Position numbers and translations under genes: made by a program. Below are positions 1-32,417 of a stretch of 32,417 bases of DNA, piece after piece. The notes beneath the pieces are model-generated. The model did not search any database. It saw only the letters and a list, made by a program, of their open reading frames with translations, and had not been told where the DNA came from. Location: IMG/VR virus record IMGVR_UViG_3300025151_000166, positions 1 to 32,417 of that record. One strand, given 5' to 3'. The number at the start of each line of letters is the position of its first letter. Positions within the stretch are counted from its first letter, which is position 1. Source of the DNA: a virus.

Positions 1-413
1 TGAAGATCCGTAAGGTTGCTGGTTATCAGAACTATGACAGCAGTGAGTTTGCACGTCCCTCTGCTCTCTTCGATGACGATGAGAAACTGGAGAAGATTTA
101 CAACAATCTTCATGACCTTAACGAGTTCCTTGATCCAAAGAACTTCAAGACTTACGAAGACTTGAAGAAGCGTCTTGACTATACTCTTGGTAACAAGGGC
201 ACTCCTAAGATGCAAGACCCTGAGACTCAGCAAGAAGAAGCACAGTGGGAACGTGAGCGTCGTGGCGACTACTCTGAACCCACTACCAACTACGAAGATT
301 TGAGTGAAGGTCGTAGTAAGTCATCGTTCAATGATCCTGATATCATGCCCAGCAGTAATACAGAAGAGGAGGATGACTCTCTCAACTACTTTGCTAAACT
401 GGTCAACTCCTGA
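1..413 (+). CDS. gp32: gp32-like single-stranded DNA-binding protein, C-terminal part
   Basis: The 5' end lies outside the window; the first full codon begins at base 3. The visible 136 residues match the end of the T4 gp32 core and its C-terminal tail. T4 has VSGFSNYDESKF and FKSFEELNTKFG; here one reads VAGYQNYDSSEF and FKTYEDLKKRLD at the same spacing. The tail is rich in Glu, Asp and Ser and ends EEEDDSLNYFAKLVNS, as expected for the acidic gp32 tail, which in T4 recruits replication and recombination partners. gp32 coats single-stranded DNA at forks and during recombination. Codons often end in C or G (AAG, TTC, GAC), unlike the A/T-ending codons of the structural genes downstream, which fits a highly expressed early or middle gene. 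A strong intrinsic terminator follows directly. Confidence 0.94.
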   Translation, partial: KIRKVAGYQNYDSSEFARPSALFDDDEKLEKIYNNLHDLNEFLDPKNFKTYEDLKKRLDYTLGNKGTPKMQDPETQQEEAQWERERRGDYSEPTTNYEDLSEGRSKSSFNDPDIMPSSNTEEEDDSLNYFAKLVNS

Positions 414-420
414 TCAATCA

Positions 421-442
421 CCCGCCGAAAGGCGGGTTTTTT
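421..442 (+). terminator. Intrinsic terminator after gp32
   Basis: A perfect six-base-pair GC stem (CCCGCC / GGCGGG) with a GAAA tetraloop is followed directly by six T residues on the + strand. It lies 7 bases after the gp32 stop. The T run overlaps the stop codon of the convergent gp53 gene (TAA on the minus strand, 441-443). On the minus strand the hairpin has no T tract after it, so it should act mainly on rightward transcripts. Confidence 0.9.
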
Positions 443-1100
443 ATACCCCACTAGTTCTAGGATTGTATGTATCTTTTAATTTATCAGTGATGAATTGTGA
501 ACTTTGCTCATATCTCATAATTTCTCTGAAGTCTGATATGAAAGTTCCGAGGTACTCTTTCTTTAGAATATTAATAATTCTCTTTTCATTGTTTTTCTTA
601 GTTTCATATACAAAGTTGGTTACAGGACCTGAAGCGTTAGTGTCTTTTATTTCTGAACCAGTCGAACTAGAGTAAGTAAACGTAAAGTTCTCATCAACAA
701 TGAGTCCTCCTTGAAGAACTAGTCTACCAAATGTATCTGTAATTTGTTTGGTTTCATAATGATGAACGTCAAATAATGCAGCTGCTGAACCATATTTTTC
801 TAACATGTAATTATTCAAATCATTATTATTCAAAGGCCATTGATCTTTTATAGAAGTGATATTATTTGTTGTTAAAATTACCCAGTCTAATTCTGGGTTT
901 TGATATAATTTTTCTGCAAGCATATCTGGACGCTCACCTTCTGGAATTTCATATAATTCTGCAAGCGTAAATGCACTGCTGTCAAGTCTGAGTTTTGCTC
1001 TACGGAATAAATTTTTGACTCTTATCTTCTCATCACTACGAGATGACTTAGGTAATAGGGAAGGATAGAGTAAGTCTGGAAGTTCGTTAAAGTATCCCAT
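441..1100 (-). CDS. gp53: gp53-like baseplate wedge protein
   Basis: This is a 219-residue protein (T4 gp53 is 196). It shows the gp53 signature in the first half, RPDMLAEKLYQNPELDWVIL, compared with T4 RPEELANAIYGNPQLYWVLL. The T4-like end also matches: a basic segment with NEKRIINILKKEYLGTFISD, then a helix FREIMRYEQ like T4 LIRIMEKSY. In T4, gp53 sits at the interface between wedges and hub and closes the baseplate ring. It is the last gene of the leftward gp4-252 aa-gp48-gp53 operon. The start ATG lies 2 bases after the gp48 stop, with an AGGA ribosome-binding site inside the end of gp48. The gene converges on gp32 and shares the intergenic hairpin. Confidence 0.9.
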   Translation of the reverse strand: MGYFNELPDLLYPSLLPKSSRSDEKIRVKNLFRRAKLRLDSSAFTLAELYEIPEGERPDMLAEKLYQNPELDWVILTTNNITSIKDQWPLNNNDLNNYMLEKYGSAAALFDVHHYETKQITDTFGRLVLQGGLIVDENFTFTYSSSTGSEIKDTNASGPVTNFVYETKKNNEKRIINILKKEYLGTFISDFREIMRYEQSSQFITDKLKDTYNPRTSGV

Positions 1101-1102
1101 TT

Positions 1103-2872
1103 TTAGTATCCTACATCGTTAAGTGAAATTGGATTATAATCCGGACGACCTTGTGCGTCGTTGCCACCAATATAATCTGAGGCGTAAATGGGTTCTAGTT
1201 CTTCCATTCTCAGAGTCAGAATCACACTGACTGGTTGACCATCATCATATGCTGCCCATTTTCCTTCAGGTGTGTAGTTAACACTACATCCTGTGATTGC
1301 ACATTCTTTGATTCTACCAACACCCATGATCTCACCATTATTATTAAATCTTCCGTCTCCACCAGTTCGTGTCATGAATCTCAGTTTGAATATATTAGGT
1401 GTTCCCAACAGTAATGTTGAACCACCTGCTTGGTCTGTCTGAGTTTTTGCTGCCATTCCTTGCTTAAAGAAACGAATGATTTTGTTAATTTGCATTGCTT
1501 CTCTATCATCTCTTGCTGCAAGTTTCCAATTGAATACAAACTTTCTGAGAGTTGGAGAATTAAACAGAAGTTCCATATTCATATTTGGAACAACTCCATA
1601 ACCTCTAGAAAGAAGTGCTTCGGGGGATACATTTACCCCACCCAAAGAAAGAAGTCTAGATGAAACAGCACTTCCTATGACCATTTGAGCATTATCATTT
1701 TGTAATATTCCCCCTGCCGCACCAAGACCTCCCGCATTGCCAAAGATACCTGCAAGTGCTCCAATTTTACCAAACCCATCAACTCCAGTGAGTGCTGATA
1801 TTAAACCACCAAGTGCTGCTGGACCAGCAACAGATGCTGGATTAGTTGTTACTGCAGAAGTAATTGCTGCTGATAAATTATTGATTGCATCTTCACCCCA
1901 ACTGACGTTATTTGAATCCGTTACATCATTAGGCATTGGAAGTTTCACATAACCTAATTTTTGCTGAAGAGGACTGACTCTTTGAGCACCCTGAGTCAGT
2001 AGAGTTGCGGGTTTGGGATTGAATATTACATTTGAACCAGGTGGTTTATAAACATATTGAGAGATATTCACATAGTCTTGAGAATTTGCTCCACCAAATA
2101 AAGCGTCTATTGGATACTTAATGCCTAGTCCTGCTATTTGAGAGATGCTAGCATCTGAATTACTAAAACTTTCTCTTATCTTTCTTAATTGTTCTTCAGT
2201 TGGTGCTTTGAAAAGTATTTTTTCAACTACATCCAGTCCAAATTTTTTAAGAAGAGCATTTTCTGAATTATTTTCTTCATCTTTTCCAGCAGATGCATTT
2301 TGTCTTGGTTCTGCATCTGTTTTTTCTCCTCCGGCATCTGTGGGAAGTGCAGGCGCCGGAGGTTGGTCTGGGTCTGCTTCTACTCTTGATACTTGTTCTT
2401 CACCACCAGCAGTTCCAGAAACTCTTGTAGATGTGTCTATTGTTTCAAGTCCACTTGCTCCTCTTCTTTGTGAGTTCCTTCTTGATCTTGTTCTATTATA
2501 AGCACTTGTTACATCGTTTTGAATAGTATTTCTTAAGGTTTGCTCATTCCATGAATTACCATCAATAGTTAGCAACTGTCCAGAATCTAGAAGTGCTCTT
2601 CCTTTTTCTGTAAATGATCCCCCATCAGGAGTGGATTCAAATAAAACTGTAGTTTCATATGATCTGGTTACACCACCTCTTACAGAAGTTCCTGTTCGAG
2701 TGATTACTTCTTTATATCCAACGATTGCACTTGTTCCAGTATTGGGATCGTATCTTAATTCATATTTTTGGTCTGTATTATCTTTCACATACTCGCTATC
2801 AAGCCTCATCGTGGAACTTGTAATGTCCCCCGTGAAAAGTGCATTATAATTTTTTTCTAGTGCTACTGACAT
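1103..2872 (-). CDS. gp48: gp48-like baseplate/tail-tube junction protein
   Basis: This is a 589-residue protein, longer than T4 gp48 (364). The last 160 residues carry the conserved tube-like part: NMNMELLFNSPTLRKFVF, then IIRFFKQGMA, NIFKLRFMTR, KECAITGCSVNYTPEGKW and a closing LTLRMEELEPIY. This order, with 'YTPEG' before a final beta strand, is typical of the gp19/gp48/gp54 tail-tube fold. In T4, gp48 lies on the hub and starts the tail tube together with gp54. Residues about 130-210 are hydrophilic, acidic and Pro/Ala/Ser-rich, probably a disordered linker. A Gly/Ala-rich hydrophobic stretch follows near residues 340-400. The start codon abuts the upstream stop (TAA ATG). gp54 could in principle be swapped with this call, since the two families are related. 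Confidence 0.75.
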   Translation of the reverse strand: MSVALEKNYNALFTGDITSSTMRLDSEYVKDNTDQKYELRYDPNTGTSAIVGYKEVITRTGTSVRGGVTRSYETTVLFESTPDGGSFTEKGRALLDSGQLLTIDGNSWNEQTLRNTIQNDVTSAYNRTRSRRNSQRRGASGLETIDTSTRVSGTAGGEEQVSRVEADPDQPPAPALPTDAGGEKTDAEPRQNASAGKDEENNSENALLKKFGLDVVEKILFKAPTEEQLRKIRESFSNSDASISQIAGLGIKYPIDALFGGANSQDYVNISQYVYKPPGSNVIFNPKPATLLTQGAQRVSPLQQKLGYVKLPMPNDVTDSNNVSWGEDAINNLSAAITSAVTTNPASVAGPAALGGLISALTGVDGFGKIGALAGIFGNAGGLGAAGGILQNDNAQMVIGSAVSSRLLSLGGVNVSPEALLSRGYGVVPNMNMELLFNSPTLRKFVFNWKLAARDDREAMQINKIIRFFKQGMAAKTQTDQAGGSTLLLGTPNIFKLRFMTRTGGDGRFNNNGEIMGVGRIKECAITGCSVNYTPEGKWAAYDDGQPVSVILTLRMEELEPIYASDYIGGNDAQGRPDYNPISLNDVGY

Positions 2873-3631
2873 TTAGATGCTGTCCCAGACCATGTGTGGA
2901 TCAACGTATTTACCATATTTATCAACAAATTTCTCAGTTATGAGTTCCGCTACACTGGCGTACTCTGCAGAGGCTGGTGGAAGAACATAGGTGTCTCCCA
3001 TATTAGAAAAGAAGTAACTATGTATAGTCTTCTTTGGTAGTCGCTGTCCATATTTATTTATCAGTGATCCTGCAACTGCATCACGATAATCTGGATTTAG
3101 ATAATGAACGTTTGCACCCAATAATTTATCTTCTTGGTACTCAAGAACATATACTAGAGGTCTTGTATCATACCATGGGTATTGTTCTGGGTATGCTGCA
3201 TCATATGAAAAGAAGCACATCTCACCCAACTTTGGAAATCTTTGCTCGCCATACTCATTTAATTCGGCAAATAACTCATTCGCATACCAATCTGCATCTT
3301 CTGGACCTTCCGCTCTTTCTTTGATTCTCTCTCCAATAGTTTTATATCTAGCACCAACTTCAAATATATCTTCTTTAGATAATTCTGGAAGTGTTCGTGC
3401 CTTAGGTGTGATACCTACTTGTCTTGCGTGACTAGAACGTTGATACTGTTGACTTGTTTCAATGTACTCTGCTAGTTGTTTCTGATTATATTTGGAGTAG
3501 TTTCTAAGACCAAGATTTCTTGCAATCTCAGTCAACTCATACTTGGTATGATAATATTTCCTAGTCTTAGGATTTATACCAGTGAGTCTTTTATTTTTGA
3601 GTCCGTAGAAACCCTTAAGTCTGATTGGCAT
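2873..3631 (-). CDS. Conserved phage protein of unknown function with SAP-like N terminus
   Basis: I do not recognise a named function for this 252-residue protein. Near residues 30-57 the pattern YELTEIARNLGLRNYSKYNQ plus KQLAEYI looks like a SAP or Rho-N-type helix-turn-helix motif, often used to bind nucleic acid. The second half has a beta-rich region with FFSYDAAYPEQYPWYDTRPL, then VYVLEY, LLGANVHYLNP; the 'YP-WYD-PLV-hhhLxxxLGxNxHYL' pattern is one I associate with conserved T4-like phage proteins. It sits between gp4 and gp48. In T4, gene 2 (DNA end protector) is next to gene 4, so a gp2-like role is possible, but no clear gp2 similarity was visible. The start overlaps the gp4 stop (TAATG), which suggests coupled translation. 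Confidence 0.6.
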   Translation of the reverse strand: MPIRLKGFYGLKNKRLTGINPKTRKYYHTKYELTEIARNLGLRNYSKYNQKQLAEYIETSQQYQRSSHARQVGITPKARTLPELSKEDIFEVGARYKTIGERIKERAEGPEDADWYANELFAELNEYGEQRFPKLGEMCFFSYDAAYPEQYPWYDTRPLVYVLEYQEDKLLGANVHYLNPDYRDAVAGSLINKYGQRLPKKTIHSYFFSNMGDTYVLPPASAEYASVAELITEKFVDKYGKYVDPHMVWDSI

Positions 3632-4071
3632 TATTTGATTCCCAGATCATCTTCAGTCATAATTTTAAATTCATAGTTACGGTCGGCACAAAATTCTTTT
3701 GCTGCTTTCCATTTTGCTTGATTTACCATCCAAGTCTTCACAGAATTTGCCCATGCTTTTGTTCGACGCTTGGGATTTGTATTTGGTTTCGCTACCTGCT
3801 TTTTTGGTTTAATTTCAACAACCATTGTTCTCAGTTTACCTGTTTTATCATTATACTTAATAAAGAAGTCTGGAAAGTATCGATGCATTCGATTGTCAAT
3901 GGGAGAAATGTATGGTATCCAGAATTCTTCAGACTGCCATTGCTGAATTGATTCATTCAAATCACAGTAGTTCATGAACTTTCTCTCCCAAAGAGAGCGA
4001 TATATTATATTTTTAGAGTCACCAACATACTTTTTTGGATGTGATGGTAAATATCTTCCGCTATACGGCAT
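3631..4071 (-). CDS. gp4: gp4-like head completion protein, PD-(D/E)XK nuclease-type fold
   Basis: At 146 residues it is the same length as T4 gp4 (150). The N terminus (SGRYLPSHPKKYVGD, then YRSLWERKFM) and the centre (WIPYISPIDNRMHRYFPDFF) follow T4 gp4 closely. Residues P67-D68, E86 and K88 (PDFF ... VVEIKPK) form a PD-(D/E)XK nuclease-like signature, with E30 in WERKF as an extra candidate acidic residue. In T4, gp4 acts on the filled head before tail joining. It is the first gene of the leftward operon and its start lies 32 bases from the divergent gp54 start. Confidence 0.92.
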   Translation of the reverse strand: MPYSGRYLPSHPKKYVGDSKNIIYRSLWERKFMNYCDLNESIQQWQSEEFWIPYISPIDNRMHRYFPDFFIKYNDKTGKLRTMVVEIKPKKQVAKPNTNPKRRTKAWANSVKTWMVNQAKWKAAKEFCADRNYEFKIMTEDDLGIK

Positions 4072-4103
4072 ACATAGTATATAAGTAGTTTAAATGTATT
4101 TAG
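4072..4103. promoter_or_regulatory. Compact divergent intergenic region
   Basis: Only 32 AT-rich bases separate the leftward gp4 start from the rightward gp54 start, so any promoters for both operons must lie here or inside coding sequence. The + strand has TATATAAG and the minus strand has CTAAATAC; both only loosely resemble the T4-type late promoter core TATAAATA. No clear ribosome-binding site is visible for gp54. Confidence 0.3.
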
Positions 4104-5105
4104 ATGTCTGCTCCAGATCCTCAGCAGTTTTATACAAAAATACAAGACGTACAACAAAAGTTTGGCGGACTTACGCAGACCTCACAGTTCATGGTTCAAC
4201 TTGGACTTGCTGGCGCTGCAAGTTATGGTGGTTCTTCGGTAGAAGGACATTTAACTAATTCAAAAGTATTCGATAAAAATAATCGAACTGATGATTTTAA
4301 TTTCTTTTGTACTGAGGCGACCTTGCCTGGTTCAACATTTGATGTAATGGAATTGCAAGGTTCGAGGCAAGGTCTGATTGAACGTATTCCCAATCGTAGA
4401 GTTTATACTGATTTTGATTTAACTTTTTATCTTGATGATGAATATAAAATTCTCAGACTCTTTGAGGAGTGGATGAATTACATTGATCCAATTCACAATG
4501 CAGATGAAGTATATTCTGGTAGTGGGAATGGGATGACTGGATTTGGAGATAATAATTGTTTTTATAGATTCAGATATCCTAATTCATACAAGAGACCTAT
4601 TATGATTCATAAGTTTGAGAGAAATCTCTTGAGAAATAAAACTATGAATAGTCGTAGTGGTGGTGTTAGAGATAAGAGTAAATTTAATGTACTGACCTAT
4701 ATTTTTCTTGAATCATTCCCGATGAATATTCAAGCAATTCCTTTTTCTTATGATGGTTCTACTATCACAAAGGTGTCAATCAATTTCGGTTATACTCGTT
4801 ACATTGTAACCAAGAATGCTGGTATTGGTAAACCTGCTAAAAATTTCGGTAGTAGTTTGGCAGTTGGTGGCACTAATTTCTTTAGTGCATTTTCTGCTCC
4901 ACTCTTTGGAGATACAACATTCAGCGAACCTTATGATTTGGATCTTGATATTTTTGGTTCAGGAAACACAGTTGACTTTACTGCTGGTTTTGGACTTCAA
5001 TCTTTCTCTGACCAAGGAATTCGTGATGCTTTCTTAGGTAGTGGAAGTTCATCTCTTGGTCTTGGCGCAAATGATCTTTATGGAACAACAGCTCAATTCA
5101 CTTAA
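4104..5105 (+). CDS. gp54: gp54-like tail tube initiator / baseplate protein
   Basis: This 333-residue protein has the tail-tube protein layout (gp19/gp54 type). An early strand carries the motif CTEATLPGSTFD (residues about 70-80). Then come RIPNRRVYTDFDLTFYLDDE, a helix LRLFEEWMNYID, a strand YRFRYPN, and a late FLESFPMNIQAIPFSYD followed by KVSINFGYTRYIV. T4 gp54 (320 residues) ends its tube domain with a comparable FDVTFAYR strand. In T4, gp54 caps the gp48 ring and nucleates tube polymerisation. After residue about 245 the protein continues in a Gly/Ser/Phe-rich tail with no recognised domain. It begins the rightward baseplate series and is transcribed away from gp4. Assignment to gp54 rather than another tube-fold paralog is a family-level inference. 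Confidence 0.7.
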   Translation: MSAPDPQQFYTKIQDVQQKFGGLTQTSQFMVQLGLAGAASYGGSSVEGHLTNSKVFDKNNRTDDFNFFCTEATLPGSTFDVMELQGSRQGLIERIPNRRVYTDFDLTFYLDDEYKILRLFEEWMNYIDPIHNADEVYSGSGNGMTGFGDNNCFYRFRYPNSYKRPIMIHKFERNLLRNKTMNSRSGGVRDKSKFNVLTYIFLESFPMNIQAIPFSYDGSTITKVSINFGYTRYIVTKNAGIGKPAKNFGSSLAVGGTNFFSAFSAPLFGDTTFSEPYDLDLDIFGSGNTVDFTAGFGLQSFSDQGIRDAFLGSGSSSLGLGANDLYGTTAQFT

Positions 5106-5111
5106 TAAATA
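5104..5111 (+). promoter_or_regulatory. Candidate late promoter (AATAAATA) upstream of gp26
   Basis: AATAAATA matches the T4-type late promoter TATAAATA at seven of eight bases and ends 27 bases before the gp26 start. It overlaps the gp54 stop codon. Two similar elements precede the genes at 18459 and 18783 at similar distances (22 and 30 bases). Confidence 0.4.
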
Positions 5112-5138
5112 AAATTACTGAAAAACTTATAGGATATT

Positions 5139-5864
5139 ATGCCTTTACCAAAAATTGCTACGCCGACTTATGAGTTGGAATTACCTTCATCTGGAAAGAA
5201 GATTAAGTATAGACCCTTTCTAGTTAAGGAAGAAAAAGTTCTTATTCTTGCATTGGAAAGTGAGGATACAAAACAGATTACAACTGCAATCAAAAATATT
5301 TTAAAAGATTGTATTTCAACTAGAGGAATTAAGGTTGATGAACTTCCTACTTTTGATATCGAATATATCTTCTTGAATATTCGTGGAAAGTCTGTGGGTG
5401 AATCAATTGATTTGGTTGTCACTTGTCCTGATGATGGTGAGACTACAGTTCCGATTAAAGTTTATATTGATGAAATTGAAGTACAGAAGGATGAAAATCA
5501 TACCAAAGATATTAAATTGGATGATTCATTAGTATTGAGAATGAAGTATCCATCTCTTGCTCAATTTGTTTCATCTAACTTTGATTTCAGTGGAAGAGAT
5601 GATTCTGCCATTGAAGAATCATTTAACATGATTGGTGCATGTATTGATATGGTTTATAGTGATGAAGAATCTTGGGCAGCTTCTGATTGTACTAAGAAAG
5701 AATTGATGAGTTGGATTGAAACTTTAAATACTAAACAGTTCCAAGAGATTGAACAATTCTTTAATACCATGCCTAAGTTGTCTTATACAGTTAAGGTGAC
5801 TAACCCGAAGACGGATGTTGAGAGTGAAGTAACTCTGGAAGGATTGAGTAATTTTTTCGCCTAG
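5139..5864 (+). CDS. gp26: gp26-like baseplate hub assembly protein (tail assembly chaperone type)
   Basis: This 241-residue protein (T4 gp26 is 208) starts LPKIATPTYELELPSSGKKI, then KYRPFLVKEEKVLILALES, the typical beginning of the T4 baseplate gp26 family. A run of conserved acidic and hydrophobic segments follows, including RGKSVGESIDL and VTCPDDGET. T4 gp26 is needed for hub assembly and resembles the small tail-assembly chaperones of other tailed phages. AGGA at 5131-5134 is a ribosome-binding site 4 bases before ATG. The last codons (AAT TTT TTC GCC TAG) contain a perfectly phased -1 slippery heptamer. A slip there would extend the protein with the next ORF to a predicted 305 residues. 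Confidence 0.82.
   Translation: MPLPKIATPTYELELPSSGKKIKYRPFLVKEEKVLILALESEDTKQITTAIKNILKDCISTRGIKVDELPTFDIEYIFLNIRGKSVGESIDLVVTCPDDGETTVPIKVYIDEIEVQKDENHTKDIKLDDSLVLRMKYPSLAQFVSSNFDFSGRDDSAIEESFNMIGACIDMVYSDEESWAASDCTKKELMSWIETLNTKQFQEIEQFFNTMPKLSYTVKVTNPKTDVESEVTLEGLSNFFA
5852..5858 (+). other. Candidate -1 programmed frameshift site (T TTT TTC)
   Basis: The heptamer fits the X XXY YYZ rule in the gp26 reading frame: the last base of AAT, then TTT and TTC. After a -1 slip, reading resumes CGC CTA GTC ATG GCT and continues without a stop through the 62-residue ORF to 6055. The zero-frame stop is only one codon after the heptamer. Phage P2 uses the similar T6G for its E/E' tail chaperone. I saw no strong downstream stem-loop; only a three-base GCC/GGC pair is adjacent. 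Confidence 0.65.
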
Positions 5865-5866
5865 TC

Positions 5867-6055
5867 ATGGCTTATATCAGTCTTGAGTCGTATTATAAAA
5901 CGAATTTTGGCTTGATACAGCACCATAAATATTCACTAACGGAGATTGAAAATTTAATTCCTTGGGAGAGGGATATATATGTTGGACTCCTAAATGAATA
6001 TATTGAAGAAGAAAATTTGAAAATCAGGCAGAAAAACGCTAGTTCAATGGGTTAA
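5867..6055 (+). CDS. Small tail-assembly ORF, likely the frameshift extension of gp26
   Basis: The ORF has 62 codons. The sequence SLESYYKTNFGLIQHHKYSL, then TEIENLIPWERDIYVGLL, is a helical, Tyr/Trp-containing pattern. It is similar in feel to the short second proteins of tail-assembly chaperone pairs (lambda T part, P2 E' part), where a polar helix follows an 'IENL-W' type motif. No Shine-Dalgarno sequence precedes its ATG: the bases before it are a T tract and the gp26 stop, and the nearest purine run (GGAAGGA) is about 20 bases away. It is therefore either translated by coupling to gp26, whose stop is 2 bases upstream, or only as a -1 fusion with gp26. Its stop overlaps the next start (TAATG). 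A distant relation to T4 gp51, another hub assembly factor, cannot be excluded. Confidence 0.75.
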   Translation: MAYISLESYYKTNFGLIQHHKYSLTEIENLIPWERDIYVGLLNEYIEEENLKIRQKNASSMG

Positions 6056-7737
6056 TGTTTAAGAACCTTTCGCTACTTAAATTTAATAGACTTAGAAAGA
6101 AAATGACCAATCCTTCTAAAAAGAAGGCATTGGATTTTCTGGGTTCTGGTGAGGAAATATCTGAACAAGCAACCGGCGCTCAAGCACTGAAGAGATCACC
6201 GAAGATAGATAAGAGTCCATTAATAGGTGCTCTGGATGCAAAAAATAAAACAACTGCAGTTGAAATTTTAGATTTCTTTGGATCGAAAAGAACTGAAGAA
6301 AGATTACGGGGTAGTGTAAAAAGACTTAGAAATTCTCTTGTCAATACTTTTGATATCGCAGCACTTCTTAAGACTGTAATTCTTGGTATTACAAAAAAAT
6401 TAGCAGATGCACCCGACAAACTTAAAGGAAAAGGAGGAGGTGGACTGCTTGGATTTCTTAAGAATGGTATTATAAAATTAATTGGAGGACTTGGTGCAAA
6501 AATATTAGGAATCTTGGGTGGAATTGTTAGTTTAATTCCTGGTTTCGCTGGGTTTGCGATACCTGCTTTGATTCTTGGTGGCATATCATTCGCTGTCGTG
6601 AATGAAGATTTCCGCAATGCGGTGCAAGGATTGCTTCCTGGTTCGCAAACAGATGATGCTGTTGACGAAAGTATAGCAGAGAGTGGTGGGGGAGCAACTG
6701 CTCAAGCACTGCGGCAGGAACAGGCAGAAAAGAAAGCAAGTAGAAATCCTTTCCAGAATTTCTTCTATGGTACTATCATGGGAGAAGATGCGGAGTATGA
6801 TAGACAAATAAGGAGAGCAGAAGAAGCACAAGGGACAGAAACAACTGGAACATCTGGAACATCTGGAACTCCTCCTGTCAGATCGACAACTCCTATGCTT
6901 CCTGGTGTTCGTCCAAAAGGAACTGGTACTGAAGGTGATCCAGTAGTCGAGGGAGATGATAGAGAATACTTATTGAGACTAATGATTGCGGAAGCAGGTG
7001 GTGAAGGTGAACTTGGAATGGCTGCTGTTGGAAGATCTGTTCTGAATAGAGCAGGATTGATTCAGGGTGGTGATGTGGGTGCTTACACATTCATGTCAAA
7101 GAGTGGTAGTATAAGGGATGTTATTCAGGCGAAAGACCAATATCAACCTTATGCAGAAGGTAAATTAAATAGAGAACTGACTGCAGATGAAAGAGCAAGG
7201 GCAGAAGCAGCATTGCAACTTGCAGAAGATAGAGCGAGACTCAATAAGAGATTGATTGAAGCAGGAAAATCGGAGACGGAAGCACAAAGAATAGGTGCCT
7301 CCACTGGATTTAGAACTCATGCTGCAAGATATGATGCATCACAGGAAGTCAATGTTACTGAACTTGGTGGACATCGTTTTAATACTGCTGGAAATAGAGA
7401 TTTAAAATTACCAACATTAGAATTAGTACCACCCGTAGAACCGGCACCAAAGGCAGAAACTTTAGTAGAAGGTGAAACGGTCTCTGCTGCTCCAGAAGGA
7501 GTAACGAGAGAAATTGCACAACAAGAAGATGAAGATATGAGTCCTGAGATTGCTCTCTTGCCTCTGGGTGGCATGGGTCAGCAAGAGCAACAAAGACCAA
7601 CAACAGGTGGAGGAGCAATTACAAATCCATCTCTACCTTCAGGTGGTAGTCCGTCTGTAGCTTTCTTGTCTCCATTCAATCCAGATAATTATGAAACTTT
7701 CAACAGTGCATTAATCTATGGAGTAGTACCTTCATAA
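6055..7737 (+). CDS. Virion-associated cell wall hydrolase, SleB/Hydrolase_2-like domain
   Basis: This 560-residue protein has a basic N terminus and then hydrophobic Gly-rich helices (residues about 120-185, with GGGGLLGFL and LIPGFAGFAIPALILGG). A polar linker follows, then a SleB-type cell wall hydrolase domain at about 301-445. The domain begins LLRLMIAEAGGEGELGMAAV, then GRSVLNRAG, with E313 as the likely catalytic glutamate, and ends with the family's GGHRF (438-442). A Pro/Glu/Ala-rich linker precedes a short tail with FLSPFNPDNYETFNSALIY. It probably degrades peptidoglycan during entry, replacing the lysozyme domain that T4 carries inside gp5. The position between gp26 and gp27, and the hydrophobic helices, would also suit a component inside the tail such as a tape-measure-related protein. 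The start overlaps the previous stop. Confidence 0.72.
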   Translation: MFKNLSLLKFNRLRKKMTNPSKKKALDFLGSGEEISEQATGAQALKRSPKIDKSPLIGALDAKNKTTAVEILDFFGSKRTEERLRGSVKRLRNSLVNTFDIAALLKTVILGITKKLADAPDKLKGKGGGGLLGFLKNGIIKLIGGLGAKILGILGGIVSLIPGFAGFAIPALILGGISFAVVNEDFRNAVQGLLPGSQTDDAVDESIAESGGGATAQALRQEQAEKKASRNPFQNFFYGTIMGEDAEYDRQIRRAEEAQGTETTGTSGTSGTPPVRSTTPMLPGVRPKGTGTEGDPVVEGDDREYLLRLMIAEAGGEGELGMAAVGRSVLNRAGLIQGGDVGAYTFMSKSGSIRDVIQAKDQYQPYAEGKLNRELTADERARAEAALQLAEDRARLNKRLIEAGKSETEAQRIGASTGFRTHAARYDASQEVNVTELGGHRFNTAGNRDLKLPTLELVPPVEPAPKAETLVEGETVSAAPEGVTREIAQQEDEDMSPEIALLPLGGMGQQEQQRPTTGGGAITNPSLPSGGSPSVAFLSPFNPDNYETFNSALIYGVVPS

Positions 7738-7741
7738 AATT

Positions 7742-10087
7742 ATGAGAACATTACTTAAGTCACCATTAAAAACTGCTGCCAATAATATTACGAGAATTGG
7801 TTTTACTCCAAAAGCAAGACGTGTTCGCGCACTAGATTTCGATCGTAGATCTGAGTATAAAACTTTTGCCGATTGGATTAAGTCAAGCACCGAGGATTTG
7901 ACTGAATCGCCTCTGCCATCAAAAAGAGAACTTAAAAAATTAGTTAACTTTGAAGTTGCTGGCGGTGGTGGAGGAGGTCTTCTCGGACTCCTGGGTGGAC
8001 TTGGTGGAATTGGACTTGGGGCACTTGGACTGGAAGGTTTTCTTGGTGATAAGATGCCCAAGATTAAGATTCCTTATAGAAGACCAAAACCAAAACCTAG
8101 AGGAAGAAATAGAGGAGGAAATCAAGGAAGAGGACCAGGAAGACCGGGAGATAGAAGTAGAGATTCTAGAAACAATAGAAATAATAGAAGGACTAGGAAT
8201 AATACTACACAAAGACCTGGACGCACAGGTCCCATGTCTGATGCGGAAAGAAGATATAGAAGAAGATTTGGTGATAAAGCAGGAGACAGAAAATTTGGTC
8301 CAAGGCAACAAGGTAGAGTACAAAATAGAGGACTTACAAATCCATTAAGGCAGAGACCGAATGTAACTGGAACTGGTGCTGATAGATTCAGACAGGGAGT
8401 TAGAAGTAATATCCCTGGACAAGGTGCTCGTGTTACTGGTGGTAATCTTGATCGAGCACTGAATACGGGACCTTTAAGAAGAGTTCAACAAGTTGGTAAA
8501 TTTGGTCTTCAAGGCGGCAAAGCGGTGCTTCGTGCAAGTAAATCATTGATGAGAGTTTTCAGTAGAGTTCCTATCATTGGTGCTTTAATTGCTGGCGTCT
8601 TGACATATTTTCAAGATATAGAAGGTGGTAATAATCCTGAACTTCCAGGTGGCGGACCAAATGGTCAACCAGATATGAAATTGGATAAGGCATTATTTAG
8701 TGCTGGTGGTGCTGCTCTTGGTGGTATCATTGGATCTTTCATTCCGATTCCTGTGATTGGAACATTACTTGGTGGTTTTATCGGTGAATACATCGGTGAC
8801 CTTGCGTACATGATCATAAAGGGTGATGGATTCCAGGCAGCTGGTCAAAAATTAATGGGTGATCTTAAGAAACTTTTGAGTGTTGGTCCAGCGATTGCTA
8901 ATTGGGCAAAGCAAGGATTTGACAGATTCTATGAAGGATTTCCAAAAATTAATGTTTTTGGTATGAAAATTCTTGATCTAAGTAAAACTGGTGAAGGACT
9001 TCTTAAACTTCCAAGAGCATTCTTTACAAAACTGCCAATGAATGAGACTAAAGAGCAGGAAGCAGAAAGATTAAAGAAAGAAGAAGAAATACGAAAAAAA
9101 GTATTAGAAGAAGAAAAGGCAAATAGGGGACAAGAATCAGATCAACTACCATACACAACTACTGAAGATGGTGAAGTTGTTCCCATAGGTCCTGTTGATG
9201 AACCTGTTACTGCTGAGCAAGATTTACAACTCACACCAATGAGTGATGTTAGCACTGTTGATGTTGGTCTGAATAATCTTGTTTCTGTCGCAGCAATGAC
9301 TGGCCGAAGTGATCCGGGTGGTCCGATAATGACCAGTGGTAGAGGTATGAGAGGTGGAAGGCATCATGCAGGCGTAGATATTGGAACGGGACATCAGAGA
9401 GGATGGTATGTTGCTTTTAGATTAAAAGGAAAGGTAAGTTTAGTTCAGTATCTCAGTGGATATGGGAATACAGTTATCATTGAAGCAGATGGTAAAGATT
9501 TTCTCTTTGCTCACTTAGCACGTCAATCAGATTTAAGACCAGGACAATCTTATAATGGTCAGATTATCGGTGAGATTGGTAACACTGGAGCTGGAACCGG
9601 AGAACATCTACACTTTGAAGTGAGAACTGCTGGCGGTGGTAGCGGAACTGATATGGATCCAATGCCATATGTCAAGTATCTCATGATTGGTAAACTCGGA
9701 TCAGGGACTCCGCAAACTCTATTAGCAAGAGCAGACGCAAGACAAACAGTTGCTGATGATGGTACAATTACAACAACTAATCGTCGTGGTCGTCAGGTAA
9801 AAGTTTCACCAGATACTTCTGCACAAAGAACTGGAAATATTGAGAGGGATCCTAAAGTTAACAAATCCAAGACTCAAACTTTGATTATAATGGAAAGTTT
9901 GGCAAAGATGGCCAAGGCATTAGGTGGCGGACAAGAAGAAAAACCTCAAGTTGCCGTGCTTCCAGTTCCCAATGAACCTTCTCCTCGTGGAAGAGGTTCC
10001 ATGAATGTTGGAAATTCGATGGTGTCTTCTGCTTCGCTATTAAATAATTACTGGCAAACAACTCTTCTCTCTAAACTATCATCATAA
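7742..10087 (+). CDS. Virion protein with M23 (LytM) peptidase domain and Arg-rich region
   Basis: The protein has 781 residues. The order is: N-terminal basic segment; Gly-rich hydrophobic segment (about 75-105); an extremely Arg/Gly/Asn-rich tract (about 110-210); two hydrophobic helical stretches with Gly zippers (about 275-290 and 320-360); a charged coiled-coil-like segment (about 430-460); and an M23 zinc metallopeptidase domain (about 520-640). The zinc motifs are complete: H542-x3-D546 (HAGVD), H591 (FAHL) and H622-L-H624 (HLHFEV). M23 enzymes cut peptide cross-links in peptidoglycan. The Gly-rich hydrophobic N-terminal part resembles that of the preceding gene, so the two may be related partners at the tail tip. 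A tape-measure role is an alternative, as this is the largest helical protein before gp27. The ATG has no evident ribosome-binding site and follows the previous stop by 4 bases. Confidence 0.75.
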   Translation: MRTLLKSPLKTAANNITRIGFTPKARRVRALDFDRRSEYKTFADWIKSSTEDLTESPLPSKRELKKLVNFEVAGGGGGGLLGLLGGLGGIGLGALGLEGFLGDKMPKIKIPYRRPKPKPRGRNRGGNQGRGPGRPGDRSRDSRNNRNNRRTRNNTTQRPGRTGPMSDAERRYRRRFGDKAGDRKFGPRQQGRVQNRGLTNPLRQRPNVTGTGADRFRQGVRSNIPGQGARVTGGNLDRALNTGPLRRVQQVGKFGLQGGKAVLRASKSLMRVFSRVPIIGALIAGVLTYFQDIEGGNNPELPGGGPNGQPDMKLDKALFSAGGAALGGIIGSFIPIPVIGTLLGGFIGEYIGDLAYMIIKGDGFQAAGQKLMGDLKKLLSVGPAIANWAKQGFDRFYEGFPKINVFGMKILDLSKTGEGLLKLPRAFFTKLPMNETKEQEAERLKKEEEIRKKVLEEEKANRGQESDQLPYTTTEDGEVVPIGPVDEPVTAEQDLQLTPMSDVSTVDVGLNNLVSVAAMTGRSDPGGPIMTSGRGMRGGRHHAGVDIGTGHQRGWYVAFRLKGKVSLVQYLSGYGNTVIIEADGKDFLFAHLARQSDLRPGQSYNGQIIGEIGNTGAGTGEHLHFEVRTAGGGSGTDMDPMPYVKYLMIGKLGSGTPQTLLARADARQTVADDGTITTTNRRGRQVKVSPDTSAQRTGNIERDPKVNKSKTQTLIIMESLAKMAKALGGGQEEKPQVAVLPVPNEPSPRGRGSMNVGNSMVSSASLLNNYWQTTLLSKLSS

Positions 10088-11385
10088 TGTTACAAGCAAC
10101 CACGGGACTAAGATATAATACAGTAAATATTACTTCTCTTGATGGGGAGAAGACAATTGACTTGACTAATTCTCTTATAGAAACAGATTACTTTGAAGAT
10201 CTTTTATCTCCAACTTTATCTGCAACTTTGAAAATAGCGACTTCATATGATATAATTGAAGGACTACCAATTCGTGGTGGAGAAAAAGTTATTATCGATT
10301 TACTAACTGCTTCTGGTCCATTCAAACAAACCTTCAGGGTTTACAAAGTAAGTGATGCGACTTTGCAAAAGCAAAAAGAAATGTTTGTATTGAATTTGGT
10401 TCCAGAGGAATATTTAAATAATGATTTAGTGAGAGTGAGTAGAAAATATCAAAAATTACCTGTTGATATTCATGTTAAAAGTATATTGCAGAATGTATTA
10501 CAGACAAGTAGAATTGGTGTGATTGAAGAGACTTCAAATTCTCTTTCATTTTTTGGTAACATGAAGAAACCAATATGGACTCTTCAATGGTTAGGTCCAC
10601 AATCACTTTCAGTAGTAGGTGGTGGAGGTGGAGAAAAGGGAGAAGAAGGATCAAAAGATAATCCAGCAGAAGCAAAAGGAACTGCCGGATTTATTTTTTA
10701 TCAAAATAGTGCAGGGTTTCATTACAGAAGTGTTGACAGTTTGGCATCAAAGACTAGAGTACAGGAGAGTAGTGCTGACCTAGAAGACATAATGACATAC
10801 AGTGCGGGAGAGGTTACAAAGGCAAATGATGTAAAAAATGCTGTCAAAATTATAAATTATTTCTTTGAGAAAAATATTGATCTTAGAAAGGGATTAAGAA
10901 CTGGCATGTATGGTAATAAAACACTTAATTTTAATCCGTTAACTCATGAGTTAACTGTTTATGATTACTCACTTTCAGATGCATTAAAGAAAAGAGGAAA
11001 GGAAACACTTGGAAATCAAAAAGACATTTCCATGTATTCGGATTCTCCATCAAGAATGATGTATCATATATCTGATGAGGGTGTCATGGCAGCAGAAGGT
11101 GGAGATGCAACATCTGGATTGGAACGTACTGCTAGGTCTAAATCTTTTGCTAGATATAATTTATTGTTCACACAGGGACTAAATATTCTCATACCTTGTA
11201 ACACTAAATTAAAAGCAGGAGACATAATTCGTTGTTTATTTCCTGAACTGCAGGGTGGATCAACGAAACAAACGGATAAAAGTAGAAGTGGTCTTTATTT
11301 AATCAAAGAATTGAGACATCATTTTTCTGCTAATCAAAATACTACATCTCTAAAATTAATTAGAGATTCTTACGGTGTTCAGTAA
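10087..11385 (+). CDS. gp27: gp27-like baseplate hub protein
   Basis: This 432-residue protein compares with T4 gp27 (391). It opens with strands typical of the gp27/gpD hub fold: SLIETDYFEDLLSPTLSATL, then KIATSYDIIEGLPIRGGEKV, followed by RVYKVSDATLQKQKEMFVLN. The middle contains GFIFYQNSAGFHYRSVDSL, as in hub proteins that read out an inserted domain. The end has IPCNTKLKAGDIIRCLFPEL and GLYLIKELRHHFSANQN, which parallels T4 gp27's FYVDEVIHELSNNN. In T4 three gp27 copies form the torus between gp5 and the tube. A Gly/Glu-rich insert at residues about 177-197 is probably a flexible loop. The start overlaps the previous stop (TAATG); after its own stop comes a strong ribosome-binding site for cp12. 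Confidence 0.78.
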   Translation: MLQATTGLRYNTVNITSLDGEKTIDLTNSLIETDYFEDLLSPTLSATLKIATSYDIIEGLPIRGGEKVIIDLLTASGPFKQTFRVYKVSDATLQKQKEMFVLNLVPEEYLNNDLVRVSRKYQKLPVDIHVKSILQNVLQTSRIGVIEETSNSLSFFGNMKKPIWTLQWLGPQSLSVVGGGGGEKGEEGSKDNPAEAKGTAGFIFYQNSAGFHYRSVDSLASKTRVQESSADLEDIMTYSAGEVTKANDVKNAVKIINYFFEKNIDLRKGLRTGMYGNKTLNFNPLTHELTVYDYSLSDALKKRGKETLGNQKDISMYSDSPSRMMYHISDEGVMAAEGGDATSGLERTARSKSFARYNLLFTQGLNILIPCNTKLKAGDIIRCLFPELQGGSTKQTDKSRSGLYLIKELRHHFSANQNTTSLKLIRDSYGVQ

Positions 11386-11390
11386 AGGAG
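11384..11390 (+). promoter_or_regulatory. Strong Shine-Dalgarno sequence for cp12
   Basis: AAAGGAG lies 7 bases before the cp12 ATG and overlaps the gp27 stop codon. It is the clearest ribosome-binding site among the starts of the 4104-17653 series, most of which rely on overlaps or have no visible site. Confidence 0.75.
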
Positions 11391-11397
11391 ACTTAAA

Positions 11398-11625
11398 ATG
11401 GAAAACATTGAAACACACATTCAAAAAGATCGAGAGATACTTGCAAACCCAACGACCTCACCGCAACAACGTCGTCATATTGAGGGTGAGTTACATGAAC
11501 TTGAAGTTTACGTAGAAAATCACAAAAAAGAAATTGAAGCAGGAGACCACCACGACCCAACTGCTTTGGAACTATATTGTGAGTTAAACCCAGAAACAGA
11601 TGAGTGTAGGATTTACGAAGATTAA
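11398..11625 (+). CDS. cp12: CP12-like regulator of the Calvin cycle (auxiliary metabolic gene)
   Basis: This is a small 75-residue, highly charged protein. The C terminus DPTALELYCELNPETDECRI plus YED matches the CP12 GAPDH-binding tail: Cys-x8-Cys with Asn-Pro between, then acidic 'ECRxYED' at the end. The middle (HIEGELHELEVYVENHKKEI) fits the helical region corresponding to the CP12 PRK-binding 'VEEL' segment. The N-terminal cysteine pair found in plant and many cyanobacterial CP12 proteins is absent; only the C-terminal pair exists. Host CP12 locks GAPDH and phosphoribulokinase in an inactive complex in the dark. Cyanophage CP12 is thought to slow the Calvin cycle and steer NADPH to nucleotide synthesis. 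It sits between the hub genes gp27 and gp5, and its stop overlaps the gp5 start. Confidence 0.86.
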   Translation: MENIETHIQKDREILANPTTSPQQRRHIEGELHELEVYVENHKKEIEAGDHHDPTALELYCELNPETDECRIYED

Positions 11626-14471
11626 TGATTTCAGATTCCTTAGTACAAACTAAATTTGCTGGTAAAGACGGATTCACATGGTGGATTGGTAAAGTTGCTC
11701 GTCCAGAATTTTGGAAAGATACTGAAACTGTTCAATCTCAATCAGGTGAAAAGGGACATAGAGTAAAAGTTAGAATTATTGGATACCATCCCTGGGATAC
11801 AAATGAACTCCCAGAGAAAGACCTGCCATGGGCAGAAGTCATGTCCGATCCGAATGTTGGTAATGGCACCCTGTCAAGGGGTGAAACAATGAACCTTGTT
11901 GGGGGAGAAACTGCTGTAGGTTTCTTCCTCGATGGTGATGATGCACAGCATCCAGTCATCATGGGTCTTTTGCATAGAAGTGCCAATGTAAAAGATACAA
12001 TAACCGAGTCCAAAGCATCAAGTAAAGGAGCTGGACTTGAGAACACCACTCCGCCGTCTCCATCAGGAGATCCAGATCCACCGTCAACACGTCCCAATCC
12101 AAAAGCCGTACCGGTGGGAATGGGAAAACAAGGTAAGACGCAACCAGGAAGAAGTAAGAGAGGAGGGGCAACTGCTGCTGCAGATTATCTTAATTTGACT
12201 GTAGAACAACCAAGAGGAACATATACTGCATCAGAATTTGCTGCAGAAAAAATGGGAACTAAAAAAGTTACTCCCGCCACAACCTGTAGTGATAATTACA
12301 TCGGAAGAATTACACAGGTACTTCAAGATTTTATTGCGCTATCAAATACTTTAGAAAAAACTCTTGATGTTTATGTTGATCCTGTTCTGAATGAGGTCGT
12401 TGATATGACCTATCAGATCAAAAAATTTGCGAAGAGAACTATGGGCATCATCAAGATGGTGCTCAACAATATTAGAAATGGACTACTTTCAAAGTTGAAT
12501 TTGATGTTCAGTAACTTTCTTGGATTCGCAAAACAATTTGATCCTTTCTCATTCTTGACAGGACCATTGGCACAGAAAGGATTTATGCAAATCCTTGCTT
12601 TGATTTTTTGTATATTTGAAAAACTTATTGGTGAACTTTTAAAGTTTTTGGAAAACCTTTTTGAAACCATGCTTGGTCGTGTTGTTAATGGACCTGCTTG
12701 TGCGGTAGAACAATTTCTTCAAGGTATCCTGGCAAAGGTTATGGATGCATTAGAGAAGGGACTGGAACCAATTTTAAAAGGTCTTGATTGGTTAATGGGA
12801 GGATTGAGTCAGGTCAAAGATGTTCTCAATACAGTAAGCAGTTTAGCAACTAAGATCTTTAACTTTATTGGATGCGACGGATTGAAGTGTACAACACCAA
12901 GCAGTTGGATTTCTTCAATCAATGGATCACTAGAAGAAAAACGTGATGATTGGGCTAAACAAGTTAGGGGTATTAATGTATTCCGAAATGCAAATGAAGA
13001 ACTATCTAAGTTTGAACGAGATGCTGATAACGCAACGATAAATTTATTTGGAAATGATGAACAATATAAGAGTACGAATTATAGAGGATCGAACTTAGGA
13101 AGTATTTTAGCAGACGTTGATAAACTAACAGGAGGAGAATCTAGAAAGAAATTTAATAAAGGATTGGATTCAATTGAAGCAGCACTTGCCACAAGCACAT
13201 TGCTTGGTGGTGAGAACTCTATATTTAATGCTTGTAATCGTAATATTCACAATCCACAAACTCAAGATGATATGATGCCAATGCCAATTGGGTATCAATA
13301 TGATTATTGTCTCCCACCAAAAGTAAAAATCTTAGGTGATGGTAAAGGTGCAAAACTCAGAGCAATTATTGGTAATCGGGGAGAGATATTCTCCGTTGAA
13401 GTCGTAAGAGAAGGAAGAAACTACACTAAAAAAGGAACTTCTCTTGTCATCATTGATAACAGTGGTCATGGTCGTGGAGCACAAGCAGATCCAGTTGTTA
13501 AAGATGGAAAAATTAAGCATGTAGTCATTACTTCATCAGGTAGTGGTTACTGTCCAAATGTTCCATACTCAGATCCTAGTGCAGAAGGACCGTTAGATGA
13601 AGTAGATACACCGATTGATTGTAGTACCACTCAAGATTGTCCTGAGGGCATGGAGTGTGTCAATGGAAGATGTGTTATTCCATGTAATATTGATTCTGAT
13701 TGCCCGCCAGGTATGATATGCATGAATGGTATGTGCGTACCAATTCCGGGAGAACCAGGAATCGGAACGGATGTTAATGGAGTTGTGACTGTTATAGAAC
13801 CAATAAGTCCTGGAATTGGTTATGGTCCTGATGATGATATCTTTATTGGAGATGAATTGTGTGAGAGTTGTGTCCTTGGCATTTCAACAGGTGGATCGGT
13901 TATTAGTGTCGAACTTGGTACTTTTGATACCAAATTCAAGATACAACCATCGGTTAGGATTTCAAGTGATAATGGCGTAGGTGCGAATCTAATTGCTGTT
14001 ATGGCGTATGAAAGACAATATCAAACTGACTTTGGTTCTGACACTAGAAGAAGACTGGTTGGCATTACTAGCGTTGTGGATTGTGTTGGTGATCCTCCAC
14101 AACTGGTTGGATATGTAAATGGTAGAGAATACTATGGACCATTCCATGTGCATCCAGAAACTGGCGCTAAGATGGTTGGAGAGCGACATGTTTCTACTCC
14201 TCATGCTATAATATATCCAACCAAAGAACAAAGTTTGGGAGGAAATACCATTCAAATAGTAGAAACTGAATCCGAAGATAGGCAAACTCAGAGTGTACCA
14301 GTAGCAGGACCTGCTGCTACGACCACAACAACTGTTACACCAACTCCGACACCGACACCAACTCCGACACCAACAACATCCCCAATAAATACAGATACAC
14401 CTACACCTACACCATCTCCCTCACCTTCTCCTGATCCTGGACAGGGTGGTGGATATGGAGGAGGATATTAA
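11625..14471 (+). CDS. gp5: gp5-like baseplate hub protein (OB fold) with long accessory region
   Basis: The protein has 948 residues; T4 gp5 has 575. Residues 1-125 match the gp5 OB fold: FTWWIGKVARPEFWKD, then RVKVRIIGYHPWDTNELP, LPWAEVMSDP, ETAVGFFLDGDDAQHPVIMG. The T4 lysozyme domain is not visible. Instead there is a Pro/Gly linker (about 130-190), hydrophobic amphipathic helices (about 215-430, e.g. FMQILALIFCIFEKLIGELL), and two beta modules of the G-x-G-A/G-x-G-Y type (about 565-645 and 710-800). Between these modules lie two tandem cysteine-rich repeats (about 664-702, eight Cys). The tail (about 904-948) is Thr/Pro/Ser-rich and ends in Gly/Tyr. In T4, gp5 is the hub of the cell-puncturing device. 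The beta-helix seems to be encoded by the next gene. The ATG overlaps the cp12 stop (TAATG). Confidence 0.83.
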   Translation: MISDSLVQTKFAGKDGFTWWIGKVARPEFWKDTETVQSQSGEKGHRVKVRIIGYHPWDTNELPEKDLPWAEVMSDPNVGNGTLSRGETMNLVGGETAVGFFLDGDDAQHPVIMGLLHRSANVKDTITESKASSKGAGLENTTPPSPSGDPDPPSTRPNPKAVPVGMGKQGKTQPGRSKRGGATAAADYLNLTVEQPRGTYTASEFAAEKMGTKKVTPATTCSDNYIGRITQVLQDFIALSNTLEKTLDVYVDPVLNEVVDMTYQIKKFAKRTMGIIKMVLNNIRNGLLSKLNLMFSNFLGFAKQFDPFSFLTGPLAQKGFMQILALIFCIFEKLIGELLKFLENLFETMLGRVVNGPACAVEQFLQGILAKVMDALEKGLEPILKGLDWLMGGLSQVKDVLNTVSSLATKIFNFIGCDGLKCTTPSSWISSINGSLEEKRDDWAKQVRGINVFRNANEELSKFERDADNATINLFGNDEQYKSTNYRGSNLGSILADVDKLTGGESRKKFNKGLDSIEAALATSTLLGGENSIFNACNRNIHNPQTQDDMMPMPIGYQYDYCLPPKVKILGDGKGAKLRAIIGNRGEIFSVEVVREGRNYTKKGTSLVIIDNSGHGRGAQADPVVKDGKIKHVVITSSGSGYCPNVPYSDPSAEGPLDEVDTPIDCSTTQDCPEGMECVNGRCVIPCNIDSDCPPGMICMNGMCVPIPGEPGIGTDVNGVVTVIEPISPGIGYGPDDDIFIGDELCESCVLGISTGGSVISVELGTFDTKFKIQPSVRISSDNGVGANLIAVMAYERQYQTDFGSDTRRRLVGITSVVDCVGDPPQLVGYVNGREYYGPFHVHPETGAKMVGERHVSTPHAIIYPTKEQSLGGNTIQIVETESEDRQTQSVPVAGPAATTTTTVTPTPTPTPTPTPTTSPINTDTPTPTPSPSPSPDPGQGGGYGGGY
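14335..14437 (+). repeat. Low-complexity Thr-Pro coding repeat
   Basis: Degenerate ACNCCN units encode alternating Thr-Pro and later Ser-Pro near the gp5 C terminus, interrupted by a short SPINTD segment. Third positions vary (ACTCCG, ACACCG, ACACCA), so the protein pattern rather than the DNA pattern appears conserved. Confidence 0.8.
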
Positions 14472-15070
14472 TGACAGAAGATGAAATAAAAAAATTAGTT
14501 CAAGGAGAACTTGATCAATTCGCTAAGAATTATTATAGAAGAAACTATCCTAACTTTAATATGACTTCCGGTCATATAAGCGAAGCACATGGTGTGAGTG
14601 AATATATTGTTGCTACAGACACTGGACAAAGTATTCAATTCTATAAGCAAGGTAATGGTAAGATTGTGGCAAGAAAATCTCTTGAATTGGTTGCAGGAGA
14701 TAAAGCGACAAATAAAGATGTTTCTATCTCAATAAGAGCAGAGGACGGTCATATAGTTATTGAGGCATTGGAAGGAGACCTCACTCTTCGAGGTAACAAT
14801 GTCATTCTTGAAGCAACTGATGCTGAGGGAGCAATTGTATCTAAATCTCCTAAAGTTTTTCACGTAAAATCACCAGAGATTGAATTACAAGGAACAAAAA
14901 TAACTGCAAGTTCAACAATGGACACGTTAATTGCTGCCGGAGAACTTTCATTATATTCTGAATCTGGTCCTATTAAACAAGGTGATGGTACTCAACCTAT
15001 CATTGGTAGTAGTGTTTTTGAAACTGTGTTTAATGTTGTGGATAAAGCAAGAGCATTCTTTAACGTATAA
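14471..15070 (+). CDS. Baseplate spike-like protein (separate gp5 C-terminal part / gp5.4-like)
   Basis: This 199-residue protein has a helical start, then alternating short strands of the gp5/VgrG needle type: SISIRAEDGHIVIEALEGDL, then TLRGNNVILEATD and later IELQGTKITASS. Just before them, VSEYIVATDTGQSIQFYKQG resembles the T4 gp5 entry into its spike (HTMETESGHIQEF). In T4 these strands form the trimeric beta-helix that pierces the outer membrane. Here the gene directly follows the gp5 OB-fold gene with a TAATG overlap, so hub and spike seem to be two chains. A separate gp5.4-like tip protein is an alternative. No cysteines or membrane segments were noted. Confidence 0.68.
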   Translation: MTEDEIKKLVQGELDQFAKNYYRRNYPNFNMTSGHISEAHGVSEYIVATDTGQSIQFYKQGNGKIVARKSLELVAGDKATNKDVSISIRAEDGHIVIEALEGDLTLRGNNVILEATDAEGAIVSKSPKVFHVKSPEIELQGTKITASSTMDTLIAAGELSLYSESGPIKQGDGTQPIIGSSVFETVFNVVDKARAFFNV

Positions 15071-15076
15071 AATATC

Positions 15077-15964
15077 ATGTCAATCGCTAACGGTGCATTT
15101 GGAAAACTTACCATCGGTGTTCCCGATGTGTCACTGGCTACTGCTCCCAACATTCTACCTAGCGGTACATTATCAAATCCAGGTGTTTCATTTTTTGGTG
15201 CCGCTTTGTCTGTTGGTGTTGCGAAAGCAGCAGTTAACATCGGACCTCCTCTTACAATTCCCGGACTCTCTTTACCGCTGTCCTTGTGGGTAGATGGTAT
15301 ATCACAGTTCAATGGAATTGTTAATATCTTTGGAAACATCAATCAATATTCATTAGAGACATCATTTGGTGCAAAGATTGCTAACTCTCTGGGTATTAAG
15401 AATGGTGTTGATATTAAAAATGCCTTCAATATAGGTAATGCGGTTACTAACTTTAATGGTAAAGTGGTAGTCGCAGGTTCCGTAACTGCTCCTCTATTCA
15501 AAGGTGTTTTAATCGGATATGCTACAGGAAATAAACCTTTTGATATTCCTCATTGGGAGAAGAAAGGTAAGCGAATACGACATGTGTGTGCAGAAGGTCC
15601 CGAAGCAGGCATATATATTCGTGGAAAACTTGATGGTTCAAATGTTATTGACCTGCCAGAGTATTGGCAAGGACTCGTTGACTATGATACAATTACAGTA
15701 ACACTTACACCATACGAAAAGAAAGATACATCATTATATGTCAAAGATGTTTCCGAAGATAGAGTGTTAGTATCAGGTGATAACCACACAAATATAAAAT
15801 GTTTTTATGAAGTATGGGTGGCAAGGTGGATTGATCCTAGAAATCATAATGAAAAACTTCATGTTGTTTATGACGGAGAATCACCTAAAGATTATCCAGG
15901 AAATAATGAGAATTTTTTAATTGGTGGATGGGATTACGATAGAAGAAAAACTACTTGGAAATAA
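15077..15964 (+). CDS. Putative virion structural protein with 'AEGPE...LPEYW' domain
   Basis: This 295-residue protein has a Gly/Pro/Ser-rich first half containing repeated 'FxGxVxIFGxINxxS' and 'ANSLGIKNGVDIKNAFNIGN'-like strands. From about residue 152 a compact domain follows: KPFDIPHWEKKGKRIRHVCA, then EGPEAGIYIRGKL, VIDLPEYWQGLVDYDTITVT, LTPYEK, CFYEVWVARW, and near the end VVYDGESPKDYPG. I know this 'IPH-EGPE-LPxYW-LV' pattern from tail fibre-associated proteins of cyanophages and other marine phages, but not a proven activity. Its place directly after the spike gene would suit a tip, fibre or PAAR-like capping role; no PAAR motif was seen. The start lies 6 bases after the previous stop, without a clear ribosome-binding site. 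Confidence 0.6.
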   Translation: MSIANGAFGKLTIGVPDVSLATAPNILPSGTLSNPGVSFFGAALSVGVAKAAVNIGPPLTIPGLSLPLSLWVDGISQFNGIVNIFGNINQYSLETSFGAKIANSLGIKNGVDIKNAFNIGNAVTNFNGKVVVAGSVTAPLFKGVLIGYATGNKPFDIPHWEKKGKRIRHVCAEGPEAGIYIRGKLDGSNVIDLPEYWQGLVDYDTITVTLTPYEKKDTSLYVKDVSEDRVLVSGDNHTNIKCFYEVWVARWIDPRNHNEKLHVVYDGESPKDYPGNNENFLIGGWDYDRRKTTWK

Positions 15965-15967
15965 ATC

Positions 15968-17653
15968 ATGGCAGATAAAAGAAAGGGAAAAATTAAAAAC
16001 AAACTGAAAAAGAGACTTAGAGTAAAAATTGATCATAAGATTGCAGAAAGAAAAGTAGTCCTAGATCAATTGGCACTTCTTGATGCTGAACTAGATGGTA
16101 TTGATGAAGTTATTATTAAAATCGATAAGAAGATACCTCCTCTTGTCGAAGAAATTAATGATGCAATTGATGATGTTAAAGCAGCATATGATGCAAGAAT
16201 CGCTGGAGGTTGTAGAAGTAATCTAAGGTGGGAACTCGGAGAAAAGACATATGAAAGAGCAGCTATGGGATTTACTCAAACTGCTGTAGTAAAAACTACT
16301 GCTTCAACGCAATTAAACAAGGTAGGTGTAAAGTATTTCAAGAAAGAACAAGACAGAGATTACGGAACTAATATCATACAAAACTTTGTTGGTGTCATTA
16401 CCGCTGGGCATAATGTAATGGCAGTGGTAAATCCTGAACCACAAATCGATAGAATAAAAGTAAAAGACTTTATTACGGACAGTTTTAGAGCACCTGAAGT
16501 ATTCGCTGTTGGGCATATTCCAGAAATTGTTTCGATTGGAACCACTACAGTTGTTCGAGAGGTAGATGTAGTTAATGGTTCTATTGAACTTGGATCAATT
16601 CATTTTGCAAACACAGGTATTGGAAGCACTACATCTGCACCGGTTGACTATCACTTTATTGATCAAACTCATTTTAGTGAAGACACAAGAGTTGTTGGGT
16701 TTGGAACTACAACTGTAAGTAGATTTATAGTAGATCCTGTTGCTGGAGTTTCAACTGCGTTTGAAGAGACAGTTCCTACTTTTGTATTAAGTAAACCCGC
16801 TTTAGTTGCAATCGCTACTGACATTACACAAGATGTAACAATAGGAGTGACATCTAGTTTTCCATCTTTCGTACTCTCTGGCCTTGCAACTGTAACTACT
16901 AGTGATAGATTCTTCGTTGCATATAGGGTCGATAGAGATGCGGACAATGAATACACTCAAAATTCAGTCGATGCGGAATTTAATTATCTAAAGAGTCCTG
17001 TAGATCCAATTGAGATTGGTTTGATAAATTCGCAATCTTTTGGTTTTGGATATCGAATCCAACGTGTTCAGAATGGACATCCAGATCCAGGTCCCGGTAA
17101 TTTTGAAACATGGGAATCACAAAAATCCACAAGCGGTTTAGAATTTGATTCACCCGAACCAGTAGAAGATGACCATCCAGAACCACGAGTTGGGGCAGGA
17201 ATTGTTACTTATTTTGTAGGAGTTGCAGCATCATTTCCAACAATTGTTCAAAATGGTGACCGTACTGGTGGTTTAGGTGCCCAGACCCAATATGCAGTTC
17301 TTAATCAGGATACTAGCGTTGGAACTGGTGAAGCTGGTGGATTTTCAGACGGAACTCATAGTTATACTCCCACCCCAAACCCAGCAACTTATGTTGGCGT
17401 ATCTGATTGTAATGATTTAGATGATGCGATTACTGCTGCCGAAACTGCATTAACTAATATTAGAAATGAAAATGAACCTAAGATTGATAAATTTATTAAT
17501 AAAAGTAAAACTCTTAGAAAATTAAGAGATGAACTACAATTGGAAGCATGGGGTCTTCTGCAGGCGGCCGCCTACAATAGGGAACAAATTGCAGAGATGG
17601 CTGCTGACGCCGGTCTTTTAGATTCGGAAGAGTTTGAAGAGTTCGATACGTGA
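15968..17653 (+). CDS. Virion structural protein of unknown role, coiled coils at both ends
   Basis: This 561-residue protein is not matched to a named family. A lysine/arginine-rich start is followed by a predicted coiled coil (about 15-75, e.g. LLDAELDGIDEVIIKIDKKI). A beta-rich centre follows with recurring G-[IF]-G-T/S-T-T patches (VSIGTTTVV, TGIGSTTS, VGFGTTTVS). The protein ends in a second helical segment (about 480-550, e.g. AAETALTNIRNENEPKIDKF). This layout, helices bracketing a beta-rich centre, suits an extended fibre or collar-type structural protein. The G-x-G-T-T patches recur in the large structural proteins downstream. It is the last gene of the rightward baseplate series before the regulatory island. 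Confidence 0.55.
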   Translation: MADKRKGKIKNKLKKRLRVKIDHKIAERKVVLDQLALLDAELDGIDEVIIKIDKKIPPLVEEINDAIDDVKAAYDARIAGGCRSNLRWELGEKTYERAAMGFTQTAVVKTTASTQLNKVGVKYFKKEQDRDYGTNIIQNFVGVITAGHNVMAVVNPEPQIDRIKVKDFITDSFRAPEVFAVGHIPEIVSIGTTTVVREVDVVNGSIELGSIHFANTGIGSTTSAPVDYHFIDQTHFSEDTRVVGFGTTTVSRFIVDPVAGVSTAFEETVPTFVLSKPALVAIATDITQDVTIGVTSSFPSFVLSGLATVTTSDRFFVAYRVDRDADNEYTQNSVDAEFNYLKSPVDPIEIGLINSQSFGFGYRIQRVQNGHPDPGPGNFETWESQKSTSGLEFDSPEPVEDDHPEPRVGAGIVTYFVGVAASFPTIVQNGDRTGGLGAQTQYAVLNQDTSVGTGEAGGFSDGTHSYTPTPNPATYVGVSDCNDLDDAITAAETALTNIRNENEPKIDKFINKSKTLRKLRDELQLEAWGLLQAAAYNREQIAEMAADAGLLDSEEFEEFDT

Positions 17654-17665
17654 GCAAGGTCACGA

Positions 17666-17679
17666 GGGGTTGACACCCC
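17666..17679. repeat. Inverted repeat over the -35 box
   Basis: GGGGT and ACCCC arms flank TGAC, so the -35 hexamer TTGACA lies inside a small perfect inverted repeat. No T tract follows, so it is unlikely to be a terminator. It could be an operator or a chance palindrome. Confidence 0.5.
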
Positions 17680-17698
17680 AGCGCCTCCCTGGTATAAT
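17670..17698 (+). promoter_or_regulatory. Perfect sigma-70 consensus promoter
   Basis: TTGACA (17670-17675) and TATAAT (17693-17698) are both exact consensus hexamers with the ideal 17-base spacer. Transcription should start near 17705, about 18 bases before the first small ORF. A host-type promoter of this strength marks an early-expressed unit embedded between late structural genes. Confidence 0.85.
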
Positions 17699-17722
17699 AT
17701 ACAGGTAATCAACAAACGACCC

Positions 17723-17893
17723 ATGCAAATCAATCAAGAAGATCTGGTCGCACTCAAGCATCTCCAAGAGGACATGGCAGAGTATTTCTGTGATGAGAAC
17801 GCCATCAGTGGCGAAACCTATTGGACTTGTCTTGAAACGCTTGCTGAGATCAAGTTGATGGAACTCAAAGGAGAAGTTGTTCTTACAGACTGA
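17723..17893 (+). CDS. Small acidic protein of unknown function
   Basis: This is a 56-codon ORF starting about 18 bases after the predicted start point of the consensus promoter. The sequence begins MQINQEDLVALKHLQEDMAE and is helical and acidic, with two cysteines and the segment GETYWTCLETLAEIKLMELK. Codons often end in C or G, as in gp32 and unlike the flanking structural genes. The stop overlaps the next start (TGATG). No function recognised; small early phage proteins often act on host factors, but nothing here shows that. Confidence 0.6.
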   Translation: MQINQEDLVALKHLQEDMAEYFCDENAISGETYWTCLETLAEIKLMELKGEVVLTD

Positions 17894-18057
17894 TGCCTTA
17901 TTCTTACTACCTTTACAAAGAAATTCTAGACTGCTACGAGTATGAGACCAGAAACCAGACAATCTATGGAAATGTTATTCGCAGCGAAGTGGAATTTACC
18001 CAAAGCAGCGGAGAACTGCAACCTGACATTGAAGGAGATGAAGATAACGTTCAATGA
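17893..18057 (+). CDS. Small Tyr-rich protein of unknown function
   Basis: This 54-codon ORF is translationally overlapped with the preceding one (TGATG). It starts MPYSYYLYKEILDCYEYETR, is rich in tyrosine at the N terminus and acidic at the C terminus (DIEGDEDNVQ). Its overlaps with both neighbours and shared codon use with the first small ORF support it being real. No family recognised. Confidence 0.5.
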   Translation: MPYSYYLYKEILDCYEYETRNQTIYGNVIRSEVEFTQSSGELQPDIEGDEDNVQ

Positions 18058-18113
18058 GTATTGTGCATTTCATCCGCCGACTTATGATGAATCAAACTAA
18101 AATTGACTTTTGA
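18054..18113 (+). CDS. Possible 19-residue peptide
   Basis: A 19-codon ORF whose ATG overlaps the preceding stop in an ATGA arrangement. The peptide MSIVHFIRRLMMNQTKIDF is basic and hydrophobic. It is supported only by the overlap and by ending before the next hairpin; it could easily be chance. Confidence 0.2.
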   Translation: MSIVHFIRRLMMNQTKIDF

Positions 18114-18136
18114 TTTCAAAAAAGGTCGAAAAAAAA

Positions 18137-18167
18137 TTCTGGGCTAAAATTACCCAGAAACCTTTTT
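18137..18167 (+). terminator. Intrinsic terminator-like hairpin before the tRNA genes
   Basis: TTCTGGG (18137-18143) pairs with CCCAGAA (18153-18159) across a nine-base loop, followed by ACC and five T residues ending just before tRNA-Leu. It would end or attenuate the transcript of the small ORFs. Alternatively it could act as a processing signal for the tRNA 5' end. Confidence 0.55.
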
Positions 18168-18253
18168 GCGAGTGTGGCGGAATCGGTAGACGCACCGGAC
18201 TTAAAATCCGTTGAGCATTATGACTCGTGGGGGTTCAAGTCCCCCCACTCGCA
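18168..18253 (+). tRNA. tRNA-Leu (UAA)
   Basis: An 86-base cloverleaf with long variable arm. The acceptor stem GCGAGTG pairs with CACTCGC, the anticodon loop CTTAAAA gives UAA, and the T arm is GGGGG-TTCAAGT-CCCCC. The discriminator is A, and the full CCA is not encoded (ACCT). There is no intron in the anticodon loop, where many cyanobacterial tRNA-Leu(UAA) genes carry a group I intron. It would read UUA codons, frequent in this AT-rich genome. Confidence 0.95.
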
Positions 18254-18257
18254 CCTT

Positions 18258-18329
18258 GCCCTTATAGCTCAGTGGTAGAGCAACGCTTTTGTAAAGCGTA
18301 GGTCGTTGGTTCAAATCCGACTGGGGGCT
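18258..18329 (+). tRNA. tRNA-Thr (UGU)
   Basis: A 72-base cloverleaf starting 4 bases after tRNA-Leu. The acceptor GCCCTTA pairs with TGGGGGC (two G-T pairs), the D arm is GCTC-AGTGGTA-GAGC, the anticodon stem ACGCT/AGCGT has loop TTTGTAA giving UGU, and the T arm is GTTGG/CCGAC. CCA is not encoded. It would read ACA codons. The tight spacing implies a shared transcript and processing. Confidence 0.95.
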
Positions 18330-18330
18330 T

Positions 18331-18370
18331 GGGGGAGTACAATAGATCTGCATCTAGAAGCAGCGCCCCC
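18331..18370 (+). other. Stem-loop in the tRNA 3' trailer
   Basis: GGGGG (18331-18335) can pair with CCCCC (18366-18370), enclosing an inner TAGAT/ATCTA stem (18343-18347 and 18352-18356). The same C run, as GCCCCC, can also pair with GGGGGC at the 3' acceptor strand of tRNA-Thr (18323-18328), so two exclusive foldings exist. Confidence 0.5.
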
Positions 18371-18396
18371 TTTCTTGTTAGTTTCATATGTACTCC

Positions 18397-18425
18397 TGGA
18401 GGATTAATCATCCTCCAATTTTTTT
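18397..18425 (+). terminator. Intrinsic terminator after the tRNA pair
   Basis: TGGAGGAT (18397-18404) pairs perfectly with ATCCTCCA (18410-18417) around a five-base loop, followed by A and seven T residues. This is a clear rho-independent terminator for the early island. Confidence 0.9.
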
Positions 18426-18428
18426 GTC

Positions 18429-18436
18429 AATAAATA
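18429..18436 (+). promoter_or_regulatory. Candidate late promoter (AATAAATA) for the 89-residue ORF
   Basis: AATAAATA, immediately after the terminator T run and 22 bases before the next ATG, matches the T4-type late core TATAAATA at seven of eight bases. The position, right after a terminator, favours a new transcript start. Confidence 0.45.
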
Positions 18437-18458
18437 TTTTTGAGTTGAGGATACGCGC

Positions 18459-18728
18459 ATGAGGTATCATCTAGACATCAAGTATTGCTGGTACAACTTT
18501 TCACAGCAATTGGTTTTGATGTATTTTATAAATGGTATTCCATATACATTTGACGATGTGGAGGAGTCAATATATTATGACCATGAAATTATTGAGTGGG
18601 CAGATGGGAATACAAAATATGACATTGATGATATGTACAAAGCATCACAGTATTTGATTGCTGAGCAATGCCATCCTTTACTGTTCGACTTAGAGTTAGA
18701 GAACCCGGAGTTGCTTCCGATAGATTAA
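18459..18728 (+). CDS. Hypothetical acidic protein
   Basis: This is an 89-residue protein with no recognised family. It is acidic and rich in Tyr, Asp and Ile (FDDVEESIYYDHEIIEWADG, then KYDIDDMYKASQYLI). The start is supported by a GAGG ribosome-binding site 8 bases upstream and by a late-promoter-like element. It lies between the tRNA terminator and the giant structural gene. A candidate late promoter for the next gene follows its stop. Confidence 0.6.
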   Translation: MRYHLDIKYCWYNFSQQLVLMYFINGIPYTFDDVEESIYYDHEIIEWADGNTKYDIDDMYKASQYLIAEQCHPLLFDLELENPELLPID

Positions 18729-18744
18729 AGGCAGATCTGTCTGT

Positions 18745-18752
18745 GATAAATA
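18745..18752 (+). promoter_or_regulatory. Candidate late promoter (GATAAATA) for the giant structural gene
   Basis: GATAAATA lies 30 bases before the ATG at 18783 and shares the ATAAATA core with the elements at 5104 and 18429. Confidence 0.4.
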
Positions 18753-18782
18753 AAGCAGAAGAAAAATTAGTGCGCTGATACG

Positions 18783-21700
18783 ATGCCTCTTTCAAGGTTA
18801 GAAAATTTTCTGATTAATACCGATGGTAATATTCTTTATGTAAATCCATCAGATCTGGACGCTACCGATAGTTTTGATAACAAAGGTAACTCCTTAACGA
18901 GACCGTTCAAGACTGTTCAGCGTGCTTTAATAGAAGCAGCAAGATTTGCATATCAAGCGGGACCAAGTAACGATAAGTTTGATAATACTACTGTCTTATT
19001 GTATCCTGGCACGCACTTAATTGATAATAGACCAGGATTATATATTCAAAATAATGGTGGGTCAGCGCAATTTTTAGATCAAAGTAAGTCAGTAGTTGCT
19101 TCTCCAAACATTGAATTAAACAACTCATCAATATTTGATTTGAATAATGCAAATAATGTATTGCAGAAATTCAATTCAGTTGAAGGTGGAGTTATTGTAC
19201 CTAAGGGTACTTCAATTGTTGGTTTAGATCTTCGTAAGACAAAGATTGTACCACTGTATGTTCCTGAACCAGATAATAATAACGTCCCTCGATCAGCAAT
19301 CTTTAGAATTACTGGTGGATGCTACTTCTGGCAGTTTAGTCTCTTTGACGGAAAACAAGATGTATTTTTTGACAATAATGACTACTCCAAGAAAGCATCG
19401 CCATCATTCTCTCACCATAAACTGACATGCTTTGAGTATGCTGATGGTGTGAATACGGATTTGACTACGGGTCTGACTGATCTGCAGATGTATTATTATA
19501 AGTTGATGAATGCTTATGGTAATGACACTGGTGCTAGAGAGATTATTAATTTCCCAACTAATGATGACTTTGAACCTAACAATCCAGAATTTAAGATTGT
19601 CGGTGATTTAGTTGCTAACGATCTTCTGCTCCAAGGTAGTGCAACTTCAGATGGAATTGTTGCTACAGTTAATACAGAGAAACCACACGGACTGACTCTT
19701 AATGATACAGTTAGAATCGTTGGTATTAGTTCGGAAACATATAACGGAAGATTTACAGTTTCTGGAATTACCAGTGAAAGAACGTTCTCATATAATATGC
19801 TTGCTGATCCAGAAGCAAATGTTGTTTCAACAACTGCTGGAACCAGTAAAGCAATTGTGGAGATCGATAATGTTAATGGTGCATCTCCATACATTTTTAA
19901 TATCTCAATGAGATCTGCCTTTGGCATGTGTGGTATGCACGCTGATGGTGCAAAGGCAACTGGATTTAAGTCTATGGTTGTTGCTCAGTTTACCGGTATT
20001 GGTCTTCAAAATGACGACCAAGCGTTTGTAATTTATAATCCCTCTACCGGTTCTTATGACACAAATAGTTCAACAGATTTGTCCAATAGACCACTGCACC
20101 TGAATCAAGATGCAATCTATAAGCAAGATTATACAAACTTCCATGTTAAATCATCAAATGATGCTGTAATTCAAGCAGTTTCTGTTTTCGCTATTGGATT
20201 TGCAGAGCATTTTGTCTCTGTTGATGGTGGAGACCAATCAATTACTAACTCAAACTCTAACTTTGGTGCAAAATCTTTAGCATCTAGTGGATTTAGAAAG
20301 CAGTCGTTTGATCGTGATGACACTGGATATATTACTCATATTGTTCCGCCAAAAGATTTGCAACAAGATGAGTTTAATGTTGGATGGAGAACACTAAATG
20401 CTACATCAGGTGCTTCTGGAATTTCAACATCTGGTGCATTGTATATTCTTGGTGAAGTTGATGAAAATAACCCACCAACAAATATTACAAATGGATTTAG
20501 AGTTGGTGCAAGGGAGGGAGAAGTTTTATATCTAGATGTAACTCTTGATGGCATTCCAAAAACATTCTCTTCGAGAGTTGTGATGCAGTCTAAATCTGGA
20601 ACTTCTGTTTCTGCATATAAAAAAGAATTTACGGTGTCGTCTTTCACCAAAGATACAGATACACCAGCATCTCAGTTGACATTAGATGGAAGTCATAGTT
20701 TCCTAGCTGGAGAATCTGTAAGAATTTACAGTGACAATGGAATCCTTCCTGATGGAATTGAATACGGTAGACAGTATTATGTAATTGATACTGGTGCAAC
20801 AACCATCAGATTATCAAAAACATTTAACGGTGCTGTTGCTGCAACTCCAGATAATATTGATATTAAGAACACTCTTGGAGGTACTTTGAGAGTATGTAGT
20901 ACAGTGACTGATAAAATTCCTGGTGAACCAGGACATCCAATTCAATTTGATTCTGATGGTTGGCATGTTATAACAGACACTACTTTCTCAGATCCAGATA
21001 CTGAAGATACAATATTTAATGGTTTCCAAGGATTTGGAACTGCTATTTCGGCAAACAATTCTTCAACATACATCAAGAGAAAGTCTGAATCTCGTGATCT
21101 AAAAGATAGAACTTATAGATTAAGATACGTCATTCCAAAAGAGTTTGTGAATGCAAAGTCTCCGGAGAAGAACTTTATTATTCAGGAATCTAAAACTGTA
21201 AAAGATGAGACCACTATTAATGACATGAGGTCTCATCGTAATCCTCGTGTGATTGCTGGTATTACGACTACTGGTTTTGTTGCGACTGTGACATCAGAGA
21301 TTGATCATGGTCTTTCTGTTAATGATGTAGTTAGACTTAAGAACGTAGTTAGTAATACTAATCTAACTGCTGCAGACAATACTGGATTGAATGGATACTT
21401 TACTGTTACTGAAGTTCCGACTTCTAGAACATTTAAGTTTACAAATCCAAATTCAATCGGAATGGGAATATATGTTGATAGAACTCATTCCTGCAGAAGC
21501 ACAAATGACGCTACTGCAACCATAGATGATCTTCCTGTGTTTGAGAGAAATGAATATGATACAACATATGTGGTTGAAAATGTAGAACAACTACAAGAAT
21601 ATATTCCTTCACAACAGGATGGTGTATATTATCTGACCGTTTTGACGGGTAACATTACTCCAACAGTAACTGAATTTGATGACCAAAAGTTTAAGCAAAG

Positions 21701-24700
21701 TCCATATTATTTGTATCCAGTAGTTGATAAAGATAATTTGATTCTGGATCCTTTGCAAACTGTATCTGTCGCATCAAATTCTTTAATCGGAAAGACTCTT
21801 GTTAATGATGCACAAAATAGTCTTACAAAAGAAAGCACTATTAACTATTTGAGAGATAATAAAGTTGGTTATGCTATCACTGGTGCTGAATCTACTTCGG
21901 GCGGTTCAGCAACCATATTCCTTGCACAAAATCATAATCTGAACGCTGTTGAAAGAATTGATGCTGTAACTACCGGTGGAACTGGATATGGAAACGTTGC
22001 TTCGGGAACTACCTCATTATACAATGTTCAAACTACATCGGATACTGGTTTCGGTGAGGGTTGCACATTAGAACTTACAGTTGCCAATCAAGTTGTTACC
22101 GCTGCTAAAGTAATGAATGGCGGTTGTGCATATATTAACGGAACAACACTGACAATTGCTGGTGGTAATAACAATGCAAAAGTTAGGATTACTGTTTTAG
22201 ATGCTGCCAGAACCGGAAGAGGTGTTGAACTTGTTGGAATCGGAACAGCAGGAAATAGAAATAATAGCGGTTACAATGGATTGCATCGTATTACTGAAGC
22301 AACTAAACCAAAACAATTTCAGTGTGCGATAGTTGGAGACACAAGGTGGTCAGCTGGAAACGTTGTTCAGGGAACAAATCCTGGAACATTTGTTTCTAGT
22401 CCAAATGCCCTGGCCTTCTTTACTGGAAATGGTGCTCAGTTGACAGGTCCTGTAATGGGTGGTAAGAGTATTATTTCTTCTTCCGTTGGTATCTCAACAG
22501 TAGAAACCATTGATGAGCATGGTTTTGCCGTTGGTAATAAAATTAAGTTACATCATATTAGTGGAGTTGGTCACACCATATTCTCTGAGCAATCTTTTAT
22601 CGTTCAGAAAATTGTCAGTAGTAAGAAATTTGAAATCAAAAATCCATATGGTGACACTCCTGATGTAGAAGTTAATATTGCATTCGCATTGAGGCATGGT
22701 TTAGGAGCGACTGGTGAGGATACTTCATTAACAACGGAAAAGATCAATGGTAGAATGTTCCCACTTATTTCTAAAAGTGTTCATAGGGAACTGAATGCAA
22801 ATGTTTCTGCTGGTGCCGCAGCGGTAGGAATTACATCAACTGCAGGAATAGAACCCGGAGATTTCATTCAAATTTCGGATGAGATCATGAGAGTCAAGTC
22901 TCTGGATGCAAATGGACAGACATTAAATGTTATCCGTGGTGTGCTTGGATCTAGGTCATCAACTCACTCGAATACTGATCCAGTTAAAATTGTTAGGGCA
23001 GTTCCTTCTGAGGTTCGTAGATTCTCAAGTATTCGTGCCTCGGGTCATACCTTTGAGTACATTGGTTATGGTCCTGGTAACTACTCTACTGCATTACCAC
23101 AGAAACAAGTCAGAGTTATCAGTGATGAGGAAGAATTCCTTGCTATTTCTAAGGAACAAAAAGGTGGTGTTACATTCTTCTCTGGCATGAATGATCGTGG
23201 TGAGTTCTTCACATGGGATGGTAGAATCGTATCAAGAGAGAACTTCTTAGGAGAAGTTGGATCCGATGCTTCAAGTTCATTTGATGATCTTTATGTAAGA
23301 AACACTTTACGTGTTGGTGGTGGAGCGAATCAAAATCTACCATCAGAATTTAGAGGTCCGGTTAATTTCATTAATAAAATTACATCAACTTCAGTTGATG
23401 GTATTGATGCAATTAAGATGATTTTGAAAGGGACAGCAATTTCCGAACCCTTCTTCCAAGTTGGACCAGATGCTAATCCATCACTGATTGTTAATCAAGC
23501 AACTCAGCGTGTTGGTGTTAAGATTGCCGAACCAAGACATGAATTGGATGTTAATGGAACAATTCGTGCGAACATTTATGAAAACTTTAAGTTAAGTGAT
23601 CTTCCAAACAGTTTAACCGAAGAGGCAACTTTCGCTAGAAATAGAGTTCTGAAAGTAAATGACAAAGGCGATGGATATGAATTGGTTGACGTTCACGAGG
23701 TCGATTCTTTTGCACTAAGAAGTTATGGTATCAGTAATGATGGAACTGTATACTCTGGTATTGGAACAGTTATTAGTCTTGGTGGGGCTGTAGCAATTGC
23801 AGCTGGATCTGGTACTACTATGACTGCTAGTGATCTCGGCACACTCGTTTCAAATGGAGCACTTCAAGTTACTGGAATTGACACTTCAAGATTCTTTATT
23901 GGCGAAAAGTGTAAGATTTTTGGTGTGACAGATCATTCAGAGTCCGGTTTGATTGCTGACCCTAGTTGGTCAACCATGACTGCGACTAAAACAGGAACAC
24001 ATGAAGTAGGTGGTTCACCTGGATCATCAACAATGCGTTATTGGGTGGCACAATATAATTTTAATGATGGTAGAGTTGGATTTGCTAGTGCAATCGGTAT
24101 ATCAACGATTACTGCTTTGCAGACGATTGATAATTTTAATGATGTCGATCATGTTACTCTAAATCTAGCAAGAACTGATACTAATCATGGATTGCTTGTT
24201 TATAGGCAGTATACTTCATCTGGAGCTGGTGTTGCAAATATAGATAATGCAGAGTTAATTGGAATTCTTGGACCAAAAGAACTTACGAATTCTACATCTA
24301 ATATTAACTATAAAGATTATGGAACGTATGATCAAACTGAGTGGTCTCCTAATGGATCACGCAATGAATATAAAGATGAAAGTCAGATTCACTTCCCCAA
24401 CATTGCAACCACTGGTCACAGAAGAGGATTTGGAGTTGCTGAGATTATTGGAATTGAAGCAAACAAAATTACATTAGCAAACGAACTGATTCGTTTCAAT
24501 GATAGTGAAGTTGGTTTCGGAACAACAAGTGCAGTCAAAGTCGTACATGAAAATACTGATGCAATTGATGAAGCTATTCAAGATACAATTTCTAGTGGAG
24601 GTAACTACTTAAGTCTTCCTAGTGGAACATACCTCACCAATAAACTTGTTATTCCAACAGGATTTACGATTAAAGGCAATGGTAAAAACACCATAATTAA

Positions 24701-25955
24701 ACGTCAATTCTTCGCTAACGATGGTGATGGCAACTTAGTTGGTATTGGAACAACTGTTGGTAAGGATATTACACTGCAGGACTTTACCATAGATGGTAAT
24801 AATGCAAACAATATTAGATATGGTGAAACAACTGCGGCAAGAAATGCTTACTTAGCATACTTACCCTCTGTTACTTCCGTAGCAATGAGAAGTGTTGAAA
24901 TTAGAAATAGTGCTGAGCATGGTCTTTGGGTTCAGGATTCAACTAGATTGTCAATAACTGATTGTGATATTGTTGATGGTTCTCTAACCGATAGATTTGA
25001 ATATGGTCCAATCAACGCACAAGGTTCTCAAGTTCTCAGAATCCACGATTCCCTCTTTGAGAATTATCCTGCTGCGGTAGATGTTTCTGCAACTGAGGTT
25101 ACCTCGACTGGTGGAAACATCATTAGAAATTGTGGATCTGGTATTAAGGTCTTTGCTAGCGGTAAGATTAGTACAAAGGATAATATTATTCTTGGACCAT
25201 CTGATGAGCATATTCCATCACCAGATATCTTTGATAGTGACTTTGATTCTGTCAACGTTTCGATTGATCCTGATGTTAACTTCAGTGGACCTACATTCCT
25301 TTATATCCGTGATGGTAATCCATTCAACATTGCATCAAATGCTGGTGTAACAATTATCTCTGCAGGAATCGGAACCGTAATTGGAACCGGAACTACTAAT
25401 GAATCTCTTGGAATTGCATTTGAACAGTTTGATCTACCTACTCCCGATAATGATCCTAGCCTCGTTGATAGAACAAATGGTTTCCTCAAGATTGACCTTA
25501 CTGCAGCTAAGACGGTAGGATTTGGAACACGTAGAGATATGAATATGGGTTATGAAATTATTGCTGAAGAGTATTTACAACAACCATCATCTATCTCGAC
25601 GTTTGCTGGAATCTCCACAGGTGCTTGGTATAAGGAAGGTGCCGCAGTCATCGGTGCTGGGGTAACAAATTATCTTGTCACATTAGCGACCCCCGCACAT
25701 TTCCAGGCATTCTCTGTTAATCAAGTTGTGAAACTTGTAAATCACCAGACAACACCTGTTGTAACCAGTCAGTTGATGGTTCTTGAAGAGAAGAATGATG
25801 TTTCTGCAACTGTTAAGCAACTAAGATTTAGATTAGTTAATAACGATGCTGATCTTACTGCCGCATCAGTAACCTCAGAGTCTAATGCTCAAGGTGGATA
25901 TATATCTATAAGGGATAGATACGTAATCGCAAAAGGAAGAGTCGGAGTCATTTAA
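18783..25955 (+). CDS. Giant tail fibre-like structural protein with pectin-lyase-type beta-helix
   Basis: The protein has 2390 residues. The N terminus (residues 10-60: DGNILYVNPSDLDATDSFDN, then SLTRPFKTVQRALIEAARFA) is of a kind I know from large cyanophage virion proteins. Three related beta modules follow at about 287-330, 826-890 and 1230-1290. Their common pattern is an early hydrophobic strand, an HGL or HGF turn, a V-R/K-hydrophobic strand and a final TF/KF strand. Near 1360-1410 is a surface-type module with GDFIQISDEIMRVKSLD and VIRGVLGSRSSTHS. Residues about 1920-2150 look like a parallel beta-helix of the pectate lyase type: DAIDEAIQDTISSGGNYLSL, then PSGTYL, TIKGNGKNTIIK, ITLQDFTIDGNNAN, GSGIKV. 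Such domains in phage tails may bind or cleave host polysaccharide; no catalytic residues can be assigned. No clear ribosome-binding site is visible. Confidence 0.7.
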   Translation: MPLSRLENFLINTDGNILYVNPSDLDATDSFDNKGNSLTRPFKTVQRALIEAARFAYQAGPSNDKFDNTTVLLYPGTHLIDNRPGLYIQNNGGSAQFLDQSKSVVASPNIELNNSSIFDLNNANNVLQKFNSVEGGVIVPKGTSIVGLDLRKTKIVPLYVPEPDNNNVPRSAIFRITGGCYFWQFSLFDGKQDVFFDNNDYSKKASPSFSHHKLTCFEYADGVNTDLTTGLTDLQMYYYKLMNAYGNDTGAREIINFPTNDDFEPNNPEFKIVGDLVANDLLLQGSATSDGIVATVNTEKPHGLTLNDTVRIVGISSETYNGRFTVSGITSERTFSYNMLADPEANVVSTTAGTSKAIVEIDNVNGASPYIFNISMRSAFGMCGMHADGAKATGFKSMVVAQFTGIGLQNDDQAFVIYNPSTGSYDTNSSTDLSNRPLHLNQDAIYKQDYTNFHVKSSNDAVIQAVSVFAIGFAEHFVSVDGGDQSITNSNSNFGAKSLASSGFRKQSFDRDDTGYITHIVPPKDLQQDEFNVGWRTLNATSGASGISTSGALYILGEVDENNPPTNITNGFRVGAREGEVLYLDVTLDGIPKTFSSRVVMQSKSGTSVSAYKKEFTVSSFTKDTDTPASQLTLDGSHSFLAGESVRIYSDNGILPDGIEYGRQYYVIDTGATTIRLSKTFNGAVAATPDNIDIKNTLGGTLRVCSTVTDKIPGEPGHPIQFDSDGWHVITDTTFSDPDTEDTIFNGFQGFGTAISANNSSTYIKRKSESRDLKDRTYRLRYVIPKEFVNAKSPEKNFIIQESKTVKDETTINDMRSHRNPRVIAGITTTGFVATVTSEIDHGLSVNDVVRLKNVVSNTNLTAADNTGLNGYFTVTEVPTSRTFKFTNPNSIGMGIYVDRTHSCRSTNDATATIDDLPVFERNEYDTTYVVENVEQLQEYIPSQQDGVYYLTVLTGNITPTVTEFDDQKFKQSPYYLYPVVDKDNLILDPLQTVSVASNSLIGKTLVNDAQNSLTKESTINYLRDNKVGYAITGAESTSGGSATIFLAQNHNLNAVERIDAVTTGGTGYGNVASGTTSLYNVQTTSDTGFGEGCTLELTVANQVVTAAKVMNGGCAYINGTTLTIAGGNNNAKVRITVLDAARTGRGVELVGIGTAGNRNNSGYNGLHRITEATKPKQFQCAIVGDTRWSAGNVVQGTNPGTFVSSPNALAFFTGNGAQLTGPVMGGKSIISSSVGISTVETIDEHGFAVGNKIKLHHISGVGHTIFSEQSFIVQKIVSSKKFEIKNPYGDTPDVEVNIAFALRHGLGATGEDTSLTTEKINGRMFPLISKSVHRELNANVSAGAAAVGITSTAGIEPGDFIQISDEIMRVKSLDANGQTLNVIRGVLGSRSSTHSNTDPVKIVRAVPSEVRRFSSIRASGHTFEYIGYGPGNYSTALPQKQVRVISDEEEFLAISKEQKGGVTFFSGMNDRGEFFTWDGRIVSRENFLGEVGSDASSSFDDLYVRNTLRVGGGANQNLPSEFRGPVNFINKITSTSVDGIDAIKMILKGTAISEPFFQVGPDANPSLIVNQATQRVGVKIAEPRHELDVNGTIRANIYENFKLSDLPNSLTEEATFARNRVLKVNDKGDGYELVDVHEVDSFALRSYGISNDGTVYSGIGTVISLGGAVAIAAGSGTTMTASDLGTLVSNGALQVTGIDTSRFFIGEKCKIFGVTDHSESGLIADPSWSTMTATKTGTHEVGGSPGSSTMRYWVAQYNFNDGRVGFASAIGISTITALQTIDNFNDVDHVTLNLARTDTNHGLLVYRQYTSSGAGVANIDNAELIGILGPKELTNSTSNINYKDYGTYDQTEWSPNGSRNEYKDESQIHFPNIATTGHRRGFGVAEIIGIEANKITLANELIRFNDSEVGFGTTSAVKVVHENTDAIDEAIQDTISSGGNYLSLPSGTYLTNKLVIPTGFTIKGNGKNTIIKRQFFANDGDGNLVGIGTTVGKDITLQDFTIDGNNANNIRYGETTAARNAYLAYLPSVTSVAMRSVEIRNSAEHGLWVQDSTRLSITDCDIVDGSLTDRFEYGPINAQGSQVLRIHDSLFENYPAAVDVSATEVTSTGGNIIRNCGSGIKVFASGKISTKDNIILGPSDEHIPSPDIFDSDFDSVNVSIDPDVNFSGPTFLYIRDGNPFNIASNAGVTIISAGIGTVIGTGTTNESLGIAFEQFDLPTPDNDPSLVDRTNGFLKIDLTAAKTVGFGTRRDMNMGYEIIAEEYLQQPSSISTFAGISTGAWYKEGAAVIGAGVTNYLVTLATPAHFQAFSVNQVVKLVNHQTTPVVTSQLMVLEEKNDVSATVKQLRFRLVNNDADLTAASVTSESNAQGGYISIRDRYVIAKGRVGVI

Positions 25956-25958
25956 TCC

Positions 25959-28900
25959 ATGCCAGACAATACTAACGTAAATAACAATTCAGCAGTCGTC
26001 GTAGTCGGCAGGACTGCTCCGGTGCCTCCTGGTCAACAGAAGGCTGAGAAATCAATCCCGGTCGTTATTGCTAGCGACCAAGCTGCAATTCCAGTTGAAG
26101 AACAGAATAAAGTACAATCAGAGGTCGCTCTATCTCTGTTAGGTATTCCAAGATCTGAAGTTGCTCTTGGTATCTTTGCTGACGTTAACACCTATGACGT
26201 AAACCCATCTGAGTGGACTGCAACTCCAGAACAATTTGGTGGAAAATCAACAGAGGGTGTTTACTCTGGTATCGGACAGACGCAAGGTCATGGTTTAACT
26301 CACATTCCAGAAGAATCTGGAGCATTGATTGAAGCACCTGCTGATGAACATGCGATTCTGACATCCAAAAGATTCTTTAGATATCAACCTGGTCGTGTAT
26401 CCTCTGCTACGTTTGGTGTTAAGACAACACTAATTGACGATAATGGATCCTCCATTAAGAACCCTGCCATTCGTAAGTATGGTATCTTTGACAACTATGA
26501 TGGGTACTATTGGGAAACAAGAAATGATGGGACAGGAGATAATTTTTCTGTTGTAAGAAGAACACAATCATTAGCATTTGATAATCCACTTACATTTGTT
26601 ACTCAACAGACTGAGGATTATGGTACAACTAGTCCATATGATCCTCTAGAACGAAGAGGATCAGAGTCTACGGGAATTACATCAACTACACCATATACTG
26701 GATTTGTAAATAAAAAACTTGGAGATTTGGTTATCTACAGAGATAATCTCTTGATGACTCATGCTGGAATGTATGATCAGTCATTGTTACAACCCAAAGC
26801 AACCATTGGTATTACAACAATTACTAATGGACAAACAATCTACAGTGCTGATTTGGTTAAAAATGTTATCGATGCTGTTTATGACATCGATGCTGGATTA
26901 ATGACCATCACCACAGGCACTGCTCATAATTTCCATTTAGGAAAGTGGGTTACAGTAGCAGGTATTGGAATGACTTGTTATATTGATGATTCTTTAATAA
27001 AGACTTATCCAAATAGAAATGATGGATACACTGTCGTAAGAGTTGACGCTACAAATAAGTTTACCATCAATGTTGGTGTGTCTACTGTTCCAACATTTTT
27101 TCACGGTGGCGGCCGTGTTGTCGGTCTTTCAACCGGTCAGTATGTTTCATATGAAAAGGATAGTGATCAATCAGTCATTGGCGGATTTACTGACACTCAG
27201 ATTTATAAAGTCCAATCAATTAAACATAATAGTACCACAGGTATTAGTACAATTCAACTTGAGACTCTAGCTGGTGCTGATGTTACAGGATTAACAAATC
27301 AGACTGCTGCTTCAGCAACAGGAACAGGTAATCATAGATTAGTTACACCCGTTCCATTTGTTCAACCCACTACTGGGTCTGCAATTGCTAATTCTAATGT
27401 ATATTCTAGTGTTAAACCAAGCGGAATGTTCCCATACAAATATGAGACCGCTGACGGGGATCAAGAGGGATATATTGATACTACATTAGGTTCTGATCAG
27501 GCATCAACTTTAAAAACTCAGATTGATAATGTCAATAACTATTATGATAGATGGGTCAATCAAAACGTTGCATTAGAATACTTAAATGTATATGAATATC
27601 GTGTACCAAGATCTAGATTTAGTGGTGACCGTTTAGATGGTACGACCGATGATCTTTTATATAGTGATGCTGTTGCAGATAAGAGAGCAGGTTCTCAGGT
27701 TCAAAATGCCGAAACACTAGAATTTGAAACCGATACAAGTATTTGGAATCTTGACTTTACCAAGGTTACCATGTATAAGATTGAATTCTCTTGGTATGGT
27801 GCTGTTGGTGCTCTATTCCTTGCGTATGTCCCTGTAAGCAACGGAGAGGCACGTTGGGTACGTGTTCACCACCTGAGGGCATCAAACCAGTTGAAGGTCT
27901 CCTCACTGGGCAATGCGACCCTTCCTATCACCTATTTGGTGTATGGTGGAGGCAATCCAAATAGATTTGGATATGTTAACTCAAAGAGAATTCAAAGCAC
28001 CTCTAATTATGGTTCTTCCTCACAACATATTGTTAAGTATGGTGCTTCATACTATATCGATGGTGGAGACAGAGGAACTGTTAAATTATTCAGTCATGGA
28101 AATCCAAGTGATGAAGAAGTGTTTGGTTCAAAGAGATCTTTCCAGGTAGGATCAATAGGAGCAGGATCTACAGCCATTAATCTTTCCGATGCCGATAGTG
28201 CAACAGATCCATCTATTGAATGTGGTGATAATGTCAGTCCAATGAATTCATATTGGGTTGGTGCAAAGGTAATTACTAGTGAGCCTCTTGATCAGAATAT
28301 TGAAGTTACTTATGTTGACATCAGTCAGAAGAAGTTGTTCTTGTCTGCACCACTCGCTAATAAATCCATTGGCAGTCTAGAAATTATTCCAAATCGCAAA
28401 ACTTCTTTGATTGGTATCAAGTGTAGAGACTTCATTCAGAGCAGCACTGGTAAGAGTGTAAGAAACAGAACTCAGGTTTACCCAACACGTCTTGCAACTG
28501 GATCAACAGGTGTAATTAAACTTGATCTGATTAAGTCTCCGATCTTCCAAACAGCATCAACTGTTTCTGGTTCCCTTCAACTCTCATCTAACACTAATAT
28601 TGGTAAGAGAGGAAAACCAACTCTACTTTCAGTAAGCAACAACACGTATCTTTCTGAAGGCACTGGTGTATATGGTTACTTCAGAGGTACTTTTGATGGT
28701 GACGCATCACAGAGAGTTATATCTGTTTTAGGTTACCTTGAAAGGAGGGCAGCAGTGACTGGAACTCCTGGATACTACTTCTATGCTCTCAATTCAACTT
28801 CTGATACAATTACATTAACTAGTAATAGAGCGTTCCTCGTTGAAGCAAATACCAGTCCGATTGGTGCAACTGTATCTGCTACCATTCCTTCAGAATCTAC

Positions 28901-29168
28901 ATTAGATGCATTGTCTTCTGTGAAGATTAGTCCTCAGATCAAATCACCAATACCGGGAACTGGCACGATAGTTGCAAGTGTATATGTTCCAGCGTCAGGA
29001 GAAGAGTTTAATCTTCAATCATACTTTGATTACAATAAAGAATACCTCTCGTTCCCATTGACTAATATTGTTGATAGTTTGTACGTTTGTGGTTCATCTC
29101 AGAAGTTCTATGATGCTTCACTACCCTCAGCAGAAATATCAGCAAGTTTGACCTGGGAGGAGCAGTGA
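25959..29168 (+). CDS. Large virion structural protein (fibre-like), paralog of the next gene
   Basis: The protein has 1069 residues. It starts with a polar Asn-rich segment and then GRTAPVPPGQQKAEKSIPVV, IASDQAAIPV, a pattern common in large marine-phage structural proteins. RFFRYQPGRVSSATFGVK lies near residue 139. Near residues 600-640 is VTMYKIEFSWYGAVGALFLA followed by NGEARWVRVHHL, and near 692 KYGASYYIDGGDRGTVKLFS. All three motifs recur in the gene at 29172, so the two are paralogs. A structural role in the baseplate periphery or fibres is inferred from size, neighbours and composition. Codons for residues about 627-666 are unusually GC-rich compared with the rest. The start follows the previous stop by 3 bases. 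Confidence 0.6.
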   Translation: MPDNTNVNNNSAVVVVGRTAPVPPGQQKAEKSIPVVIASDQAAIPVEEQNKVQSEVALSLLGIPRSEVALGIFADVNTYDVNPSEWTATPEQFGGKSTEGVYSGIGQTQGHGLTHIPEESGALIEAPADEHAILTSKRFFRYQPGRVSSATFGVKTTLIDDNGSSIKNPAIRKYGIFDNYDGYYWETRNDGTGDNFSVVRRTQSLAFDNPLTFVTQQTEDYGTTSPYDPLERRGSESTGITSTTPYTGFVNKKLGDLVIYRDNLLMTHAGMYDQSLLQPKATIGITTITNGQTIYSADLVKNVIDAVYDIDAGLMTITTGTAHNFHLGKWVTVAGIGMTCYIDDSLIKTYPNRNDGYTVVRVDATNKFTINVGVSTVPTFFHGGGRVVGLSTGQYVSYEKDSDQSVIGGFTDTQIYKVQSIKHNSTTGISTIQLETLAGADVTGLTNQTAASATGTGNHRLVTPVPFVQPTTGSAIANSNVYSSVKPSGMFPYKYETADGDQEGYIDTTLGSDQASTLKTQIDNVNNYYDRWVNQNVALEYLNVYEYRVPRSRFSGDRLDGTTDDLLYSDAVADKRAGSQVQNAETLEFETDTSIWNLDFTKVTMYKIEFSWYGAVGALFLAYVPVSNGEARWVRVHHLRASNQLKVSSLGNATLPITYLVYGGGNPNRFGYVNSKRIQSTSNYGSSSQHIVKYGASYYIDGGDRGTVKLFSHGNPSDEEVFGSKRSFQVGSIGAGSTAINLSDADSATDPSIECGDNVSPMNSYWVGAKVITSEPLDQNIEVTYVDISQKKLFLSAPLANKSIGSLEIIPNRKTSLIGIKCRDFIQSSTGKSVRNRTQVYPTRLATGSTGVIKLDLIKSPIFQTASTVSGSLQLSSNTNIGKRGKPTLLSVSNNTYLSEGTGVYGYFRGTFDGDASQRVISVLGYLERRAAVTGTPGYYFYALNSTSDTITLTSNRAFLVEANTSPIGATVSATIPSESTLDALSSVKISPQIKSPIPGTGTIVASVYVPASGEEFNLQSYFDYNKEYLSFPLTNIVDSLYVCGSSQKFYDASLPSAEISASLTWEEQ

Positions 29169-29171
29169 TTC

Positions 29172-32100
29172 ATGGCGAATGGCGGAAAGGATATCAAGTT
29201 CGGACACGACAAACGTCCGATTACACTAGTAGAAGGTACTGAACAAAATTTATTTAATATTGCAAACGGTGAAATATTAACTGACGAATTTGGAACTCCC
29301 CTGATTACAGAGGTTGATACATTTTTTCTTAAAGACGCTTCAGCGGATAGATCTACATCTGTTTCATTTCCCAAAGATAGTCGAACAGCATATACAAGAG
29401 GCGAGTCTCAAGTAGTAGGAATTCATACGGCAAATTACGGTGTAACTGGTAAAATAGTTTCAATTGGTTTACCATTTACAGTAAGGAAAACAGACAATAG
29501 TGTAGTTACTACCAGTTCTTCTATCAGAGATACATCTAATACTTTAATTCCATTTGATTCTGCCACTATTAATATCGTTGGTGTCGGAACGACAGTTGCT
29601 GTACTTACTAGAACAGAAATTACGAAAGTTGTTGCAAGTGGTGGAGATGGTGATGTTATAGTATTTAATAGTAGCGTTGGCATAAGCACGATTGTTGGTG
29701 TCAAAGTTGGTGACTCGGTATCAGGTAAGGGAATACCTGAAGGCACTAGAGTTACAAGAGTTAAGAAGGATGCCGTTTTTATTAACTCAAAAACAACAGG
29801 AGTAAGTAACGTAAATCTACCAGTCGAATTTAGGAGATATGTAGAGGCAGTAAAATTAGCACAGCAATCTTGGAAAATACAAGAATCTTTTAGAGAAACT
29901 AGTGAAGTTAGCACAACTTTACTTGGTGTTAATAGAGCAGAGACTCAACTCAGTTTATTCTCTAACGTATCATCATACGGATTAGAAAGTGATAGTTTTG
30001 AGTTTTATAGTGACAATGGTGGAAATAATTTCGCATCTTGGGATAATAGACAAAATGCTACTTATGGAAAAAGATATAATGCTAGATTATCAGAGGAGAC
30101 TCAAGAGTCTGGAATTAGATTAGAGGCATTTCCAACTCCATACTCTTATCCATTTGGTCCTAAATTTGAAAAATATGGTCTTTATAGTCAGGACGCTCAT
30201 CAAAAATATAAAGATTTTGTAACTCTTGGAAATCAATTATATAATTACTTTGATTCTGGTGATGGGGCATCGTTAGGTTACCCCGCTGACTGGAAAGATA
30301 AATTCTTAAATCCAAACACTGCGACTATAGTAGGACTTGATGTAGGATATCCTCAAGGACTTCAATCAGGATTTTATAATGTTGATATTTGGACAGATAC
30401 CTGGAGAGACATTTCACAATCTCAGTTAACTGATCCTGTAACTGCTGAAACTTTTAATTTTGCAAGAGTCAACGCCCTCTTGGGAAGCAGTTATGCTTCT
30501 GATAATACACGACCAGGTTATACTTCCAGTCAAAAAAGATATGCATATCTCCAATCGAGAAGAGTTTTTAGATATCAACCAGGAAGAATTAGTGGATTTA
30601 CTTTTGGTTTAAGATCATCTGTCGAACCAAGGGAAGGTGCGATTTTAGAATGGGGCGTTAAGAATCCAACAGATCAATACGTATTTAGAATAGTTGCAGG
30701 ACAATTATCAATTGTTAGGCGCAGTACAGTTCCACTCTCATCTGATGTTCTTGCAAGAAATGGGTTAAGTATTACGGATCAAGAAGAAAATCCATCAGGA
30801 AATCCATTTGATAGTAAAGAATATTATACTATTAATATACCTAGAGATAATTTTAATGGAGATCCTTTAAATGGAAATGGACCTTCTGGTTGGAATATTC
30901 AACCAGAAAATGTCACAATGTATAAGATTGAATTTGGTTGGTATGGTGCTATCGGTGCTAGATTCTACGTCTATATTCCTGAAGGTAATGGTGGAGCACG
31001 ATGGATTCCTGTTCATACTTTGATAATAGAAAATCAATTAGAGTCTCCATGTCTTCAAGATTCATATTTTAGACTTGTGTATTCTTTAGATATATTTAAT
31101 ACTGAAAACCTAAGAACACCACAATTCCTTTACAAGTATGGTGCATCTTATTATATTGACGGTGGTGATGAAGGAACTGTAAATATTTTCTCAGTTTCTT
31201 CTGGACAAAAAACTATTATTGGTTCCGGAGATAGAACCATGCTTGGTATCACGCCAAAAAATTTAATTCTCAGTAGTGCTGGTGAAGAAATTGCAAACAA
31301 AAAACTAATTATACCAACTCTCACTGCATTTACTAGTGATTCTTTAGCAAAGGTTCAGGTCAAAACATGCAAGGCCTGTCCAGGTTTTGGACATGTTTAT
31401 ACTCCAGGAGTTGCAAGTACAGTATTTGATCCTGATAGAAATTTTGAAATGCGATTTGATGCGACCGGAAATAAAGTAAGTGCAATCAATACTTCTGTTT
31501 TCAGATTAACTGATGTTGATTCAAAAGTAATTGCACCAACAATTTACAATGCATATATTAGTGAGATAGACTTAGAAAGTGAAATTGGTAACACTGGAAC
31601 ATATCAAAGTGCTGTCATTAAAGGATTGGGACCAGGATTGACAGGAAATCCTGGAAGTTATGATAGCAGTAGACCCCTTGCTGGCAGTGATGTCACAGTT
31701 GTACATGCAACCACGGGTGTCACAGCTACTGTTAATCTTGATGCTACCTATCCAGAATCAGTAAGACTTAGTAATTATAATGGTTATGCCGCTTCAGATT
31801 TTCCACTTACTGGTTCAAAAATAGAAATTCAATTTATGAATCCAAGTGCAAGTGACTTAGGACATTTTTCTGATTTTATTGTTGGTTTGACTGATGCTGT
31901 ACCACAAGTTGCCTTTCCTAATGTATTAACTGGATTTAATTATGATAATTTGACAAATCAAACAACTTTACCAAATAATAAGATTCTATTTGGAGAACAT
32001 TCACATTCCTTTGCAACATTTAATGAAGATGGTGATGAAATTGGAGAAGGAAGAGCCGGTTCCCTTAGAATGGAAATGGATCGTAGAATTCCCACGGTAT

Positions 32101-32417
32101 CTGGAGCAGGAGGAGGTAAATGTTCAAAAGTTGATATTACTATTCTTGAACCAATTCCCACTGTCAATGTAAATGAATTGACTGGAACTGAGATGGTTGC
32201 TAATTTTCCAGAGTCTGGAGTAAATCCATTATCGACTGATAGATTTTTACTCGTAGAAGGATCGTTTCCATCAGGTGTTGATTATGATGGTGGACAAATT
32301 GCATTTGATGCTAATGATGGTAATGGAATTCAAGTTTCTAATAGTAGATATGTTGGTACAGTTGGAACCTTTACAAAATTCCAAGGTGGTTCAAATGTAG
32401 TATTCCAATTCATTCAG
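29172..32417 (+). CDS. Large virion structural protein, truncated by window end
   Basis: Open from ATG 29172 to the window edge, 1082 codons without a stop; the C terminus is missing. A GGGAGGAG ribosome-binding site (29155-29162) lies 9 bases before the start. Motifs shared with the preceding protein are FRYQPGRISGFTFGLRSS (near residue 466), VTMYKIEFGWYGAIGARFYV with NGGARWIPVH (near 580-615) and KYGASYYIDGGDEGTVNIFS (near 654). The first 450 residues differ and include a helical stretch (about 220-260) and Tyr/Pro-rich parts such as PTPYSYPFGPKFEKYGLY. A CKAC pair lies in KTCKACPGFGHVY (near residue 735). Probably a fibre or baseplate-peripheral component; exact role unknown. Confidence 0.6.
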   Translation, partial: MANGGKDIKFGHDKRPITLVEGTEQNLFNIANGEILTDEFGTPLITEVDTFFLKDASADRSTSVSFPKDSRTAYTRGESQVVGIHTANYGVTGKIVSIGLPFTVRKTDNSVVTTSSSIRDTSNTLIPFDSATINIVGVGTTVAVLTRTEITKVVASGGDGDVIVFNSSVGISTIVGVKVGDSVSGKGIPEGTRVTRVKKDAVFINSKTTGVSNVNLPVEFRRYVEAVKLAQQSWKIQESFRETSEVSTTLLGVNRAETQLSLFSNVSSYGLESDSFEFYSDNGGNNFASWDNRQNATYGKRYNARLSEETQESGIRLEAFPTPYSYPFGPKFEKYGLYSQDAHQKYKDFVTLGNQLYNYFDSGDGASLGYPADWKDKFLNPNTATIVGLDVGYPQGLQSGFYNVDIWTDTWRDISQSQLTDPVTAETFNFARVNALLGSSYASDNTRPGYTSSQKRYAYLQSRRVFRYQPGRISGFTFGLRSSVEPREGAILEWGVKNPTDQYVFRIVAGQLSIVRRSTVPLSSDVLARNGLSITDQEENPSGNPFDSKEYYTINIPRDNFNGDPLNGNGPSGWNIQPENVTMYKIEFGWYGAIGARFYVYIPEGNGGARWIPVHTLIIENQLESPCLQDSYFRLVYSLDIFNTENLRTPQFLYKYGASYYIDGGDEGTVNIFSVSSGQKTIIGSGDRTMLGITPKNLILSSAGEEIANKKLIIPTLTAFTSDSLAKVQVKTCKACPGFGHVYTPGVASTVFDPDRNFEMRFDATGNKVSAINTSVFRLTDVDSKVIAPTIYNAYISEIDLESEIGNTGTYQSAVIKGLGPGLTGNPGSYDSSRPLAGSDVTVVHATTGVTATVNLDATYPESVRLSNYNGYAASDFPLTGSKIEIQFMNPSASDLGHFSDFIVGLTDAVPQVAFPNVLTGFNYDNLTNQTTLPNNKILFGEHSHSFATFNEDGDEIGEGRAGSLRMEMDRRIPTVSGAGGGKCSKVDITILEPIPTVNVNELTGTEMVANFPESGVNPLSTDRFLLVEGSFPSGVDYDGGQIAFDANDGNGIQVSNSRYVGTVGTFTKFQGGSNVVFQFIQ

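Follow-up and report, generated by a model that had tools for sequence, protein, structure and literature searches.

Is the short ORF that follows gp26 in this cyanophage a gene in its own right, or does it encode the C-terminal part of a longer protein made by ribosomes that change frame? The window, which is the whole 32,417-base IMG/VR virus fragment analysed, carries gp26 (5139..5864, + strand; 241 aa) and a 62-aa ORF (5867..6055, +) whose ATG lies 2 nt after the gp26 stop, as it does in many relatives. The initial annotation treated this ORF as anonymous, but the same piece is already annotated as 'gp51' in cyanophages. The best explanation of the locus, which belongs to a T4-like (Kyanoviridae-type) cyanophage, is very probably a programmed −1 frameshift that yields a short and a long tail assembly chaperone.

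The slip site and its conservation

The heptamer T TTT TTC is found at 5852..5858 (+), one codon before the 0-frame stop TAG (5862..5864, +) that ends the short product. The last codons of gp26 are AAT, TTT, TTC, GCC and TAG, which places the heptamer in the phase X XXY YYZ, and both coordinates and codons agree with the initial annotation. A −1 slip would read TTT TTT CGC CTA GTC ATG and onward, opening 67 codons. The extension made in this way, TAC-C (5858..6055, +), has 65 codons including the 62-aa ORF, and together with 240 residues of gp26 it gives the predicted 305-residue fusion proposed earlier.

Rarity of the heptamer was considered as evidence and dropped, TTTTTTC not being over-represented in the window (10 matches on both strands vs 14.6 expected by shuffling). 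Window genes contain 40 in-phase X_XXY_YYZ heptamers in 9169 codons, just one of which is T TTT TTC. This heptamer, at 5852-5858, is also the only one of the 40 whose −1 frame stays open for more than 42 codons.

Conservation was examined in 276 gp26 loci whose stop could be read, obtained from scans of IMG/VR and cultured phages. These were reduced to 145 marine phage lineages at <85% gp26 nucleotide identity, the sole correction for kinship. In-phase TTTTTT is kept in 145/145 lineages, so the alignment upheld the heptamer across related phages. Elsewhere in gp26, TTT accounts for 70% of Phe codons, and T is the third base of 41% of codons. The codon before the slip TTT is AGT, TCT, AAT, GCT, GAT or GGT; it encodes Ser, Asn, Ala, Asp or Gly, and its third base is T in all 145 lineages. 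The second slip codon is TTC in 124 lineages, TTT in 11, TTA in 9 and TTG in 1. With TTA and TTG, slipperiness is maintained despite the change from Phe to Leu. A clade with T TTT TTA (L124-L144 and part of L149-L167, e.g. L127) has Leu for Phe in this way and is slippery still.

The distant phages Moby, PX29, K567 and Cr30 have T TTT TTC or T TTT TTT. Few relatives were gained with Caulobacter and Aeromonas gp26 as queries, and T2 has no such slip site at the end of gp26. In Ackermannviridae relatives the −1 frame is open too, but motifs such as ATTTTC or GTTTTT take the place of a canonical X XXY YYZ heptamer. Among Ackermannviridae-type phages and some Vibrio relatives (L181-L198, L085, L086, L090, L091), the open −1 extension is accompanied by NTTTTC or GTTTTT. 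The extension is mostly missing from their annotated genomes, though VAP7 has a short ORF annotated there. The sequence evidence for the predicted −1 frameshift in the window is very strong.

Putative stimulators of frameshifting

A purine-rich, Shine-Dalgarno-like element, GGAAGGA (5837..5843, +), ends 8 nt before the heptamer in the window; relatives have GAGGR ~8–10 nt before it. Pairing of this stretch with the 16S rRNA tail has a mean energy of −7.6 kcal/mol, vs −5.7 kcal/mol for synonymous recodings, and is stronger than the recodings in 123/145 lineages. The Glu codon within the element is GAG in 76% of cases vs 29% in the rest of the gene.

The initial annotation pointed to bases 5859-5960 as the region to fold. 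Taken whole, this region behaves like its shuffles (z −0.32); a local hairpin was found there, solely by comparing relatives. The hairpin (5867..5891, +) pairs 5867-5874 with 5884-5891 and starts 8 nt past the heptamer, with the ATG of the second ORF inside its stem. In the window it is weak, with 8 bp, 3 of them G-U, and −6.3 kcal/mol. It corresponds to 9 of the 11 pairs of a conserved helix that is present (at least 9/11 pairs) in 55/142 lineages. Downstream folding in the ATG group, the lineages with ATG at the usual place, is far more stable than in synonymous recodings (mean z −3.46; 81/87 below −1), vs z of −0.07 to −0.57 in five control regions. Compensatory changes occur in the helix, for example U-A to A-U to G-C at one pair, and its covariation score is 0.160 vs 0.124 when shuffled and at most 0.100 in slid versions. 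Cells changed on both sides number 26 vs 10.9 in shuffles. Because two slid versions were higher in this count (30 and 46), the argument for the hairpin is carried by the covariation score and by the 78.6% of cells that are paired.

The hairpin is not universal; elsewhere the structures are different or less stable. Because lineage groups differ, RNAalifold returned no consensus structure when run on all 142 lineages together. A different inverted repeat, AGTCTT...AAGACT, lies ~19–20 nt after the heptamer in relatives without the first hairpin (L200, L201, L203, L206-L208, L212). The upstream stretch and the hairpin, whose presence is computed, would serve as frameshift stimulators. The balance is even on whether marine T4-like phages share a three-part cassette of anti-SD stretch, hexa-T and a group-specific hairpin that buries the 'gp51' start; the free-standing cyanophage 'gp51' would then be no gene.

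Separate gene or extension

In 139/139 lineages the −1 frame stays open for 55 codons, and other frames do so in none, so the relative frame of the two ORFs proposed at the outset holds across relatives. Cultured cyanophages agree with this arrangement, and P-SSM2, S-SM2 and S-RIM2 carry the same signal; in their annotations the ORF start is offset by 15, 18, 24 or 63, or the ORF is omitted. Stop readthrough was tried as a route into the second ORF and rejected, as the 0 frame past the gp26 stop closes within ~25 codons (13 distant or cultured loci tested).

We considered whether the 62-aa ORF might be a gene of its own, 'gp51', with initiation at ATG 5867 translationally coupled to termination of gp26 and the T-run incidental. 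Annotators treat the ORF in this way and its ATG is close to that stop, but the comparison of relatives makes this reading very unlikely. The second ORF is hardly a separate gene because 32/138 lineages have no ATG, GTG or TTG within 8 codons after the slip. These start-less lineages still conserve FFR..L.H..LENYY..NF, so that the protein is kept from the slip onward. The residue at the ATG position is M in 83 lineages and L in 55, as for an ordinary residue. Conservation of the spacer codons before the ATG (R, I/L/V) was set aside, as the 0-frame codon and the stop impose part of it. The initial annotation had noted that the ATG lacks a ribosome-binding site, and this absence is conserved: the mean anti-SD duplex energy at the ATG is −1.3 kcal/mol, vs a background of −1.4 and −3.0 at the gp26 start. 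The ATG also lies within a stem, and coupling would leave the invariant in-phase hexa-T unexplained. With the ATG retained in the window and in 105/138 lineages, some extra independent initiation may occur.

A fusion could also be encoded by mRNA on which RNA polymerase, rather than the ribosome, slipped at the T-run. T-runs are known transcriptional slippage sites and some relatives have T7–T8; the window has six Ts only, usually followed by C in the lineages (TTC in 124/145). The codon phase is invariant, and the conserved Shine-Dalgarno-like element and hairpin fit ribosomal stimulation, which leaves polymerase slippage highly improbable. It is scarcely credible that constraint on a C-terminal S-F-F protein motif is alone responsible, with no recoding. 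The F-F residues are indeed conserved in gp26, but such constraint does not account for TTT fixed in every lineage against 70% usage, for T fixed as the third base of codons for five amino acids, or for a separate conserved reading frame that starts at this point.

The programmed −1 frameshift first suggested for this locus, making a G/GT-like pair, is supported by the conservation of heptamer, relative frame and missing ribosome-binding site alike. Most ribosomes would end at TAG 5862 and produce gp26 as TAC-N, the 241-aa short chaperone. A minority would be paused by pairing of GGAAGGA with 16S rRNA and by the hairpin ahead, shift back one base on T TTT TTC and continue through the 62-aa ORF. 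The slip product, a 305-aa TAC-NC, would correspond to lambda GT and T4 gp51. TAC-N would coat the tape measure protein, while the C-terminal part of TAC-NC would recruit tail tube subunits. Slipping itself, its frequency and the chaperone function in this phage we infer from comparison of sequences.

Chaperone family, tail module and known systems

gp26 matches PF12322 (E 5.8e-74) and phrog_150 (E 1.3e-81). Its AlphaFold model has a pLDDT of 86.9, and the first 86–96 residues of the model match three proteins of bacterial or phage origin, 3FGX (RBSTP2171; Z 8.0), the HK97 tail assembly chaperone 2OB9 (Z 7.5) and YqbN 3KLU (Z 7.2). These are the top three of 996 chains, above the rest, with the match limited to about the first 90 residues of gp26 and in a Z range of 7–8 that also holds unrelated matches. 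Foldseek gave an E of only 0.58 for the model against 2OB9, and the gp26 profile matched none of the sequences of solved structures.

The extension matches phrog_634 (E 3.1e-27) and the C-terminal part of phrog_150 (E 1.9e-4); Pfam gave no family above cut-off for TAC-C. T2 carries gp26 and gp51 as separate, divergent genes, and both products match PF12322 along its whole length. T2 gp51 matches PF12322 over residues 1–219 of 219 (E 4.3e-55) and in addition matches phrog_634. Its C-terminus resembles the second ORF (E 1e-4) and is absent from T2 gp26. The 62-aa ORF matches only this C-terminus of T4-type gp51, the remainder of gp51 being a gp26 paralogue. Because T2 gp51 alone has the ORF2-like C-terminus, the cyanophage 'gp51' corresponds only to the tail end of T4-type gp51, and the predicted frameshift product restores the full arrangement. 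The suggestion of a hidden homolog of the G/GT system gains support from the match of the gp26 N-terminal domain to the tail-chaperone fold and from T2 gp51 as a one-ORF version of the fusion. PMC3004832 lists T4 gp26 and gp51 among the chaperones of hub assembly. T2 gp26 and gp51 found no genuine match in any solved structure; gp25 found the T4 baseplate 5IV5. This contrast bears only indirectly on whether the two proteins are absent from the finished particle. The cyanophage annotation should be corrected, as 'baseplate hub' gp26 and 'gp51' probably form a single chaperone locus with two protein products.

Directly 5' of gp26 lies the tail tube protein gene (4104..5105, +; PF23849 E 5.5e-17, phrog_45 E 9.5e-35). 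A 560-aa ORF (6055..7737, +) is a candidate tape measure gene with a SleB-like hydrolase domain (PF07486 E 9e-5, under the curated cut-off), its tape-measure matches being weak (phrog_58 E 0.015, phrog_167 E 0.03). Caulobacter phage Cr30 has the pair of gp26 and extension too, followed two ORFs later by a 562-aa gene annotated as tail tape measure. The gene order is tail tube, TAC-N, TAC-C and candidate tape measure, the last assigned through weak matches and the one Cr30 annotation, and the locus points to the expected place of the tape measure gene of these phages.

Several other features of the window were observed. The ORFs at 6055-7737 and 7742-10087 are consecutive tail ORFs with cell-wall hydrolase domains (SleB-like, weak, and M23 peptidase, respectively). 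A CP12-domain gene at 11398-11625 (PF02672 E 1.2e-12; phrog_627) places a host-metabolism gene among the tail genes, and it has the strongest Shine-Dalgarno sequence of seven gene starts compared (−8.8 kcal/mol). Three consecutive very large ORFs of 2390, 1069 and 1082 aa occupy 18783-32417, the last of them running off the end.

A frameshift-made tail chaperone is not new in kind, and the locus adds a well-supported example to those described. The abstract of one study reportedly states that several T4-like groups retain frameshifting and that the T4 genes in question are 26 and 51. The initial annotation knew of no frameshift in the gp26 region of T4-like phages; chaperone frameshifting in T4-like phages is already credited to Vladimirov, Gautam & Davidson, who identified the chaperones of these phages (2022, Virology 566:9-15; pmid 34826709). 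Later papers that cite this work describe separate short and long chaperone genes that replace frameshifting in some T4-like phages (PMC10885494) and TAC-N genes of T4-like phages that carry poly-T slippery signals (PMC12846349). No description of this site was found in the literature on cyanophage tail-chaperone frameshifts, and the details that may be new are the conserved stimulators and the lineages without a start codon.

The gp26/gp51 chaperones of T4-like phages share the PF12322 family and the short/long pair with the window locus. In contrast, T4 and T2 make the pair from two separate genes, 26 and 51, with no frameshifting. Two routes thus lead to one short/long pair: frameshift in most lineages and two genes in T4/T2. 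The TAC locus of Vandenendeviridae/Andersonviridae (phage Adele; PMC12846349) also has a T-rich motif at the TAC-N end and an open −1 frame through a separately or hypothetically annotated gene; its motif is GTTTTT rather than TTTTTTC and the phage families are different.

The three-part layout of internal Shine-Dalgarno-like element, slippery heptamer and downstream hairpin is shared with E. coli dnaX, where the element lies ~10 nt upstream of the heptamer A AAA AAG. The dnaX frameshift product is the short one, whereas in the window the long product would be made by frameshifting. With stimulators preserved by evolution, the locus offers a test case for frameshift tuning in cyanobacterial hosts. 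The lambda heptamer, GGGAAAG, differs from that of the window, and the Shine-Dalgarno-like element and, in one group, the hairpin are conserved in the cyanophage lineages. In lambda G/GT the short chaperone gene sits between the tail tube and tape measure genes, and a −1 slip close to its end gives a minor long product (PMC5009743). In the window locus the −1 slip would likewise occur close to the end of gp26, and the gene order would match that of lambda if the weakly supported tape measure assignment is right.

Follow-up and report, generated by a model that had tools for sequence, protein, structure and literature searches.

What does an exact host-type promoter do within a cluster of phage tail genes? 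The window, that is, the whole stretch of DNA that was analysed, is a virus record of 32,417 bases and a fragment of the tail region of a T4-like cyanophage. Its genes comprise baseplate wedge, tail-tube cap, DNA end protector, head closure, tail tube, hub and a gp5-like tail lysozyme, and DNA similar to the window is found in Synechococcus and Prochlorococcus phages. A preliminary description had reported a perfect sigma-70 promoter with a 17-base spacer between late genes. Both points were confirmed: TTGACA and TATAAT stand 17 nt apart on the plus strand at 17670-17698, with 12 of 12 matches and a spacing inside the 16-18 nt of sigma-70 (RpoD-type) promoters, and because the site falls between a stop codon at 17653 and a start codon at 17723, its placement between late genes is correct. 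It lies 53 nt ahead of the gene for a small conserved protein, which we call P56. From the usual spacing of 6-7 nt after the -10 hexamer, the start point is predicted at about 17705. The coordinates of all features are collected in the table.

The same description had called the combination of exact TTGACA and TATAAT rare. This stands for random DNA, since 100 dinucleotide shuffles contained a mean of 0.06 perfect sites (at least one site in 6 of the 100), and the promoter is the sole TTGACA-N16..18-TATAAT in the window. For cyanophage genomes the statement is weaker: 17 records (3.03 Mb) held 76 perfect sigma-70 sites versus 4 in a reversed-pattern control, which corresponds to about one per 40 kb. 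A laxer scan of positions 8000-27900, requiring at least 9 of 12 matches, found 63 sites compared with 64.2 in shuffles and hence no excess; its single 12/12 match was the promoter at 17670-17698. As a promoter the window element is of an ordinary kind; it is its location that is informative.

Features of the promoter and its surroundings in the window (nt positions; strand)
Feature	Position	Strand	Remarks
561-aa ORF upstream of promoter	15968..17653	+	no family match; stop 16 nt ahead of -35 box
Inverted repeat GGGGT-TGAC-ACCCC (GGGGTTGACACCCC) over -35 box	17666..17679	.	not conserved; no U-tract
-35 hexamer TTGACA	17670..17675	+	same hexamer in relatives L002-L010
Spacer, 17 nt	17676..17692	+	3' end TGG; scan flags TG ahead of -10
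-10 hexamer TATAAT	17693..17698	+	read directly
Initial region ATACAGGTAATCAACAA	17699..17715	+	RGGTAATCAA in common with T4-GC341 promoters of other cyanophages
P56, 56-aa conserved protein	17723..17893	+	predicted helical hairpin
52-aa ORF, T4-GC160 homologue	17942..18100	+	PHROG 1308/1920; matches annotated cyanophage T4-GC160
tRNA-Leu (UAA)	18168..18255	+	
tRNA-Thr (UGU)	18258..18329	+	
Intrinsic terminator closing the unit	18397..18425	+	stem-loop 18397-18417 and T-run
Late-type NATAAATA motif	18429..18436	+	30 nt ahead of 89-aa ORF at 18459
Late-type NATAAATA motif	18745..18752	+	38 nt ahead of 2390-aa ORF at 18783

We consider it probable that the element acts as a strong promoter for the host sigma-70 (RpoD) in a T4-like cyanophage and opens a short early unit (P56, T4-GC160 homologue, tRNA-Leu and tRNA-Thr) surrounded by late tail genes. 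Shortly after infection, the unmodified RNA polymerase of the host would start near 17705; the early transcript, about 700 nt long, would cover both small genes and both tRNAs and end at 18397-18425. Late transcription of the tail genes on either side would rely on the NATAAATA promoters (18429, 18745) and the late sigma factor of the phage. If the early promoter is closed at all, this would come from the general change in polymerase specificity and not from a local operator. A consensus match to sigma-70 is not proof of promoter use, and the actual start, the timing and the sigma factor used are inferred. The sequence, its conserved position and the gene order are observed. The terminator and the late-type motifs of the neighbours are likewise observed: two small genes, two tRNAs and a terminator lie inside the tail/baseplate cluster, in agreement with the proposal that the promoter marks a unit within the structural cluster. 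That the unit is early is likely, as judged from the motif class and the rules published for cyanomyoviruses. In the portion of that work considered here, early genes carry sigma-70-like motifs thought to be read by unmodified host polymerase, and NATAAATA lies before late genes (PMC2984593).

In the structural genes of the window, UUA makes up 26% of the Leu codons and ACA 36% of the Thr codons, and the two tRNAs would fit a role as helpers for the A-ending codons of the phage. The interval between the T4-GC160 homologue and tRNA-Leu contains a stem-loop (18137-18159) that scored as a terminator of the minus strand. Read on the plus strand, it precedes ACCTTTTT, might also terminate the small-gene transcript and might thus halt transcription ahead of the tRNAs. 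The P56 stop (TGATG) also provides the start of a 54-aa ORF (17893-18057), which overlaps with the conserved frame of T4-GC160; clear homologues were found for the T4-GC160 frame only. In isolates, the annotated T4-GC160 ORF extends into the tRNA-Leu gene (L170 3002-3202, L169 2929-3201, L171 3001-3240), unlike the homologue in the window, which stops 67 nt short of it.

The AlphaFold model of P56 is a confident two-helix hairpin (pLDDT 93.6). A fold search in PDB and BFVD gave nothing above threshold, and the family search returned no PHROG and no significant Pfam match. An alignment of 38 sequences revealed 12 invariant positions. The strong conservation and the early-type control in relatives of the window allow the guess that P56 may be a small host-directed protein.

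To follow the promoter across relatives, we took the best 80 of 143 loci from a scan of viral contigs with P56; the 80 P56 sequences, with the window included, gave 58 clusters after dereplication, and one 315-base locus without upstream DNA (L041) was omitted from the promoter counts. In most of these 80 loci of 143, P56 has retained its syntenic tail-gene neighbours. Among the best 80 of 143, 27 of the 58 clusters showed a sigma-70 match of at least 10/12 located 50-58 nt before the start codon, which for each cluster no more than 5 of 300 shuffles attained. By single sequences, 34 of the 79 usable loci plus the window (best 80 of 143) have a match of at least 10/12 at 46-60 nt upstream of P56. 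These promoters agree in class, in the 17-nt spacing and in their distance from the start codon, and a sigma-70-type promoter whose position and sequence are kept in divergent relatives is supported. A tRNA scan of 44 loci, many of them incomplete, found tRNAs after P56 in just 12, so that the tRNAs are not a constant part of the island.

Against an early unit, the remaining 31 of the 58 clusters (best 80 of 143) lack a 10/12 match; 15 carry a late-type motif and the others a weak match or none. The two classes do not mix. No cluster of the 58 has both a sigma-70 and a late-type motif before P56, and no late motif was found 20-40 nt upstream of P56 in the 34 strong sigma-70 sequences (both among the best 80 of 143). 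ATAAATA precedes P56 in 22 of the 79 loci plus the window (best 80 of 143), none of which attains 10/12 for sigma-70, and TAAATA alone does so in 4 further loci; over the plus strand of these P56 loci (411,275 bases) ATAAATA occurs 130 times, 22 of them within 20-40 nt before P56. In the late-type loci, ATAAATA begins 26-29 nt before P56, which is the position of the -10 hexamer in the sigma-70 loci. A tree from neighbouring proteins and P56 (80 rows given, 78 kept; L046 and L050 dropped for lack of columns) has a single branch (SH-aLRT 100) that sets off the late-type rows, all 26 together, and the sigma-70 rows are spread over the remainder. The simplest reading would be one change of promoter class in the history of P56; the tree is midpoint-rooted, so that its root does not prove the direction of this change, and the quick tree warns of long branches. 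The relatives thus offer a natural experiment, in which one syntenic gene in one place has an early-type promoter in many lineages and a late-type promoter in one clade. With the same gene under both types, the cost of timing becomes testable.

These data bear on the possibility, which we consider unlikely, that the promoter is constitutive or dual-mode: it would be active throughout infection, read-through from the tail gene upstream would transcribe P56 and the tRNAs late as well, and the unit would not be strictly early. The scan scored no terminator with a U-tract in the interval from the tail gene to P56, and middle genes of cyanomyoviruses are thought, according to the part of the source considered, to combine early and late promoters (PMC2984593). 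Such a combination is not seen here, as no NATAAATA was found before P56 in the window and sigma-70 and late-type motifs are mutually exclusive before P56 in the relatives (best 80 of 143). An early promoter without a late motif at the same gene remains the preferred reading, and a likely early unit hidden in a late cluster would predict the small proteins and tRNAs which a cyanophage makes first.

A corresponding promoter was found in cultured cyanophages before another small gene, T4-GC341. Matches to T4-GC341 occurred in 287 phage records, of which the surroundings were inspected in 16, all from cultured or fully sequenced cyanophages. Twelve of the 16 have a promoter of at least 10/12 at 50-53 nt before T4-GC341. 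It lies after gp5 or one gene further on, mostly overlapping or just past the gp5 stop. Perfect promoters are present in Syn19, Syn9 and S-B64, P-SSM4 has 10/12 at -50, and weaker ones occur in S-SSM5, Syn30 and ACG-2014d (9/12) and in S-SSM4 (8/12). Within the stretches examined, tRNA-Leu is annotated further downstream in 9 and tRNA-Thr in 8 of the 16 phages. The window promoter thus shows, together with its P56 and T4-GC341 relatives, the evolutionary constraint at a fixed place before a gene that is expected of a sigma-70 promoter. The start regions are also alike (TATAATATGGGGGTAATCA in S-B64 versus TATAATATACAGGTAATCA in the window). The RGGTAATCAA start region of the window scored high on a matrix built from T4-GC341 promoters, and on this matrix 21 P56 promoters exceeded 26 other perfect cyanophage promoters (Mann-Whitney p = 0.0016); many marine P56 promoters had low scores. 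RGGTAATCAA as a general early-promoter signal was rejected, being absent from most other perfect promoters of the same genomes.

P56 and T4-GC341 appear to share one slot. In L111, L130 and L139 a T4-GC341-like gene occupies the place that P56 has in the window, next to homologues of the ORF at 15077, T4-GC160 and the large tail gene. The two genes were found together in 0 of 83 P56 loci and 0 of 24 T4-GC341 loci, within a few kb around each, in loci selected by one gene or the other. The P56 profile had no match in 16 complete T4-GC341 records and the T4-GC341 profile none in 21 P56 records, mostly fragments; with both reciprocal searches empty, homology of the two proteins is unsupported. 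The island resembles the gp5-tRNA hot-spot of Synechococcus cyanophages as described in the accessible part of Sullivan et al. 2010 (PMC3037559), where flexible small genes, tRNA-Leu, tRNA-Thr and T4-GC160 lie downstream of gp5. It differs in having three genes between gp5 and the island and P56 in place of T4-GC341/342. In that part of PMC3037559 we found no mention of a conserved entry promoter at the hot-spot. With the host-type early promoters of S-PM2 and Syn9 the window promoter shares TTGACA/TATAAT, the 17-nt spacing and, as far as the published portion considered goes, recognition by the unmodified host polymerase (PMC2984593), whereas it precedes the unnamed family P56 in an uncultured phage, inside a tail cluster.

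The sharing of one slot by two unrelated first genes recalls a known cassette. Arbiol et al. 2010 and Comeau et al. 2014 are said to have described PeSLs as composite early-promoter/stem-loop cassettes at hot-spots with exchangeable cargo. In the part of a further source considered, PeSL is a composite promoter-terminator motif of T4-like phages (PMC4503421). A scan of viral contigs for GGTTGACACCCC-N12..14-TATAAT gave 87 stretches, of which 80 were kept, and many of these 80 read GAAGGGG-TTGACA-CCCCTTCTTTTTTT-gta-TATAAT. In such sites the -35 box stands in the loop of what reads as a terminator hairpin, whose U-tract falls within the spacer of the promoter. Of the 80 GG-TTGACA-CCCC sites kept of 87, 33 combined at least 5 pairs around TTGACA with TTTT in the spacer. 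After dereplication, TTTT in the spacer accompanied complementary arms in 25/41 and 18/37 sites versus 2/44 and 0/44 for non-complementary arms (Fisher p ~1e-15); two of the scans for these arm classes gave at least 120 sites, and the comparison concerns composition within the retained loci, not totals. Swapped arm letters (CCC/GGG) showed the same U-tract pattern as GGG/CCC, and non-complementary arms did not. Composite terminator-promoters whose U-tract fills the 17-nt spacer were noted in several kinds of phage contigs (L086, L087, L099, L124, L129, L150 and others). They resemble PeSLs, compared here by description only, and are of interest for the question of how phages fit a stop and a start signal into one place.

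Could the window element be such a cassette? The mRNA of the upstream tail gene would then have at its 3' end the GGGGU-UGAC-ACCCC hairpin, a terminator remnant or weak form with the -35 box as its loop; one stretch would end one transcript and begin the next, and such cassettes would be exchange points of early genes. Many composites start 4-20 nt past a stop codon and have their -35 box 49-55 nt before the next start, like the window; the cultured relative S-SCSM2R has CCCCT-TGAC-AGGGG at the same P56 promoter, and the shared slot of P56 and T4-GC341 would fit exchangeable cargo. As in PeSLs, again by description only, a strong sigma-70 early promoter and a hairpin stand at a hot-spot. The window hairpin differs in its predicted lack of an effective terminator: it has no U-tract, was not scored as a terminator and its RNA fold is no better than that of shuffles (z -0.72). 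The 32-kb fragment, a part of the genome, contains a single perfect copy, where PeSLs would occur as several copies in recombining hyperplastic regions. Complementary arms are not general among the island promoters, and cyanophages seldom have the GG..CC-plus-U form, which was found in 1 of 17 phage records and in none of 22 from P56-type phages. We consider this reading improbable and, because of the missing U-tract, the ordinary fold and the rarity of the form in cyanophages, do not file the window element as a PeSL.

A host-type promoter opening an early unit is the reading that we retain, and a wider one may be suggested tentatively. Promoter and start region (TTGACA...TATAAT-N5-GGTAATCAA) would form a constant dock for an early island that many T4-like cyanophages have in their tail cluster, and the gene behind it would be swapped as a module, either P56 or T4-GC341 and never both. 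One clade would have moved P56 from early to late once, with the -10 hexamer replaced in place by ATAAATA, and the ancestors of the dock would be composite terminator-promoters in which the terminator loop is formed by the -35 box.

The preliminary description had further noted that the inverted repeat GGGGT-TGAC-ACCCC covers the -35 hexamer, which is the case at 17666-17679, and had proposed a repressor site that shuts the promoter as infection proceeds. A dimeric repressor would bind the repeat and block the promoter. The symmetry over the -35 box is perfect. Its innermost T-A pair belongs to TTGACA, so that only four pairs are informative; these four flanking pairs arose in 0.7% of local shuffles, and a 5-bp inverted repeat anywhere in the promoter region in 49%. 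We checked whether the palindrome is kept in related phages. Among L002-L010 it is intact only in L005, as it is in the window; CCTC replaces CCCC in L002-L004, and it is absent in L006-L010. The hexamers are perfect in all nine despite this variation. The test set for inverted repeats comprised P56 promoters of at least 10/12 and T4-GC341 promoters of at least 9/12 (49, or 37 after dereplication; P-SSM4 and S-SSM4 not included). Over these 37 promoters inverted repeats were not enriched (best-repeat mean p 0.60; 4/37 at p <=0.05). At least 4 pairs directly flanking TTGACA were present in 3 of 37 (window, L005 and S-SCSM2R) versus 0.15 expected, an excess over chance at one offset, in two lineages and noted after the fact. 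The S-SCSM2R repeat has the same shape in other letters, CCCC/GGGG versus GGGG/CCCC in the window, and a sequence-specific repressor would not read both alike. A second such perfect promoter site was not found in the window. The palindromic sequence is not conserved, its arms varying while the hexamers stay, and a repressor site is therefore not supported; free variation of the arms is the outcome that the preliminary description had named as refuting it. We rejected it as very improbable, and the -35 palindrome probably has no conserved role.

A chance match to the consensus, suggested by 9-of-12 matches being no commoner than in shuffles, has a negligible probability and is refuted by the conservation of class, spacing and start-codon distance in many divergent relatives.

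Further repeats were seen at these promoters. In L460 and L463 the GGTAATCAA start region follows promoters with C-runs flanking the -35 box on both sides, a further sign that the palindrome arms vary freely. A second, imperfect palindrome around the -10 hexamer (CCTG...CAGG) was recognised on visual inspection of L002-L009, and L010 has lost it. The T4-GC341 promoter of Syn9, a phage for which a transcription-start study reportedly exists, has an 8-bp inverted repeat ACACCCTG-GA-CAGGGTGT in the spacer (L178 ~2450-2467; p 0.003), and that of S-B64 (L181) a 9-bp inverted repeat which extends from the spacer into the start region.
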